DNA from: an uncultured Lacinutrix sp.
Lineage (GTDB): Bacteria > Bacteroidota > Bacteroidia > Flavobacteriales > Flavobacteriaceae
Reading direction: 5' to 3'
DNA: 64,000 nucleotides
Assembly (NCBI RefSeq): GCF_947500605.1
Contig: NZ_CANMSJ010000001.1
Location: 496,001 to 560,000, forward strand
Below the pieces are notes generated by a model. That model was not told where the DNA came from, did not search any database, and was given only the letters and a program-made list of their open reading frames with translations. Of the stretch, positions 1-64,000 are shown in pieces. The number at the start of each line of letters is the position of its first letter. Position 1 is the first letter of the stretch. The translations under genes were made by a program, and so were the position numbers.

Positions 1-876
1 AATAGTATTTTAAAAATTAAGGTTAAACCCGTAGGTGCAGAACTTTGCGAAATAAGTTCTGTTAAAAATAATACACAGTTTATGTGGGATGCAAATCCTG
101 ATGTTTGGGGAAGCTTTGCTCCTAATCTCTTTCCTATTATAGGAGCGCTAAAAGATGAAACTTATTTTTATAATGGAATAAAATACAGCATGCCAAAACA
201 TGGTTTTGTTAGGCATAGCGAGGACATTAAACTTATTAAAGAAACGAAAAACAGCCTAAGTTTTAGCTTAACTTATAACGAAGATTTATTAAAAATATAT
301 CCTTTTAAATTTGAATATATTATTACCTACACATTAAATAATAACACCTTAAACATAAACTATACTGTAAAAAATAAAGATAACAGAACCATCTATTTCT
401 CTGTTGGTGGACATCCTGCTTTTAAGTGTCCTTTATATAATGATGAAAATTACACCGACTATAATTTAGTTTTTGAAACCGAAGAAACATCCAAAACACA
501 TTTACTAAATATGCAAACCGGATTAGTTAAAAATGAAACAAAACCTGTTTTTAACACTAAAAATAGCATCCAATTAAAACCAGATCTGTTTAAAAATGAT
601 GCACTTATTTTTAAAGATTTAAAATCTAGAAAAGTAGCTTTAGTAAACGATTTGCGTGGAGAAATACTTAATATCACTTTTAAAGGTTTTAATTACCTTG
701 GTCTTTGGGCAAAACTTAACGCATCTTACGTTTGTATTGAACCTTGGTTAGGCATTGCAGATCAAGAAAATGCATCTCAAAACATAACAGAAAAAGAAGG
801 TATTATTAAATTACCTGAAAATGAAACCTTTAGTGCAAACTATAGCATACAAATACATGAGCATCATTTAGGGTAA
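1..876 (+). CDS. Aldose 1-epimerase family protein (5' partial)
   Basis: The reading frame is open from the first base of the window, so the ATG at 82 is internal and the gene begins upstream. The visible 291 residues match the galactose-mutarotase-like fold of the LacX/YeaD type, which interconverts sugar anomers in the cytoplasm. The family's catalytic signatures are present: GGHPAF, with the conserved His, and CIEPWLGIAD near the C-terminus, with the conserved Glu. The exact sugar (aldose or hexose-6-phosphate) cannot be told from sequence. The helicase gene follows 41 nt downstream on the same strand. Confidence 0.85.
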   Translation, partial: NSILKIKVKPVGAELCEISSVKNNTQFMWDANPDVWGSFAPNLFPIIGALKDETYFYNGIKYSMPKHGFVRHSEDIKLIKETKNSLSFSLTYNEDLLKIYPFKFEYIITYTLNNNTLNINYTVKNKDNRTIYFSVGGHPAFKCPLYNDENYTDYNLVFETEETSKTHLLNMQTGLVKNETKPVFNTKNSIQLKPDLFKNDALIFKDLKSRKVALVNDLRGEILNITFKGFNYLGLWAKLNASYVCIEPWLGIADQENASQNITEKEGIIKLPENETFSANYSIQIHEHHLG

Positions 877-891
877 ACAAAATATAAATAG

Positions 892-899
892 TAATTTTG
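892..899 (+). promoter_or_regulatory. Possible -7 promoter element of the helicase gene
   Basis: TAATTTTG fits the Bacteroidota -7 consensus TAnnTTTG and lies 18 nt before the TTG start of the helicase. No clear TTG element is seen at the usual distance upstream, so the call is weak. Confidence 0.35.
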
Positions 900-917
900 C
901 GACTTAAATAACACGTT

Positions 918-2273
918 TTGACTTTTAGAGACTTAAACTTAAATACACCATTATATAACGCGCTTGACGATTTAGGCTTTACAACGCCTACTCCTATTCA
1001 AGCCGAAGCTTTTAGCGTTGTCGCCAGCGGTAAAGATATGGTTGGAATTGCACAAACAGGAACAGGAAAAACCTTTGGTTACATGCTTCCTGTACTTAAA
1101 AACTTACCATTTTCTAAACAAGAAAACCCAAGAGTATTGGTTTTAGTACCTACTCGAGAGCTTGTTGTACAAGTGGTAGATGAGATAGAAAAGCTAACCA
1201 AATACATAAACACTCGTGTTTTAGGTGTTTATGGTGGTACAAATATTAATACGCAAAAAAGAGCTATTGCTGAAGGTATTGATATTTTAGTTGCGACTCC
1301 TGGTCGTATGTATGATTTAGCTTTAAGTCATGTTTTAAATTTAAAATCTATTCAGAAATTAATTATCGATGAAGTCGATGTGATGTTAGATTTAGGTTTT
1401 AGACATCAATTAATTAATATTTTCGATCTTCTTCCAGAACGTCGTCAAAATATTATGTTTTCTGCAACCATGACTCATGATGTAGATGCATTAATTGTAG
1501 ATTTCTTTAAATCTCCAGAAAAAGTATCGATTGCAACTTCTGGAACACCATTAGAGAACATTAAGCAAACACGTTATATAGTTCCTAATTTTTACACAAA
1601 ATTAAATTTACTAAAGCATTTACTTCAAGACGCAGAAACTTATAACAAAGTATTGATTTTTGTTGCTTATAAAAAGATGGCAGATCGTCTTTTTGAAGCT
1701 TTAGCCGAAGAGTATAATGATGAGCTTTGTGTAATACACTCTAACAAAACACAAAACTACAGATTGCGTAGTATCGAGCAATTTCGCGAAGGAGATAATA
1801 GAATATTAGTCGCAACAGATGTTATGGCTCGTGGTTTGGATATTGATAATGTAACGCATGTTATAAATTTTGATACTCCAGATTTCCCTGAAAACTACAT
1901 GCATAGAATTGGTAGAACCGGTCGTGCTGAACGCGAAGGACAAGCACATGTTTTTACTACCGAAAAAGATTTGCATGCTATTGAGGATATCGAAGCATTA
2001 ATGCAAATGACTATTGAAGTTGAAGCGTTACCTGCTGAAGTAGAAATTTCTACCGAATTAATTGAAGAAGAAAGACCACAAATTAAAGAGCACAACAATC
2101 CTCACAAACGTAAGAAGGACGAAGATGCTCCTGGTCCTGCTTTTCATGATAAATCTGAAAAGAATTCTAAAGAAAATCGAGGTGGATCTTATAAGTTTAA
2201 GATTGCTGCTAAGTATAAAAAGCCAAAAACTAGAGGAGATAAAAATTACCACAAGTATAATAAGAACAAGTAA
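918..2273 (+). CDS. DEAD/DEAH-box RNA helicase (RhlE-like)
   Basis: A 451-residue ATP-dependent RNA helicase. The motifs appear in order: the Q motif around TPIQAEAF, Walker A AQTGTGKT, Ia PTRELV, TPGR, motif II, SAT, ATDVMARGLDI and HRIGRTGR. Motif II reads DEVD instead of DEAD, which keeps the Mg-binding acidic residues. The last 80 or so residues form a low-complexity Lys-rich tail, as in RhlE/CsdA-type helicases that act on rRNA or mRNA. The start is TTG, because the Q-motif region begins immediately and no in-frame ATG occurs before it. The specific RNA target is unknown. Confidence 0.92.
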   Translation: MTFRDLNLNTPLYNALDDLGFTTPTPIQAEAFSVVASGKDMVGIAQTGTGKTFGYMLPVLKNLPFSKQENPRVLVLVPTRELVVQVVDEIEKLTKYINTRVLGVYGGTNINTQKRAIAEGIDILVATPGRMYDLALSHVLNLKSIQKLIIDEVDVMLDLGFRHQLINIFDLLPERRQNIMFSATMTHDVDALIVDFFKSPEKVSIATSGTPLENIKQTRYIVPNFYTKLNLLKHLLQDAETYNKVLIFVAYKKMADRLFEALAEEYNDELCVIHSNKTQNYRLRSIEQFREGDNRILVATDVMARGLDIDNVTHVINFDTPDFPENYMHRIGRTGRAEREGQAHVFTTEKDLHAIEDIEALMQMTIEVEALPAEVEISTELIEEERPQIKEHNNPHKRKKDEDAPGPAFHDKSEKNSKENRGGSYKFKIAAKYKKPKTRGDKNYHKYNKNK

Positions 2274-2383
2274 TCTATAGAAGTATCAACTTTTTTGTGT
2301 CTTCTTTTTAAAATTCAATTTCTTTAAGCATAAAATATTATCTTTAGTTTTTCGTTTGTAATAAAACGCTCTAAAACTAACTA

Positions 2384-2977
2384 ATGTCTCCTGCTATATT
2401 TAATTTACTGCCAAACCTACAACCGTTTCATCACGAAACGCATTATGAGGACTTGTTTTTAAATCAGCATTGGGTTTTAGTAAATGGTATTTCTAAAAAG
2501 AAGGCTATTTATATTTTTAAAGATGAAAACACCCTACACATTTCTGAAAGTAAAACTACTACAGAAACCTCTTGGTGTATTGAGAAAAAGAACCTATTCT
2601 CTATTGTAACAGAAGATGGAGAGACTACAGTTAAAGCCTATTTTAAGGATGATGACATCTTAATACTTAATAGATTACAAACCGATGATTGTGCCATTTT
2701 TATAAACGAAAGCAGTTATTCTGAATCATTAAATTCGTTAGAAGATGTACAGCAATTTCTTCACGAAAAATACAAGAATAAAGCTACCGACATAATTCAC
2801 GATCACGAGTTTTACTACATAGAAAAATCTAAAGAATTTGGACCTTTTACTGTTGAAGAATTAACAAAAAAGGTTAAAAATGATGCTATTAGTCCTTACT
2901 GCTTTGTAAGAGATGTAAACGAACACGACTATAGTAACCGTTTACGCATTAGAGATTTAACAAGAGAATTACAATAA
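2384..2977 (+). CDS. Uncharacterised protein with GYF_2/DUF4339-like C-terminus
   Basis: A 197-residue protein with no signal peptide or membrane segment. The C-terminal part (about residues 145-190) has the YYIEKSKEFGPFTVEELTKK pattern, which resembles the GYF_2/DUF4339 module, a short Trp/Phe-rich domain thought to mediate protein interactions. The N-terminal 140 residues are not recognised. The gene stands alone, 110 nt after the helicase, and converges on the ExbB-like gene through a hairpin. The function is unknown. Confidence 0.6.
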   Translation: MSPAIFNLLPNLQPFHHETHYEDLFLNQHWVLVNGISKKKAIYIFKDENTLHISESKTTTETSWCIEKKNLFSIVTEDGETTVKAYFKDDDILILNRLQTDDCAIFINESSYSESLNSLEDVQQFLHEKYKNKATDIIHDHEFYYIEKSKEFGPFTVEELTKKVKNDAISPYCFVRDVNEHDYSNRLRIRDLTRELQ

Positions 2978-2979
2978 AA

Positions 2980-3010
2980 AAAGAGTAACCTAATATTTTA
3001 GATTACCCTT
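2980..3010. terminator. Hairpin terminator between convergent genes
   Basis: GTAAcCTAA and TTAGaTTAC form a stem (one G-U pair on the minus strand) flanked by A and T runs. It lies between the ends of the 2384 (+) and 3034 (-) genes and can serve both. Confidence 0.6.
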
Positions 3011-3033
3011 TACTTCTTATAATTTTAAAACTC

Positions 3034-3420
3034 TTACTTTTTAATAGCACTTCTTAATACTAGTATTCCTACTCTAGCAACAACAAAAGAAAATAAACCA
3101 AAAGTCGCTGTTAATAAAGAGACTTTTAATCCTCCTGCAAATATATTAGGATCTACATTGCCCATTGATTGAATAGAATCGAAAGCTGTAATTAAGCCAA
3201 TAACAGAACCTAAAAATCCTAAAACTAAGCCCAAAAGACTAGAATCGACAGTAAGTTTTATCATTTTACTAGAAAGTGCTTCGTTAGTTTTAAGACTTAA
3301 AAAGCCTTTAATAATAAAGAAAAGGGACAGCAATAAGCAAATTAAAATAAGAGACATAAATAATGGTCCACCTTCCATAAAAGGATTAATTAAAAGAAAT
3401 TTTGATGATACTACATTCAT
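3034..3420 (-). CDS. MotA/TolQ/ExbB-type channel-like membrane protein
   Basis: A 128-residue membrane protein with about three hydrophobic segments (roughly residues 18-40, 58-82 and 96-122). The spacing and the small-residue-rich stretch LGLVLGFLGSVIGLITAFDSI followed by GGLKVSLLTATFGL match the core of the MotA/TolQ/ExbB proton-channel family. In that family the core couples proton motive force to TonB- or Tol-type machines. It is shorter than typical ExbB (about 200-250 aa) and has no ExbD/TolR partner beside it, so it may be a minimal relative. Confidence 0.65.
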   Translation of the reverse strand: MNVVSSKFLLINPFMEGGPLFMSLILICLLLSLFFIIKGFLSLKTNEALSSKMIKLTVDSSLLGLVLGFLGSVIGLITAFDSIQSMGNVDPNIFAGGLKVSLLTATFGLFSFVVARVGILVLRSAIKK

Positions 3421-3611
3421 AATTGTTAGTGTTTTGATTAATGTTTTTCAAACTTACTTTAGATTTCAGCTTTAAAAAATTAAAAGCGATAGATTACCAA
3501 ATTAGCAACCGATTCTACAAAATGTTAAAACAATTGCTAAATCCGTCATTCGTCTACAAATTATTAATCACGAATAAAAATATACTATTATTGTAAAACA
3601 ATTTACAAATA

Positions 3612-4673
3612 ATGCTAAAAAAGGAATTCATCTTCAAGATAATAAAACAAGTGCTTCTACATGTTCTTTTCTGGTTTTGTGTGCTACTATTTTACATTTA
3701 CTTCTTTGGTGTTGGCAGTACAGATTTTAATAGAACAGTATCATTTTCATTGTTTTTAATGCCTATAACAATAGCGACAACTTATGTTTCTATTTACAAA
3801 TTAATACCTAATTATTTAATAACAAAACAATACTTCCGTTTTAGCTTATACAGCCTATACACCTTAATTGTATCGGCTTATTTAATTTTTGTTTCTATAT
3901 TTTTCAGCTTAATTTTTTTATCGAATTTCGAATACGATAAAATGAACCCAATAAGCAAAAACTTATTGTTTGTAATGACAGGTGTTTACCTAGTTGTTAT
4001 TATAGTTAGTGCTTTTAAGTTATTAAAACTGAATTTAAAAAACAGTGAAAAAGCAAATGCTCTCGAAAAGAAAATATTAGAGACACAACTAAAACTAAAA
4101 GAACAAGAATTAAACTATTTAAAAATACAAATTCATCCGCATTTCTTGTTTAACACATTAAATACAATGTATGGTTTTGCCTTAAAAAAAGCTGACGAAA
4201 CTCCGGAAATGATACTAAAACTATCCAATTTACTGGACTACCTACTCTACCAAATAGATAAGCCTTTTGTAAGTTTAACCGAAGAAATAAACCATATAAA
4301 AGATTATATCGCTTTAGAACAATTGCGATTTAATGATACATTGTCTGTTTCATTTGTTACTGATAATATTAAGGAAACTACCAAAATATCACCAATGCTA
4401 TTAATGCCTTTTGTAGAAAATAGTTTTAAACATGGCTTTATACAAAACGGAACATTAAAAGTTGATATTACTATTTCTTGTGAAGCTGAAAATTTAAGAT
4501 TTAGTATAAAAAACACATCACAAACGAAGACTAATAGCAAACATGGTATTGGCTTAGAAAATATAAAAAAACGATTAGAATTGTTATATAAAGACCTGTA
4601 CACACTAGATATTAGTAATAATGAAACCACTTTTGAAGCACTATTAAATATAAATACAACTAAAAATGCATAA
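3612..4673 (+). CDS. LytS-type sensor histidine kinase
   Basis: A 353-residue kinase of the His_kinase (PF06580) family. About four transmembrane helices fill residues 10-135, a coiled coil follows (about 137-168), and then IQIHPHFLFNTLN with the phosphoacceptor His near residue 177. The ATPase part ends with the GIGLENIKKRL motif. The gene overlaps the downstream LytTR regulator by 8 nt (ATGCATAA), so the two are translationally coupled and form a two-component pair. There is no recognisable extracellular sensor domain, so the signal is unknown, possibly membrane or cell-envelope state. Confidence 0.9.
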   Translation: MLKKEFIFKIIKQVLLHVLFWFCVLLFYIYFFGVGSTDFNRTVSFSLFLMPITIATTYVSIYKLIPNYLITKQYFRFSLYSLYTLIVSAYLIFVSIFFSLIFLSNFEYDKMNPISKNLLFVMTGVYLVVIIVSAFKLLKLNLKNSEKANALEKKILETQLKLKEQELNYLKIQIHPHFLFNTLNTMYGFALKKADETPEMILKLSNLLDYLLYQIDKPFVSLTEEINHIKDYIALEQLRFNDTLSVSFVTDNIKETTKISPMLLMPFVENSFKHGFIQNGTLKVDITISCEAENLRFSIKNTSQTKTNSKHGIGLENIKKRLELLYKDLYTLDISNNETTFEALLNINTTKNA

Positions 4674-5376
4674 ACTAATCTCCTGCCTTATTGTAGATGA
4701 CGAAACTATTGCGAGAGAAATAATTGCAACACACTTATTTAAAATAGATAATATCGAAATTGTGAAAAGCTGCAGTAATGCCGTTGATGCTTTTAATTGC
4801 ATTAATGCTAATAAAATTGACCTGGTGTTTTTAGATATTAATATGCCAGAAATATCAGGAATTGCTTTTGCTAAATCTATAAACAAAGACATTAAAGTTA
4901 TATTCACCACTGCGTATAGAGATTATGCTGTGGAAGGTTTCGAATTGCAGGCTGTAGATTATTTATTAAAACCAATAGCTTTTGAGCGTTTATTAAAAGC
5001 AGTAAACACTTATTTTGAGGTTTACAATACTAAAGAAATAGAGACGAGTAAAACTGAAGAAGCAAACGATTTTATGTTTGTACGCTCAGATAGGCGTATG
5101 CTTAAAATAGATTTTAAAGCTATTGTTTATATTGAAAGCTATAGCGATTATATTAAAATTCATCTAAGCAACGAAACTATTGTTACTCGGGAAACCATAA
5201 CTGCAATTGAAGCTAAACTGCCTAAACAGCAATTTATGCGTATTCATAGATCGTATATTATATCTATAAAACATATTGAATCTTTTACAAACGAGCATAT
5301 TACCATAAGTGAAAAAGCCTTGCCAATTAGCAGGAGTTATAAAAAGGAGGTTTTAAATATTTTGGAACAGTATTAA
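4666..5376 (+). CDS. LytTR-family response regulator
   Basis: A 236-residue regulator. The N-terminal receiver domain (about 1-120) has the phospho-Asp in VFLDINMPEISG and the conserved Lys in LLKPI. The C-terminal LytTR DNA-binding domain (about 140-235) contains YIESYSDYIKIHL and RIHRSYII. It overlaps the gene of its cognate LytS-type kinase. LytTR regulators bind direct repeats upstream of target genes; no such target is obvious in this window. Confidence 0.92.
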   Translation: MHKLISCLIVDDETIAREIIATHLFKIDNIEIVKSCSNAVDAFNCINANKIDLVFLDINMPEISGIAFAKSINKDIKVIFTTAYRDYAVEGFELQAVDYLLKPIAFERLLKAVNTYFEVYNTKEIETSKTEEANDFMFVRSDRRMLKIDFKAIVYIESYSDYIKIHLSNETIVTRETITAIEAKLPKQQFMRIHRSYIISIKHIESFTNEHITISEKALPISRSYKKEVLNILEQY

Positions 5377-5381
5377 AAGTT

Positions 5382-5425
5382 AACTCCTTTGTTATTCCTG
5401 CAAAAGAAAGAATGACAAAGGAGTT
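5382..5425. terminator. Bidirectional hairpin terminator
   Basis: AACTCCTTTGT pairs with ACAAAGGAGTT, extended by ATTC/GAAT, between the convergent LytTR gene and the 5472 minus-strand gene. T runs on either side are short. Confidence 0.7.
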
Positions 5426-5471
5426 TTGAAACTATTAATAATAGTGTTCATTATAAAAAATTAGATCGTTT

Positions 5472-5963
5472 CTAGTGTAAACTAACCACTCTTGACATTT
5501 TCCAAGAGTCATTTTCCTTTTTCCAAATAACTATAAATTTACTTGGTTTAGATACTGCATCAGGTTCTTGATTATTAAAAAAGGTATGGTAGCCTATTTG
5601 TACTGCTCCATAATTATTTATTGGATAAACTTCTACACTTCCTTCAACTAAAGTTCGTTTTACTTTTCCACAAATATTATTCTTTAAAGCTTCTAGAAAA
5701 TCTATTTTAGAAGTCATTAAGCCTCCTTTATCATGATAAAATTCAAAATTATCAGGAACCATTTCACTTTGTGTTTCTATATCACAGGTATTATAAGCAT
5801 TAAAATATTTAGCATCTAAAGCTTTTATTGTATTATATAATTCCTGGTCTTCAAGGACATATTCATTTATAGAAACTGACTTGTCTTCTTCTGCTCTTTT
5901 ACAAGAAAAAGCAACAGTTACAATTATTAAATAAGTACAGATTTTAGTGATTGTAGTTTTCAT
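5472..5963 (-). CDS. DUF4440/SnoaL-like lipoprotein
   Basis: A 163-residue protein with a lipoprotein signal (VTVAFSC, modified Cys at about 21), so it is probably anchored to a membrane facing the periplasm. The rest has the NTF2-like (DUF4440) pattern: LDAKYFNAYNTCDIETQSEMVPDNFEFYHDKGG, then a C-terminal FIVIWKKENDSWKMSRVVSLH. NTF2-like domains form small ligand-binding or enzymatic cones; no catalytic assignment is possible. It stands alone between two hairpins. Confidence 0.7.
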   Translation of the reverse strand: MKTTITKICTYLIIVTVAFSCKRAEEDKSVSINEYVLEDQELYNTIKALDAKYFNAYNTCDIETQSEMVPDNFEFYHDKGGLMTSKIDFLEALKNNICGKVKRTLVEGSVEVYPINNYGAVQIGYHTFFNNQEPDAVSKPSKFIVIWKKENDSWKMSRVVSLH

Positions 5964-6036
5964 TTTTTGATTTGTTTGGTTATTGATTGATTAACTATAC
6001 AGACACAATAAGTTTATAGTTGTTACAGTGTAAAGC

Positions 6037-6070
6037 AAAAAAAAGGTGAATCGATTAGATTCACCTTTTT
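6037..6070 (-). terminator. Rho-independent terminator
   Basis: AAAGGTGAATC and GATTCACCTTT form an 11-bp stem with A/T runs on both sides, just after the stop codon of the 6089-6670 minus-strand gene. Confidence 0.75.
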
Positions 6071-6088
6071 GTTATACCGCTATTAATA

Positions 6089-6670
6089 CTAATCTCTCTC
6101 AACAATTACTTCTTCTGTTTCCGAAAGATACTCCATAACAATGTTTTTCATTTTTAAAGCATCTTCTTGATTCATTTTAAAATCTCTACGCTTTAATTTA
6201 TGAGTATTAGACAACCAGTTTTTAAATTTAATATATGCGCTTTTTCTTTTGTTTTGATAAAGGTCGTAACCTTTATTTTTCGAGCTTATTATCTTTAGAA
6301 TTTTCCCATTAGAAACTATAAATGTTTTTTTACATTTATAAGGCATTTTCCCTAATAGCTTATCTAAATCTGAATAATAAGTAGAGTTAACAACTACTTT
6401 TTTACCTGTAGCGCTAACCACTTCTACTTCCTCGTAATCTTGCATAATATTACTCCAAGCATAATAATTAGAATGTTCACGTTTATTTTTGGTTACCGTT
6501 AAGGTATTCCAATATTCACCAAAATTTTTATGTATAAGGTTTAGAGTTGCAATAGAATCTTTATTATTAAAGCTTTTTACATAATCTTCGACAATTGCAA
6601 CGTTTTTGTTTTGCGAATTACTAAAAGATAGGAAGAAGCAAAAAACAAGTGCTAGGTAGGCAGTTTTCAT
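6089..6670 (-). CDS. Secreted NTF2-like hypothetical protein
   Basis: A 193-residue protein with a signal peptide (MKTAYLALVFCFFLSFSNS, cleavage before QNKN). Residues 24-130 (IVEDYVKSFNNKDSIATLNLIHKNF ... KTFIVSNGKILKIIS) resemble an NTF2/SnoaL-like domain. This is a fold-level impression only. The C-terminal 60 residues are Lys-rich and unrecognised. It may be functionally linked to the neighbouring NTF2-like lipoprotein, but the 125-nt gap holds a terminator, so they are not one operon. Confidence 0.5.
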   Translation of the reverse strand: MKTAYLALVFCFFLSFSNSQNKNVAIVEDYVKSFNNKDSIATLNLIHKNFGEYWNTLTVTKNKREHSNYYAWSNIMQDYEEVEVVSATGKKVVVNSTYYSDLDKLLGKMPYKCKKTFIVSNGKILKIISSKNKGYDLYQNKRKSAYIKFKNWLSNTHKLKRRDFKMNQEDALKMKNIVMEYLSETEEVIVERD

Positions 6671-6849
6671 AATGTTAGTATATTAGATTTGGGATTATAA
6701 ATATACTTAAATATCCGATTAAAAACTAATATAATCGACAAAACACATTTTATTTTAACATTCTCTTATTAAATCTGTTTAACTGAAAACACAAAAAAAA
6801 CACTCAATTATTATTCTTATAAAATGAAAATTACTCTTTAAAACAAAAA

Positions 6850-6877
6850 AAAAGCGAACTTATATAAGTTCGCTTTT
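6850..6877 (-). terminator. Terminator of the lpd-fabV operon
   Basis: A perfect palindrome with arms AAAAGCGAACTTAT / ATAAGTTCGCTTTT, flanked by a long A run (a U run on the minus strand), 22 nt past the fabV stop codon. Confidence 0.8.
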
Positions 6878-6899
6878 AATATATTATTATGCTATAAAA

Positions 6900-8090
6900 C
6901 TATGCAGTTATACTTGGTATGTTAACCATTTCGTCAACATCTTTATCGTAATCAATACCATCTACTTTAAATCCAAAAAGATTAAAGAAATCTGTTTCAT
7001 AACCTTTTAAATCTCCAATTTCTGGTAAAGTTTCAGTTGTAGCTTGTTTCCAAAGCTCTAAAATTTTTGCTTGAATATCATCACGCATTTCCCAATCGTC
7101 AATTCTAATTCTTCCTGCGTAGTCTAAAGGCATATTTTCAGCATATAAACGTGCATTAAACAAACGTTCTATTTGCTCGATACAACCTTCGTGAATACCT
7201 TCCTCTTTCATTACTTTATATAATAATGAAATATACAATGGTATTACTGGAATTGCAGAACTAGCTTGTGTTACTAATGCTTTATTTACCGATACATAGG
7301 CTTGACCATTAATATCTTTTAAACCATCTGTAATTTTAAAAGCTGTTGCTTCTAAATGGTCTTTTGCACGACCAATTGTTCCTTTTCTATAAACTGCTTC
7401 AGTTAATGAAGGGCCAATATAAGAGTAAGCAACTGTTTTAAAATCTTTAGATAAAACACCTGCAGCTTTAAGTTGATCTATCCACATTTGCCAATCTTCA
7501 CCTCCCATTACAGTTACAGTGTTTTCAATTTCCTGTTCTGTACAAGGCTCTATAGACACCTCTTTAACTTCACCTGTATGAAAATCTACAGTATTATCTG
7601 TAAATTTAGTACCAATTGGTTTTAAAACCGATTTAAAACGCACTCCTGAATCAGGATGCGTACGTACTGGCGAAGCTAAACTATAAACCAATAAATCTAT
7701 TTCTCCTAAATCCTTTTTGATTAGGTCAATAGTCTCTGTTTTTATAGCATTAGAAAATGCATCTCCATTTATACTTTTAGCATATAATCCATCTTTATGA
7801 GCCTGAGCCTCGAAAGCTGCACTATTATACCATCCTGGTGATGCTGGACGACCTGCTGTTGGTGGCTTCTCGAAAAAAGCGCCAATAGTTGCAGCGTTAG
7901 ATCCGTAAGCACTTGTTATTCTAGATGCTAACCCAAATCCTGTAGATGCACCTATTACTAATACTTTTTTAGGGCCTTCTGTAACTGGTCTTTCCTTTAT
8001 ATATTCTATTTGGTTTATTACGTTTTGCTCACAACCTTTTGGGTGCGATGTTAAACATATAAAACCTCTTGTTTTTGGTTCTATTATCAT
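6900..8090 (-). CDS. fabV: Trans-2-enoyl-ACP/CoA reductase FabV
   Basis: A 396-residue NADH-dependent enoyl reductase of the FabV/TER type, which performs the last reduction of fatty-acid elongation in the cytoplasm. The N-terminus MIIEPKTRGFICLTSHPKGC, the nucleotide-binding KVLVIGASTGFGLASR and the FabV active-site spacing Y-x8-K (YRKGTIGRAK) are all present, and the length is typical. It lies 3 nt downstream of lpd, so the two genes form an operon, an odd pairing of fatty-acid synthesis with a 2-oxoacid dehydrogenase subunit. FabV homologues resist triclosan in other bacteria (family knowledge). Confidence 0.95.
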   Translation of the reverse strand: MIIEPKTRGFICLTSHPKGCEQNVINQIEYIKERPVTEGPKKVLVIGASTGFGLASRITSAYGSNAATIGAFFEKPPTAGRPASPGWYNSAAFEAQAHKDGLYAKSINGDAFSNAIKTETIDLIKKDLGEIDLLVYSLASPVRTHPDSGVRFKSVLKPIGTKFTDNTVDFHTGEVKEVSIEPCTEQEIENTVTVMGGEDWQMWIDQLKAAGVLSKDFKTVAYSYIGPSLTEAVYRKGTIGRAKDHLEATAFKITDGLKDINGQAYVSVNKALVTQASSAIPVIPLYISLLYKVMKEEGIHEGCIEQIERLFNARLYAENMPLDYAGRIRIDDWEMRDDIQAKILELWKQATTETLPEIGDLKGYETDFFNLFGFKVDGIDYDKDVDEMVNIPSITA

Positions 8091-8093
8091 AAT

Positions 8094-9494
8094 CTATACG
8101 TGTAAAGCTCTATCTTCTGTTGCTGCTAAAGCGGCTTCTTTTACTGCTTCTGCAAATGTTGGATGTGCGTGAGACATACGAGAAATATCTTCTGCGCTTG
8201 CTCTAAATTCCATAGCAACTACTGCTTCTGCAATTAAATCTGCACAACGTGCACCAATCATGTGTACACCTAAAACTTCGTCAGTTTTTTCATCGGCCAA
8301 GATTTTTACAAATCCGTCGATATCTCCACTAGCTCTTGCTCTACCTAAAGCTCTAAAAGGAAACTGTCCTGCTTTGTAAGCAACACCTTCTGCTTTTAAC
8401 TCTTCTTCAGTTTTACCAACTGCAGCAACTTCTGGCCAAGTATAAACAACGCCTGGAATTAAGTTATAATCGATGTGTGGTTTTTGTCCTGCTAAAGTTT
8501 CAGCAACAAAAGTTCCTTCTTCTTCAGCTTTGTGAGCCAACATTGCTCCTTTAACAACATCACCAATAGCATAAATATTAGAAACATTTGTTTGTAAATG
8601 CTCGTTTGTTTCTACTTGTCCACGATCTGTTAATTTTACACCAGCAGCTTCAAGGTTTAAACCATCTGTATATGGCTTACGTCCTACAGATACTAAACAA
8701 TAGTCTCCTTTAAACTCTACTACTTCTCCTTTTTTGTTTTCTGCTTTAACGATAACCTCGTCTCCATTACGCTCTACAGATTGTACTTTGTGAGACAGCA
8801 TCATTTTACATTTTGCTTTCTTAAAGACCTTATTAAGTTCTTTAGATAAGCCTGCATCCATTGTTGGAAGAATGCGATCCATATATTCTATAACAGTAAC
8901 TTCTGCTCCTAAACGACGGTATACTTGACCTAATTCTAAGCCAATAACACCACCACCAATTATAATTAAATGCTTAGGGATTTCTTTAAGTTTTAAAGCT
9001 TCGGTAGATGTTATTACACGTTCTTTATCTAAAGTAATAAATGGTAAAGTAGATGGTTTAGATCCTGTAGCGATAATACTATGTGTAGCTTCAATCTTTG
9101 TAGTCTCTTCTCCTGTAATTGTTATGTGTGTAGCGTCTTTAAAACTACCAACACCTGTAAAAACATCGATTTTGTTTTTCTTCATTAAAAAGTCAATACC
9201 TCCTGTTGTTTGGTCTACAACTGCTTGCTTACGACCAATCATTTTTTCAAGGTTTACTTTTATTTCTCCAGGTATTTCAATACCGTGATCTTCAAAATGT
9301 TTTGTAGCTTCCTCGTAGTGGTGAGAAGAACTTAACAATGCTTTACTAGGAATACAACCAACGTTTAAGCAGGTTCCTCCTAATGTTGAATATTTTTCAA
9401 TTATTGCTGTTTTCATTCCTAGTTGTGCGCAACGTATTGCTGCTACATATCCTCCAGGTCCTGAACCAATTATGGCTACATCGTATTTACTCAT
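8094..9494 (-). CDS. lpd: Dihydrolipoyl dehydrogenase (E3)
   Basis: A 466-residue FAD-dependent oxidoreductase that re-oxidises dihydrolipoamide in 2-oxoacid dehydrogenase complexes or the glycine cleavage system. Visible features are the FAD-binding GSGPGGYVAAIRCAQLG, the redox disulfide GGTCLNVGCIPSK, the NAD-binding IIGGGVIGLELG, and the C-terminal catalytic His-Glu pair in HAHPTFAEAVKEA. No lipoyl domain is fused. It is first in an operon with fabV, so E1/E2 subunits must be elsewhere. Confidence 0.97.
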   Translation of the reverse strand: MSKYDVAIIGSGPGGYVAAIRCAQLGMKTAIIEKYSTLGGTCLNVGCIPSKALLSSSHHYEEATKHFEDHGIEIPGEIKVNLEKMIGRKQAVVDQTTGGIDFLMKKNKIDVFTGVGSFKDATHITITGEETTKIEATHSIIATGSKPSTLPFITLDKERVITSTEALKLKEIPKHLIIIGGGVIGLELGQVYRRLGAEVTVIEYMDRILPTMDAGLSKELNKVFKKAKCKMMLSHKVQSVERNGDEVIVKAENKKGEVVEFKGDYCLVSVGRKPYTDGLNLEAAGVKLTDRGQVETNEHLQTNVSNIYAIGDVVKGAMLAHKAEEEGTFVAETLAGQKPHIDYNLIPGVVYTWPEVAAVGKTEEELKAEGVAYKAGQFPFRALGRARASGDIDGFVKILADEKTDEVLGVHMIGARCADLIAEAVVAMEFRASAEDISRMSHAHPTFAEAVKEAALAATEDRALHV

Positions 9495-9534
9495 AAAAAA
9501 TGTTTTTGTATAGTTTTTCGTTTTGCGAAAATGA

Positions 9535-9562
9535 CAAATTTAATATTATAACAAAAGTACAA
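9535..9562 (-). promoter_or_regulatory. Predicted promoter of lpd-fabV
   Basis: On the minus strand, a TTG (9562-9560) is followed 17 nt later by TAAATTTG (9542-9535), matching the Bacteroidota -33/-7 pattern. The lpd ATG is about 40 nt downstream. Confidence 0.55.
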
Positions 9563-9632
9563 TTTTGAATGACTAATTACGAATGGTTTCCCGGAATTTT
9601 AACGTTTAGTTTTTTAGATAACTAAAACAAAA

Positions 9633-9672
9633 AAAAGCCTAATTAGAAAAGTGCTTTCTAAAATAGGCTTTT
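9633..9672 (-). terminator. Terminator of the PAS-LuxR gene
   Basis: A compound hairpin with outer arms AAAAGCCTA / TAGGCTTTT and inner arms TTAGAAA / TTTCTAA, and an A run on the plus strand. It lies 80 nt beyond the end of the 9752 minus-strand gene. Confidence 0.75.
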
Positions 9673-9751
9673 AAATAATAGAATTGATTAATAGCAATGC
9701 GAAGTTCTAAATAATTATAAAACTCTACAATACTCAATTTGAGTAATTTTA

Positions 9752-10525
9752 TTAAAAAACCATAGTTTTATTAATTTTTAGCATACCTATTAACTCTCCT
9801 GTAGAGGATATTTTAAGTTTCTTTAAAATATTTCTTCTGTGCGTATCTACAGTATGCGGACTAATATTTAATCGCACAGAAATCTCTTTACTAGAATAAT
9901 TTAAGACCAATAACCTTATAACATCGCGTTCTCTATTACTTATTCCTGAGTGTAAGAGTTTTTGCGAAAAGTTGTTATAATAGATGGTTTCATATTCGTT
10001 TTTATTATTTAAAAGCTTTGCTGTAGCAGTAATTGGCATTTTAATGTTTCCGTTTAAAACGGTATAATGTGCCAAACCAATAATTGGTTTTTTATTTTCA
10101 TCGAAAGCCAATGGCGTTGTATTTTGTACAACATTTACATAGTCTCCTTTTCCATTTTTAAATCTATAATTCCAGGTATAATTGCTAATAGATCTATCTT
10201 CTTCTGGAATTTCGGCAATTGTAAATTCCATTAATTCATTTAAAGCAGATAGCCATACCTCGATATCGTCTGGGTGTATTTTACTCCAAAAGTATTTCAT
10301 GCCTTTGGCTTCTAGATCCATTGGCTCTATACCTAAACAGGCTTTAAAATTCTTACTTATGTATTCGAACTTTAAATCTTGAGTATTTGTAATACAAAAG
10401 AACGTCGAACTATAAGGTAGAAATTTATCCAGTTCAATTATTTTTTGAATGTGGGTTTCTAAAGAAGGTTTACAATAAGATTCGAAAATAGTTTTATAGA
10501 CTTCTTGTATTTCTTGGTATTCCAT
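9752..10525 (-). CDS. PAS domain-LuxR-type transcription regulator
   Basis: A 257-residue soluble regulator. A PAS-like domain (about residues 40-165; TFFCITNTQDLKFEYISKNFKACLGI, later YRFKNGKGDYVNVVQNTTPLAFDENKKPI) is followed by a LuxR/GerE helix-turn-helix (about 190-250; SNRERDVIRLLVLNYSSKEISVRLNISPHTVDTHRRNILKKL). There is no receiver or kinase domain, so the PAS domain itself is the likely sensor. Its targets are unknown. It is transcribed alone. Confidence 0.85.
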   Translation of the reverse strand: MEYQEIQEVYKTIFESYCKPSLETHIQKIIELDKFLPYSSTFFCITNTQDLKFEYISKNFKACLGIEPMDLEAKGMKYFWSKIHPDDIEVWLSALNELMEFTIAEIPEEDRSISNYTWNYRFKNGKGDYVNVVQNTTPLAFDENKKPIIGLAHYTVLNGNIKMPITATAKLLNNKNEYETIYYNNFSQKLLHSGISNRERDVIRLLVLNYSSKEISVRLNISPHTVDTHRRNILKKLKISSTGELIGMLKINKTMVF

Positions 10526-10600
10526 ATTTAGTTAATTAATAGCGCTTACAAAGTAATAATTTTACTACAATAAAAAAAGGCTAATAATTATTTCAATATA

Positions 10601-11230
10601 TTAACTAGGAAAACCAAGCATTTCTCCCATACCAACGGTAAACAACCAGCAACCATAAATAGCGTGTTCTATAGATACTAATAGTGTTGATTTTGTTTTT
10701 TTATAAGTGAATGCAAAAAGTAATCCGCCTAAAAAGGTTAAAAAAATTACTAACGTATTTTTAAAAAATAAATGTGCTAATGAAAACACAATGGCATTAA
10801 CAAAAATGAACAATTTTTTATTCTGAAATAAATTCTCGTAACGCTGAAAGTAAAAGGTTCTGTAGATTAATTCTTGAGGATAAACTGAAAAAGCAGAGTA
10901 CACAAATAAAAATAGCAACCACATTAAAGGTTTGTTTAAAACGACTTTAAACAGATTTTCTCTATCTGAAAAATAAACAAAAGCAATTGTTATAACAGCG
11001 ATAGCGACTAATTTTACTAAAGTGTCACGAAAAAACCGAGACCAATTAAGCCCTTTAGCTACTTTCAATTTGTTTTTCTGAATTTTCAACAATACATATA
11101 TAATATATGTAAAGCCTGTTAAAGCTATAATTCCTTTAACCCAAAAGGGAAAATCTATTGTAAAACTTACCGGAGTGACGATAAATATTAGAAAAAATTC
11201 TATAAGCTTATATCTTGCAGATTGAAACAT
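10601..11230 (-). CDS. CPBP/CAAX-protease-like membrane protein, altered motifs
   Basis: A 209-residue polytopic membrane protein with about six hydrophobic segments. The C-terminal half has the layout of CPBP (Abi/CAAX) intramembrane glutamic proteases. The first motif, normally EExxxR, reads QELIYR; the second, FxxxH, is intact (FSLAH); the third, HxxxN, reads HAIYG. The loss of the first Glu and the Asn suggests weak or no protease activity. It sits 12 nt downstream of the Lrp gene on the same strand, so the two are probably co-transcribed. Confidence 0.7.
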   Translation of the reverse strand: MFQSARYKLIEFFLIFIVTPVSFTIDFPFWVKGIIALTGFTYIIYVLLKIQKNKLKVAKGLNWSRFFRDTLVKLVAIAVITIAFVYFSDRENLFKVVLNKPLMWLLFLFVYSAFSVYPQELIYRTFYFQRYENLFQNKKLFIFVNAIVFSLAHLFFKNTLVIFLTFLGGLLFAFTYKKTKSTLLVSIEHAIYGCWLFTVGMGEMLGFPS

Positions 11231-11242
11231 AGTTTTTAAAAA

Positions 11243-11701
11243 TTAAACAGAAATTGCTGTTGTATGTTTCACTTCGTTAATCATGAACATACTATGCGTA
11301 CTTCCAATATGGTTAATATTAGTTAACTTATTTACCATAAATTCTCTAAAAGCCTCCATATCTTTTACCAAGACTTTTAGTAAGTAGTCGTAATCACCAC
11401 TAATATGAAAACATTCCAGAACTTCATTTAACTCGGTGACTTCCTTTTCAAACTTCATTACATATGCTTGAGAATGCTTTTCTAATTTAATATGACAAAA
11501 GGCAACAAACGATTTCTCTATAGCCTCTTTTTTAATTAAAGCCACATATTTATCTATTACACCATTATTTTCAAGCTTTTTAATACGCTCGTAAACAGCT
11601 GTAATTGATAAGTTCAACTTATTAGAAAGCTCCTTATTGGTTTGCTTACAATCTTCTTGTAGCAATTGAATTAACTTGGTATCTATAGCATCAAAAGTCA
11701 T
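11243..11701 (-). CDS. Lrp/AsnC-family transcription regulator
   Basis: A 152-residue regulator of typical length. The N-terminal helix-turn-helix is LDxK-like (IDTKLIQLLQEDCKQTNKELSNKLNLSITAVYERIKKLENNGVI), followed by the RAM/AsnC effector domain (ECFHISGDYDYLLKVLVKDM). It is divergent from the methionine gamma-lyase-like gene. Lrp relatives often control the adjacent amino-acid catabolic gene, so regulation of that enzyme by an amino acid such as Met is likely but inferred. A perfect inverted repeat lies between the two genes. Confidence 0.93.
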   Translation of the reverse strand: MTFDAIDTKLIQLLQEDCKQTNKELSNKLNLSITAVYERIKKLENNGVIDKYVALIKKEAIEKSFVAFCHIKLEKHSQAYVMKFEKEVTELNEVLECFHISGDYDYLLKVLVKDMEAFREFMVNKLTNINHIGSTHSMFMINEVKHTTAISV

Positions 11702-11772
11702 AATCGAAAAATTTTCAGTTGAATTGGGAAATTCTAAATAAATAATTAAAATTAAACCACAAAAATATAATT

Positions 11773-11793
11773 ATTCAGTTTTAAAAACTGAAT
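11773..11793. promoter_or_regulatory. Inverted repeat, candidate Lrp operator
   Basis: Arms ATTCAGTTTT and AAAACTGAAT around one central A make a perfect 10-bp inverted repeat between the divergent Lrp and methionine gamma-lyase-like genes. Partial copies of CAGTTTT/TTCAGTT lie nearby at about 11715 and 11830. Position and symmetry fit an Lrp-type operator; binding is inferred. Confidence 0.5.
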
Positions 11794-11879
11794 TTAAACA
11801 AATCTATTGATTATTAATCTAAAATAGATCAGTTTTACACCATAATAATCATACACTCTAATTATTTATACACAAAACT

Positions 11880-13094
11880 ATGAAATTTAAACCAGCAAAT
11901 AATATTCAGGACCTACAATATTTTGGAGAATTTGGAGGTGTAAATCCTTCAATTTCAGACTCCTCTACTTACACCTTTATATCTGCAAAAACAATGCAAG
12001 ATACTTTTGAAGGTAATACAGATGGTTGTTACTTATATTCAAGACATACTACTCCTTCTAACCTATATTTAAGTCAAGCTTTAGCTGCAATGGAAGGTAC
12101 AGAATCGGCTAATGTTACAGCTTCTGGAATGGGAGCAATTACACCTGTGATTTTACAACTTTGTGGTGCTGGAGATCACGTAGTTTCTAGTAGAACTATT
12201 TATGGTGGAACTTATGCTTTCTTAAAAAACTTTACACCACGTTTAAACATTACAACATCTTTTGTAGACATTACAAAATTAGATATTGTTGAAGCTGCTA
12301 TTACTCCAAATACTAAGGTTTTATATTGTGAATCTGTTAGTAACCCATTATTAGAAGTTGCAGATATAGAAGGTTTAGCAAAACTTGCTAAAAAGCATAA
12401 TTTAAAATTAGTTGTAGATAATACATTCTCTCCTTTATCTGTTTCTCCTGCAGTTTTAGGTGCAGATATAGTAATACATAGTTTAACAAAATTCATTAAT
12501 GGATCTAGTGATACTGTTGGTGGTGTAGTTTGTGGAACTCAAGAATTTATAGACAGTTTAAAAAGTGTAAACGATGGTGCTTGTATGCTTTTAGGGTCTA
12601 CAATGGATAGTTTACGTGCAGCTTCAGTTCTTAAAAACTTAAGAACATTACATATTAGAATGCAGCAACACAGTTATAATGCTACTTTTCTAGCTGAGAA
12701 ATTTCAAGGTTTAGGTATAAAAACAGTATATCCTGGATTAGCATCTCATCCTTCTCATGAGTTATTTAAAACAATGATGAATGAAAAATACGGATTTGGT
12801 GGTATGCTTACTATAGACGCTGGTTCTCTTGAAAAAGCAAATGCTTTAATGGAGTTAATGCAAGAAAAAAACTTAGGTTATTTAGCAGTAAGTTTAGGGT
12901 TTTATAAAACATTATTTAGCGCACCAGGAAGTTCTACTTCTTCAGAAATTCCTGAAGACGAACAAAAAGAAATGGGATTAAGTAATGGTTTAATTCGTTT
13001 TTCTATTGGATTAGACGCAGATATAGAACGCACTTTTGATATAATGAAAGCATGTATGCTAGAAGTTGGTGTTTTACAAACTGAAATGGCATAA
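11880..13094 (+). CDS. PLP-dependent trans-sulfuration enzyme, methionine gamma-lyase-like
   Basis: A 404-residue Cys/Met-metabolism PLP enzyme. Visible are the cofactor-binding YSRHTTPSN, the ASGMGAI phosphate loop, LVVDNTFSPL and the Schiff-base Lys in HSLTKFINGSSD. The overall sequence is closest to what I know as bacterial methionine gamma-lyase (Met to methanethiol, 2-oxobutyrate and ammonia), but cystathionine gamma-lyase or synthase activity cannot be excluded. It is divergent from an Lrp-type regulator. The downstream marC is 25 nt away and may be co-transcribed. Confidence 0.8.
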   Translation: MKFKPANNIQDLQYFGEFGGVNPSISDSSTYTFISAKTMQDTFEGNTDGCYLYSRHTTPSNLYLSQALAAMEGTESANVTASGMGAITPVILQLCGAGDHVVSSRTIYGGTYAFLKNFTPRLNITTSFVDITKLDIVEAAITPNTKVLYCESVSNPLLEVADIEGLAKLAKKHNLKLVVDNTFSPLSVSPAVLGADIVIHSLTKFINGSSDTVGGVVCGTQEFIDSLKSVNDGACMLLGSTMDSLRAASVLKNLRTLHIRMQQHSYNATFLAEKFQGLGIKTVYPGLASHPSHELFKTMMNEKYGFGGMLTIDAGSLEKANALMELMQEKNLGYLAVSLGFYKTLFSAPGSSTSSEIPEDEQKEMGLSNGLIRFSIGLDADIERTFDIMKACMLEVGVLQTEMA

Positions 13095-13119
13095 TTAAAC
13101 TAACAATTTAAGAAGCACA

Positions 13120-13776
13120 ATGAACGAAGTAATTGCATTCGGGATTTTATCATTCACCTCTTTTTTTACACTGATAAATCCTTTTGGCACAATGCCAATA
13201 TTCATGACGATGACTGCAGACTTAGATAAAAGTCACAGAACTAAAACTGCACAAAGAGCATCGCTAGTATCTTTTATTACCATAATAATATTTGCCTTTT
13301 CTGGTCAAGTATTATTTAATTTCTTTGGCATCTCTGTAAACAGTTTTAGAGTTGTTGGTGGTGTAATCTTTTTTCTAATGGGAATGGACATGCTACAAGC
13401 ACGTTTAGGAAAAGTAAAATTAAAAGACTCTGAGATTAAAACCTATATAGATGATATTTCTGTAACGCCTTTAGCAATCCCTATGATTTGTGGACCAGGC
13501 GCACTAACCAATGCCATAGTAATGATGGAAGATGCACATTCTATAGAGAAAAAAGTCATCCTTATTCTTGCAGTAGTTGCAGTTATATCTTTAACCTATA
13601 TTATTTTATATAGCTCGACTAAAATTATTAAAATTCTTGGTCAAACAGGTATAAATGTAATGATGCGTTTAATGGGTTTAATAGTTATGGTAATAGCTGT
13701 AGAATTCTTTTTTAGCGGTCTTAAACCAATTATTTTAGATATTCTAAATAGTCAGGCAACTAGTATTATTTCTTAA
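13120..13776 (+). CDS. MarC-family integral membrane protein
   Basis: A 218-residue protein with six predicted membrane helices and the MarC/UPF0056 signatures FTLINPFGTMPIF near the N-terminus and PLAIPMICGPGALT in the middle. The family has been suggested to act in amino-acid or drug export, but no substrate is firmly established. Its position behind a putative Met-degrading enzyme hints at transport of amino acids or products. A strong terminator follows. Confidence 0.9.
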   Translation: MNEVIAFGILSFTSFFTLINPFGTMPIFMTMTADLDKSHRTKTAQRASLVSFITIIIFAFSGQVLFNFFGISVNSFRVVGGVIFFLMGMDMLQARLGKVKLKDSEIKTYIDDISVTPLAIPMICGPGALTNAIVMMEDAHSIEKKVILILAVVAVISLTYIILYSSTKIIKILGQTGINVMMRLMGLIVMVIAVEFFFSGLKPIILDILNSQATSIIS

Positions 13777-13806
13777 AGCATTGACACTCGCTTAATTTTA
13801 AACGCT

Positions 13807-13842
13807 AAAAAGCCTGAACATTATAAATGTTCAGGCTTTTTT
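13807..13842 (+). terminator. Rho-independent terminator
   Basis: AAAAGCCTGAACAT pairs with ATGTTCAGGCTTTT around a TATAA loop, followed by a T run, 30 nt after marC. Confidence 0.85.
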
Positions 13843-14012
13843 TACACCTATAAAACTAAGTAATATTTATTAAAATAACTTCTCAAAAAGCATCTACTAA
13901 AATAATTATGCCAAGTAAATCTATATAAACCGCTAATTTACAGCATATACATGAATTTGCATAACTTCTTGTAAAATCGTAACATTACATATCCAAAAAT
14001 AAACTGACTAAC

Positions 14013-15479
14013 ATGCAAGACGATAATCTTTCTAATATAGATATTAATGACCAAAAAATAGTTGACAATAAAGAACTCAATATTTTCGAAGCATTAATAC
14101 CTGTAGTAATTTTAATGGGCTTATTGGCTTACAATATTTTCTTTGTAGAAGACCAAGAATGGTTTGGAGGTTATACAAATCAAATTATTTTATTAATAGG
14201 TGGTTTTGTTGCCATGATGGGTGGCTTTTTAAACAAAGTCTCATTCAAAGTAATGGTTAAAGAAGTTTGGGAAAACCTAAGAAGCGTCTTCACTCCTATC
14301 ATGATTCTTTTTTTAGTTGGTGCATTAGCTGGTACGTGGCTAGTTAGTGGTATTATTCCGGCTATGGTTTATTATGGTTTACAAGTATTAAATCCTTCTA
14401 TATTTTTACCTGCTTCTGTAGTAATTGCAGCTATTATTTCTATTGCAACAGGAAGTTCATGGACAACCTCTGCAACCGTTGGTATTGCATTAATTGGTAT
14501 TGGTAGTGCTTTAGGTATACCATCTGGAATGATTGCCGGTGCAGTTATTTCCGGTGCTTATTTTGGAGATAAAATGTCACCTTTAAGCGACACCACCAAC
14601 CTTGCTCCTGCAATGGCTGGAACAGATCTATTTACACACATTCGTTACATGACAATTACAACGGTTCCTACAATAGTAATAACACTTATTGTTTTTGCCA
14701 TATTAAGTACTACAGTAGATACAACAGGAAGCGCAGATATTAGTGGCTTGCTAGCAACTATGGATGCTACCTTTAATATTACGCCTTGGTTATTTACTGT
14801 TCCTTTAGTAGTTGTTGGGCTAATATTATTAAAAACAAAACCACTTATTGCTTTAGGTATAGGTGTTACTCTTGCAGCTGTTTTTGCATTTATATTTCAA
14901 CCAGAAATTTTAAACGGAATAGCAGAAACTAAAATTGGTGCGATTACTAATGCTATTTTAACAGATACTAGTATAATTACAGACAACCCTAAACTTAACG
15001 ATTTATTTAGCTCTGGCGGAATGAATGGTATGATATGGACCATATTACTTATTTGTTGTGCAATGGTGTTTGGTGGTATTATGGATGCCATTGGTGCTTT
15101 AGCCAGAATTACAAAAGCATTACTATCTATTGCAACAACTGTTTTTGGTTTATTTGCAAGTACAGTAATAAGCTGTTTAGGTTTAAATGCTATTGCTAGC
15201 GACCAGTATTTAGCACTAGTAATACCTGGTAAAATGTTTAAAAAAGCATACCAAGATAAAGGTCTTGCACCAGAAAACTTAAGTAGAACACTTGAAGATT
15301 CTGGAACAGTAACCTCTGTATTAATCCCTTGGAATACCTGTGGAGCATACCAATCTGGTGTGTTAGGTGTTGGTGTTGGCGAATACTTTGTTTATGCTAT
15401 TTTTAACTGGCTAAGCCCATTTACTACACTTTTCTTTGCAGCCCTTAATATTAAAATCAAACTATTAAAAGATAAATAA
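14013..15479 (+). CDS. nhaC: Na+/H+ antiporter NhaC family
   Basis: A 488-residue polytopic inner-membrane protein with about 11-12 hydrophobic helices. The family-typical stretch GSSWTTSATVGIALIGIGSALGIPSGMIAGAVISGAYFGDK and the later MSPLSDTTNLAPAMAG are present. NhaC antiporters exchange internal Na+ for H+ (or act with malate/lactate), which fits a marine organism. It is a single gene with its own terminator. Confidence 0.9.
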   Translation: MQDDNLSNIDINDQKIVDNKELNIFEALIPVVILMGLLAYNIFFVEDQEWFGGYTNQIILLIGGFVAMMGGFLNKVSFKVMVKEVWENLRSVFTPIMILFLVGALAGTWLVSGIIPAMVYYGLQVLNPSIFLPASVVIAAIISIATGSSWTTSATVGIALIGIGSALGIPSGMIAGAVISGAYFGDKMSPLSDTTNLAPAMAGTDLFTHIRYMTITTVPTIVITLIVFAILSTTVDTTGSADISGLLATMDATFNITPWLFTVPLVVVGLILLKTKPLIALGIGVTLAAVFAFIFQPEILNGIAETKIGAITNAILTDTSIITDNPKLNDLFSSGGMNGMIWTILLICCAMVFGGIMDAIGALARITKALLSIATTVFGLFASTVISCLGLNAIASDQYLALVIPGKMFKKAYQDKGLAPENLSRTLEDSGTVTSVLIPWNTCGAYQSGVLGVGVGEYFVYAIFNWLSPFTTLFFAALNIKIKLLKDK

Positions 15480-15520
15480 CTAAAAATTATAATTACAACC
15501 TTTTACTATAACCAAAACTT

Positions 15521-15563
15521 ATAGCCTAATAAGATTTTAAGATTTTATTAGGCTATTTTTTTT
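15521..15563 (+). terminator. Rho-independent terminator of nhaC
   Basis: ATAGCCTAATAA pairs with TTATTAGGCTAT and is followed by a run of eight T, about 40 nt after the nhaC stop codon. Confidence 0.85.
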
Positions 15564-15574
15564 GCCTTCTAATG

Positions 15575-15582
15575 TATCTTTG
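15575..15582 (+). promoter_or_regulatory. -7 promoter element of the peroxiredoxin operon
   Basis: TATCTTTG is an exact TAnnTTTG match, 43 nt before the ATG of the peroxiredoxin. The -33 TTG is not at the best spacing. Confidence 0.45.
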
Positions 15583-15625
15583 TCAACTGAAAAAACAATC
15601 TAATTAATTACAAAATTTTATACAA

Positions 15626-16270
15626 ATGGCAATAGTAGGAAAACAGTTCCCAGATTTAAATGTAGACGCAATGAACGAAATGGGTGACACCTTTAAATTA
15701 AACGTTCTTGAAGAAGCAAAAAACAACAAGAAAAAAGTATTATTATTCTGGTACCCAAAAGATTTTACTTTTGTTTGCCCAACAGAATTACACGCTTTCG
15801 AAGCTGCTAAAGCAGAATTTGAAAAAAGAAATACTATCGTAATTGGTGCTTCTTGCGATACTCCAGAAGTTCATTTTGCATGGTTAAACACACCAAAAGA
15901 TAATGGTGGAATTGAAGGTGTAACTTACCCAATTTTAGCAGATTCTAACCGTAACCTAGCAAACACTTTAGGTATTTTAGATATTACTAACGAAAAGTAT
16001 AACGAAGAAACTGGTGTTGTAACTGTAGACGGAGACAACGTAACATACAGAGCAACTTACGTAATAGACGAAGATGGTATTGTACAACACGAAGGTGTAA
16101 ACAACATGCCAATTGGTAGAAACGTAAACGAATTTTTACGTATTATCGATGCATTAACGCACGTACAAGAAAAAGGAGAAGTTTGTCCTGCAAACTGGGA
16201 AGAAGGAAAAGATGCAATGTCTGCTAACAGAACTGGTACTGCAGAGTATTTAGCAAACCACGTAAACTAA
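15626..16270 (+). CDS. 2-Cys peroxiredoxin (AhpC/Prx1 type)
   Basis: A 214-residue cytosolic thiol peroxidase. The peroxidatic Cys lies in FTFVCPTELHAFE (about residue 50), and the resolving Cys in the C-terminal EVCPANW, so the two-cysteine mechanism is intact. It reduces H2O2, peroxynitrite and organic peroxides using thioredoxin. It is followed after 6 nt by a thioredoxin gene, the likely electron donor, which makes a self-contained peroxide-reducing operon. It carries no signal peptide. Confidence 0.93.
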   Translation: MAIVGKQFPDLNVDAMNEMGDTFKLNVLEEAKNNKKKVLLFWYPKDFTFVCPTELHAFEAAKAEFEKRNTIVIGASCDTPEVHFAWLNTPKDNGGIEGVTYPILADSNRNLANTLGILDITNEKYNEETGVVTVDGDNVTYRATYVIDEDGIVQHEGVNNMPIGRNVNEFLRIIDALTHVQEKGEVCPANWEEGKDAMSANRTGTAEYLANHVN

Positions 16271-16276
16271 TTAAAC

Positions 16277-16585
16277 ATGGTTCAAGAATTAAGTCAAGAT
16301 AATTTAGCCGAAATTATTGCTAATAACGACACAGTTGTTGTGCAATATTCTGCAACATGGTGTGGTAACTGTCGTATTATGAAACCAAAAGTTAAGAAAT
16401 TAGCTAGCGAGTTAGAAAATATAACATTTGTTATCGCTGACGCGGAAAAATTCCCGGAATCTAGAAAATTAGCTACTGTAGATAATTTACCAACATTTGC
16501 TGCCTTTAAAGACGGGAAATTTGTAAACCAAACGCAGACTAACAAATTCGATGTTTTAAAAGAATTAGTTAACGAAGTAGCATAA
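16277..16585 (+). CDS. Thioredoxin-family protein with CGNC active site
   Basis: A 102-residue protein with the thioredoxin fold and active site WCGNCRIMKPK. The canonical CGPC Pro is replaced by Asn, which in thioredoxins alters the redox potential. The cis-Pro region (NLPTFAAF) is present. It starts 6 nt after the peroxiredoxin stop codon and most likely re-reduces that enzyme. The plus frame is chosen over the overlapping 134-aa minus ORF, which has no recognisable domain. Confidence 0.9.
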   Translation: MVQELSQDNLAEIIANNDTVVVQYSATWCGNCRIMKPKVKKLASELENITFVIADAEKFPESRKLATVDNLPTFAAFKDGKFVNQTQTNKFDVLKELVNEVA

Positions 16586-16697
16586 ATAATATCATTTTCG
16601 CTTACGCGGAAGTAAAAAACGTCAGTTCTAGTCCATTCGAATTTATTATCGGATTTATATCGAGAACTAAAGTTTATTAAATAAAATAAATTTATCA

Positions 16698-16955
16698 ATG
16701 AAATTACCAGTAATAAAACACTTAGCGCAATTTATAGAAGACAATGACGAAGACTATATCGTTGAAACCATTGAAACTCTAGAAGCCTTAACCGAAGTTC
16801 CGTCTTTAAAAGACGAAGAACTAGACGTTATTGGAGAACTTATCTCTAATATGTATGGTGCCATTGAAGTAAATAAAATGATTAAAGAAGGAACGCCTAA
16901 AAAAGAGGCCGTTAACAACTTTATGAAACGTGTTTTAGGATCTATTGATAAATAG
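16698..16955 (+). CDS. Small conserved acidic protein downstream of thioredoxin
   Basis: An 85-residue, largely helical, acidic protein (MKLPVIKHLAQFIEDNDEDYIVETIETLE...). I associate such proteins with peroxiredoxin-thioredoxin loci of Flavobacteriia (a DUF6952-like family, from memory and not verified). No catalytic motif or Cys is present. The 112-nt gap upstream carries a GCTTnCGCGGAAG repeat. The context suggests a role in thiol-redox defence, but the function is unknown. Confidence 0.6.
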   Translation: MKLPVIKHLAQFIEDNDEDYIVETIETLEALTEVPSLKDEELDVIGELISNMYGAIEVNKMIKEGTPKKEAVNNFMKRVLGSIDK

Positions 16956-16983
16956 AAACGAAAAAGAAAAATTACTATTATCT

Positions 16984-17016
16984 AAAACCACTTTGCGAAA
17001 GCAAGGTGGTTTTTTT
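16984..17016 (+). terminator. Rho-independent terminator with GAAA tetraloop
   Basis: AAACCACTTTGC and GCAAGGTGGTTT enclose a GAAA tetraloop, followed by a T run. Twenty nucleotides of this hairpin are identical to the terminator at 19946. Confidence 0.85.
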
Positions 17017-17030
17017 ATGCAATCTATAGT

Positions 17031-17060
17031 TTGACATCTCTCAACTTTCTGCTATCTTCG
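17031..17060 (+). promoter_or_regulatory. Promoter of the first small Crp-family gene
   Basis: TTGACA (17031-17036) and TATCTTCG (17053-17060), with 19 nt between TTG and TATC, fit the Bacteroidota sigma-A promoter. The same elements and spacing recur at 18215-18244. The predicted leader is about 105 nt. Confidence 0.65.
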
Positions 17061-17172
17061 TTTAGCTTAGAAAGCGCTAAAACCTAACTATAAATCAATC
17101 ACTTACTGCTTAGACATTAAAAGCGCGACCATAAATCCAGGTTTTTCATACTTTAAAGCGTAATAATACAAA

Positions 17173-17736
17173 ATGGAAAAATTAAAAAATTGTATCCTAA
17201 GTCAAGTCGATGTTAAAGAACACGTGATGACTACTATACTTTCAGCCTTTAAACCATTAGAAGTAAACAAAGGTGAGTTCTTTCTTAAATCAGGAAAAAT
17301 ATGTCGTCAAATGGCATTTATCGACTCTGGTTACCTAAGAATGTACGACATTGTAGACGGCAAAGAAATAACATTATGGATTGGTAGCCAAGGCCGATTT
17401 ATTACCTCATTATCAAGCTTTGTTTTCGAGACCAGTAACCATTGGAACATACAAGCCATTACCAACTGTAAACTCTACACCATCAATAGAGATGCTCATT
17501 TTAAACTTAACAAAACTGAACCTAAATGGCTAGAGTTTGATAATCTTTTGTTAGCCAATTCTTTTGCGTTACTAGAAAAAAACATGTTCTCGCAACTGCA
17601 TACAACAGCAAAACAAAGATTTCTTAGTTTGCTTAATGAAGAACCAGATCTTTTTAAAAATGTGCCATTACAATACATCGCCTCTATGCTAGGTATTACA
17701 CCAGAATCTTTAAGCAGATTAAGAAAAACACATTAA
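17173..17736 (+). CDS. Crp/Fnr-family regulator (short type)
   Basis: A 187-residue protein with a cyclic-nucleotide-binding-like beta-barrel (about 25-120; GEFFLKSGKICRQMAFIDSGYLRMYDIVDGKEITLWIG) and a compact C-terminal helix-turn-helix (PLQYIASMLGITPESLSRLRKTH). It lacks the cAMP-contacting Arg-Ser pair of true CRP and the Cys cluster of FNR, so the signal is unknown. Genes of this type often sit beside the gene they control, here the four-helix membrane protein 65 nt downstream. Confidence 0.85.
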   Translation: MEKLKNCILSQVDVKEHVMTTILSAFKPLEVNKGEFFLKSGKICRQMAFIDSGYLRMYDIVDGKEITLWIGSQGRFITSLSSFVFETSNHWNIQAITNCKLYTINRDAHFKLNKTEPKWLEFDNLLLANSFALLEKNMFSQLHTTAKQRFLSLLNEEPDLFKNVPLQYIASMLGITPESLSRLRKTH

Positions 17737-17801
17737 CTATCATTTGTCAAGAGAGAATACCATTTGTTTATAGAAATTTGCACAAACAAAAAATAAACAC
17801 A

Positions 17802-18173
17802 ATGAACTCTTTACAAAAAGCTTTAAAAAACAATGCACTATTCTCAATCCTATCCGGTTTAATACTAGTTGTATTAAACCAACAAATATCAGCATTATTT
17901 GGCACTAGTAATACTACAGTATTTTGGAGCGTTGGATTAGTTTTAATCTACTTTGCATTTACTATTTGGTACGAAATTAAAGCACAAAGAAAACTAGCTG
18001 TAATTTGGATTATTATTCAAGACTACACTTGGGTTTTAGGAAGTGCTATTCTAATATTACTTAACCCATTTAAAATTACTTTAATAGGTAATTTAATTAT
18101 TGGAATTATAGCATTAATAGTTTTATACATGGCAATAAATCAAACAATTGCATTAAAAAACACTAACAACTAG
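17802..18173 (+). CDS. Four-helix membrane protein
   Basis: A 123-residue protein starting at the ATG at 17802 (MNSLQKALKNNALFS). The ORF track begins 24 nt earlier at a TTG, but that start overlaps a likely promoter/leader segment and adds a non-hydrophobic tail. Four hydrophobic helices cover nearly the whole length (about 14-30, 40-58, 66-86 and 94-114). No family is recognised with confidence. It lies between two small Crp-like genes, which suggests it is regulated by one of them. Confidence 0.65.
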   Translation: MNSLQKALKNNALFSILSGLILVVLNQQISALFGTSNTTVFWSVGLVLIYFAFTIWYEIKAQRKLAVIWIIIQDYTWVLGSAILILLNPFKITLIGNLIIGIIALIVLYMAINQTIALKNTNN

Positions 18174-18214
18174 TACAGACAACTAGTAAAATTGTTTTTC
18201 GTGTAAACAGAAAT

Positions 18215-18244
18215 TTGACGTTGTAAGTATTTCAATTATCTTCG
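18215..18244 (+). promoter_or_regulatory. Promoter of the second small Crp-family gene
   Basis: TTGAC (from 18215) and TATCTTCG (18237-18244) with a 19-nt gap, the same architecture as the promoter at 17031. The predicted start lies about 43 nt before the ATG. Confidence 0.65.
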
Positions 18245-18293
18245 TTTAACGAATGGATTCTATTATCTATTCTACACAATTCTAATAACAATA

Positions 18294-18863
18294 ATGAAAA
18301 ACTTACTAAACTATATTCAATCTCGATTTACTTTAACTGAAGACGATATACGTTTAGTTGAAAACTATTTTATTGCCGAACAAGTTTCTGCAAATACTAT
18401 GCTTTTAGAAGCTGGTAAAACAGAACACTACGTTTATTTTTTAAGTGAAGGTATTGTAAAAGGTTATCTAAATATTGATGGAAAAATTGTAGTACAACAT
18501 TTAGTACCAGAACACGATTTTTTCACATCTTTAGAGAGTTTTATGTCCGAAACTCCTGCTCCCGATTACTACGAAACCGTTACCGATTGTAAACTTTTAA
18601 AAATATCTAAACCAGATTACAACCTACTGCAAGCCAACTCCTCATTTTGGAGCAATTTTATAAAAACTGTTACTAACGAGCATTTAAACTGCAAACTAGA
18701 ACGCGTAAAGGATTTCCAAGTATTAACGGCCAAACAACGCTATTTAAAATTTATAGAACAACAACCAAACCTTGCTTTAAACGTATCAATAGATAATATT
18801 GCTTCCTTTTTAGGTATAGAACCACAATCTCTAAGCAGAATTAGAAAACAAATCACTTTCTAA
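18294..18863 (+). CDS. Crp/Fnr-family regulator (short type), second copy
   Basis: A 189-residue relative of the 17173 protein with the same layout: a barrel domain (ANTMLLEAGKTEHYVYFLSEGIVKGYLNIDGKIVVQHLVPEHDFF) and a short HTH ending LGIEPQSLSRIRKQITF. The usual recognition-helix Glu is replaced by Gln here, so its site probably differs from the TGA-type core. It is followed after 63 nt by an SDR enzyme, its likely target. The two regulators look like paralogues. Confidence 0.85.
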   Translation: MKNLLNYIQSRFTLTEDDIRLVENYFIAEQVSANTMLLEAGKTEHYVYFLSEGIVKGYLNIDGKIVVQHLVPEHDFFTSLESFMSETPAPDYYETVTDCKLLKISKPDYNLLQANSSFWSNFIKTVTNEHLNCKLERVKDFQVLTAKQRYLKFIEQQPNLALNVSIDNIASFLGIEPQSLSRIRKQITF

Positions 18864-18926
18864 CAAATGTTATTTTTAGACTCTTAATTACCTCAGACCT
18901 TTGCTCAAACAAAAAAAACAAAAAAC

Positions 18927-19931
18927 ATGAGTAAAGACATTGCATTGGTTACAGGCGGAAACGGACATTTAGGAAACAATTTAATACGCTTACTACTTTC
19001 TAAAAACCAAAAAGTAAGAACCACCGTTAGAGATATTAATAATACTAAACCTTTTAAAGGTTTAGATTGCGAAGTTGTACAAGCAGACCTTTTAGATAAA
19101 TCATCACTAAAAAAAGCCTTTAAAGATGTAACACATCTATATGCTGTAGCAGCAAACTTTAGTATGTGGGCTAAAAATCCAAAGGTCGAAATTTACGACA
19201 ACAACCTAAAAGGCACACAAAATGTATTCGATGTAGCTAAAGCCTGTGGTATTAAAAACATTGTTTACGTAAGTTCTGTGGCTTCTTTAGATTTTACAAC
19301 CTTGCCAGCAAATGTAGATAATGGCTATAATAAAGATCGTAGAAACTGGTATTACAATTCTAAAAATGATTCCGATAAACTCGCTTTAAAATTAGGTAAG
19401 GCATATAATATTAGAACCGTATTAATTTTACCTTCTGCCATGATTGGAAGCCAAGCACACAAATTAAGCTATTCTAATAATTTAGTGCATCAAATATTAA
19501 AAGGCGAAATTCCTGTAGATACTAACGTTACCTTAAATTGGGTAGATGTAAAAGATGTTGCTTTTGGTGCTTATCAAGCCATGCAAAAAGGTGAAAATCA
19601 AGAACGCTATATTCTTTCTAACCCAACACACACCACATTACAGGATAGTGTAAAAATAGCAGCAGATCTATATCCAGAATTAAAACTAAAAACACCTAAA
19701 AAAGCACCAAAATGTCTATTATATTCCGTTGCAGGATTAATGGAGTTTAGCAGTAAAATAACAGGAAAAGAACCCTTATTACAACGTCACTATTTAGATA
19801 TGTTTTATGGTTTAAAACAAGATTACGACATTAGTAAATCTAAAACAGTTTTAGACTATAATCCAAAGCCTTCAAAACAAGCTTTAGAAGAAGCGCTTAA
19901 CTACTTAAAACATGATTGGAATAGGAAATAA
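18927..19931 (+). CDS. NAD-dependent epimerase/dehydratase family protein
   Basis: A 334-residue extended short-chain dehydrogenase/reductase. The Rossmann motif is GGNGHLGNNL, and the catalytic Tyr-x3-Lys appears as YYNSK after the Ser-rich YVSSVASL strand. The sequence is of the dihydroflavonol-reductase / 3-beta-HSD-like group, so it probably reduces or oxidises a small carbonyl compound with NAD(P)(H). The exact substrate is unknown. It lies downstream of a Crp-like regulator that probably controls it. Confidence 0.85.
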   Translation: MSKDIALVTGGNGHLGNNLIRLLLSKNQKVRTTVRDINNTKPFKGLDCEVVQADLLDKSSLKKAFKDVTHLYAVAANFSMWAKNPKVEIYDNNLKGTQNVFDVAKACGIKNIVYVSSVASLDFTTLPANVDNGYNKDRRNWYYNSKNDSDKLALKLGKAYNIRTVLILPSAMIGSQAHKLSYSNNLVHQILKGEIPVDTNVTLNWVDVKDVAFGAYQAMQKGENQERYILSNPTHTTLQDSVKIAADLYPELKLKTPKKAPKCLLYSVAGLMEFSSKITGKEPLLQRHYLDMFYGLKQDYDISKSKTVLDYNPKPSKQALEEALNYLKHDWNRK

Positions 19932-19945
19932 AAAGTTATAAGAAT

Positions 19946-19978
19946 TAAAAACACTTTGCGAAAGCAAGGTGTTTTTTT
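19946..19978 (+). terminator. Rho-independent terminator with GAAA tetraloop
   Basis: AACACTTTGC and GCAAGGTGTT enclose GAAA and are followed by seven T. The core 20 nt are the same as in the terminator at 16984. Confidence 0.85.
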
Positions 19979-19995
19979 GTGCTTTTATTTTACAA

Positions 19996-20048
19996 TTACG
20001 GTTTACCGTAAGACACATCAACTAAACATTATTACATTGTCATGACAT
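19996..20048. promoter_or_regulatory. Palindromes upstream of the zinc-ribbon gene
   Basis: TTACGGT-TT-ACCGTAA (19996-20011) and the perfect palindrome TGTCATGACA (20039-20048) lie in the 184-nt gap before the 20116 gene. They may be regulator sites; no binding protein can be named. Confidence 0.3.
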
Positions 20049-20115
20049 AATATATTGACAAGTTATTAGCAAAAAATATTACGCAATAATTTGGATGTAA
20101 TAAAAAAACAAAACT

Positions 20116-20940
20116 ATGGGAAAATGTACATACTGCTTAAAAAGTGCAGGGATTTTTAAGAAAGTCCATAAAGAATGTGAACAGAAAAATAAATTTACAA
20201 TTCAAAAAATCTCTGAATTATCATCTACATTCTTCTCAAACTCAAACTCTACTTCTCTTTCAGAATTGAAAACTATTTCAGAAGAATCTTTTGTATCTGA
20301 AATAAAACTTATAGAATTACTTATTGGAACATATTCCGAATTTTTAGATAAGTTTCTTGATGATGGAACTTTAACTGATGATGAAGAAAAAATACTTAGC
20401 GAATATCAAGATAAATTTAAACTAACTCAAAATGAACTTGAAAAAAAAGATCTTCTAAGTAAAACGTACAGAGCTTCAATATTAAGACAGCTTATTAATG
20501 GAGAAGAATTAACTAATAGAATTACTATTCAAGGAAATTTACCTTTTAAGTTTCAAAAATCTGAAAATTTAATTTGGCTTTTTCAAAATGTTGAACTTTT
20601 TGAACAAAGAATAAAAACAACATATAAAGGAGGCTCACAAGGTATAAGTTTAAAAATAGCTAAAGGTGTATATTATCGTACTAGCAGCTTTAAAGGGCAT
20701 CCTGTAAAAACCATGAATACTGTACCTATCGCTAGCGGAATGGTAGCTCTTACCAATAAACATATTTATTTTTCTAGCGGCATAAAAAACTTCCGAATTA
20801 ATTTTAATAAAATTATTACAATAGAACCATATTCAGATGGAATTGGGATTACAAAAGATGGAGTTACTTCTAAACCACAGGTTTTCAAAAATCTTGATGG
20901 ATGGTTTTGTTACAATTTCATCAAAAATATATCAGAATAA
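20116..20940 (+). CDS. Zn-ribbon plus PH/GRAM-like hypothetical protein
   Basis: A 274-residue protein. The N-terminus MGKCTYCLKSAGIFKKVHKEC offers CxxC...HxxxC, a likely Zn ligand set. The middle (about 60-125) is acidic and helical. The C-terminal third has GVYYRTSSFKGHPV and MVALTNKHIYFSSGIKNFRINFNKIITIEPYSDGIGI, which resembles the PH/GRAM-like 'short PH' pattern of bacterial proteins that sense lipids or stress. The domain order is a fold-level inference. The gene is isolated, and its lower use of Bacteroidota-like neighbours hints at accessory status. Confidence 0.5.
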   Translation: MGKCTYCLKSAGIFKKVHKECEQKNKFTIQKISELSSTFFSNSNSTSLSELKTISEESFVSEIKLIELLIGTYSEFLDKFLDDGTLTDDEEKILSEYQDKFKLTQNELEKKDLLSKTYRASILRQLINGEELTNRITIQGNLPFKFQKSENLIWLFQNVELFEQRIKTTYKGGSQGISLKIAKGVYYRTSSFKGHPVKTMNTVPIASGMVALTNKHIYFSSGIKNFRINFNKIITIEPYSDGIGITKDGVTSKPQVFKNLDGWFCYNFIKNISE

Positions 20941-21047
20941 AAACTACACAAACAAAGTGAAAATAATTTCACGTTTACTAAATTTGATTTTATTCTAAAA
21001 ACACTGTTTAATATAAATAAATGCCATCGTTAGTATTTAAATCAAAT

Positions 21048-21635
21048 ATGAAAAAAATATTCCTATCATTTATATTAATTACAGCTTGTTTAAATTCAAG
21101 TTTCTCACAAGAATTACAAGATGGTCAGAAAAGATGGAGTTCAAGTTCTAAATTATCAATTGACGATTTTAAAATTAAAATAGGTGCCGAAGATAATGAT
21201 GCTATTTATAGCCAATTTATGGTTACTCATTCTATTGGTGGTTTCGATTTTATGAAACGTAATCTGAATCAGAAAATTGAAAATCTATTTTTAGGTAATG
21301 CTTCTTGGATAGATACTACCAAGGTTAAGAGTATTGAAAAGCAAATTCAATTTCAGCAAATGCAATTTGATCTTGCCGAAATTAGTGCTCGAAAATTCAG
21401 AAAAAGAATATTAAAAGACAAACGCAAGATTTCTAAAGGTGTTGATATTGTAAATAAAATTAACAACGAAATAATTTCAGAACTCTCTGAAACCAGACTA
21501 GAATTAATGAGAGCAACCGAAAGTGGCCGAAATGAAAAAATGGTTACTGAATGGAAAGAAAAAATTAAATCTGAATTGCTGGAATTAGAAGAATTTAGGT
21601 TCGAAAACAAAAAGAAAATTAAACTAAATAAGTAG
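21048..21635 (+). CDS. Secreted coiled-coil-rich hypothetical protein
   Basis: A 195-residue protein when started at the ATG at 21048, which gives a proper signal peptide (MKKIFLSFILITACLNSSFS, cleavage before QELQ). The ORF track starts 27 nt earlier, with a hydrophilic extension. The mature part begins with RWSSSSKLSIDDFKIKI and continues as a long Glu/Lys-rich helix (about 100-190). The 'W-x-x-x-x-x-L-s-w-x-D-F' style start recalls DUF922-type secreted proteins, but I cannot confirm the family. Function unknown. Confidence 0.5.
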   Translation: MKKIFLSFILITACLNSSFSQELQDGQKRWSSSSKLSIDDFKIKIGAEDNDAIYSQFMVTHSIGGFDFMKRNLNQKIENLFLGNASWIDTTKVKSIEKQIQFQQMQFDLAEISARKFRKRILKDKRKISKGVDIVNKINNEIISELSETRLELMRATESGRNEKMVTEWKEKIKSELLELEEFRFENKKKIKLNK

Positions 21636-21772
21636 CAGTAAACCTACTTATAAAACAATAAAACCTAGTTTGAATTTACCATGTAATAAAACAACGGTTA
21701 AATTGAAACTAGGTAAACATACCTTCCTGGCAACACCTAAAAACAAAAGCAAAAACAAACCATAGACCAATA

Positions 21773-22129
21773 ATGGACATAGAAAAAAAGAACGAATTGG
21801 CTAAGAAACAAATACAACCTGATAAACTTCCAGAAAAAGAATTGCAACCAAAAACTAATGAAAGCAAGAAGAGTAAACGCGTAAGAAGACAACCTACAGA
21901 AGCGCAATTAAACAATCCGTTTCATGGCGTAAAACTTGTTCAAGTTTTAGAGCGTTTGGTAGCACATTATGGTTGGGAGTATTTAGGAGAGCGCACTAAT
22001 ATTCGTTGTTTTATCTTCAATCCTACCATGAAATCTAGTCTTGGTTTTTTAAGAAGAACAACTTGGGCAAGAGAGTTTGTTGAAGATCTTTATTTAGAAA
22101 TGTTAGACGAAAAAGAAGATGCCAAATAG
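21773..22129 (+). CDS. VF530 (DUF2132) family DNA-binding protein
   Basis: A 118-residue protein. After a charged, low-complexity N-terminus (about 1-45), the C-terminal 70 residues carry the family signature NPFHGVKLVQVLERLVAHYGWEYLGERTNIRCF with NPTMKSSLGFLRRTTWAREFVEDLY. The Vibrio VF530 structure has been described as DNA-binding. It is probably a small cytosolic double-helix-binding protein; its physiological role is not known. Confidence 0.85.
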   Translation: MDIEKKNELAKKQIQPDKLPEKELQPKTNESKKSKRVRRQPTEAQLNNPFHGVKLVQVLERLVAHYGWEYLGERTNIRCFIFNPTMKSSLGFLRRTTWAREFVEDLYLEMLDEKEDAK

Positions 22130-22162
22130 ATTTAAATAGTATTCTAAAAACCTACCACAGCT

Positions 22163-22633
22163 CTACTCCAAAAGCTTAACAATTTCTGTAAACTTTTTAT
22201 CTACAGCATAATCTAAAGCCATTTTACCGTCGTTATCTTTAATGCTAGCATCTGCTTTATGTTCTAAAAGCAATTTTACAATCTCTATTTTATTATACTG
22301 CGTAGCAAAGGTTAAAGCAGTTGTGCCGTTGTTGTTTACTTCATTTACATTAGCACCATTCTCTATTAAATACTTTGCAAAAGCAACATTTCCTTTAAAA
22401 CTAACACCTATTAATGCGGTATTTCCAGAGGCATCTTTGTCGTTAATTGGAGTATTATGTTCTATTAAAATTTTGGTTGCAGCTTCGTTATCAAAATAAG
22501 TTGCTAAAATTAATGGTGTAAAACCACGTTGATCTTTAGCTTCTGCTAACCTAGGGTTAGTTACTAACAAAGCTTTTAAAGTAGTATTGTCGTTATTTTT
22601 TATACTTTCAAAAAGTGTATTCGTGTCTTTCAT
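22163..22633 (-). CDS. Ankyrin-repeat protein adjacent to katG
   Basis: A 156-residue protein made of about four ankyrin repeats (GFTPLILATYFDNEAATKILIEHNTPIN, GNTALIGVSFKGNVAFAKYLIENGANVN, GTTALTFATQYNKIEIVKLLLEHKADAS, GKMALDYAVDKK). There is no signal peptide, so it is probably cytosolic. It lies directly downstream of katG on the same strand. In Pseudomonas the ankyrin protein AnkB is needed for full catalase activity, so a chaperone-like role for KatG is plausible. A hairpin lies between the two genes and may attenuate read-through. Confidence 0.8.
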   Translation of the reverse strand: MKDTNTLFESIKNNDNTTLKALLVTNPRLAEAKDQRGFTPLILATYFDNEAATKILIEHNTPINDKDASGNTALIGVSFKGNVAFAKYLIENGANVNEVNNNGTTALTFATQYNKIEIVKLLLEHKADASIKDNDGKMALDYAVDKKFTEIVKLLE

Positions 22634-22655
22634 TTTGGTTTTATTTTATAAAAAA

Positions 22656-22683
22656 AAGGAATGCGCTGTTACACCCATTCCTT
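22656..22683 (-). terminator. Hairpin between katG and the ankyrin gene
   Basis: AAGGAATG and CATTCCTT form an 8-bp stem followed by a U run on the minus strand. Because it lies inside the presumed operon it could reduce ankyrin expression relative to katG. Confidence 0.6.
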
Positions 22684-22706
22684 ATTTTAGTTACTGTAAT
22701 TTATTC

Positions 22707-24935
<2,229 letters not shown>

Positions 24936-25060
24936 TTACTCTATTAACAAATTGAATTACTATAAATAAAATTGATTGTTTTTATTTTAACATCAATAAT
25001 ACTTATTGAATTTATAAATATTGTGTCATTAAATTTAAGCAAACCTTACTTATGAAACAA

Positions 25061-25092
25061 AAAAAGAGTCACTTCTATTTGAAGTGACTCCT
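25061..25092 (-). terminator. Terminator of the fasciclin gene
   Basis: GAGTCACTTC and GAAGTGACTC make a perfect 10-bp stem with a U run on the minus strand, 30 nt after the stop codon. Confidence 0.85.
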
Positions 25093-25120
25093 TAACTAAA
25101 CTTAATAAATCCCTAGTGAA

Positions 25121-25714
25121 TTAAGACTTAGGTAATAATACAGTATCAATTACATGAATAACACCGTTAGATTGGTTAACATCTGCGATCGTTACTTTTG
25201 CAGAGTTTCCATTTTCATCTGTGATGTAAACATTTTTATCTTTTAACCAAGCTGTAATAGTTCCGCCGCTTACTGTTTTAATTTCAGCTTTACCTTTTCC
25301 TTTTTTAATCATTTTTAAAATAGCTTTAGCATTCCATTTTCCAGCAACTACGTGGTATGTTAATACTGCTTGTAATGTTTTCTTGTTTTCTGCCATTAAT
25401 AAGGTATTAACTGTACCTTCTGGTAATTTTGCAAAAGCAGCGTTAGTTGGTGCAAATACAGTAAAAGGACCTTCGCTAGATAATGTCTCTACTAAATCTG
25501 CTGCTTTAACTGCTGCTACTAAATTGGTATGATCTTCAGAATTAACGGCATTTTCTATAATGTTTTTACTTGGGTACATTTCTGCTCCACCAACCATTAC
25601 AGTTTTTTCATTCATCATTTTACCTTTCTTCATTTTGTCTTGAGAAAATCCACTTATAGATGTTATTACTGCAAGTGTAAATAAAGTCGCTTTTAATAAT
25701 TTTAATGTTTTCAT
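25121..25714 (-). CDS. Secreted fasciclin-domain protein
   Basis: A 197-residue protein with a signal peptide (about 1-24, ending ITSISGFS) and one fasciclin (FAS1) domain. Both family boxes are visible: H1 GPFTVFAPTNAAFAKLP and H2 GVIHVIDTVLLP, with the YHVV motif between them. FAS1 proteins mediate adhesion or protein-protein contacts at the cell surface. It is a single gene between katG and the divergently transcribed tpx. Confidence 0.92.
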   Translation of the reverse strand: MKTLKLLKATLFTLAVITSISGFSQDKMKKGKMMNEKTVMVGGAEMYPSKNIIENAVNSEDHTNLVAAVKAADLVETLSSEGPFTVFAPTNAAFAKLPEGTVNTLLMAENKKTLQAVLTYHVVAGKWNAKAILKMIKKGKGKAEIKTVSGGTITAWLKDKNVYITDENGNSAKVTIADVNQSNGVIHVIDTVLLPKS

Positions 25715-25935
25715 AATTTTGATTTTTAGTAATTATTATATTGTTTACAGCTCTATAAACGAGATTAAGCTAATGTCGGTTTTAGCAACACTATGCCTTT
25801 AACAAATAATTAACGGAAGGCTCTTATTTAATAGAATAGCATTCAGATCTTTGTAATTCTTAAAAAAAATTAAAACAAGTATAGTATTAGCACATATTAT
25901 TCTTAATTTTATATTTTAATTAAAACTTTATAAAA

Positions 25936-26442
25936 ATGGCTAAAATAACTTTAGGAGGAGCACCAGTTGAAACTGTTGGAAACCTTCCAAAAATAGGAGA
26001 AAAAGCTCCAGACTTTACATTAACATTAAGTGATTTATCAACTCAAAAGCTTTCAGATTTTGAAGGAGAAAAGGTTGTATTAAATATTTTTCCAAGTGTA
26101 GATACTGGAACTTGTGCTACATCTGTAAGAACTTTTAATAAAGAAGCAGCAGAAATGGAAAATACAAGGGTATTATGTATTTCTAGAGATTTACCATTTG
26201 CTCAAGCACGTTTTTGTGGTGCTGAAGGGATTGATAATGTAATGATGTTATCAGACTTTAAAACAGGACAATTTGGTAAAGACTATGGTTTAGAATTTGC
26301 TGGTGGTGCTTTTGAAGGTTTACATTCTCGTGCAGTTATTGTTTTAGACGAAAACGGGATTGTAAAATACACAGAACAAGTACAAGAAGTTGGAGACGAA
26401 CCAAATTACAAAGCCTCTTTGTATGCCCTTTTAGATGAATAA
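25936..26442 (+). CDS. tpx: Thiol peroxidase Tpx
   Basis: A 168-residue atypical 2-Cys peroxiredoxin. The peroxidatic Cys is in SVDTGTCATSVRTFN and the resolving Cys in ARFCGAEGIDNV. The length is typical and there is no signal peptide, so it is cytosolic. It reduces lipid and H2O2 peroxides via thioredoxin. It overlaps the dgkA gene by 8 nt. With katG and the 2-Cys peroxiredoxin it adds to the oxidative-stress content of this half of the window. Confidence 0.95.
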   Translation: MAKITLGGAPVETVGNLPKIGEKAPDFTLTLSDLSTQKLSDFEGEKVVLNIFPSVDTGTCATSVRTFNKEAAEMENTRVLCISRDLPFAQARFCGAEGIDNVMMLSDFKTGQFGKDYGLEFAGGAFEGLHSRAVIVLDENGIVKYTEQVQEVGDEPNYKASLYALLDE

Positions 26443-26803
26443 GAAAAAGGACTCTTTTATAGTAAATAGAATTAAAAGTGTAGGCTTCGCATTTAAAGGA
26501 GCCTACCTTTTAATTACTACAGAAGCTAGTTTAAAAGTACAATCTGTTATTGGCGTATTAATGACTGTTTTAGGCTTTTGTGTTGGCCTTACAGCAACAG
26601 AATGGTGTATTCAAGTTTTAATTATTGCAATGGTAATGGCTCTTGAAGGCGTAAATACAGTAGTTGAGGAAATTGCAGATTTTATACATCCAGAACACCA
26701 TACAAAAATTGGTTTAATTAAAGACTTAGCTGCTGGAGCTGTTTTTATTATGGCTATTGCAGCAGTTGTAATAGGTTGTATTATTTATATTCCTAAGTTT
26801 TAA
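26435..26803 (+). CDS. dgkA: Diacylglycerol/undecaprenol kinase DgkA family
   Basis: A 122-residue integral membrane kinase with three helices and the family motif MALEGVNTVVEEIADFIHPEHHTKIGLIKDLAAGAV. Gram-positive-like members of this family phosphorylate undecaprenol, whereas E. coli DgkA phosphorylates diacylglycerol; which one applies here cannot be told. The start codon lies inside the tpx end (8-nt overlap), so translation is coupled. Confidence 0.88.
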   Translation: MNKKKDSFIVNRIKSVGFAFKGAYLLITTEASLKVQSVIGVLMTVLGFCVGLTATEWCIQVLIIAMVMALEGVNTVVEEIADFIHPEHHTKIGLIKDLAAGAVFIMAIAAVVIGCIIYIPKF

Positions 26804-26899
26804 ACACAATTACACAGTAGAAAAAGCGTTATTTATACCCAATAAACAACAATATATCTAATTGAATTTGTTTATTTTTACGCAATCTAAAAACCAACA

Positions 26900-29347
26900 A
26901 TGGCGAAAGCAAAATCAAAATCCAAACCTAAAACAGTAAAGAAAAAATTAAGCTTTAAAAAACCTAACCTAATACTAACAAGTCAGCAAAAATTAATTTT
27001 TGGTAGTCTTTTAGTACTTTTAGGTGTTTTAATATTTATAGCCTTTTTATCTTTTTTGTTTACTGGTAAGGCAGACCAAAGTGTACTTGGCGAGCTTCCT
27101 TCTAGAGTAGTCGAAACAAAAAACTGGGCCAGCCAAAGTGGCGCTTGGATTAGTGATTTCTTTATTCAACGTGGTTTTGGTGTTGCTTCATTTATTTTTT
27201 CTGGACTTATATTCTTGTCTGGAATTTATATTCTTTTAGACCTTAAAAAAGAGAAACTTTTCCAACATTGGTTTTGGGGAACTCTAGTTGTAATTTGGAT
27301 TTCGATTCTTTTAGGATTTACAGGACCACAAACAGGTATTTTAAGCGGTACTATTGGTTTTGAATTAAACAACTTTCTACAAGACTATATTGGTAAAATA
27401 GGTATTGTTCTATTATTAATTTTTGGTCTTATCACCTATTTAGCTATTAGATTCGGTTTTACTCCAGAACGTATTGGAGCATTATTAAGAAGTGCTAAAA
27501 AAGATATTAAATCTGAATTTAACGAAGCATCTAAGGACGTTATAGTACCTATAGATAATACATTAACAGATGAAGCTGAAGCTTTTAAATCTGCTTTTCA
27601 AGTTAAAGAAGATATTCAGCCAACAATTTCTAATCATTCTAAAATTGAAACCAAAGAAGAAAATCCAGTTCAAGAATTAAAAGTAGAAACTCCAAAGGTT
27701 GAAAAACCAAACATTAGTACTTCTACAATGGAAATTGAAATTCCTGAAGATGAACCAGAAGTAGAAATTGAGGTCGAAAAAATAATTGAAGAGAAATCTG
27801 AAACCGATAACCTTTCAGATAAATTAGTAGCTGATTTTGGGCCATACGATCCTACTCTAGAATTAGGCAATTATCAATTTCCTCCTTTAGATTTATTAAA
27901 GAAATATGATAACGAAGGTGTTACCATAAATCAAGAAGAATTAGAAGCCAATAAAAATAAAATTGTAGATACTTTAAATAACTATAAAATAGGCATTTCA
28001 AGTATTAAAGCTACTATTGGGCCAACAGTTACGCTATATGAAATTGTTCCAGATGCAGGTGTTAGAATTTCTAAAATTAAAAATTTAGAAGATGATATTG
28101 CATTATCGCTTGCTGCATTAGGAATTAGAATTATTGCTCCAATTCCTGGAAAAGGAACTATTGGTATAGAAGTACCAAATACAAATGCAACAATTGTTTC
28201 TATGCGTTCGGTAATTGCTTCTCAAAAATTTCAGAATACAAAAATGCACTTACCTATTGCAATAGGAAAAACAATTAGTAATGAGACTTTAGTTATTGAT
28301 TTAGCAAAAATGCCTCACCTTTTAATGGCTGGTGCAACAGGACAAGGTAAATCGGTTGGATTAAATGCCGTATTAACGTCGTTATTATACAAAAAACATC
28401 CTGCGGAAGTTAAGTTTGTTTTAGTAGATCCTAAAAAAGTAGAATTAACTTTATTTAATAAAATTGAAAGACATTATTTAGCTAAACTTCCAGATGAAGC
28501 TGAAGCCATAATTACCGACAATACTAAAGTTATTCATACACTTAACTCATTGTGTATTGAAATGGATAACCGTTACGAAATGCTTAAAAACGCTTTATGT
28601 CGTAACATTGTTGAGTATAATGCAAAATTTAAAGCTCGAAAATTAAATCCTAACGATGGACACGCTTTTTTACCATACATTGTTTTGGTTGTAGATGAGT
28701 TTGCCGATTTAATTATGACTGCTGGTAAAGAGGTAGAAACGCCAGTTGCACGTTTAGCACAACTTGCTCGTGCCATTGGTATTCACTTAATTATTGCAAC
28801 ACAGAGACCTTCGGTTAACGTAATTACAGGTATTATTAAAGCCAATTTCCCAGCACGTATAGCATTTAGAGTATCTAGTAAAATAGATTCACGTACTATT
28901 TTAGATGCTGGTGGTGCAGACCAACTTATTGGTCGTGGTGATATGTTATACACTCAAGGAAACGATATGATAAGAGTACAATGTGCTTTTGTTGATACTC
29001 CTGAAGTAGAAAAAATAGTAGATTTTATTGGTGCTCAAAAGGCTTATCCAGACGCTTACTTGCTTCCAGAATATATTGGAGAAGAAGGTGGCACGAGTCT
29101 TGATATAGATATAGACGATAGAGATAAATTGTTTAGAGATGCTGCTGAAATTATTGTAACAGCTCAACAAGGTTCTGCTTCGTTATTGCAACGTAAGTTA
29201 AAATTAGGTTACAACCGTGCAGGACGAATTATAGATCAATTAGAAGCCGCTGGAATTGTTGGTGGTTTTGAAGGTAGTAAGGCTAGACAAGTATTAGTGC
29301 CAGATTTGGTTGCTCTCGATCAATTATTAGCAAACGAAGGTCAATAA
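26900..29347 (+). CDS. ftsK: DNA translocase FtsK/SpoIIIE
   Basis: An 815-residue DNA translocase for chromosome segregation at the division septum. A Lys-rich N-terminal tail is followed by four membrane helices (about 30-190) and an acidic linker (about 225-320). The alpha/beta motor has Walker A GATGQGKSVGLNA and Walker B YIVLVVDEFADLI. The C-terminal gamma domain (SLLQRKLKLGYNRAGRIIDQLEAAGIVG) reads KOPS-like sites. The lolA-like gene follows after 17 nt, and lptF/G after that, in one envelope-linked operon. Confidence 0.96.
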   Translation: MAKAKSKSKPKTVKKKLSFKKPNLILTSQQKLIFGSLLVLLGVLIFIAFLSFLFTGKADQSVLGELPSRVVETKNWASQSGAWISDFFIQRGFGVASFIFSGLIFLSGIYILLDLKKEKLFQHWFWGTLVVIWISILLGFTGPQTGILSGTIGFELNNFLQDYIGKIGIVLLLIFGLITYLAIRFGFTPERIGALLRSAKKDIKSEFNEASKDVIVPIDNTLTDEAEAFKSAFQVKEDIQPTISNHSKIETKEENPVQELKVETPKVEKPNISTSTMEIEIPEDEPEVEIEVEKIIEEKSETDNLSDKLVADFGPYDPTLELGNYQFPPLDLLKKYDNEGVTINQEELEANKNKIVDTLNNYKIGISSIKATIGPTVTLYEIVPDAGVRISKIKNLEDDIALSLAALGIRIIAPIPGKGTIGIEVPNTNATIVSMRSVIASQKFQNTKMHLPIAIGKTISNETLVIDLAKMPHLLMAGATGQGKSVGLNAVLTSLLYKKHPAEVKFVLVDPKKVELTLFNKIERHYLAKLPDEAEAIITDNTKVIHTLNSLCIEMDNRYEMLKNALCRNIVEYNAKFKARKLNPNDGHAFLPYIVLVVDEFADLIMTAGKEVETPVARLAQLARAIGIHLIIATQRPSVNVITGIIKANFPARIAFRVSSKIDSRTILDAGGADQLIGRGDMLYTQGNDMIRVQCAFVDTPEVEKIVDFIGAQKAYPDAYLLPEYIGEEGGTSLDIDIDDRDKLFRDAAEIIVTAQQGSASLLQRKLKLGYNRAGRIIDQLEAAGIVGGFEGSKARQVLVPDLVALDQLLANEGQ

Positions 29348-29364
29348 AAAATTAAAATTTTAAG

Positions 29365-30006
29365 ATGAAAAAAGGATTACTAGTATTAGCTTTAATTATT
29401 ACAAGTGTAACATTTGCACAGAATGATGCTAAAGCAAAAACGTTATTAAATGAAGTCTCTACAAAAGTAAAAGGCTACAATAACATTGGTATAGATTTTA
29501 AATATGTTTTAGAAAATACTTCCGAAAACATAAAACAAGAAACACGTGGTGATGTTACTATGCAAGGTGATAAGTACAAATTAAATATTCTTGGTATTAC
29601 TAGAATATTCGATGGTAAAAAATTATATACAATTAGCTCTGAAGATGAAGAGGTAACTGTTTCTTCAGATAATGGTGAAGATGAAGGTACTATTACACCT
29701 AGTAAGATGTTATCGTTTTACGAAGATGGTTTTACTTATAAAATGGATATCATTCAAAAAGTAAAAGGAAGAAACATTCAATATGTAAAATTGTCTCCTA
29801 TGGATTCTAATGCAAGCATAAAGTATATTCTTTTAGGCATAGATGCAGAAACAAAACACATCTATAATCTTATAGAGATTGGTAAAAATGGAACTAAAAC
29901 AACACTTACTGTTAATTCTTTTAAAACAAATGAGCCTATCTCGAAAACCTTGTTTACTTTTGACGAAAGTAAGTACAACGATTACTTTATAAATAAACTA
30001 GACTAA
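29365..30006 (+). CDS. LolA-like outer-membrane lipoprotein carrier
   Basis: A 213-residue periplasmic protein with a signal peptide (MKKGLLVLALIITSVTFAQ). The mature part (VSTKVKGYNNIGIDFKYVLENTSENIKQETRGDVTMQGDKYKLNILGITRIFDGKKLYTI...) has the LolA/LppB-like half-barrel pattern. LolA shuttles lipoproteins to the outer membrane. It lies between ftsK and lptF/G, the standard flavobacterial order. The assignment rests on pattern and context. Confidence 0.8.
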   Translation: MKKGLLVLALIITSVTFAQNDAKAKTLLNEVSTKVKGYNNIGIDFKYVLENTSENIKQETRGDVTMQGDKYKLNILGITRIFDGKKLYTISSEDEEVTVSSDNGEDEGTITPSKMLSFYEDGFTYKMDIIQKVKGRNIQYVKLSPMDSNASIKYILLGIDAETKHIYNLIEIGKNGTKTTLTVNSFKTNEPISKTLFTFDESKYNDYFINKLD

Positions 30007-30015
30007 GGACAATTA

Positions 30016-32526
30016 GTGAAAATACTAGATAGATACATATTAACTTCTTATCTAAAAACTTTTATCAGCGTGTTTGTTATACTCATGCTGATTTTTGTAT
30101 TACAGGCTATTTGGCTTTATATCAAAGAACTAGCAGGTAAAGATTTAGACGTAATAACGGTTTTAAAATTTTTATTTTACATTACTCCTACCCTAATTCC
30201 ACTAATTTTACCGCTTACAATACTACTAGCCTCGATAATGGTTTTTGGTAATTTTGCCGAAAATTATGAATTTGCTGCAATGAAATCTACTGGTATTTCA
30301 TTACAACGTGCAATGGCTAGTTTAAGTGTCTTTATATTCTTTTTAAGTATTCTTACTTTCTTTTTTAGTAATAATATAATACCAAGAGCTGAATACGAAA
30401 GTTATAATTTACGAAAAAACATAGCTAAAGTAAAGCCCGCAATGGCTATAGCCGAAGGACAGTTTAATCAAATTGTAGATAACTTTAATATTAAAGTAGC
30501 TAAGAAAACTGGTGATCGTGGGCAATTTTTAGAAAACGTTGTTATCCATAAAGGACAAGCAAAAAAGCCTGGAAATCATGTTACAATCGTTGCCAAAACA
30601 GGTGAACTTGTTAGTGCTGAAGATTCTGAAACTTTAAAACTTATTCTTTTTGATGGTTATTATTATGATGATACACCACCAAACAAGCATAAAGAAAAAG
30701 TAAAAAAGCCTTTTGTTAAAAGTGAGTTTCTTAGATATACTATCAATTTAGATTTATCTCAGCTTGGAGGTGTTGATTTAGAAGAAAAGAACACAGATAA
30801 TAAATATTCAATGCTAGCCATTGGAGATTTAAAATACACTACAGATTCTCTTATTACAGAACGCAAAAATGAGTTCGAGAAATTTGGAACAACCTTATAT
30901 AATAGAACCAATATTGCTACAGTAAACTTATCTGTCGAAACAAAAAAAGACACTACCTACAATAATAACGTAATAGACCTTTTTAATTTAAAACAAAAAA
31001 TACAATTACTAGATTATGCTATAAACGCTACTACTAGTACAAAACAAATAGTTACTGCTAAAGAAGCCAATATAAAAGGAAGAACTATTTGGCTTAACAA
31101 ACATATTATTGCCTTACACGAGAAATTTGCATTAGCAATTGCTTGTATTATTTTATTTTTTGTTGGTGCTCCTTTAGGTGCATTAATTAGAAAAGGTGGT
31201 TTGGGATTACCAATGGTTATGGCTATTGTTATATTTTTAAGCTATCACTTTATTGGGATTTTTGCAAAAAATAGTGCCAGAGATGGCTCGTTTAATCCTG
31301 TGCTAGCCTCTTGGTTTTCTACACTTATAATGTTGCCATTAAGTATCTATTTAACTTCTAGAGCCACAAAAGACAGAGGTCTACTAGAAACAGATGGTAT
31401 TTTAGAACCTCTTAAAAAATTCTTTAAAATTAAAACTAAAAAGACAGAGTTTAGTACTAAAGTATTTAATGTAAATTCTGATGATTATAAAGTTATTCAA
31501 AGCCTAAATGATAGCAAACTTATTGCTATTGTAAAAGACTACAGAAGTTTCGATTATACTGTAGAACATAAAAACACAGCAATTTCTGTTCTTACTTCAA
31601 GAGGTATTACTAGACAGGAACTAAAAATGGCTGGGCATTTAAATAACGATTTCCTTGAAGAAGCGTCTACTTTAAAAAATGATTATGAAGAAGATTCTAA
31701 ACTAGCCTTTATTCTTTATTCTATAGGCTTAGTATTAATTCTTGGTGGTAGAATATTAATTAATAACAAATTGTCAATTATTGGTAATGCCTTATTCGTA
31801 ATAGGAATTATTGCTTTTCTAATTTTTATATTCGCACTTTCAAAATCGTTCTCTAAGCACACTAACCTATACAAACACTTAGGTAAAAACAATAGTATTA
31901 ATGGCGTTCTATTTTCTTTATTAGGTTTTCCTCTGTATTTCATTTTCTATTTTATTCAGAAAAAACAGATTAAAAAAGACTTAAATACAATCGAGTTTGG
32001 CAACAATAATAACGCTACTAAAGAAGTTGATGTTTCTAGAGCCGATAGCACAATAATTAAAGCTCCAATAAATCAAGAACAAAAAGCGCTAGTTAAAATT
32101 TCAATTGCAACTTTAGCTTTAACTTTAGTTTTAGTTGTATTTCATTTTGTTTTTGCTAATAATAAATTACCAATATATGCTTCGGCTTCAATACAACTAA
32201 GTATTGTTTCTCTTATAGTGAGTATTTTCTATTTTATTAAGAATTTACAAATTAGAAAAAACACAATTAAGGGTATTCATAATAACAAATCTATAGAGCA
32301 GCCTATAACGGCATCCAATACAGCTAAAAAAGAATTAAAAGCAACTACAAGTAAAAATCTAATTAAACTCTCTTTAGGAGTTTTAATTTTATCTATACTT
32401 TTAGTTATTCTTCATTTTGTATTTGCAAACAATAAATTGCCTTTATATGCTTCTGCTTCATTGCAATTAAGCGTTATATCATTTATAGTGTCTGGTTTTT
32501 ACTTTATAAAAAGTAAATTGTCATAA
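30016..32526 (+). CDS. LptF/LptG-family permease with long C-terminal extension
   Basis: An 836-residue protein starting at GTG (MKILDRYILTSYLKTF). The N-terminal part (about 1-455) is a YjgP/YjgQ (LptF/G) permease with TM helices at both ends and a periplasmic beta-jellyroll, part of the LPS export ABC transporter. Residues 460-836 are an extension with more TM helices. It contains two copies, about 90 residues apart, of a roughly 36-residue unit (HFVFANNKLPIYASASIQLS and HFVFANNKLPLYASASLQLS). Usual LptF/G proteins are about 360-480 aa. Confidence 0.85.
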   Translation: MKILDRYILTSYLKTFISVFVILMLIFVLQAIWLYIKELAGKDLDVITVLKFLFYITPTLIPLILPLTILLASIMVFGNFAENYEFAAMKSTGISLQRAMASLSVFIFFLSILTFFFSNNIIPRAEYESYNLRKNIAKVKPAMAIAEGQFNQIVDNFNIKVAKKTGDRGQFLENVVIHKGQAKKPGNHVTIVAKTGELVSAEDSETLKLILFDGYYYDDTPPNKHKEKVKKPFVKSEFLRYTINLDLSQLGGVDLEEKNTDNKYSMLAIGDLKYTTDSLITERKNEFEKFGTTLYNRTNIATVNLSVETKKDTTYNNNVIDLFNLKQKIQLLDYAINATTSTKQIVTAKEANIKGRTIWLNKHIIALHEKFALAIACIILFFVGAPLGALIRKGGLGLPMVMAIVIFLSYHFIGIFAKNSARDGSFNPVLASWFSTLIMLPLSIYLTSRATKDRGLLETDGILEPLKKFFKIKTKKTEFSTKVFNVNSDDYKVIQSLNDSKLIAIVKDYRSFDYTVEHKNTAISVLTSRGITRQELKMAGHLNNDFLEEASTLKNDYEEDSKLAFILYSIGLVLILGGRILINNKLSIIGNALFVIGIIAFLIFIFALSKSFSKHTNLYKHLGKNNSINGVLFSLLGFPLYFIFYFIQKKQIKKDLNTIEFGNNNNATKEVDVSRADSTIIKAPINQEQKALVKISIATLALTLVLVVFHFVFANNKLPIYASASIQLSIVSLIVSIFYFIKNLQIRKNTIKGIHNNKSIEQPITASNTAKKELKATTSKNLIKLSLGVLILSILLVILHFVFANNKLPLYASASLQLSVISFIVSGFYFIKSKLS
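32140..32517 (+). repeat. Internal tandem duplication in the lptF/G-like C-terminus
   Basis: Two segments, 32140-32247 and 32410-32517 (270 nt apart), encode near-identical FHFVFANNKLP(I/L)YASAS units. They show a recent-looking internal duplication of a membrane-hairpin segment. Confidence 0.8.
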
Positions 32527-32601
32527 CTATTAAGCTTTGGTATCTCTATTAGTTAATAGAAAAATCAAATCTTGTTTAAAATAAAAAACATAATTAAGCA
32601 A

Positions 32602-32609
32602 TATCTTTG
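32602..32609 (+). promoter_or_regulatory. -7 promoter element of ribB/A
   Basis: TATCTTTG matches TAnnTTTG exactly, 20 nt before the ATG at 32630. No FMN riboswitch-like conserved structure was recognised in the 100-nt gap upstream. Confidence 0.45.
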
Positions 32610-32629
32610 CTTTAATAAAAAGTCTTGTA

Positions 32630-33781
32630 ATGATTACTAAAACAGAAGAAAAAGTGACATTTAAATTAAATACAATTCAAGAAGCTATTAACGATATTAA
32701 AGCTGGTAAAGTTATTATCGTTGTAGATGATGAAGACAGAGAAAATGAAGGTGATTTTTTGGCTGCTGCTGAATTAGTAACTCCTGAAATGATAAATTTC
32801 ATGGCTACTCATGGACGTGGTTTAATTTGTGCTCCATTAACCGAAGACCGTTGTAAAGACTTAGGTTTACATATGATGGTAACTAACAATACAGATCCTA
32901 TGGAGACTGCATTTACGGTATCGGTAGATTTAAAAGGTCAAGGTGTAACTACAGGAATTTCTGCTGCAGATCGTGCATTAACAGTTAAATCTTTGGTTAA
33001 TAAAGATACCAAACCATTTGATTTAGCAAGACCTGGACATATTTTTCCTTTAGTAGCTAAAGAAGGTGGTGTTTTACGTAGAACTGGACATACAGAAGCT
33101 GCTATAGACTTTGCGCGTTTAGCTGGTTTAGAACCTGCTGGAGTTATTGTAGAAATCATGAATGAAGATGGAACAATGGCTAGATTGCCACAACTTGTTG
33201 AAGTTGCTAAAAAGTTTGATTTAAAACTGGTTTCTATCGAAGATTTAGTGGCTTACAGAATGGATCATGACTCTTTAATAGAAAAGAAAGAGGATTTTAA
33301 TATAGAAACTCGCTTTGGAAGCTTTAGATTACGTGCGTACCAACAAACAACTAACGATCAAGTACATATTGCTCTAACAAAAGGTGAATGGTCTACAAAT
33401 GAAAAAGTATTAACTAGGGTAAATTCTACTTTAGTAAACAACGATATTTTAGGAACACTTACCAATAATGCTGATGAAAAATTAGACGACATGTTTCGTG
33501 TAATAAGCAATGAAGGGAAAGGTGCTATACTATTTATAAATCAGCAGTCGCAATCATTAAACTTATTAAAACGTTTAAGTCTTTTAAAAGAGAACCAAAC
33601 GGAAGGTACAATATCAAAAGCTCCTGCAATTGCTATGGATAATAAAGATTTTGGTATAGGTGCTCAAATATTACACGATTTAAACATACACAAACTAAAA
33701 TTAATCTCTAACACGCAACAAACTAAACGTGTTGGAATGATAGGTTACGGACTAGAGATTGTTGAGTATGTAGGTTACTAA
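32630..33781 (+). CDS. ribB: 3,4-dihydroxy-2-butanone-4-phosphate synthase fused to a degenerate RibA domain
   Basis: A 383-residue riboflavin-pathway protein. The N-terminal part (about 1-215) is a complete RibB with [13 protein letters not shown] and [11 protein letters not shown], making the four-carbon unit from ribulose 5-phosphate. The C-terminal part aligns with GTP cyclohydrolase II ([12 protein letters not shown]... [23 protein letters not shown]). It lacks the zinc-binding Cys cluster: [15 protein letters not shown] stands where active enzymes have the H-S-E-C / C-D-C region. So this half is probably not a cyclohydrolase. Confidence 0.9.
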
Positions 33782-33811
33782 ACACATCTTTTTAACGATA
33801 TAATTTTATAA

Positions 33812-33850
33812 GTAGACCCAATAAAATCTTTGAGATTTTATTGGGTCTAC
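33812..33850. terminator. Long perfect hairpin terminator
   Basis: A 17-bp perfect stem (arms beginning GTAGACCCAATAAAATC, loop TTTGA) just after ribB/A, first of two hairpins between convergent genes. Confidence 0.85.
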
Positions 33851-33875
33851 TGTTTTAAAGCATATACTATAAAAC

Positions 33876-33915
33876 AAAAAGTCCCTTTTAAACATGTGTT
33901 TAAAAGGGACTTTTT
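33876..33915 (-). terminator. Second long hairpin terminator
   Basis: Arms AAAGTCCCTTTTAAACA and TGTTTAAAAGGGACTTT form a 17-bp stem with A/T flanks, 20 nt past the end of the DegT-family gene. It ends transcription of the minus strand. Confidence 0.85.
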
Positions 33916-33934
33916 AATAATTACTATATCTCTA

Positions 33935-35128
33935 TTAAAGCGCTTTTAATATCGCTTCTTTCATTTTTTCTGCACGAAGCTTAACTTCTTCTTCACTCCA
34001 AGATAGTTTTATAAGACATGAAATATTACGCCCAATGTAATGATCACTTTGTGTAAATTCTTTTTCACTTAATACACTTAAAGCATCTTTAATATCTTTA
34101 GATAAAGGGAATAAAGATTTAGCATCTTTCAAATGGTTCCATTTTCTAACATAATGCCAATTATTATCAAAATAATTCCAACATGCATCTACTCCACTGT
34201 CTTTAAATCCAGCAATAGTTCTTCTTGCAGTTTCTAAATCTGGTAAAAAGAAATTTAAAAAAGCGTAACTTTCTTCTCCTCCTTCAGGCACAGTTCTAAA
34301 AGTAACTTCTGGAATATCAGACAACGTATCTCTTAATGTCTTATAGTTTTTCTTCTGAACAGCTAAAAACTCCGGTAAGCGCTTTATTTGAGCTAAACCA
34401 ACAGCTGCATGTAATTCTGAAATTCTAAAGTTATAACCTAAAAACGGATGTGTTTCTGCTCCTCTATCATTACCTTCATGATCATGACCGTGATCACTAA
34501 AATGATCTGCATTTGTGTAATATTCTTTATTGTTAGTTATTACTGCACCACCTTCTCCACAGGTAACTGTTTTTACAAAATCAAAAGAAAAACAACCTAA
34601 GTCTCCTATGCTTCCTAATGGTTTATTATTATAACGTCCTCCAATTGCTTGGCAAGCATCTTCAACTAAAAGTAAGTTGTGTTTTTTACAAACCTGCGAT
34701 AAAGCTGCCATTTTTGCCATACTTCCGCACATTTGTACAACCATAACAGCCTTTGTTTTTGGTGTAATAGCTGCTTCAACTGCTTTAGGGTCTAGACCTA
34801 ATGTATCATCAATATCTACTAAAATAGGAATTGCTCCTAATAATAAAATAGCTTCAAAACTAGCAACAAAAGTAAATGTAGGCATAATAACTTCATCTCC
34901 TGCTCCAACGCCAGCACTTGCTAATGCAACAGAAACCGCAGAAGTTCCATTAGATACTAATTGAACATAATCGCATTCTAAAGTACTTTCTAGTTCTTTT
35001 TCTAACGCTTTTGCCTTCCAATGTCCATTTCTCATGCCATCAAAACCATAACGCATTAAAACACCATTATCTAACACATCTTGTAACTCTTCTCTTTCTA
35101 AATCTCCAAACCGTTCAAATCCTGGCAT
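33935..35128 (-). CDS. DegT/DnrJ/EryC1/StrS-family aminotransferase
   Basis: A 397-residue PLP enzyme of the sugar aminotransferase / dehydratase superfamily. The Schiff-base Lys lies in FSFDFVKTVTCGEGGAV, preceded by the typical LVEDACQAIGG. Members aminate keto-sugars for surface polysaccharides, LPS or secondary metabolites, or act as dehydratases when Lys is replaced by His (here Lys is present). No sugar-nucleotide genes lie nearby, so the substrate is open. It is a single gene between two terminators. Confidence 0.9.
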   Translation of the reverse strand: MPGFERFGDLEREELQDVLDNGVLMRYGFDGMRNGHWKAKALEKELESTLECDYVQLVSNGTSAVSVALASAGVGAGDEVIMPTFTFVASFEAILLLGAIPILVDIDDTLGLDPKAVEAAITPKTKAVMVVQMCGSMAKMAALSQVCKKHNLLLVEDACQAIGGRYNNKPLGSIGDLGCFSFDFVKTVTCGEGGAVITNNKEYYTNADHFSDHGHDHEGNDRGAETHPFLGYNFRISELHAAVGLAQIKRLPEFLAVQKKNYKTLRDTLSDIPEVTFRTVPEGGEESYAFLNFFLPDLETARRTIAGFKDSGVDACWNYFDNNWHYVRKWNHLKDAKSLFPLSKDIKDALSVLSEKEFTQSDHYIGRNISCLIKLSWSEEEVKLRAEKMKEAILKAL

Positions 35129-35176
35129 AAATCTATATTTTTAGTTGTTCAAAAATACTTCAATTTCTAAAATAAA

Positions 35177-35210
35177 AAAAGCCTCTTAAAACAAAGTTTA
35201 AAAGGCTTTA
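35177..35210 (-). terminator. Rho-independent terminator
   Basis: AAAGCCTcTTAAA pairs with TTTAAaAGGCTTT, with A/T flanks, 18 nt past the stop codon of the 35228 minus-strand gene. Confidence 0.7.
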
Positions 35211-35227
35211 ATAAGAATTTAAAATAT

Positions 35228-35692
35228 TTAATATTTACCTATATGTTCATCAATAAATGTAAAATGTCTATCTGTCTCTCTTAAAAAAGTATAGCCAGAT
35301 AACTCACCTATTACACTTAAATCCTTTTTTAAGACTACTAAATTAGGGTAACCTCCTTTTTTATTATATTTTTTTACTAAAATTTTGTTTTTCTTTTTCT
35401 GTTCAGGAGTAATAATATCTATTCTTCTAGGCATATCTACCATTAGTAAAACAAAATTTTCTGCTTTGGTTTCAAATGCTTCAGTATTAAAAAAATCTTC
35501 CTTTAACATCTTACAAGGACTACACCAATCGCTTCCTGTAAAATATATTAATATAGGTTTTTTTGATGAAGCTGATTCTTTTTTTGCCAAATCAAAATCT
35601 GTTAACCAATTAAGATTTGAATAATCTTCTTCCTCTTGAGAAAAACCAAGTAAAGAAGCACTCATAAAAAATAAAAAAAACAATTTCTTCAT
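35228..35692 (-). CDS. Secreted thioredoxin-fold protein
   Basis: A 154-residue protein with a signal peptide (MKKLFFLFFMSASLLGFSQ) and a DUF255/thioredoxin_7-like domain with active site DWCSPCKMLKEDFF. It is exported to the periplasm and probably reduces or isomerises disulfides there. The C-terminal part (YPNLVVLKKDLSVIGELSGYT) includes the cis-Pro segment of thioredoxins. It is a single gene. Confidence 0.85.
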   Translation of the reverse strand: MKKLFFLFFMSASLLGFSQEEEDYSNLNWLTDFDLAKKESASSKKPILIYFTGSDWCSPCKMLKEDFFNTEAFETKAENFVLLMVDMPRRIDIITPEQKKKNKILVKKYNKKGGYPNLVVLKKDLSVIGELSGYTFLRETDRHFTFIDEHIGKY

Positions 35693-35766
35693 AATGAAAT
35701 AGAACTTAAAATATTACAATAATAATAAAATATATAACATAACAACAATCTTGCCATGATATTGTG

Positions 35767-36396
35767 TTACATAATTATAACACTATCACTTAAACTTTTA
35801 CGAACCTTTTTTAGCTCTGCCATAAAATCATTTTCTGCACGATAACCTATAGGGAGTACTAATATAGATTGTAATCCTTTAGCTTTTAAAGCTAAAAGCT
35901 CATCGTACTTTTCTGGATCAAAACCTTCCATCGGGCAAGCATCAACTTCTTCTAAAGCACAAACTGTTAATAAATTTCCTAATGCCAAATAGGCTTGCTT
36001 TACAGACCATTCTTTAATTTCCTTTTCCGATTTCTTTTCAAAATCATCAATTAAAAAATTCTTAAACGGGTTTAAAACAGTATTAGGTGTATTTCTAATA
36101 GATTTAACTAAACTAAAATAGTTTTCAATAAAAGCTTTATCTATTACTGTTTCAATACAAATCACTAATACTTGAGAAGCTTGAGCTATTTGTTCTTGAT
36201 TCATTGAACATGAAACCAAGTCCTGTTGCAACTTTTTATTTTCAATAACCAACAATTTTAAAGGTTGTAAACCGTATGATGTTGCTGTTAAATTAAAAGC
36301 ATTCAAAATAATATCTAATTTTTCTTTAGAAATCATTTTTTCCTTATCAAAAGATTTGGTGGCATAGCGCCATTTTAGAGCTTCTATTGTGTTCAT
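35767..36396 (-). CDS. NAD(P)H-dependent nitroreductase-family oxidoreductase
   Basis: A 209-residue FMN-dependent enzyme of the NfsB type. The start MNTIEALKWRYATKSFDKEKMISKE and the later KQAYLALGNLLTVCALEEVDACPMEGFDPEKYDELL match the family pattern. It is a cytosolic flavoprotein that reduces quinones or nitro compounds with NAD(P)H. The physiological substrate is unknown. It is divergent from the acyl-CoA thioesterase. Confidence 0.9.
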   Translation of the reverse strand: MNTIEALKWRYATKSFDKEKMISKEKLDIILNAFNLTATSYGLQPLKLLVIENKKLQQDLVSCSMNQEQIAQASQVLVICIETVIDKAFIENYFSLVKSIRNTPNTVLNPFKNFLIDDFEKKSEKEIKEWSVKQAYLALGNLLTVCALEEVDACPMEGFDPEKYDELLALKAKGLQSILVLPIGYRAENDFMAELKKVRKSLSDSVIIM

Positions 36397-36486
36397 ATAA
36401 ATGTATAATAACTTTATGCAAAAATAGAATTACATTCGCAATAAAGACTATAATGTCTAATAAATTAAAATGATATAACTATAGAT

Positions 36487-36876
36487 ATGAAATCTACCGA
36501 AGAATTAATCAACGAGTCCGAAACAAGAATCTTTAAAGCCATTTTTCCAAACACAACAAATCACTACAACACATTATTTGGAGGAACCGCTCTATTAATG
36601 ATGGATGAAGCTTCCTTTATTTGTGCTACTAGATTTAGTAGAAAAAAAGTAGTTACAATATCTACAGATAAAATAGATTTCGAAAAACCAATACCAGAAG
36701 GTACAATTATAGAGCTTGTTGCAAGAATTCATAAAGTTGGAAACACTAGTTGTACGGTAAAAGTTGACATTTTTATGGAAAACATGTATAATTATGAAAG
36801 AGAATTATCAGTCACAGGATACTTTAAGTTCGTGGCAGTCAGCGCACAAATGAAACCAATCTCAATTTTAGGATAA
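36487..36876 (+). CDS. Acyl-CoA thioesterase (hotdog fold)
   Basis: A 129-residue hotdog-fold hydrolase of the YciA/BACH group. The active-site helix NTLFGGTALLMMDEASFICATRFS contains the catalytic Asp, and the following VVTISTDKIDFEKPIPEG strand-loop is typical. It hydrolyses acyl-CoA to free fatty acid and CoA. The length is standard for single-domain members. Confidence 0.88.
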   Translation: MKSTEELINESETRIFKAIFPNTTNHYNTLFGGTALLMMDEASFICATRFSRKKVVTISTDKIDFEKPIPEGTIIELVARIHKVGNTSCTVKVDIFMENMYNYERELSVTGYFKFVAVSAQMKPISILG

Positions 36877-36903
36877 TTTTTTCAAAAAAAACACATTTTT
36901 TAT

Positions 36904-36934
36904 TTGATTAGAACTAAAAAGGATACTATATTTG
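36904..36934 (+). promoter_or_regulatory. Promoter of tRNA-Ser
   Basis: TTG (36904-36906) and TATATTTG (36927-36934), 20 nt apart, match the Bacteroidota promoter and lie 39 nt before the tRNA. Confidence 0.65.
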
Positions 36935-36972
36935 CACCCGCATACAGGCAAATAGTTTGTTGCTTATTAAAA

Positions 36973-37057
36973 GGAGAGTTGGCAGAGTGGTCGAATGCGG
37001 CAGTCTTGAAAACTGTTGAGGGTCATACCTCCAGGGGTTCGAATCCCTTACTCTCCG
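36973..37057 (+). tRNA. tRNA-Ser(UGA)
   Basis: An 85-nt tRNA with acceptor stem GGAGAGT / ACTCTCC (36973-36979 with 37050-37056) and G discriminator at 37057. The anticodon loop CTTGAAA gives anticodon UGA (codon UCA). There is a long variable arm typical of class II tRNA-Ser, and a T arm with GGTTCGAATCC. The CCA end is not encoded. A promoter and a terminator flank it. Confidence 0.95.
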
Positions 37058-37059
37058 CT

Positions 37060-37097
37060 TAAAAGCCCGATATCATTTGATATTGGGCTTTTTTTTA
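37060..37097 (+). terminator. Terminator of tRNA-Ser
   Basis: AAAGCCCgATATCA and TGATATtGGGCTTT form a stem with one wobble, followed by a run of T. Confidence 0.85.
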
Positions 37098-37198
37098 TTA
37101 TAGCTGATAATTTAGCTGACAGTACTTCTACCCTACTTTAATTTTCGCTAGAACTTCATAAAATAGACAAAGAGCCTAAAACGAATTTGTAATAATTG

Positions 37199-37498
37199 AT
37201 GCCTCTACCCAAACAACCACCAATGCAGGCAAATAAAATCGGTTTACGCTTATTTATAATTCTTTTCATCACAAGCATTACAGCAGTATTGGCTCAAGAT
37301 AAGTCTGCCATAAAAGGTAAAATACTTGGTTATGGTAATGAAGCCTTAGAAAACGTCTCTCTAGCTGTTTTACAGCAAAGCGATTCTACTTAAATTAATT
37401 CAGCAATTACAGATGTTAATGGAGAATTTAAAATTTACGACCTTCTTAAGGATTCTTTATTACTACAATTAAACTATGTTAGCTATAAACTTCAATAG
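37199..37498 (+). pseudogene. Remnant of a TonB-dependent receptor-like N-terminus
   Basis: The frame from 37199 encodes a signal peptide (MQANKIGLRLFIILFITSITAVLAQ) and the start of a CarboxypepD_reg-like beta domain (SAIKGKILGYGNEALENVSLAVLQQSDST). An in-frame TAA stop (37391-37393) interrupts it, but the same frame continues with INSAITDVNGEFKIYDLL...LLLQLNYVSYKL to a second stop at 37496. The plug and barrel are missing. This is the standard N-terminal module of SusC-like or other outer-membrane beta-barrel proteins, so it is a decayed gene fragment at the edge of the denitrification operon. Confidence 0.75.
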
Positions 37499-37506
37499 CA
37501 TTTAAA

Positions 37507-38775
37507 TTATTCCGCTTTAAGCGTTGTTTTAAATAAACTCGGTTTAACAGTTACCATAACCCAAGCCCAATTGTTAGTATTATCTCTATTACCTGCTTTT
37601 AAAACCTCTAATGTTTCTGTTGCAAATAATTGCGAATAGCCTGCTTGAAAGCTAACATCTTTTGTCCAACTGTAACCTAAAACCAAATCTAGTTCGGTGC
37701 CTAAAGTATTACTCATTTCCTTTTCTGTACTATCAACTACAGTTGCTGCAGAAGAAAATAAATGAGGCATTAATTTTACCGAAAATTTATCTTTTTTATA
37801 AGCTAATGTTGCATTAATATCTATTAAGCCAACTGAGTTAGCATGATTTCCAACATAAAAATAGTCCATTAAACCATTAAATTTATGATTGGTTCCAAAC
37901 CAAGGATTAAAAGATTTAAGTGTATTACTTTTAGCATCCATATCGGTACCAGAAAGATACTCTGCACCTAAACCTGCTTTAAATTTATTATTAATACTAT
38001 AATTAGTATTTGCTGCAATATTAAAAGCACTTAGATTTACACCTGCAATTTTTCCTGTTTGAAAATAGATTGAAGCATCGGTATCAATTTTATTTTTATT
38101 AAAGGTAACTCTAGAACCAATGGTTTGGTTATAATCTACTCTTTGCTCCTCGCTATCGCTATCATTATAAAATGCCAAACCGTTATTCAAAATTAAAAAA
38201 CTAAAATCTACAGATTTAAAATTGGTATGATACCATAAGTATTGAAATGCCTTATAGTTATTTATAGCATAATCCGTATTAAACAGTGTTTCAGAATTTT
38301 CGTTCATTGCTAAACCAAAATCCAAACGATGTTTTGCATTGGGTTTATAAGTTGCCACTAAAGCATCATGACTTCTGGCTTGTTGCGCCCAACCTACATT
38401 ACCAAAGATTCTTTGATCGTCGTAAGCAATCTCTTGCCTTCCTAATTTTAAAGACAACTTTGTATCTAATTTTAACTCTGCCCAAGCTTCATGTATAGCT
38501 GTTCCATTATTATCTGAAAGTCCCAAAGTAGCAACGTCTCCCCAAACTCTAACATTTTGAAACACAACATAAGCATTTAACTTTTCGCTACCATATTTTA
38601 AATTTAAACGTGTACGTTGAGATACATATGTTGCTGCATCAACGTCGTTTGGTCTTAAAGTTTTATAACCATTTCTGTATTCTAGTCGTGGTCTTAATTC
38701 AGTAGAAATTTCGAATTCTTGCGCATAAGTAGTCATTACAACTCCTAAGCATAGGATTGTTAATATGGTTTTCAT
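37507..38775 (-). CDS. Alginate_exp-like outer-membrane porin of the nirK operon
   Basis: A 422-residue protein with a signal peptide (MKTILTILCLGVVMTTYAQ). The mature chain is an alternating beta pattern ending in an aromatic-rich strand. The family-typical ELRPRLEYRNGY...QRTRLNLKYGSEKLNAYVVFQNVRVWGD followed by LKLGRQEIAYDDQRIFGNVGWAQQARSHDA points to an AlgE-like (Alginate_exp) beta-barrel. Its place at the end of the nirK operon suggests a diffusion route for nitrite or a copper species, which is inferred from context only. Confidence 0.8.
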   Translation of the reverse strand: MKTILTILCLGVVMTTYAQEFEISTELRPRLEYRNGYKTLRPNDVDAATYVSQRTRLNLKYGSEKLNAYVVFQNVRVWGDVATLGLSDNNGTAIHEAWAELKLDTKLSLKLGRQEIAYDDQRIFGNVGWAQQARSHDALVATYKPNAKHRLDFGLAMNENSETLFNTDYAINNYKAFQYLWYHTNFKSVDFSFLILNNGLAFYNDSDSEEQRVDYNQTIGSRVTFNKNKIDTDASIYFQTGKIAGVNLSAFNIAANTNYSINNKFKAGLGAEYLSGTDMDAKSNTLKSFNPWFGTNHKFNGLMDYFYVGNHANSVGLIDINATLAYKKDKFSVKLMPHLFSSAATVVDSTEKEMSNTLGTELDLVLGYSWTKDVSFQAGYSQLFATETLEVLKAGNRDNTNNWAWVMVTVKPSLFKTTLKAE

Positions 38776-38785
38776 CTTTATTATT

Positions 38786-39502
38786 TTATTGGGTTAACTC
38801 TAAAATAGCGTCTATAGTTTCTTTGTTATTGACACCTAAACCTTCTTGTTGGTGTTTTAATTCTCCTTCTGCATTGAATACACTTATAATATTTGAGTGA
38901 GAGAAATCTATGGGTGAAATCTCTTTATATTTTACAGATAATACGTTAGCAAATTCTCTTATACCACTTTCTGTACCTTGCAAAAAAGTCCATTGCTCAC
39001 CATCCATAGCATTTTCTATAGCAAATGTTTTTAAACGCTCTGGAGTATCTGTTTCGGGATCGATACTTATTAATACAAATTGTAAATTTTTAATGTTATT
39101 GTCTGGAACTTTAGCTTCAATACTTCTCATATCTGCTACTAATCTTGGACAAGCCGCTTTGCAAGACGTATAAATCATGACCATTACCAAGGTTTTTCCT
39201 TTTAATGCTTTAAGCTGAATATCTTCACCTTCTTCTGTATACCATGTACTCGTTAAATTGAAAATTGATTCTTCAGAAATTTCAGCATTTATCAATTTTT
39301 CTGAAGCTTTTTCTATCTGTTTTAAATTCATTTTACAAATAGAACAACTTCCTGGTTCTCTATAAGTTTTATCGCCTTCGCATTGCATAGGACATTGATA
39401 AACTGCTAGATCATTTTCTAAACTATTTGAGGTCTCTGTTTTGCACGAAACCAATGTTATGAGCAATAATAACACACTTGTAATTACTTTTAATTGTTTC
39501 AT
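38786..39502 (-). CDS. HMBD-SCO1/SenC copper chaperone lipoprotein
   Basis: A 238-residue lipoprotein starting at the ATG at 39502 (MKQLKVITSVLLLLITLVSC, lipobox Cys). The ORF track start, 27 nt earlier, would overlap the nirV-like gene. A heavy-metal-binding domain (YQCPMQCEGDKTYREPGSCSICKMNL) precedes the SCO domain. The SCO copper site is complete: CxxxC in TSCKAACPRL and a distal His in FSHSNII. SCO proteins deliver Cu to CuA or nitrite reductase. Its co-transcription with nirK suggests it supplies the NirK copper centres. Confidence 0.87.
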   Translation of the reverse strand: MKQLKVITSVLLLLITLVSCKTETSNSLENDLAVYQCPMQCEGDKTYREPGSCSICKMNLKQIEKASEKLINAEISEESIFNLTSTWYTEEGEDIQLKALKGKTLVMVMIYTSCKAACPRLVADMRSIEAKVPDNNIKNLQFVLISIDPETDTPERLKTFAIENAMDGEQWTFLQGTESGIREFANVLSVKYKEISPIDFSHSNIISVFNAEGELKHQQEGLGVNNKETIDAILELTQ

Positions 39503-39506
39503 TTTT

Positions 39507-40286
39507 CTATTTTTTAATATCTTGAACACATCTAAATCCTAAGTTTTTCATAGAATATTTGGCTTTTAAACTTCCTCTAATAGCGTAACGCATAAAGGCA
39601 GCATAGTTCATTAAATCTGTAGCATTTATAGCCGCGCTTCCGCAGAATAAATTACTATCTTTATCTACATCTTTTCTAGATTCTCCGGTTATTAACACCG
39701 AATTAAAATCTAGGGTCCACTCCCAAACCAAACCATGTAAGTCGAAAACTCCCCAAGCATTTTTAGGTGTTTGACCTATACTATTTTCATTAGATCGTGG
39801 TGCTTCATACCAAGCCAAAATTTGTTGGTTATAAGATTTTTTAACTCGTGCATCTTTAGTCGTTTCATCTGCCATTGCTACATATTCCCATTCGTCTATT
39901 GTTGGTAAACGTTTGTCTTGGCATTCGCAATAAGCTTTAGCAGCAAACCATGAAATGTATGTAATTGGGCTTTCTGTATTAGTAGAATCTTTAAGTTCTA
40001 AATTATTTTTCCAATTAGATAAATAGCTTTTATCAGCAAATAATTTTATAACATTAGATTTTTGCCATATCGGAAACGCTTTTACAAATTTTAGGTATTC
40101 TTTAGTTGTTACAGGATAAACATCCATTTTAAAATCTTTAACCTCAACTACTGTAGAGTCGCGACCATATAATGGCAAATACCTACTACCCTCTATTAAA
40201 ACCATGTCTTTAGCCTGTGCAAACAAGTAAGATTGAAACATTAAACAAAGTAAAAACAAGCTAAAGATTTTGGTTTTTATGTACAT
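39507..40286 (-). CDS. nirV: NirV-like formylglycine-generating-enzyme-family protein
   Basis: A 259-residue exported protein (signal peptide ending LFAQA) of the FGE-sulfatase (SUMF1) superfamily: MVLIEGSRYLPLYGRDS, MDVYPVTTKEYLKFV, ISWFAAKAYCECQDKRLPTIDEWEYVA, WGVFDLHGLVWEWTLD and LGFRCVQ. The Cys pair of catalytic FGE is not evident. NirV proteins of this family accompany nirK in many denitrifiers, which fits the 3-nt gap to nirK here; their exact role is not settled. The symbol rests on context plus family. Confidence 0.75.
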   Translation of the reverse strand: MYIKTKIFSLFLLCLMFQSYLFAQAKDMVLIEGSRYLPLYGRDSTVVEVKDFKMDVYPVTTKEYLKFVKAFPIWQKSNVIKLFADKSYLSNWKNNLELKDSTNTESPITYISWFAAKAYCECQDKRLPTIDEWEYVAMADETTKDARVKKSYNQQILAWYEAPRSNENSIGQTPKNAWGVFDLHGLVWEWTLDFNSVLITGESRKDVDKDSNLFCGSAAINATDLMNYAAFMRYAIRGSLKAKYSMKNLGFRCVQDIKK

Positions 40287-40289
40287 GTT

Positions 40290-41735
40290 TTATTTGTTTT
40301 TTACGTCTTCAACCATTTTTCTAGTCACTACTTTTTTAGAGTTTCCCCAACTATTATAAACATAAGTCAATACGTTTGCAATATCATCTGGAGAGAGAGA
40401 CTGTCTCGTCATAACACTATTGTATTTTGCGCCGTTAACAGTAATTTCTCCTGTTAAACCATTAATTACAACACCAATTGCACGGTCCACATCTGCATTT
40501 AAATAATCTGACTTTGCTAATGGAGGAAACGCGTTTGGAATACCTTGTCCTTCTGCTTGATGACAAGCAAAACAGGTTTGCATGTATGTTTCTTTACCAA
40601 ATTTCATTTGTTCTTCAAAAGATTTTGCAGGAATCTCGGACGCTACAATTTCGTTTGTAGTTGGCATATTTTGTATTCCAGGTCCTTCTGGTAAATAAAT
40701 ACCTTCACGTATCTCTCCAGAATATAATTTTTTATCTTTCTCTCCTTCAACTTTTAACATCCCTAAAGCACCTTTATTAAAGGCTCTAAAAATAGAATGA
40801 TCTACCAAAATAAAAGTTCCAGGTACATCTACTTTAAACTCAACAATAGCTGCGCCTCCTGCTGGTATTAGTGTTGTTTGTACATTTTCATTAATTAAGT
40901 CTCCTCCTTCTACATGTACTTTATCAAATATTTCACCAATAACATGAAAAGAAGACACTAAGTTTGGTCCACCATTACCTACATAAAGTCTTACCGTTTC
41001 TCCTACTTTAGCGGTAAGCGCGTTATCACCAGTTAAAGCACCAACACTACCATTAAAAACAACGTAATCTGCATTTTCGTCGACCGCTTTTTGCATATCG
41101 AAAGGTTGTAGTCCTCGTTCACCATTTTTACCTTTAGTGTAAAAATCGCCTTGCATGATATAATATTCTTTATCTACTTGTGGTAATCCGCCTTCTGGTT
41201 CAACTAAAATTAAACCATACATACCATTTGCAATATGCATTCCTACCGGTGCTGTTGCACAATGATAAACAAATAACCCAGGATTTAAAGTTTTAAAAGA
41301 AAACGTTTTTTCGTGTCCTGGAGCTACAAAAGAAGACTCCGCTCCTCCGCCAGGTCCTGTAACCGCATGTAAATCGATATTGTGCGGTAATTTATTATCT
41401 GGGTGGTTTGATAATGTAAACTCTACCTCATCACCAACGCGAGTTCTAATAAAACTTCCTGGAACAGAGCCGCCAAAGGTCCAATAATTATAAGTTGTAC
41501 CATCTGTCATGGTTCCTACTTTTTCTAAAATTTCCATATTAACAATTAGCTTTTTAGCTTTTCGTCTTCCTACAGCTGTGGGTACATGCGGTGGTGCTGT
41601 TAATTCTGCCAGCATTTCTCTATTTACAGAAATTTCTGAGGTTTCTAAGTGTTCTTCCGTATTGCTCTTTTTACATGATGTAAAAAAAAGCATTCCTAGC
41701 AATACACTACTTAGCAATACATTTACTTGTTTCAT
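40290..41735 (-). CDS. nirK: Copper nitrite reductase NirK with fused cytochrome c
   Basis: A 481-residue lipoprotein (FFTSC lipobox) that reduces nitrite to NO in the periplasm. Two cupredoxin domains hold type-1 Cu ligands in [16 protein letters not shown] and type-2 ligands in PHNIDLHAV (with the catalytic Asp), [10 protein letters not shown] and [10 protein letters not shown]. Residues about 385-481 form a cytochrome c domain ([11 protein letters not shown], Met near YNSVM) that can pass electrons straight to the type-1 copper. It is first in the operon with nirV, SCO and porin genes. Expression is probably driven by the Fnr box at 41835. Confidence 0.93.
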
Positions 41736-41834
41736 TTTGGTTATAGTTTTAGTGTTATAAATCTGTATTAATATAAATAGGACAAAAACATCCTTTATAT
41801 AATCAAATGTAGTAGAGATTCGTTAGATAAAAGG

Positions 41835-41846
41835 TGACAATTATCA
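41835..41846. promoter_or_regulatory. Fnr-type box between nirK and a stress-protein gene
   Basis: TGACAATTATCA (centre 41840.5). Exactly 36.5 nt to the right ends TATATTTA (41870-41877, plus-strand -7 for the usp gene). Exactly 36.5 nt to the left ends TACATTTG (41811-41804, minus-strand -7 for nirK). One box thus appears to serve both divergent units. Confidence 0.7.
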
Positions 41847-41894
41847 TGTTATGAAATAATAATTCTTAATATATTTATGTTAAATAATTTAGGA

Positions 41895-42728
41895 ATGAAA
41901 AAGATACTATTACCCACAGATTTTTCAAAAAACTCAAAGAATGCTATCGATTATGCTATGGCATTATGTGAAAAATGGAAATGCACTTTTTATATATTAA
42001 ACGTGCAAAAACAATCGGGATTTATACTGGACGATTTAATGGCAGCACCGGTAAACTCTTCCATACACAATGCCGTTGCAGATGATAACGAAGAAGATTT
42101 AAATAAGTTTATCTCTAAGTTGAAAAAACAAAACATAAATAAAAATTACACTTTTGAATCTCTTTTTGATTTTGATAGTCTTACAGCTTCCATAAACCAA
42201 GTTGTAAAAGCCAAAAACATAGATTTAATAATTATGGGTACAAATGGCGCTACTGGTGCAAAAGAAGTAGTCTTTGGTAGTAATACACTAAATACAATTA
42301 GAAAAACAGATTGTCCTATTTTAATAATTCCAGAAAATTATAAATTTACTAGCATCGATAGCATACTATTTACAACAGAAAATTGTGAAGATTTTAATGC
42401 ACATGGCATTAAGCCTTTATTAGATATTATTACTACTTATAAATCTAAACTAAATGTAATAGATATAGACTTTGCTAACTATCCAAATAGTACTAAAAAC
42501 CATAACAGTGATTTAAAAGCTCTTTTTGGTGCTCAACCTTATACTTATCATTTAATTAAAAAAGTGCCTTACCCAATGGCTATAAATACGGTTACACAGT
42601 TGTTTGATTATAATTTACATTCGTTATTTATAGAATCTAAATCTTTTTTAGAACGTTTTATCTATGGTTCTGTTACTAACGAAATTAGTTATAATTCTAC
42701 TCTACCACTACTCATTTTACGTAAGTAG
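41895..42728 (+). CDS. Universal stress protein (two UspA domains)
   Basis: A 277-residue cytosolic protein starting at the ATG at 41895 (MKKILLPTDFSKNSKNAI, preceded by AGGA). The ORF track starts at 41877, but that codon overlaps the predicted -7 element of the Fnr-type promoter and the N-terminal extension is not found in its paralogues. The first UspA domain ends with the nucleotide-binding GTNGATGAKEVVFGSNT motif; the second domain is degenerate. Such proteins support survival under oxygen limitation. Fnr control is predicted. Confidence 0.88.
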   Translation: MKKILLPTDFSKNSKNAIDYAMALCEKWKCTFYILNVQKQSGFILDDLMAAPVNSSIHNAVADDNEEDLNKFISKLKKQNINKNYTFESLFDFDSLTASINQVVKAKNIDLIIMGTNGATGAKEVVFGSNTLNTIRKTDCPILIIPENYKFTSIDSILFTTENCEDFNAHGIKPLLDIITTYKSKLNVIDIDFANYPNSTKNHNSDLKALFGAQPYTYHLIKKVPYPMAINTVTQLFDYNLHSLFIESKSFLERFIYGSVTNEISYNSTLPLLILRK

Positions 42729-42742
42729 CGGTAAAGTACAAT

Positions 42743-43381
42743 TTACTCAACCACAAGTAGATTATTCTCTTTCAAGGTTTTAATTAGTGTTTTAGTATAA
42801 TCTTTAATGTTTCTTTTACTATTGGAAGACTTGGTTACCTCTATGGTGCCTTGCCATAATAATTCGCGTTCTTTTCCAGGACATATACAATACAAAGAAG
42901 TTTCTGTAGAATAAACAATATAATGTGCTGGTTCTTTATCAAAAAATAAATTTTGATTTCCATAATAATACTTATCAAAGGTATTATGTTTTCCTTTTTC
43001 AACCGCATCGTAAACAGCAATTAAAGGTACTTTGGTTTGCTGTCCAACAACCTTAGTTAACACGATAGCATCAAAACCTGCTTCTAATAATTGAGATTCC
43101 AAAGCATTTAACTCTTCAATTGTCTGTTTTCTGTTAGTAAAAGACGTTTCAAAGAAATCTACACTTTTAACAGCATTTACATTTTCTTTATCTAAAGCTT
43201 CAGCTACATTTTTTTCAAAACTGCTTCTTAATTCTTTATTTGCTGTCATACCAATTACTAATACTTTACTAGCTTCAAAAGTATAAGTCTCTGGATTTTT
43301 ATAAGCCTTAATTAATTTACTCGATGAGCAACCAGAACAGAATATTACAATTAAAAATACGGTTGTAATTAATTTATTCAT
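42743..43381 (-). CDS. Hypothetical lipoprotein in the usp operon
   Basis: A 212-residue lipoprotein (VIFCSGC lipobox). The body has alternating strands and helices (KVLVIGMTANKELRSSFEKNVAEALDKENV...) that recall the DUF4136-like or cell-envelope 'lipoprotein with Rossmann-like core' pattern, but I do not recognise a family. It ends the minus-strand cluster of usp genes (43389 gene 7 nt upstream). Function unknown; co-expression with stress proteins is likely. Confidence 0.6.
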   Translation of the reverse strand: MNKLITTVFLIVIFCSGCSSSKLIKAYKNPETYTFEASKVLVIGMTANKELRSSFEKNVAEALDKENVNAVKSVDFFETSFTNRKQTIEELNALESQLLEAGFDAIVLTKVVGQQTKVPLIAVYDAVEKGKHNTFDKYYYGNQNLFFDKEPAHYIVYSTETSLYCICPGKERELLWQGTIEVTKSSNSKRNIKDYTKTLIKTLKENNLLVVE

Positions 43382-43388
43382 CTTTATA

Positions 43389-43832
43389 TTAATTTAGTAA
43401 GCGTTTACTTTTATTCATTTTCATTATCTCTTTTATTAGACCATAAATTTGCTTTTTTAATGTTTTAAATTTTGCATTAAAAGCTATAGTTTCGAACATA
43501 ACTTTATAATGTCCATCCTTATAATCTTCTAATTCATTTGGCACAATAACATTATCTAATAATGTTTGAAGATTATTTTTATGTTCTTCTACTTTAAAAA
43601 GTAATACTTTTAATTCTTTCTGTAATTCAACAAGCGCTGTTGCAATAGCTTTGCTTTCTTCAAAAGTTTTTTCTGAAATTAAATCTATAGTATACTCCTT
43701 TATTAATTCGTTTAAGAAATCTAATTCATCTCTTTTAAAGAGAAGATGTGATATAGAAGTAAGCGTATCTTGATGCAGTTCTTCTGGATTGTGAAACTTG
43801 ATAAACTTTAATTGTGTGTGTCCTTTATTCAT
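43389..43832 (-). CDS. Helical hypothetical protein in the usp operon
   Basis: A 147-residue soluble protein, almost all alpha-helical and rich in Leu, Lys and Glu (LKVLLFKVEEHKNNLQTLLDNVIVPNELED). The spacing of helices suggests a helical bundle or coiled-coil; no family is recognised. It lies 51 nt after the 43884 usp gene and 7 nt before the 42743 lipoprotein on the same strand, so it belongs to the stress-protein operon. Confidence 0.55.
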   Translation of the reverse strand: MNKGHTQLKFIKFHNPEELHQDTLTSISHLLFKRDELDFLNELIKEYTIDLISEKTFEESKAIATALVELQKELKVLLFKVEEHKNNLQTLLDNVIVPNELEDYKDGHYKVMFETIAFNAKFKTLKKQIYGLIKEIMKMNKSKRLLN

Positions 43833-43883
43833 AACTTTTATATGTTAAATGGTATCGATGTATAAATTTTGTATAATAAAATA

Positions 43884-44741
43884 TTAAAGGCTTTCAATTC
43901 TTTCTTCTGAAGGAATAACTAAAAAAGGCACATTAGTATGATACACCATTTTATTGATAACAGGTGTAAATAATAGGTTTTCGAAAAAGCTATGCTTGTT
44001 ATGAATCATCACTAAAAAATTAATCTTATTTTCTATCTCGAAGGCCTTTATAACTTCAATTAAATCTTGATCCTCTCCTATATGAAACTCGTGAGCATTA
44101 TCTATAAAAAAGGCATCTAAAAATACTTTCATACGTTTTTGTTCTTCCTCTAAAGGAAGATGGTAATATGCGTTTAAAAAATGCAATTTTGAACTGTGTT
44201 CTTTACATACATCTCTAATAAGATCTAAGTAGCGATTAGATTTTTCAAGTTTATAATCTGTTGGAAATAATATGTTTTTGGGTGTTTCAAACTTAAAATT
44301 AGATGGCACAGCAATTACTGGACATTTTAGTTTTTTAATGGCGTACATTGTTTGCGATCCTAAAAACACTTCTTTAGCTCCAGTTGCTCCTTTGGTACCC
44401 ATTACTACTATATCTATAGCGTTTTTACTTATAAAATCTATAAGTTCTGGAATAAGCAGATTAAAAGCGGATATAGAGGTAAATGTATGCTTACTGTTAT
44501 GCCATTCTTTGTCAATTGTTTCTTCTAATGCTTTTAAATTTGAATTGGCAGCTTCTTTTTCTATTTCATAAATTTTTAATGCGCTATAACTATCTAACAC
44601 ATTTCCAGAGCTTATAGTTGCAGGTGTATATGTATGAAGAATATAAAATGTACATTCAACATCTTTATAAAATTGTACAGCATACGAGATGGCATTGTAT
44701 GCATTTTCCGAAAAATCTGTTGGTAATAAAATACGTTTCAT
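43884..44741 (-). CDS. Universal stress protein (two UspA domains)
   Basis: A 285-residue cytosolic protein. The N-terminus MKRILLPTDFSENAYNAISYAV is a perfect UspA start. The nucleotide-binding loop of domain 1 is MGTKGATGAKEVFLGSQT. Domain 2 begins near PKNILFPTDY and lacks the G-2x-G-9x-G motif, as in the paralogues. It is co-transcribed with the 44759 usp gene (17-nt gap). Confidence 0.9.
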   Translation of the reverse strand: MKRILLPTDFSENAYNAISYAVQFYKDVECTFYILHTYTPATISSGNVLDSYSALKIYEIEKEAANSNLKALEETIDKEWHNSKHTFTSISAFNLLIPELIDFISKNAIDIVVMGTKGATGAKEVFLGSQTMYAIKKLKCPVIAVPSNFKFETPKNILFPTDYKLEKSNRYLDLIRDVCKEHSSKLHFLNAYYHLPLEEEQKRMKVFLDAFFIDNAHEFHIGEDQDLIEVIKAFEIENKINFLVMIHNKHSFFENLLFTPVINKMVYHTNVPFLVIPSEERIESL

Positions 44742-44758
44742 CTATCTAGTTTTTAAAG

Positions 44759-45607
44759 TTATTCTCTGCGTAAATTTTGAAGTACGAGAAATGGAATTTT
44801 AATCTCTAAACCTATTTTGTCTATGGTAGAATTGTAAAGTATATCTTCAAGATACGTGTGCTTTTCATTAACCATAACAAGTAAATCTATATCTTGTTCT
44901 TTAATTGTTTTATTAATAGTATCTGTAACATTGTCCTCGGGTACTTGTGCAAACAAAAACTTATTATCACTAAAACAACTATTTAAAAAACTTTGGTTAT
45001 CCTGTTGTCTGTGCGATAAATGTTTCGCTTTAGAGACATATAACATATTAATTGTAGAGACATAATTCTTAGCGATACTACTTACTAGTTTTAACTCTCT
45101 TCGCTTAAAAGGAATCATATAATCTGTTGGAAATAATACCTTTTTAGGATGCATATCATGGTATGTAGCCGGAACTGCCAAAACTGGACATTGTACATAT
45201 TTAATAACTTTTATAGTATTACTACCAAAGGTTACTTTAGGGTTATTTGTTTTTCCCTTTGTACCCATAACTATTACATCTATATTTTCGCTGTCTACAA
45301 AGTCATTAATAACATCTACAATACTCCCAAATCTTGATTGCCTGTTGTAAACATGTCTTGGGTTTGGAGAAAGTTCAAGCATTTCTGCAACTACTTTTTG
45401 CAATCTTATATCTACATTTTGTTGAACTTTGTCTTTGTATTCTTCTAAATACTCTCTAGACATTTCGATTGTATTCTCGTATACCTCATCTGCAAAGGCA
45501 TGAACTATCATTATCTCGCTTTTATCATATTTAAATAATTCTAAAGCATATTTAATAGCATTTGTTGCTGTTTCGGAAAAATCGGTGGAGATAAGTATCT
45601 TTTTCAT
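44759..45607 (-). CDS. Universal stress protein (two UspA domains)
   Basis: A 282-residue paralogue (MKKILISTDFSETATNAIKYAL; binding loop MGTKGKTNNPKVTFGSNT; second domain from PKKVLFPTDY). It is first in a four-gene minus-strand operon (usp, usp, helical protein, lipoprotein). Its promoter is the Fnr-type unit at 45668: box centre 45673.5 and -7 TAGCTTTG ending at 45637, with a predicted leader of about 24 nt. Confidence 0.9.
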   Translation of the reverse strand: MKKILISTDFSETATNAIKYALELFKYDKSEIMIVHAFADEVYENTIEMSREYLEEYKDKVQQNVDIRLQKVVAEMLELSPNPRHVYNRQSRFGSIVDVINDFVDSENIDVIVMGTKGKTNNPKVTFGSNTIKVIKYVQCPVLAVPATYHDMHPKKVLFPTDYMIPFKRRELKLVSSIAKNYVSTINMLYVSKAKHLSHRQQDNQSFLNSCFSDNKFLFAQVPEDNVTDTINKTIKEQDIDLLVMVNEKHTYLEDILYNSTIDKIGLEIKIPFLVLQNLRRE

Positions 45608-45636
45608 ATTAGTTCTATTAATAATGATTAATACTC

Positions 45637-45644
45637 CAAAGCTA
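45637..45644 (-). promoter_or_regulatory. -7 element of the usp operon
   Basis: TAGCTTTG on the minus strand, ending exactly 36.5 nt from the Fnr-box centre (45673.5). Confidence 0.65.
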
Positions 45645-45667
45645 TAACAGATACTTAATAATTGAAA

Positions 45668-45679
45668 TGATATATATCA
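45668..45679 (-). promoter_or_regulatory. Fnr-type box of the four-gene usp operon
   Basis: TGATATATATCA, a perfect 12-nt palindrome with the TGAT-N4-ATCA core, at the class II position of the -7 element at 45644-45637. Confidence 0.7.
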
Positions 45680-45692
45680 GTTAATGAAGACT

Positions 45693-46532
45693 TTATTCAT
45701 GTAAAACTAAAAATGGAACATTGGTATGGTAACTCATTTTAACAACAGATGGTTTAAATAAAAGCATTTCGAAGAAATTAAGGTTCTTAGCTATTATTGC
45801 AACCATATCTATATGCATAGAATCTATAAACTCTTGCAATCCTTCTTGAAAATTTAAATGATTTACTTTATGGAAGCTACTGCTAGTAACTGTTTTAAAA
45901 TAGTCTTTTAAATAACTTCTGTTTTTTAATTGAGACTGTGTTAATGCCACTTTTGGGTTTACAATTCTAATCACTTTAACGCTAGAGTTATGCAAGTTAG
46001 AAATTGCTGTTAGTGTGTTTAAAACTTTACTTTTATAAATAGAATTATAGTCTGTTGGAAATACAATATTGAAAGGAATAGAAAACTTTGCGTTTTTAGG
46101 TATAACTAAAACAGGACATTGAATTTTTGTAATTACAGTTTGAGCATGAGTTCCAATAATTTTATTTTTACTAGCAGAAAAACCTTGAGTTCCCATTACA
46201 ATTAAATCAATTTCGTACTTATCTACCAATTGCTTTAAACCTTCTGTAAAACTATTTTTTAAATGCTCTATAACAATATTAGAAGCTTTTAGAGAAGAAG
46301 TATCCAGCATTTTATCTCTATTATTTTGTAAAGCTTCAATAACTTGATGCTCTGAAGACATCTCACCTGTTATGTAACTATTTATAGCTTCGAATGCTGG
46401 TGGTAGTGTACTTGGATGCTCTATATGTGCTAAAATAAAATTAACCTCATCATTACCAAAAAAAGCTTGTGCAAATTGCGTAGCATTCCAGGCATTTTCT
46501 GAAAAGTCTGTTGGAATTAAAATATTCTTCAT
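45693..46532 (-). CDS. Universal stress protein (two UspA domains)
   Basis: A 279-residue paralogue (MKNILIPTDFSENAWNATQFAQ; binding loop MGTQGFSASKNKIIGTHA, somewhat altered; second domain from PFNIVFPTDY). It has its own Fnr-type promoter (box 46607-46618, -7 TACTTTTG 46583-46576) and ends just before the next Fnr box. The altered binding loop may weaken ATP binding compared with its paralogues. Confidence 0.88.
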   Translation of the reverse strand: MKNILIPTDFSENAWNATQFAQAFFGNDEVNFILAHIEHPSTLPPAFEAINSYITGEMSSEHQVIEALQNNRDKMLDTSSLKASNIVIEHLKNSFTEGLKQLVDKYEIDLIVMGTQGFSASKNKIIGTHAQTVITKIQCPVLVIPKNAKFSIPFNIVFPTDYNSIYKSKVLNTLTAISNLHNSSVKVIRIVNPKVALTQSQLKNRSYLKDYFKTVTSSSFHKVNHLNFQEGLQEFIDSMHIDMVAIIAKNLNFFEMLLFKPSVVKMSYHTNVPFLVLHE

Positions 46533-46606
46533 TACTAATGTTAATTACTACATATTTTAAGAAATATGCTGTAAACAAAAGTATTAAGCGCTTTTATATC
46601 AAATAA

Positions 46607-46618
46607 TGATAAATATCA
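46607..46618 (-). promoter_or_regulatory. Fnr-type box of the 46532 usp gene
   Basis: TGATAAATATCA (centre 46612.5). The minus-strand -7 TACTTTTG (46583-46576) ends exactly 36.5 nt from the centre. It lies just past the end of the response-regulator gene. Confidence 0.7.
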
Positions 46619-46629
46619 GTAAACCAAGA

Positions 46630-47685
46630 TTATTCTACATTTTCTAGTGCTTCTAAATCAAGAATTTTAATGTTACGTCCTTCAATTTCAATAAAATTAT
46701 CTTTTTTAAACCCTGATAATGTGCGTATTAAACTTTCAGTTGCTATTCCTGCAACACTAGCTAAATCGTATCGAGATATCTTAATAGCTTCTTCTGGTTT
46801 TTTATTTAGAACTTTAGCAAATTGAAGAATGGTTTGTGCTGTTTTCTTGCGAACAGAACTATATGCCATTTGCAACAACTGATCTTTAATTTCTGAAATA
46901 TTCGCTGTTAAAACATTCATAAGTTCTATAGAAACATTTTGACTTTTGCCTAGAACCTCTTTTAAGCGCAGTTTAGATATACTTGTTAATTCTACAGCTT
47001 CAACAGCAGTAGCAGATTCTTGATAAGGCATAGTATCTACAAACGAAGTAAAACCAAGAAAATCATCATCCTTATGCAATGCAGTGATTAATTCTTTTCC
47101 ATTTTCGTCTATTTTATGACTTTTCACAACACCTTTTTTAATTAAATAAACATAGTTAGAATGTGAACCTTCTTCATAAATAGTATCTCCTTTAGAGAAT
47201 TTATGTGGTAAACCATTGTCATCAAAAAAATTCTTAAGCTCGTTAAGATCCCTTAAACGGTCTTCATTATCAACATCTTTTGTTTGGGAAACTTCTGTAG
47301 TTATTTTAGATAAAATTTGAGCTTTTGCTAGCCTACTCTCAATGGCACTTAACAACTCTTCCTCCTCGAAAGGCTTAGTAAGATAATCGTCTGCACCTAA
47401 ATCCATTCCTCTTCGTATTTCCTTATGTTCGGTTTTAGCCGAAAGAAATATAAACGGAATATGTTTTGTTTTCGGGTTAGTTGATATTGCTTCCAATACA
47501 CCATAACCGTCTATTTCAGGCATCATTATATCGCAAACTATAAGATCTGGAATATTACACTCTGCTTTCTCAATTCCTATTTTACCATTAGCGGCTGTTA
47601 AAACTTTATAGTTAGAAAGCTCTAAAAGCTCTGCGGTGTTTTCGCGCAATGCCAAGTCGTCTTCAATTAACAATAATGTTTGCAT
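46630..47685 (-). CDS. Response regulator with Crp/Fnr-type output domain
   Basis: A 351-residue regulator. The receiver domain (about 1-125) has phospho-Asp 52 in IVCDIMMPEIDG and the Lys in DDYLTKPFEEEEL. A cNMP-binding-like barrel (about 150-265) and a Crp HTH (about 275-345) follow. The recognition helix GIATESLIRTLSGFKK has the Glu and Arg that in CRP/FNR contact the TGA core, and it closely resembles that of the Fnr protein at 53352 (GTAKEACIRTLSTFKK). It is 5 nt downstream of its kinase, so it probably links phosphorylation to the same type of operator. Confidence 0.88.
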   Translation of the reverse strand: MQTLLLIEDDLALRENTAELLELSNYKVLTAANGKIGIEKAECNIPDLIVCDIMMPEIDGYGVLEAISTNPKTKHIPFIFLSAKTEHKEIRRGMDLGADDYLTKPFEEEELLSAIESRLAKAQILSKITTEVSQTKDVDNEDRLRDLNELKNFFDDNGLPHKFSKGDTIYEEGSHSNYVYLIKKGVVKSHKIDENGKELITALHKDDDFLGFTSFVDTMPYQESATAVEAVELTSISKLRLKEVLGKSQNVSIELMNVLTANISEIKDQLLQMAYSSVRKKTAQTILQFAKVLNKKPEEAIKISRYDLASVAGIATESLIRTLSGFKKDNFIEIEGRNIKILDLEALENVE

Positions 47686-47690
47686 AGTAT

Positions 47691-49202
47691 TTATTTTATT
47701 ATGTTTACAGGAATTGTAACAGTAAAAGTAGTTCCCTTATTCTCTTTACTTACAAATGTAATGTTACCTCCTAAATTTTCTAAATGACTTTTTACAATAT
47801 TTAAGCCAATACCTGTTCCTTGCGTTAATAGCGCATTTTCTGCTCTAAAATACCTATTAAATAAAAACTTTTGTTCTTCTTCAGGAATACCAATACCAGC
47901 ATCTATAATACTAATTTTTAAACCTTCTTTCTCAACCCAAACCTTTACTTCTATTTTAGTGTTTTCAGGAGAATATTTTATGGCATTATTCACCAAATTG
48001 GTAAGCATTAACTCTAGAATTTTTTCATCGAAATCTAGTACAATATCATCAATTGCGTCTGGATATGTAATAGTTTGCCCTTCTTTTAAGAGCATATTAG
48101 CATCGTAAATTACTTCGTTTACTACTTTGCTTAATGAAAATGTTGAGAATTTGTAATTTACTTTTCCACTTTCTAATCGTTCTATAGATAGAAAATCATT
48201 AATAATATTATTAAGGTATTTTACTTTATTCTGTATTGTATTTATGTGCTTATCCCTTTTCTCTTGTTGTTCGCTTTTTGTGTATTTACCTATTAATGTA
48301 GAAGAGGTTAAAATACCACTTAATGGTGTTTTAAACTCATGAGAAACTAAAGACAAAAATTTAGTTTTAAGTTCGTTAAGTTCTTTTTCTACATGTAAAG
48401 CTTCTTGTAATTGTTGCGTGCGCTCTTCTACCGTTTTCTCTAATCTTTCTGTGTAGTTTAGACGTTCTGTTATATCAAGTATAATAGCAATTAATGTGTC
48501 TTTGTCGTTTGATCTAGAGCGTTGTAAATGTATTTCTACTGGATATTGGGTACCGTCTTTTCTTTGATGAATGGTATTAAACTTTATTTTAATCTCTGTG
48601 CCGTCTAAAAGCGGTTGAATTGTTTCTTTAAACTGAGCTTTATTTAAGTAAGGTTTAATATCTAATGGTGTTAGCTCTCTTAACTCAGCAAGGCTATAAC
48701 CTATGTTTTTTATTGCTCCTGCATTAACATTTAAAAACTTAAATGTTTTTGTGTCAAATATGAAAATTTCGTTTAAAGATTCATTAAAAATATTAGCCCA
48801 ATGTTTTAGCTCTTCTTCAGCCTTTTTTCGCACTGTAATATCTATTATCAATGCCATAACAAAATGATTGCCATGAACAGTAAAAGGATTTAAACCGGCT
48901 TCTACAGGAAAAGTAGAGCCATCTTTTCTTAATCCATACAAATTTCTACCATGACCCATTTGGCGTTTACCACTATGCTCTAAAAAGGTATCCACTTGCT
49001 TAGAGTGATTATGATGGTATTTTTGTGGTATTAAAATTTCTAAAGGCTTGCCTATAAGCTCATTTTCTTCATATCCAAACAAGGCATTTGAAGACTTATT
49101 AGTAGCTACAATAATCTGCTTATGATCAACAACAATAATACCTTCTGAAATAGCTTCAGAAAGCGTTTTAAAAACGTTATTCGTTTTTTTGAAAATTTCC
49201 AT
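47691..49202 (-). CDS. Soluble PAS-PAS histidine kinase, FixL-like first PAS
   Basis: A 503-residue cytoplasmic kinase without TM segments. PAS1 (about 10-130) resembles FixL in GKPLEILIPQKYHHNHSKQ and MGHGRNLYGLRKDGSTFP: His66 lines up with the heme-ligating His and Arg86 with the ligand-pocket Arg. PAS2 (about 135-255) is followed by a coiled coil, the HisKA box SLVSHEFKTPLSG, and the ATPase motifs NLVNNAIKYSP and GTGIGLNIVKSHLE. Many non-heme PAS domains share the His, so oxygen or NO sensing is a hypothesis. It forms an operon with the Crp-output regulator. Confidence 0.88.
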   Translation of the reverse strand: MEIFKKTNNVFKTLSEAISEGIIVVDHKQIIVATNKSSNALFGYEENELIGKPLEILIPQKYHHNHSKQVDTFLEHSGKRQMGHGRNLYGLRKDGSTFPVEAGLNPFTVHGNHFVMALIIDITVRKKAEEELKHWANIFNESLNEIFIFDTKTFKFLNVNAGAIKNIGYSLAELRELTPLDIKPYLNKAQFKETIQPLLDGTEIKIKFNTIHQRKDGTQYPVEIHLQRSRSNDKDTLIAIILDITERLNYTERLEKTVEERTQQLQEALHVEKELNELKTKFLSLVSHEFKTPLSGILTSSTLIGKYTKSEQQEKRDKHINTIQNKVKYLNNIINDFLSIERLESGKVNYKFSTFSLSKVVNEVIYDANMLLKEGQTITYPDAIDDIVLDFDEKILELMLTNLVNNAIKYSPENTKIEVKVWVEKEGLKISIIDAGIGIPEEEQKFLFNRYFRAENALLTQGTGIGLNIVKSHLENLGGNITFVSKENKGTTFTVTIPVNIIK

Positions 49203-49238
49203 AAGTAAAGATATGTTTTTTTTATCTCTGTTAAATAC

Positions 49239-49250
49239 TGATAAATATCA
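49239..49250 (+). promoter_or_regulatory. Fnr-type box upstream of the TerB-like gene
   Basis: TGATAAATATCA (centre 49244.5) between the divergent kinase and TerB-like genes. TACATTTA (49274-49281) ends exactly 36.5 nt to the right, pointing to the TerB-like gene. The minus-strand TATCTTTA toward the kinase is offset by 2 nt and runs into its start codon, so it probably is not used. Confidence 0.65.
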
Positions 49251-49301
49251 TTTTTATAATAACAAGCTGGTATTACATTTACAGTAAGCAAATTAGTTAT
49301 A

Positions 49302-49724
49302 ATGACACATGTAAAAAAACCAGATATTTTTTTTTATCAAAGCTTAGGTGAATTGTTTTATGCTGTTGCAGCTTCAGATAATATAGTTAAAGTTGAAGAA
49401 TATAGTGTACTGTTAAAAATGGTTTTAGAGGAATGGAAAATCTATGAAAACACAAACGAATTCTACAATGAAGCACCTGGATATCAAATAGAATTTGTTT
49501 TTAAATGGTTTGATTATGAGCATATGGATGCTCAAGATTGTTTTAAAAATTTCTGTGATTATGCAAGAGCAAACTCCAAACTGTTTACAAAAGATATTAT
49601 TAAACTTATTCTTAAAACAACAGAGTCTATAGCAAGTGCTTTCGCCTCTAAAAACAAAAGCGAACTTATTATGCTTGGTAAATTACAGATACTTTTAAAA
49701 GAACTAAGTTCTAATAACGAATGA
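49302..49724 (+). CDS. TerB-like helical protein
   Basis: A 140-residue all-helical soluble protein. The opening (FYQSLGELFYAVAASDNIVKVEEYSVLLKMVLEEW) matches the TerB-like pattern: a helix, a 'DxxVxxEE' acidic turn, and a further helix that in TerB can bind metal. Family assignment is moderate. It has a predicted Fnr-type promoter with a leader of about 15 nt. It is followed after 39 nt by a lipoprotein and may head an operon. Confidence 0.6.
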   Translation: MTHVKKPDIFFYQSLGELFYAVAASDNIVKVEEYSVLLKMVLEEWKIYENTNEFYNEAPGYQIEFVFKWFDYEHMDAQDCFKNFCDYARANSKLFTKDIIKLILKTTESIASAFASKNKSELIMLGKLQILLKELSSNNE

Positions 49725-49763
49725 GATAACACAGTTATTTAATAATTAAAAAAATATTATAGA

Positions 49764-50639
49764 ATGAAACACCTAATAGTAATTTTAATTTTTACTCTAG
49801 TTTTTAGTTGTAAAACGGATAAAAAAGAAGATACAATAGAAATAGTAGAAGATACCATAGAACTTAATCACGAAAAAACAGACTCTATAACTGCAATCAC
49901 ACCAGATATTATACAAGACAAATCTATTGCTATAGAATTAAAACAAAATAAACTTATTGAGAAAAAAGATGAAAGACAATCTCTTGAAGCCTTAATTATT
50001 GAAAAAAAATATTTAAAAGAAAAAGAGGGCTATTCTATAGACTTTACCTACCCATTACTTAACGAGAAACAAAATCTTAAATATGTAAATTTTAACGATT
50101 ATATAAATGATTATTATGTTGATATATCGGGAACCGAAACAGCTATTTTAGAAAGTAAGGCTTTGTGCGATAGTATTGCTCTATTAAAATTTAAAGAAAA
50201 TAGATTAATTAATTATAAAGTTTATAATGTTAATCACGATTTAATAAGTGTCGTTTTTTACAAAGAAAACTTTTACTCTGGTACACTACATCCTAGTTAT
50301 TCTTTCGATTGTTTAAATTTTGATTTAAACAGAGGTGTATTCATGACCTATGAAGATTTCTTTTTAGAAGGTACTGAAGCTGAATTCACAACTTTAATAA
50401 ACGAAGAAATAAATAGTAAAATAAGTAAAGGAGAACTCTTTTACGATTGTTGGGAACTCTCTCAAGACGATTTTTTAGAACATAAAAACAATTTTGTTTT
50501 AAACGAAACTTATATAGAGTATTATTTTGATGATTGTATTATGTGTCCATCTTATACTGGAAGTTATTCTGTAGAAATTCCTTTAGTAAAACTACTATCC
50601 GTTATTAAGAAATATGATCAAAATCCTTTAGTGTTTTAA
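49764..50639 (+). CDS. DUF3298/DUF4163-type lipoprotein
   Basis: A 291-residue lipoprotein (LVFSC lipobox). A charged linker (about 20-80) precedes a domain with YSIDFTYPLLNEKQNLKYVNFNDYINDYY...NYKVYNVNHDLISVVFYKENFYSGTLHPSYSFDCLNFDLNRGVFMTYEDFF and a C-terminal YIEYYFDDCIMCPSYTGSYSVEIPL. This is the DUF4163-DUF3298 (PdaC/RsiV-like) arrangement of envelope proteins that bind peptidoglycan or lysozyme. The role is inferred from family only. Probably co-transcribed with the TerB-like gene. Confidence 0.75.
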   Translation: MKHLIVILIFTLVFSCKTDKKEDTIEIVEDTIELNHEKTDSITAITPDIIQDKSIAIELKQNKLIEKKDERQSLEALIIEKKYLKEKEGYSIDFTYPLLNEKQNLKYVNFNDYINDYYVDISGTETAILESKALCDSIALLKFKENRLINYKVYNVNHDLISVVFYKENFYSGTLHPSYSFDCLNFDLNRGVFMTYEDFFLEGTEAEFTTLINEEINSKISKGELFYDCWELSQDDFLEHKNNFVLNETYIEYYFDDCIMCPSYTGSYSVEIPLVKLLSVIKKYDQNPLVF

Positions 50640-50693
50640 ATAACTATTAGTGTTAATACTTCAGTAATTAAAGAAATTAACAAGTACATAGAT

Positions 50694-50709
50694 TACGCAT
50701 TAATGCGTA
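50694..50709. repeat. Perfect 16-nt palindrome
   Basis: TACGCATTAATGCGTA in the gap before the DinB-family gene. It could be a regulator site or part of the promoter region; it is not followed by a T run, so it is not a terminator. Confidence 0.4.
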
Positions 50710-50777
50710 TATTAACTTACTAAAAATCTAGACCGCTATTCTACATAAACTTTAATATAATTTCGAATTAATCACTC

Positions 50778-51251
50778 ATGAAAACAAAAACAACACTTTT
50801 ATTAGAGTTATGGATTGAAGCTAGAACTAGATTCACTAATCAATTAAAAGCTCTCACTACTGAAGATTTAAGTAAAAAGCTATCACCTTCTCCTAATAGT
50901 ATTGGTTTTTTAATTAGACATATTGGTGATGTAGAATTACTTTTTGCTAAAAATGTTTTTGGAGCTAGTAATATTCGTGTTATTGCGAAAACTGTTATTA
51001 CACAAAAAGACACCGGAAAATGGACCAAACTAGACGATCTTAAAACTTATGTTGAGCATTCGTTTAACGAATTAAAGAAAATAGTAGAGTTACAAACCGA
51101 AGCCGATTGGGAAGCTATAGTTGAAACTAAAGAGTTTGGAATAAAAACAAAAGCTGAAGCTTTTGGGCGCATTATTTCTCATACCGCATATCATGCAGGA
51201 CAAATGGCTATTATTAATAAATATGGTAAAACAATAAACCCTAATGCATAA
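50778..51251 (+). CDS. DinB-family putative metal-dependent hydrolase
   Basis: A 157-residue four-helix protein of the DinB/YfiT superfamily. His residues in SIGFLIRHIGDVE and ISHTAYHAGQMAI line up with the family's metal ligands, so a metal site is likely. Members act in bacillithiol transfer or unknown thiol chemistry. It is an isolated gene in the 49-52 kb block. Confidence 0.85.
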   Translation: MKTKTTLLLELWIEARTRFTNQLKALTTEDLSKKLSPSPNSIGFLIRHIGDVELLFAKNVFGASNIRVIAKTVITQKDTGKWTKLDDLKTYVEHSFNELKKIVELQTEADWEAIVETKEFGIKTKAEAFGRIISHTAYHAGQMAIINKYGKTINPNA

Positions 51252-51332
51252 CGCATAAAACAACAATATCACCATTATTATTTTTAGATAATATTATTGT
51301 GGTCTGTAATGCGTATTTTTAAATTAAAAAAA

Positions 51333-52100
51333 ATGAATATAGGATTAGTTTTATCTGGCGGTGGCATTAGAGGTGTTGCGCATATAGGTGTATTAAAAGC
51401 ACTAGAAGAACATAACATTACTGTTTCTCATATTTCTGGAACAAGTGCAGGTGCTATTGTAGGCGGCTTATATGCTGCGGGACATTCATGGCAAGAAATT
51501 CTACAATTTTTTAAAAATGTTCCTCTCTTTAATTATAAAAAATATGCAAGTAATAAACCAGGATTTATTGATACTTCTAAATTCCATAAAGAATTAACAC
51601 CTTATTTTACTGAAGACAATTTTGAGACATTAAAGCTTAAATTATATATTACTGCAACCAATTTAATAACTACAGAATTAAAAACATTTAATACAGGTAC
51701 ACTTATAAAAACTATTCTAGCATCCGCCGCAGTACCTGGCATTTTTTCTCCAGTTTTAATAGAAAATGACACATATGTAGATGGTGGTATATTAAATAAC
51801 TTTCCTGTAGAACCGTTACAAAATGAGTGTTCTAAAATTATAGGAGTATATGTTAATCCTATACAAGATGTTACAACTAAAGATTTAAAGCACTCTTATC
51901 AAGTTTTAAATCGTGCTTACGATATTAGTTTTAACAATCAATCCATGTCCAAATTTAATCTATGCGATTTGGTAGTATACCCAACAAAACTTAAAGAATA
52001 TGGTTTATTTAGCATAAAAAATATAGATACTATTTTTAATATTGGGTACGAAGAAGCAATAAAAGTGCTTGAGCAAGAGAAACAAAAATTAATAATTTAA
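51333..52100 (+). CDS. Patatin-like phospholipase
   Basis: A 255-residue serine acyl hydrolase when started at the ATG at 51333 (MNIGLVLSGGGIRGVAHIGVLKAL), which places the oxyanion loop GGGIRG at the usual N-terminal position. The ORF track begins 36 nt earlier at TTG. The nucleophile elbow is GTSAG and the catalytic Asp sits in DGGILN, so the Ser-Asp dyad is intact. It hydrolyses phospholipids or acyl esters; no signal peptide, so it acts in the cytosol or at the inner leaflet. Confidence 0.92.
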   Translation: MNIGLVLSGGGIRGVAHIGVLKALEEHNITVSHISGTSAGAIVGGLYAAGHSWQEILQFFKNVPLFNYKKYASNKPGFIDTSKFHKELTPYFTEDNFETLKLKLYITATNLITTELKTFNTGTLIKTILASAAVPGIFSPVLIENDTYVDGGILNNFPVEPLQNECSKIIGVYVNPIQDVTTKDLKHSYQVLNRAYDISFNNQSMSKFNLCDLVVYPTKLKEYGLFSIKNIDTIFNIGYEEAIKVLEQEKQKLII

Positions 52101-52181
52101 ATATTAGTAATAAACGTTTTCTAAATATTTAATCATTGCCAAAGATTTTTTTTCCTCTTAAACTGGCATAACAAAAAAGAT

Positions 52182-52382
52182 TTAAAAAACAAACTCAAAG
52201 TCAAACCCTAAAGAAATCAATTTTTCTCGAACACCCTCTATTACATTATGTGTAGAAAATTCGAAAATAAACTTATGGTTAATTTTATCTACAACTAGAT
52301 TAGAAATCCCTTTAGTATTCGCTAGACAATTTTTAATAGAAGAATCATTTTTCGATTCTTTTGATATAACTATGGCTTTCAT
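52182..52382 (-). CDS. Small HMA-fold-like protein under an Fnr-type promoter
   Basis: A 66-residue protein with the beta-alpha-beta-beta-alpha-beta order of heavy-metal-associated (HMA) domains: KAIVISKE, then a helix with KNCLANTKGI, the strand pair NLVVDKINHKFIFEF, then VIEGVREKLISLGFDFEF. The CxxC metal site is absent; only one Cys remains. The gene is supported by a predicted Fnr-type promoter on its strand (TATGTTTA 52410-52403, shared box 52434-52445) with a leader of about 15 nt. It may handle copper or be a metal-free interaction domain. Confidence 0.65.
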   Translation of the reverse strand: MKAIVISKESKNDSSIKNCLANTKGISNLVVDKINHKFIFEFSTHNVIEGVREKLISLGFDFEFVF

Positions 52383-52433
52383 TTAATGCTAATTTTAAAT
52401 TGTAAACATATATTTAAAAAAAATATTAAAGGA

Positions 52434-52445
52434 TGACTTTTATCA
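52434..52445. promoter_or_regulatory. Bidirectional Fnr-type box
   Basis: TGACTTTTATCA (TGATAAAAGTCA on the minus strand), centre 52439.5. TAACTTTG (52469-52476, plus) and TATGTTTA (52410-52403, minus) each end exactly 36.5 nt from the centre, serving the usp gene at 52506 and the small HMA-like gene. Confidence 0.72.
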
Positions 52446-52505
52446 TCTTAAGCAATTAACTCTTATCTTAACTTTGACTAAAAATTAATTTAAAACACTA
52501 AAACA

Positions 52506-53333
52506 ATGAAAAAAATACTTGTTCCTGTAGATTTCTCAGAATATTCAGAAAATGCTTTAAAAGTTGCATCAGAAATTGCTAAAAAACAAAATGCAGAAAT
52601 AGTAGCTGTACATATGCTTGGTCTTAGCGATGCAGTAATTACAAAAGAAGAAGATTCTATGGAAGGAATGTTTTTTTTAAAACTGACTCAAAAACGTTTT
52701 GTTGAGTTTTTAGACAAAGATTACTTAGAAGGTATTACTATACACCAAACCGTAAAAAACTATAAAGTTTTTAGCGAAATTGATGATGTTGCAAAAGAAC
52801 ACAATGCAGATCTTATTGTAATGGGATCTCATGGTAGTAGCGGTTTAAGCGAAGTTTTTGTTGGTTCTAATACAGAAAAAGTTGTTAGAACAAGTGCAGT
52901 TCCTGTTTTAGTTATTAAAGAAGGGAGTAGCTTTAATGCATCAAAAGCTGTTTTTGCATCAGATTATAAACTAGAAAGTATCAACGTGTTTAATAGAGTA
53001 ACTTCTATATTTAAATTATTAGATATTGATGTTAAACTACTATATGTAAATCTTCCTGGTGAGTACTATTTAAGTACAAATGAAATAGAGCAACGTATTG
53101 CTAATTTTATAATACACCTACATGGAGATGAGAAAATATTACCAGAAGATGTTACAATCTATTCTGATTACTCTGTAGAAAAAGGTGTTTTTAATTATGC
53201 AAAAAGAATAAAAGCAGATATAATTGGTATTCCAACTCATGGAAGAAAAGGACTAGCTCATTTTTTCTCTGGTAGTATAAGCGAGGATATTGTAAACCAC
53301 TCTAAACTTCCTGTACTTACAGTAAAAATATAA
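52506..53333 (+). CDS. Universal stress protein (two UspA domains)
   Basis: A 275-residue paralogue whose two domains both keep the ATP-binding signature: MGSHGSSGLSEVFVGSNT in domain 1 and IPTHGRKGLAHFFSGSISE in domain 2. It is the least degenerate of the five usp genes. The start MKKILVPVDFSEYSENAL is preceded by an Fnr-type promoter. A terminator for it lies inside the end of the convergent fnr gene. Confidence 0.93.
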   Translation: MKKILVPVDFSEYSENALKVASEIAKKQNAEIVAVHMLGLSDAVITKEEDSMEGMFFLKLTQKRFVEFLDKDYLEGITIHQTVKNYKVFSEIDDVAKEHNADLIVMGSHGSSGLSEVFVGSNTEKVVRTSAVPVLVIKEGSSFNASKAVFASDYKLESINVFNRVTSIFKLLDIDVKLLYVNLPGEYYLSTNEIEQRIANFIIHLHGDEKILPEDVTIYSDYSVEKGVFNYAKRIKADIIGIPTHGRKGLAHFFSGSISEDIVNHSKLPVLTVKI

Positions 53334-53351
53334 AACCTTTATTTAAATATT

Positions 53352-54041
53352 TTAGAAGCCTTCTATTAAACGATAGAGGGCTTTTTTATTTTCTATTTTT
53401 ATACGCTTACCGTCTGTAGAAATTAATTTTCCTTTTTTAAAAGTAGATAAAGTTCTTATACAAGCTTCTTTAGCCGTACCAACTACATTAGCAATATCCT
53501 CTCTTGTAAGTGTTACAGCAATAAAACCATCGCAATCTGTTCCAAAACTATCTTCTAAGTGTATTATAGTCTCAGCACAACGTTGTTTTACGCTTTTTTG
53601 AGCCATATTTACTATAACATTATCAGCAAATTTTAAATCATTAGCAATATTTAATAAAACGGCTTTTGTAAAATCTACATTATTATTTATACTGTCTTGA
53701 AGGTGTTGCTTAGGTATGTAACAAACCTCCATATCGCTAAGTGCAACTGCACTTAAATTAGTCCTTTCATCTGTAATCACAGAGCGTTGTCCCAAAACTT
53801 CTCCACGAGCAGACATTTTTACTATTTGGTCCTTCCCATTATCACACATCTTAAACAGTTTCGATACGCCACTACGTACACAAAAAACACCATTTAGCTT
53901 CTCTCCTTCTTTAAAGATAACTTCTCCTTTTTTAATGTTTTTAGAGACTTTACTATCCGAAATTCTCTTCAACTCATCCTTCTTTAGAGCTTTAAGAGAG
54001 TTTAATTCTCGTATTATACAGTTTTCACAACGGTTATGCAT
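53352..54041 (-). CDS. Fnr-like oxygen/redox regulator
   Basis: A 229-residue Crp/Fnr protein. The N-terminus MHNRCENCIIREL supplies Cys5 and Cys8; further Cys lie at about 54, 66 and 107. FNR uses four Cys for a [4Fe-4S] cluster, so a cluster is plausible though the spacing differs from E. coli. The C-terminal HTH (LTREDIANVVGTAKEACIRTLSTFKK) keeps the Glu and Arg that recognise TGA. Its position next to ccoI and the nearby TGAy-N4-rTCA boxes mark it as their most likely activator. A class II -7 is not seen for this gene itself. Confidence 0.88.
   Translation of the reverse strand: MHNRCENCIIRELNSLKALKKDELKRISDSKVSKNIKKGEVIFKEGEKLNGVFCVRSGVSKLFKMCDNGKDQIVKMSARGEVLGQRSVITDERTNLSAVALSDMEVCYIPKQHLQDSINNNVDFTKAVLLNIANDLKFADNVIVNMAQKSVKQRCAETIIHLEDSFGTDCDGFIAVTLTREDIANVVGTAKEACIRTLSTFKKGKLISTDGKRIKIENKKALYRLIEGF
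53356..53387 (+). terminator. Terminator of the usp gene inside the fnr coding end
   Basis: AAGCCTTCTAT pairs with ATAGAGGGCTT (one wobble) followed by TTTTTT on the plus strand. It covers the last codons of the convergent fnr gene. Confidence 0.7.
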
Positions 54042-54124
54042 TCTGTTTCAGTTTTGAGAGTTAAAGATAACAAAATCATTGCCATCATACCTTATGTTTT
54101 CAACTTAAAAAACCGCTGTAAACA

Positions 54125-54136
54125 TGATAAAAGTCA
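54125..54136 (+). promoter_or_regulatory. Fnr-type box of ccoI
   Basis: TGATAAAAGTCA inside the 20-nt near-palindrome AACATGATAAAAGTCATGTT (54121-54140), centre 54130.5. The -7 element CACCTTTG (54160-54167) ends exactly 36.5 nt downstream, with one mismatch at the first T. Confidence 0.72.
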
Positions 54137-54197
54137 TGTTTTTAAGCGTAGCTTTTTAACACCTTTGCAACAGGTATAATGAGCAAATAAAATAATT

Positions 54198-56606
54198 ATG
54201 GAAAATTGTTTCCATTGTGGCGACGAGTGCAGGACAACTGTAATCGAGCATCACAATAAATTCTTCTGTTGTAACGGTTGCAAAACTGTATTCGATATTT
54301 TAAATGATAACGATCTGTCGTATTATTACGATTTAGAACAAACACCAGGTACTACTCCATTTTTTCAAGAAGGGAAATTCGATTTTCTAGAAAACGAAAA
54401 AATAACTGCCCAACTTTTAGAGTTTAACGAGCAAGGCACACAAGTAGTTTCATTATTAATACCTACTATTCATTGTAGTTCTTGTATTTGGGTTTTAGAG
54501 AACCTCAACAAATTAAATCAAGCTGTAAAAACATCTCAAGTTAATTTCCCTAAAAAAACGGTTAGAATTACTTTTTCTTCGGAAGAATTAACACTTCAAA
54601 ATCTAGTTATCCTTTTATCAAAATTAGGTTACGAACCTTATATTTCTTTAGACGATGCTACAAAAAAAAGTTCTAAAGTAGATAGAAGTCTTATCTATAA
54701 ATTAGGTGTTGCAGGCTTTGCTTTTGGTAACATAATGTTTCTTTCGTTCCCAGAATATTTTGAGGTTAACGAGTTTTGGTTAGATAAGTTTAAACCAATT
54801 TTTAGATGGTTAATGTTTGCCTTTGCATTACCAGTTGCTTTTTATTCTGGACGCGATTATTTTGTCTCTGCATATAAAGGTTTACGATCTAAAATTTTAA
54901 ATATCGATGTTCCAATTGCTATAGGTATTTCGGTATTATTTATTCGCTCTTCAATCGAGATTATATTCGATTTAGGTACTGGTTTTTTCGATAGTATGTC
55001 TGGTTTGGTCTTTTTCTTACTTCTAGGGAAATTCTTTCAGCAAAAAACATATGCTTTCCTGTCTTTCGAACGCGATTACAAATCCTATTTTCCAATAGCA
55101 GTAACACGATTATTAAAAAACAAGACTTCTAAAACCGAAGAACAAGCACAAGTTTACGAGCTTAAAAAAGGAGATAGATTATTAATTAGAAATGCAGAAC
55201 TGTTACCTGTAGACGCCATTCTAATTAAAGGAAATGCATTAATAGATTATAGCTTTGTAACTGGAGAAGCAGAACCTATTACTAAACAATCTGGAGAACA
55301 TTTATTCGCAGGAGGAAGACAACAAGCAGGATCTATTGAAGTCGAAGTTTTAAAACCGGTAGAACAAAGTTACCTTACCCAACTTTGGTCTAACGAGATT
55401 TTCAATAAAAACAACCAAAGCAGCTTTCAGTCGTTAACCGATAGTATTAGTAGACGTTTTACATTAAGCCTTTTACTAATAGCTGTAATAGCAACTACTG
55501 TATGGCTGTTTATAGATGTATCAATTGCTTTAAATGTTTTTACTGCTGTATTAATTGTTGCTTGTCCTTGTGCAATTGCATTAGCAGCTCCTTTTACTTT
55601 AGGGAACTTACTGCGCATTTTTGGACGTAACAAACTGTATATAAAAAATAGTAGTGTAATAGAACAAATGTCGCATATAGACACTGTCGTTTTCGATAAA
55701 ACAGGAACACTTACTACAAGTACAAAAAACACTATTAGCTACGAAGGCATTACACTTACTAAAGAAGAAGAAGCTTTACTAACAAGTACGCTTAGAGCGT
55801 CAAACCATCCATTAAGCAGAGCGTTATATGCTATTTTAGACAAAAATAATATTCAAACTTTAGACGATTTTAAAGAAGATGTTGGTCAAGGTATCACAGG
55901 CGTAATTAATAAGCAAAAAATTAAAGTAGGATCATTTAATTATGTAGAAAAAGATGCTAAAATTAAAAATAGCCAAATACAACAACGTACAGCAATTCAC
56001 ATTAGTAAAGACAACGAATACAAAGGTTGCTATGTGTTTTATAATGAATACAGAACTGGAGTAAAAGACGTATTTAATACACTTAGTAAGACTGCTAATA
56101 TTGTTATTTTATCTGGTGATAATGAAGGTGAAAAAGAACATCTTAAAACCATACTCCCAGAACATGCCACTTTACTTTTTAATCAAAAGCCAGAAGACAA
56201 ACTAAATTATATTAAACAGCAGCAGCAAAATGGCAAAACCGTTTTAATGGTTGGCGATGGACTTAACGATGCTGGAGCTTTAGCACAAAGTAATGTTGGT
56301 ATTTCTATATCTGAAAACGTAAACATCTTCTCTCCTGCTTGCGATGGTATTTTAGATGCTTCAAAATTTAAAGACATCACTTCTTTTTTATCGCTTTCGC
56401 GGAAAGGCGTTACCATAATAAAATATGCCTTTATTTTTTCATTAGTCTATAATTTAATAGGGCTCGGTTTCGCTGTCACAGGTCATTTAAAACCTGTTGT
56501 TGCAGCCATTTTAATGCCTTTAAGTTCAATAAGCATTGTAGTATTTACAACTATCGCCACATATTTTGCTGGTAAACAACTGAATAATAAAACCAATGTA
56601 TCATGA
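54198..56606 (+). CDS. ccoI: Heavy-metal-transporting P-type ATPase CcoI
   Basis: An 802-residue P1B ATPase of the CcoI/CopA2 group that exports copper for cbb3 oxidase maturation. An N-terminal Cys-rich segment (ENCFHCGDEC...FCCNGC) and an HMA domain with CSSC precede eight TM helices. The metal-binding CPC lies in VACPCAIALAAP, the phosphorylation site in DKTGTLT, and the hinge in MVGDGLNDAGAL. Class and location upstream of ccoNOQP support the name. A repeat-like TCGCTTTCGCGGAA lies within the C-terminal coding region. The gene overlaps the next ORF by 4 nt. Confidence 0.95.
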   Translation: MENCFHCGDECRTTVIEHHNKFFCCNGCKTVFDILNDNDLSYYYDLEQTPGTTPFFQEGKFDFLENEKITAQLLEFNEQGTQVVSLLIPTIHCSSCIWVLENLNKLNQAVKTSQVNFPKKTVRITFSSEELTLQNLVILLSKLGYEPYISLDDATKKSSKVDRSLIYKLGVAGFAFGNIMFLSFPEYFEVNEFWLDKFKPIFRWLMFAFALPVAFYSGRDYFVSAYKGLRSKILNIDVPIAIGISVLFIRSSIEIIFDLGTGFFDSMSGLVFFLLLGKFFQQKTYAFLSFERDYKSYFPIAVTRLLKNKTSKTEEQAQVYELKKGDRLLIRNAELLPVDAILIKGNALIDYSFVTGEAEPITKQSGEHLFAGGRQQAGSIEVEVLKPVEQSYLTQLWSNEIFNKNNQSSFQSLTDSISRRFTLSLLLIAVIATTVWLFIDVSIALNVFTAVLIVACPCAIALAAPFTLGNLLRIFGRNKLYIKNSSVIEQMSHIDTVVFDKTGTLTTSTKNTISYEGITLTKEEEALLTSTLRASNHPLSRALYAILDKNNIQTLDDFKEDVGQGITGVINKQKIKVGSFNYVEKDAKIKNSQIQQRTAIHISKDNEYKGCYVFYNEYRTGVKDVFNTLSKTANIVILSGDNEGEKEHLKTILPEHATLLFNQKPEDKLNYIKQQQQNGKTVLMVGDGLNDAGALAQSNVGISISENVNIFSPACDGILDASKFKDITSFLSLSRKGVTIIKYAFIFSLVYNLIGLGFAVTGHLKPVVAAILMPLSSISIVVFTTIATYFAGKQLNNKTNVS
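56391..56404 (+). repeat. TCGCTTTCGCGGAA repeat copy inside ccoI
   Basis: A copy of the G+C-rich motif also found at 60529-60542 (identical 14 nt) and, with one mismatch, at 16598-16611. It encodes part of the conserved LSLSRKG segment. Confidence 0.5.
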
Positions 56607-56845
56607 TAAAAGAAACATTACAGTTAACACACAAAATAGCGCAATTAGAAGCTGCTACATTAAGTCAAGAATGTAACGGATGCTCCTTAAAGCGCAATTA
56701 TATAACTAGAGAGTATAACGATTTACGTACCAAATATGAGTCTATAGAATCCTTATTAAAATCTAATTTCATACAACCAAAAGGATATAATATAGCAGAG
56801 ATTAAACGCTCAATTTCAATTTTAGGATTGTACGTATTAGTATAG
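56603..56845 (+). CDS. Small hypothetical protein coupled to ccoI
   Basis: An 80-residue helical protein whose ATG overlaps the ccoI stop codon (ATGA), a strong sign of translational coupling. A CxxC (ECNGCSLKRNY) lies in the middle of a helix-rich chain. No family is recognised. It sits between ccoI and the Fnr box of the cco operon, so a role in cbb3 oxidase assembly or copper delivery is possible but unproven. Confidence 0.6.
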   Translation: MIKETLQLTHKIAQLEAATLSQECNGCSLKRNYITREYNDLRTKYESIESLLKSNFIQPKGYNIAEIKRSISILGLYVLV

Positions 56846-56877
56846 TTTCTTAAAAAAATTAACATTTTTTTCAAAAC

Positions 56878-56889
56878 TGATAAAAGTCA
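56878..56889 (+). promoter_or_regulatory. Fnr-type box of the cco operon
   Basis: TGATAAAAGTCA (centre 56883.5), identical in core to the ccoI box. The -7 TAATTTTA (56913-56920) ends exactly 36.5 nt downstream, 19 nt before the ccoS start. Confidence 0.72.
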
Positions 56890-56939
56890 TCTTTTTAAAG
56901 AATCAACAATAGTAATTTTACAAAATAATTCAGGTAGGT

Positions 56940-57155
56940 ATGAGTATTATATACATGTTATTAGCAATAAGCGTTATTGTTGCGCTCGGTTTTTTTGCAG
57001 CTTTCATTTTCTCTGTTAAAAGCGGACAGTTTGACGACACTTATACTCCATCTGTTCGAATGCTTTTTGAAGATGAAGTTATAAAAAGTAAAAGCACGAA
57101 ACCAAACATAAAAACAACAAAAAAACCAATCATATTTAAAGATCAACTAAAGTAA
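56940..57155 (+). CDS. ccoS: cbb3-type oxidase assembly protein CcoS
   Basis: A 71-residue membrane protein with one helix (about 5-27) and the CcoS hallmark [27 protein letters not shown]. CcoS is needed for cofactor (heme and Cu) insertion into cbb3 oxidase. It is first in the cco operon, 2 nt before ccoNO. Confidence 0.9.
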
Positions 57156-57157
57156 CT

Positions 57158-59359
57158 ATGGAATTACAAAAATTTTATTACGATAATAAGATCGTCAGCA
57201 AATTTATCATCGCTACACTACTTTGGGGTATTGTAGGAATGAGTGTAGGCTTACTATTAGCCTTTATGTTTCTATTTCCTAACCTTACAGATGGCATCTC
57301 ATGGTTAAGTTTTGGTCGTTTACGTCCATTACATACCAATGCGGTAATTTTCGCCTTTGTTGGTAACGCCATTTTTGCTGGTGTCTACTACTCTTCACAA
57401 CGTTTGTTAAAAGCACGTATGTGGAAAGATTGGTTAAGTAATCTAAATTTCTGGGGATGGCAAGCCATAATTGTTGGTGCAGCGATAACATTACCTTTAG
57501 GGTATTCTACATCTAAAGAGTATGCAGAATTAGAGTGGCCTTTCGATATTGCTATTGCATTAATTTGGGTTGCTTTTGGAGCAAACTTAATTGGTACAAT
57601 TTTAAAAAGAAGACAGCGTCACTTATATGTTGCTATTTGGTTCTATTTGGGAACGTTTGTTACTGTAGCAGTACTTCATATTGTAAACAGTATGGAATTA
57701 CCTGTAAGTGCTTTTAAAAGTTATTCGGCTTACGCAGGTGTTCAAGATGCCTTAGTACAATGGTGGTACGGACACAATGCGGTAGCGTTTTTCCTTACAA
57801 CTCCATTTTTAGGATTGATGTATTATTTTGTTCCTAAAGCAGCAAACAGACCAGTTTACTCTTATAGATTATCTATTGTTCACTTTTGGTCTTTAATCTT
57901 TATTTACATTTGGGCAGGACCACACCACTTATTATATACAGCACTTCCAGATTGGGCACAAAACTTAGGTGTTGCTTTTTCTATTATGCTATTAGCGCCT
58001 TCTTGGGGAGGAATGATAAATGGTTTACTAACCTTACGTGGTGCGTGGGATAAAGTACGTACAGATCCTGTTCTTAAATTTATGGTTGTAGCCATTACAG
58101 GTTATGGTATGGCAACTTTTGAAGGTCCAATGCTTTCATTAAAAAATGTTAATGCCGTAGCGCATTTTACAGATTGGATTATTGCACACGTTCACGTTGG
58201 TGCTTTAGCATGGAATGGATTCTTAACTTTTGGTATGATCTATTGGATGGTGCCTAAGTTATTTAAAACAAAACTATGGTCTACAGCATTAGCTAACGTT
58301 CACTTTTGGGTTGGTACTTTAGGTATTATATTATACGCATTACCGCTATACGTAGCAGGATTTGTACAATGGTCTATGTGGCAACAGTTTAACCCAGATG
58401 GCACATTAACTTACGGTAACTTCTTAGAAACTGTAACTCAAATTATGCCAATGTATTGGATGCGTGCTATTGGAGGAACCTTATTTATTACAGGTGCTTT
58501 AATTGGTGTGTTTAATGTTATCATGACTGCGCGTTCTGGTAGCAAAGTAACAGATGAATTAGCAGAATCCGCACCATTACAAAAAGTAACTAAAAAACGT
58601 ACTAGTAAAGAGGGTTACCATACTTGGTTAGAAAGAAGACCAGTAAAACTTACCATCTTCGCTACCATAGCAATATTAATTGGTGGAGCAGTACAAATTA
58701 TACCATCACTATTGGTAGACGATTACATACCCGTAATTTCTAGTGTAAAACCTTATACGGCTTTAGAATTAGAAGGTAGAGATATTTACATAAGAGAAGG
58801 TTGTGTTGGGTGTCACACTCAAATGATACGTCCATTTAGACACGAGGTAGAACGTTATGGAGAATACTCTAAAGCAGGAGAATATGTTTACGATCACCCA
58901 TTCCTTTGGGGAAGTAAACGTACCGGACCAGATTTACATCGAATAGGTGGAAAATATAGTGACAACTGGCATTTAAGTCATTTCTACGATCCACAAAGTG
59001 TATCAGAAGGTTCTATTATGCCATCATACAAATGGTTAATTAAAAATGAACTTGATAAAGGTTTAACTGAAACTAAAATGGAAGCTATGGTAACTTTAGG
59101 TGTGCCTTATACCGATGAAGAAATAGCCAATGCTCAAGATGCTATGGATAAGCAAGGTACCAAAATTGAAAAAAATCTATACAACGATCCAGATTTTGCT
59201 AAAACATACGAAGCAGATAAAAAATATGCTAAGGAAAATGGCGAAGCGTTTATAGAAATGCGTAATCGTGAAGTTGTTGCAGTAATAGCTTACTTACAAC
59301 GTTTAGGTACAGATATAAAAATTAAAAATGCAGACAACTCTGCCCTAAATAAAAACTAA
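57158..59359 (+). CDS. ccoNO: cbb3 cytochrome c oxidase, CcoN-CcoO fusion
   Basis: A 733-residue fusion of the catalytic subunit I (CcoN, about 1-490) and the membrane-anchored cytochrome c subunit II (CcoO, about 505-733). CcoN has the heme and CuB ligand region ([43 protein letters not shown]). CcoO has one membrane helix, heme site [13 protein letters not shown] and the Met-containing IMPSYKW segment. The oxidase reduces O2 to water at very low oxygen. A fused CcoNO is common in Bacteroidota. Confidence 0.95.
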
Positions 59360-59363
59360 AGCC

Positions 59364-59555
59364 ATGTTAAAATTTATAAAAGGTAATTTAGAACAAATAG
59401 AAGGCGTAGAAATATATCCAATTATATCTCTTTTAATATTCTTCCTCTTTTTTGCAGGTTTATTCTTTTGGGTATTTACTGCCAAAAAAGCACACATTAC
59501 AGAGGTTAGCAATATTCCTTTAGAAGACGATACTATTAATACCAATAACGAGTAA
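59364..59555 (+). CDS. ccoQ: CcoQ-like small subunit
   Basis: A 63-residue protein with one membrane helix (about 18-38, ISLLIFFLFFAGLFFWVFTA) followed by a charged tail. The position between ccoNO and ccoP, 4 nt after ccoNO and 2 nt before ccoP, marks it as CcoQ, which stabilises the cbb3 complex. The sequence itself is barely conserved in this family. Confidence 0.8.
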   Translation: MLKFIKGNLEQIEGVEIYPIISLLIFFLFFAGLFFWVFTAKKAHITEVSNIPLEDDTINTNNE

Positions 59556-59557
59556 TT

Positions 59558-60520
59558 ATGAGAAGTACAGCATCATTATTAAGACTCTTATTCTTTTTTA
59601 TACTAGCTATAATATTAATGGAATGGGTCTACACCGGAGACGAATGGGCAATGTTTACCCAACCCATATTTTGGGCAATTATAGGTACAGCAATGCTATT
59701 TGCTATGGCTTTCGAAATTTGTGTTGAAGGCTTAAGATATGTTTTATTTAAAACATTAAGCGAAGAGCAACAAGCCAATTATTTAGCTAAAGAAGCCCTA
59801 AGGAAAGAGAATCAATTTAAATGGATACAAGACGCCTACACAAAATCTTTAGGTTCTAAAGCCATTGAACAAGAACATGAAATTATCTTAGATCATGATT
59901 ACGATGGTATTAAAGAATTAGATAACGATTTACCACCATGGTGGAAATACTTATTCTATATCTCAATTGTTTTTGCCGTTGTGTATTGGACACGTTTTGA
60001 AATTATTGGTGATTATGATCAAGCCGAAGAATATGAAATGGCTGTAGCCGAAGCTAAAATTGAAATTGCAGAATGGAAAAAAACAGCTAAAGATTTAGTA
60101 GATGTAAATTCTGTAGTATTACTTACAGAAGCTGCAGATTTACAAGCTGGTGGAAAAATATTTTCAAATAACTGTATTGCTTGTCATAAAGCAGATGGTG
60201 GTGGTGGTATTGGTCCAAACCTTACAGACAAACACTGGATTTTAGGTGGTGGCATTAAAGATGTTTTTAGAACTATTTCTGAAGGTGGACGTGCTGGAAA
60301 AGGAATGATTTCTTGGAAATCTGATCTTAAACCAGCAGAAATGGCGCAAGTAGCAAGTTATGTATTATCATTTCAAGGTACAACACCTGCCGAGCCTAAA
60401 GCGCCTGAAGGTGATATTTGGAACGATCCTAATGCTCCAGAACAAACAACAGAAACAACCGAAACAATACAAGAAGTAACTTCGGACTCTACAGCAGTAG
60501 AAAATACTATAATTAAATAG
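59558..60520 (+). CDS. ccoP: cbb3 oxidase subunit III (CcoP), single heme
   Basis: A 320-residue membrane cytochrome c. Two N-terminal helices are followed by the canonical CcoP segment LPPWWKYLFYISIVFAVVYW, then a periplasmic domain with one heme-binding CIACH and a later Met (GKGMISW). Only one CxxCH is visible, whereas proteobacterial CcoP has two. The C-terminus (about 280-320) is an acidic, Thr/Glu-rich tail. Confidence 0.92.
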   Translation: MRSTASLLRLLFFFILAIILMEWVYTGDEWAMFTQPIFWAIIGTAMLFAMAFEICVEGLRYVLFKTLSEEQQANYLAKEALRKENQFKWIQDAYTKSLGSKAIEQEHEIILDHDYDGIKELDNDLPPWWKYLFYISIVFAVVYWTRFEIIGDYDQAEEYEMAVAEAKIEIAEWKKTAKDLVDVNSVVLLTEAADLQAGGKIFSNNCIACHKADGGGGIGPNLTDKHWILGGGIKDVFRTISEGGRAGKGMISWKSDLKPAEMAQVASYVLSFQGTTPAEPKAPEGDIWNDPNAPEQTTETTETIQEVTSDSTAVENTIIK

Positions 60521-60527
60521 TTTATAG

Positions 60528-60552
60528 TTCGCTTTCGCGGAAGCAAAAAACA
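60528..60552 (+). repeat. GCTTTCGCGGAAGC palindromic repeat
   Basis: TCGCTTTCGCGGAAGC (core 60529-60544) between ccoP and ccoG. Related copies lie at 16598 and inside ccoI at 56391. It is G+C-rich against the background and imperfectly palindromic, resembling short dispersed repeats of Flavobacteriia. Confidence 0.55.
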
Positions 60553-60560
60553 ATATTGAA

Positions 60561-61982
60561 ATGGCAGAACAAGGTCAAGAAAATTTTAGAGACACAATAG
60601 GCACGCTTAACAAAGAAGGCAAGCGTGCTTGGGTGTTTCCTAAGAAGCCGGATGGTAAATGGTATACTTATAGAAAATATGTAAGCTATATTTTATTGGC
60701 TTTCTTACTATCTGCTCCATTTATTAAAGTTAATGGCAATCAGTTTTTAATGTTCAATGTATTAGAACGTCGTTTTAATATTTTCGGATTTCCGTTTTGG
60801 CCGCAAGATTTTCATTTGTTTGTAATAATGATGATTATTGGTTTGGTGTTTATCATCCTATTCACCGTTGCCTTCGGACGTATTTTTTGTGGGTGGATTT
60901 GTCCGCAAACTATTTTCCTTGAAATGGTTTTTAGACGTATAGAATATTGGATAGATGGCGATAGAGGAAAGCAAATTCGTTTAGATAAAATGCCTTGGAA
61001 TGCCGAGAAAATAAAAAAGAGAGTACTTAAATGGATTATCTTTTTTATCATCTCTTTTATTATAGCCAATGTATTTTTAGCCTATTTAATTGGTAGCGAT
61101 CAATTAATCCGTTATATCTCTGAAGGGCCACTAAATAACATAAGTACACTAATTTCTTTATTAATTTTTACTAGTGTTTTCTATTTTATTTTCGCCTGGT
61201 TTAGAGAGCAAGTATGTATTATTGCTTGTCCTTACGGAAGGTTACAAGGTGTATTACTTGATAATAAATCTATTATTGTTGCTTACGACCATAAGCGTGG
61301 CGAAAAAGAAGCTGGTCGTGCAAAGTTTAAGAAAAATGAAGACAGACCAACTACTGGTAAAGGAGATTGTATAGATTGTTTTCAATGTGTACATGTTTGC
61401 CCAACAGGAATTGATATAAGAAATGGAACGCAATTAGAGTGTGTAAACTGTACTGCCTGTATTGATGCTTGCGACCACATGATGGAAAGCGTAAACTTAC
61501 AGAAAGGGCTTATTAGATACACCAGTGAAGATGAAATTGAAAAAGAAGAAAAATTCAAATTTACACCACGTTTAAAAGGTTATACTGCTGTTTTAGGAAT
61601 ATTAATTGCTGTACTTATTGGAATGCTTTTTTTACGTAATGATGTTGAGGCAACTATTTTAAGATTACCAGGACAATTATACGAACACAAAGCCGATAAT
61701 ATTATTAGTAATGTTTACACTTTTAAATTAGTAAACAAAACGGTAAACGATATTGAAGACATTTCTTTTAAACTATTATCGCACAAAGGAACTGTTAATT
61801 TGGTTTCTCACGACGGTTTTAAAGTTGATGGACAAGGTCTTGCTGAAGGCACACTTTTTATAGAATTAAATGCTAGTGCATTAAAAGGTGATAAAGATAG
61901 AGTTGAAATTGGTATTTATAGTGGAGACCAATTAATTGAAACTACTACAACAGCCTTTTTAGGACCAAGAAGTTATAAGTAA
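60561..61982 (+). CDS. ccoG: cbb3 oxidase accessory ferredoxin CcoG
   Basis: A 473-residue polytopic iron-sulfur protein. The first helices are followed by the CGWICPQTIF motif, further helices, then two [4Fe-4S] clusters in CIDCFQCVHVCPTG and CVNCTACIDACDHMM. The C-terminal periplasmic Ig-like domain is typical. CcoG reduces Cu(II) to Cu(I) during cbb3 maturation. It is 40 nt after ccoP, with the palindromic repeat between them. Confidence 0.93.
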   Translation: MAEQGQENFRDTIGTLNKEGKRAWVFPKKPDGKWYTYRKYVSYILLAFLLSAPFIKVNGNQFLMFNVLERRFNIFGFPFWPQDFHLFVIMMIIGLVFIILFTVAFGRIFCGWICPQTIFLEMVFRRIEYWIDGDRGKQIRLDKMPWNAEKIKKRVLKWIIFFIISFIIANVFLAYLIGSDQLIRYISEGPLNNISTLISLLIFTSVFYFIFAWFREQVCIIACPYGRLQGVLLDNKSIIVAYDHKRGEKEAGRAKFKKNEDRPTTGKGDCIDCFQCVHVCPTGIDIRNGTQLECVNCTACIDACDHMMESVNLQKGLIRYTSEDEIEKEEKFKFTPRLKGYTAVLGILIAVLIGMLFLRNDVEATILRLPGQLYEHKADNIISNVYTFKLVNKTVNDIEDISFKLLSHKGTVNLVSHDGFKVDGQGLAEGTLFIELNASALKGDKDRVEIGIYSGDQLIETTTTAFLGPRSYK

Positions 61983-62019
61983 ACAAATATAATGATGAGG
62001 TCCTTACTCTAGTAAAAAT

Positions 62020-62105
62020 GCCCGCGTGAAGGATGGCAGTGGAAATCCCACAGCGAGGCACGAGCGAGGAATTGAAACGTACAGCCTGACCCTTGTGGTC
62101 ACGCC
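62020..62105 (+). other. G+C-rich, potentially structured intraoperon element
   Basis: An 86-nt block between ccoG and fixH. By my count it is about 60% G+C against roughly a third in neighbouring DNA. GCGTGA (62024-62029) can pair with TCACGC (62099-62104), and inner CCACA with TGTGG. It has no significant ORF. It recalls a recurrent 'GCGTGAAGGA...GGAAATCC...GAAACG...' intergenic element that I remember from flavobacterial genomes; that recollection is not verified here. It could be a non-coding RNA, a repeat, or an mRNA-processing element. Confidence 0.5.
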
Positions 62106-62129
62106 AAAATATTATAAAATAAAAGAGTT

Positions 62130-62576
62130 ATGAAATGGAATTGGGGAAATAGTTTGGTTGTTGTTATGGCTGCTTTTATGAGCTTTATACTCTATTTTGT
62201 ATATCTAATGAGTACTACAGAATCTTTTAGTCATGATTTAGTTACTGAGGATTATTATGCTAAAGAAATGCTGTATCAAGATGAAATTGATGCCGAAACG
62301 AATACAAACAATTTAACAGAGAGATTTGTAAGTAAAAGAACAGATAATGGTTGGCTATTGGTGTTTCCAAAGGAGCTTGAACTATCTAAAATAAAAGGAA
62401 AAGTGTTCCTATACAGACCGTCTAATGAAACGTTGGATTTTAACCTAGAGTTAAATCTAACTTCTTCACATTTGCTCATACCTGACAATAAGATGTTAGG
62501 CGGTCGTTGGAACATTACTATCGATTTTATGTACGAAGGTACACCATATTTATATAAAGAACAGATAACGTATTAA
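62130..62576 (+). CDS. fixH: FixH-like protein of the cco operon
   Basis: A 148-residue protein with one N-terminal helix (WGNSLVVVMAAFMSFILYFVYLM) and a periplasmic domain (YYAKEMLYQDEIDAETNTNNL ... FLYRPSNETLDFNLELNL ... GRWNITIDFMYEGTPYLYKE). This is the FixH pattern; FixH supports insertion of cofactors or metal in cbb3 assembly. It follows ccoG across the structured element and overlaps the downstream SafE-like gene by one nucleotide (TAATG). Confidence 0.85.
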   Translation: MKWNWGNSLVVVMAAFMSFILYFVYLMSTTESFSHDLVTEDYYAKEMLYQDEIDAETNTNNLTERFVSKRTDNGWLLVFPKELELSKIKGKVFLYRPSNETLDFNLELNLTSSHLLIPDNKMLGGRWNITIDFMYEGTPYLYKEQITY

Positions 62577-63283
62577 TGTTAATTTCGGCAATTATATTTG
62601 GCTTATTAGGAAGTTTCCACTGTGTTGGCATGTGTGGACCTATTGCCTTTTTATTGCCTTTAGATCGTGAAAACAAAACCAAACGTATTCTACAATTATT
62701 AAGCTATCATGCTGGTCGTATTTTAACGTATAGCATCTTAGGTCTTATTTTTGGTGCTGTTGGTAAAAGCTTAAATTTATTTGGTTTACAACAACAACTC
62801 TCTATTGGTATTGGTGCGTTAATGATTATTACCATATTAATACCTACCAAATTATTTAATAGGTATAACTTTTCTAAACCTATTTATAAGCTTGTTGGTA
62901 AAGTGAAAAGTAAAATGGGAGCCAATTTAAAAAAGAAGAAACCCAGTACATTTTTTACTATTGGGTATCTTAATGGTTTATTGCCTTGCGGACTTGTTTA
63001 CATGGCCATTTTTGGTGCTTTAGCAACCGGAAGTTATTGGGAAGGTAGTATGTACATGGCCTTATTTGGTTTAGGAACTGTACCACTTATGACTACTGCA
63101 ATTTACCTTGGTAATTTTCTTACTAAAACCGTAAAACAACGCGTTTTAAAACTGATTCCAGCCTTTGTAGTTATTGTTGGTTTACTGTTTATTGTAAGAG
63201 GTTTAGGCTTAGGGATTCCTTATTTATCGCCTTCTAATATGGTTACTGTAGAGCAGGTAAATTCTCAATATAATTGTCACTAA
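62576..63283 (+). CDS. SafE/TauE (UreH-like) membrane protein
   Basis: A 235-residue protein with about six helices: FGLLGSFHCVGMCGPIAFLL, and a second half with FTIGYLNGLLPCGLVYMAIFGALATGSYWEGSMYMALFGLGTVP. The Cys-containing MCGP and LPCG motifs match the CcdA-like 'urease accessory UreH/SafE' group often found in cbb3 and copper loci, where it is thought to move copper or electrons. It is coupled to fixH by a one-nucleotide overlap. Confidence 0.8.
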   Translation: MLISAIIFGLLGSFHCVGMCGPIAFLLPLDRENKTKRILQLLSYHAGRILTYSILGLIFGAVGKSLNLFGLQQQLSIGIGALMIITILIPTKLFNRYNFSKPIYKLVGKVKSKMGANLKKKKPSTFFTIGYLNGLLPCGLVYMAIFGALATGSYWEGSMYMALFGLGTVPLMTTAIYLGNFLTKTVKQRVLKLIPAFVVIVGLLFIVRGLGLGIPYLSPSNMVTVEQVNSQYNCH

Positions 63284-63311
63284 AAAATTAATAATTTAAA
63301 ATATAACACTA

Positions 63312-63476
63312 ATGGAAAGTTTAATAATACTTATAGTTAATTGGACAATGGGAGCTGTTTTTATTGGCTTTTTTCTTCTTGTATGCCTAGTATTATCTCT
63401 TATTGTCTACAATATGGCTAGAAGCGGTAAAAAGAAAAGCGACACCTCTAACGATGAGACTTCCACTGAGCTTTAG
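63312..63476 (+). CDS. Short single-span membrane protein (missed by ORF track)
   Basis: A 54-residue ORF starting MESLIILIVNWTMGAVFIGF. It has one long hydrophobic helix (about 11-37) and a charged C-terminus KKKSDTSNDETSTEL. It lies 28 nt after the SafE-like gene on the same strand and is followed by the bidirectional terminator. Its location suggests a small accessory of the cbb3 operon. Confidence 0.6.
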   Translation: MESLIILIVNWTMGAVFIGFFLLVCLVLSLIVYNMARSGKKKSDTSNDETSTEL

Positions 63477-63532
63477 TAATTTTACAATTACTAAAACAGC
63501 TACAGTATATTTATCACTAAAACATTTTAAAC

Positions 63533-63566
63533 AAAAAAAGGAAAGCTATTATGGCTTTCCTTTTTT
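63533..63566. terminator. Bidirectional terminator of the cco operon
   Basis: AAAAAAGGAAAGC and GCTTTCCTTTTTT form a stem between the end of the cco operon and the convergent hemN gene, with T runs on both strands. Confidence 0.8.
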
Positions 63567-63592
63567 ATTTAACTCTTCTCTTCTATTCTATT

Positions 63593-64000
63593 TTAAATAG
63601 TCATAGAAAATACTTGTGTTTCTGGTTTGTTTCGTTGCAAACGTCTATCGAATGGTAAGCAAACGTTTCTAACAAATGGTCTCCCTTTTTCTGTAACACG
63701 TATTGTTTTAGAATCGATTTCTATTAAACCATCGCTTTCTAGTTCCTTTAATTTAATAAGCACATCTGGAAGCTCGTTAAACATTAATGCTTCGGTTTTC
63801 CAAGAGGTTTCGAACTTACACATTAAGTTAAGTATGTGTTTACGTATTATTAAATCTTCTTCATTTAAAATATGTCCTCTAAAAACAGGAATTATACCTT
63901 GGTTAACCAGCGCTTTGTAACTTTCGATGCCTTTATCGTTTTGTGCAAAACCATACCAACTATCGCTAATTGCAGATGCGCCTAAACCAATCATTACTTT
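63593..64000 (-). CDS. hemN: Oxygen-independent coproporphyrinogen III oxidase HemN (partial)
   Basis: The visible 135 or so C-terminal residues match HemN: IGLGASAISDSWYGFAQN near the start, then the accessory HTH-like C-terminal domain VFRGHILNEEDLIIRKHILNLMCKF...LIEIDSKTIRVTEKGRPFVRNVC. The frame stays open to the window edge, so the radical-SAM domain lies upstream of this segment in the gene. HemN makes protoporphyrinogen without O2, matching the low-oxygen theme of its neighbours. Confidence 0.9.
   Translation of the reverse strand, partial: KVMIGLGASAISDSWYGFAQNDKGIESYKALVNQGIIPVFRGHILNEEDLIIRKHILNLMCKFETSWKTEALMFNELPDVLIKLKELESDGLIEIDSKTIRVTEKGRPFVRNVCLPFDRRLQRNKPETQVFSMTI

Follow-up and report, generated by a model that had tools for sequence, protein, structure and literature searches.

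Regulatory boxes of the form TGAY-N4-RTCA recur near respiration and stress genes of a marine flavobacterium, an uncultured Lacinutrix sp., raising two questions: whether these boxes belong to activator-dependent promoters, and which protein reads them. Both are addressed here, starting from a stretch of 64,000 nucleotides that was analysed as a whole and is referred to below as the window.

Box and promoter geometry in the window

A pattern search of the window recovered all seven boxes proposed by the first-pass annotation, including the two described as two-sided (41835 and 52434), which brings the promoters to nine. The pattern TGAYNNNNRTCA has 9 matches in the window versus 2.8 expected, a number reached in 0 of 100 shuffles; the two further matches, at 34485 and 60010, have no element. 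The annotation had also placed a -7 element "close to" TAnnTTTR so that it ends 36.5 nt from each box centre. Exact TAnnTTTR elements occur at this distance in eight promoters (41835 and 52434 on both strands, 45668 and 46607 on the minus strand, 49239 and 56878 on the plus strand), leaving a gap of 23 nt between box and element (N23), and at the corresponding position the ninth promoter, that of ccoI, reads CACCTTTG, so that the looser wording was correct. In the transcription start site (TSS) map of F. psychrophilum, the flavobacterial -7 element TAnnTTTG lies at -12 to -5 (PMC9723704). With the element in this position, the box centre is therefore predicted at -41.5, in agreement with the class II activator geometry claimed earlier. 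Sigma-70-type promoter matches around box 1 remained within the spread of the shuffles (4 vs 2.4, sd 1.9). The sites and the genes that they are predicted to serve are as follows.

40290-41735, nirK, identified by TIGR02376
41804..41811, minus strand, -7 element TACATTTG of the nirK operon
41835..41846, box 1 TGACAATTATCA, two-sided: usp (plus) and nirK operon (minus)
41870..41877, plus strand, -7 element TATATTTA of usp
45637..45644, minus strand, -7 element TAGCTTTG of box 2
45668..45679, minus strand, box 2 TGATATATATCA, serving usp 44759-45607
46576..46583, minus strand, -7 element TACTTTTG of box 3
46607..46618, minus strand, box 3 TGATAAATATCA, serving usp 45693-46532
49239..49250, unstranded, box 4 TGATAAATATCA, serving gene 49302 (plus)
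49274..49281, plus strand, -7 element TACATTTA of box 4
49302..49724, plus strand, gene of a 140-aa protein behind box 4
52185..52382, minus strand, 66-aa gene opposite usp
52403..52410, minus strand, -7 element TATGTTTA of the 66-aa gene
52434..52445, box 5 TGACTTTTATCA, two-sided: usp 52506 (plus) and 66-aa gene (minus)
52469..52476, plus strand, -7 element TAACTTTG of usp 52506-53333
54125..54136, plus strand, box 6 TGATAAAAGTCA, between fnr and ccoI
54160..54167, plus strand, non-consensus -7 element CACCTTTG of ccoI (54198-56606)
56878..56889, plus strand, box 7 TGATAAAAGTCA, serving the cco operon (ccoNO 57158-59359)
56913..56920, plus strand, -7 element TAATTTTA of the cco operon

Since the element TATATTTA overlaps the mechanically called start of the usp reading frame (41877), the likely start codon is the ATG at 41895, a position that agrees with the predicted TSS. 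The 140-aa protein matches no Pfam or NCBIfam model, and its homologue in another genus (L081, 51%) is also preceded by a box. The product of the 66-aa gene is weakly similar to an HMA-domain protein placed opposite usp in another genus.

Enrichment and conservation of the box promoters

Own-genome counts were obtained by pattern search, with the spacing between box and element scanned from N8 to N38. This genome-wide scan, which the first-pass annotation had proposed, returned 14 matches at N23, versus 34 spread across the other 30 spacings (about one each). The sum over all spacings equals that of the reversed control (48 vs 46), and the excess therefore lies at N23. The box without its element is uninformative at this scale (148 matches genome-wide, and 256 when the pattern is reversed). 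In 201 genomes of the Flavobacteriaceae, box and element were found together at N23 2697 times vs 101 times for the reversed control, with at least one match in 179 of the genomes. Likewise, in 30 genomes N23 accounts for 945 matches vs 31.3 per spacing at N14-22 and 31.9 at N24-32, an approximately 30-fold peak. In a phylum-wide draw, counts peaked in the Flavobacteriaceae, fell off in the remaining families of the order and class, and came close to zero in most families beyond the class, the one exception being G461. This genome contains 28 box promoters and 0 control matches, which suggests that the system either was transferred or has a deeper origin.

Among the 80 promoters retrieved, A or T predominates at the box centre, the nucleotide directly after the box is T in 90%, and the first ORF mostly starts about 10-25 nt past the predicted TSS. 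Judged by these features, which lie outside the search pattern, the box promoters look functional. Together with its N23 element, the cco box recurs in Lacinutrix, Dokdonia, Maribacter, Cellulophaga, Flavobacterium and others, and the ccoI box recurs in the same genera and others with a weaker element, which in relatives usually has A at the second position and ends in TTTG. The ccoI element lacks the first T in nearly all relatives, and in many of them a GGTATAATGAGCAA-like stretch then follows.

Palindromes and TA-rich elements are expected by chance in AT-rich DNA, and the G+C content of the window is only 31%. However, a chance origin is refuted by the reversed-pattern control, by the peak at a single spacing and by the conservation across genera, and the probability left to it is negligible.

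Candidate regulators

Two predicted box readers are encoded among these sites, one of them beside a kinase gene.

46630..47685, minus strand, REC-cNMP-HTH_Crp fusion (Pfam), second predicted box reader
47691..49202, minus strand, PAS-PAS histidine kinase, adjoining the fusion gene
53352..54041, minus strand, Fnr-type regulator, first predicted box reader

The protein at 53352 combines the Crp/Fnr sensor fold with an HTH_Crp domain (Pfam PF00027 and PF13545). Its invariant cysteines are C5, C8, C54 and C107; the positions of the E. coli FNR ligands C20, C23 and C122 are aligned and invariant, C29 is missing, and C54 aligns with none of the ligands. The protein is named Fnr-type rather than FNR because of the missing C29 ligand and because its score with the NCBIfam FNR model, 106.6 bits, falls under the cut-off of 228. 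The predicted structure (pLDDT 79.8) matches the fold of A. fischeri FNR with a TM of 0.78, and the best solved-structure match, by sequence as well as by fold, is the Crp/Fnr protein of P. gingivalis (2gau), a structural likeness to a protein from a different Bacteroidota family. The Fnr-type protein is predicted to be an Fe-S oxygen sensor.

The second candidate, the receiver-Crp fusion, was part of the interval covered by the first-pass annotation and was not named there as a regulator. Its gene is adjoined by that of a PAS-PAS kinase in 20 of 20 retrieved genomes. The solved domains closest to the first PAS domain of the kinase are the haem PAS domains of FixL and DosP. The proximal His position is kept in all kinases read, and the distal IIGI of FixL reads QMGH, so that haem binding by this domain is uncertain. 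Presumably, the fusion is phosphorylated by this FixL-like kinase encoded beside it.

Which protein reads the box

The presence of each regulator was set per genome by E-value gaps. In the 201 genomes, which are related and in which the association of boxes with regulators is therefore not phylogenetically independent, the mean number of boxes per genome is 25.5 where both regulators are present, 10.8 where Fnr occurs alone, 15.7 where only the fusion is found and 2.0 where both are absent. When the set is limited to genomes of 2.5 Mb or more that are at least 90% complete, a single regulator still goes with many more boxes than no regulator (means of 10.9 for Fnr alone and 16.2 for the fusion alone vs 1.7 for neither). 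The Fnr-only genomes are in line with the earlier claim that the protein at 53352 controls the boxes; the part of that claim which found no support is control by Fnr alone, given that 38 of the 201 genomes have the fusion without a close Fnr orthologue, none of them with fewer than six boxes, and show the same kinds of targets. A recognition-helix core, E-x-x-I-R, is common to both proteins. Many boxes without a close match to either regulator occur in G049 (29) and G149 (16), both incomplete assemblies, and G139, which is 99% complete, has 10 (3 in the control). The absence of every E-x-x-I-R helix from boxless genomes was not borne out cleanly as an expectation. Separately, a Crp/Fnr protein of G010 (L153) has a similar helix, GTAKESLVR, though this genome has one box promoter.

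The fixed geometry, the family-wide enrichment, the association with each regulator and the target content were computed directly. Taken with them, the boxes are probably class II sites at -41.5 that two regulators read, activating genes of micro-oxic respiration and survival. For DNA binding, the direction of regulation, oxygen as the signal and phosphotransfer, we infer the following scheme. A Crp/Fnr-family dimer on the box would replace the -33 element of the flavobacterial sigma-A promoter and bring RNA polymerase to the -7 element TAnnTTTR. One box would have two readers in the Flavobacteriaceae, the Fnr-type protein as a predicted Fe-S oxygen sensor and the receiver-Crp fusion, phosphorylated by the FixL-like PAS kinase. 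Both would switch on the cbb3 oxidase and its assembly, hemN, usp, cytochrome c, a hibernation factor and, here, nirK.

Fnr might instead be the sole reader, the fusion having other targets and its association with boxes reflecting shared ancestry or lifestyle. The location of fnr between the ccoI and usp boxes and the boxes of Fnr-only genomes fit this reading, which is nevertheless quite unlikely in view of the fusion-only genomes, with their boxes before the same target families, and of the box found beside the kinase-fusion operon at most of the loci retrieved. The element of box 4 that faces the kinase gene (49206-49213) is out of register at N25 (38.5 nt from the centre); in several relatives it lies at N24 or N25, and the opposite side stays at N23. 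The kinase-fusion operon may thus not be activated via box 4. Since a dimer bound there might not activate, and since both proteins are predicted on the same site, one regulator could activate while the other competes for the box as an antagonist. However, fusion-only genomes keep the N23 activator geometry, from which the fusion is predicted to activate, and antagonism appears very improbable.

Alternatively, two regulators could share the box and respond to different signals, one of them other than oxygen (nitric oxide, redox or energy state), making this a shared respiration regulon. The presence of nirK among the targets points in this direction, as do the uncertain haem binding of the PAS domain and the lack of the C29 ligand in Fnr. 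Against it, the targets cbb3, hemN and usp match the FNR and FixK regulons, which are under oxygen control, and cbb3 is induced in F. psychrophilum when oxygen is limiting (PMC9723704), which makes different signals rather unlikely. Within the favoured reading of two activators on one box, a more specific version can be put forward tentatively, as a possibility somewhat short of even: the two sensors would be an Fe-S Fnr with altered ligands and a haem-PAS kinase with its receiver-Crp fusion, the latter being a FixL-FixJ-FixK chain shortened to two proteins.

Target genes and relation to known systems

Outside the window, N23 sites of the same genome precede hemN, a cytochrome c gene, a small gene with a dnaJ-type gene, and deoC. 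In other genomes, the first genes behind boxes include ccoNO, hemN, usp, and genes for cytochrome c, S30AE (hibernation factor) and CBS proteins, and fusion-only and Fnr-only genomes have a common core of Usp, COX1, HemN-type radical SAM, cytochrome c and S30AE. This content is close to the published FNR and FixK2 regulons (PMC2908626, PMC9104804), and in F. psychrophilum oxygen limitation induces, besides the cbb3 oxidase, haem biosynthesis enzymes (PMC9723704). The low-oxygen regulon of class II sites predicted by the first-pass annotation is therefore supported by enrichment at one spacing in the genome and the family, by the cco and ccoI footprints and by the targets.

Proteobacterial FNR regulons (E. 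coli FNR, Rhodobacter FnrL) include ccoNOQP, uspA, hemN and a heavy-metal P-type ATPase (PMC2908626). The flavobacterial system resembles them in the Crp/Fnr fold, in TGA-type half sites 4 nt apart and in comparable targets (PMC2908626), whereas its box has no fixed outer T (TGAY-N4-RTCA vs TTGAT-N4-ATCAA), its -7 element is phylum-specific and its cysteine set (C5, C8, C54, C107, with C29 missing) is different. In the rhizobial FixL-FixJ-FixK2 cascade, the activator controls hemN, usp and dnaJ genes and the cbb3 oxidase (PMC9104804); a PAS kinase closest to FixL, a receiver protein and a Crp/Fnr-type activator are common to both systems (PMC9104804). Unlike in that cascade, a single protein combines the receiver with the Crp-type DNA-binding part, so that FixJ and FixK do not appear as distinct steps, and because of this fusion and of the unproven haem the system is not classed as FixLJK. 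The promoters share TAnnTTTG at -12 to -5 with the sigma-A promoters of F. psychrophilum (PMC9723704) and differ in having, at a fixed distance upstream, a conserved activator box; neither Crp nor Fnr is mentioned in the main text of PMC9723704. In the literature that was searched, no earlier flavobacterial Fnr regulon or receiver-Crp fusion was found. By analogy, the system would operate as FNR and FixK regulons do, except that its box is a new variant, its promoter is specific to the phylum and a second protein also reads the box.

Implications for the Flavobacteriaceae

Little is known about the control of respiration genes in the Flavobacteriaceae, an abundant group with its own promoter code. 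The same promoter layout recurs thousands of times in this family, before genes with predicted roles in low-oxygen life. A family-wide box at a fixed distance provides a ready list of promoters together with two candidate regulators, and genomes that naturally have either regulator alone, both together or none are available for comparison.
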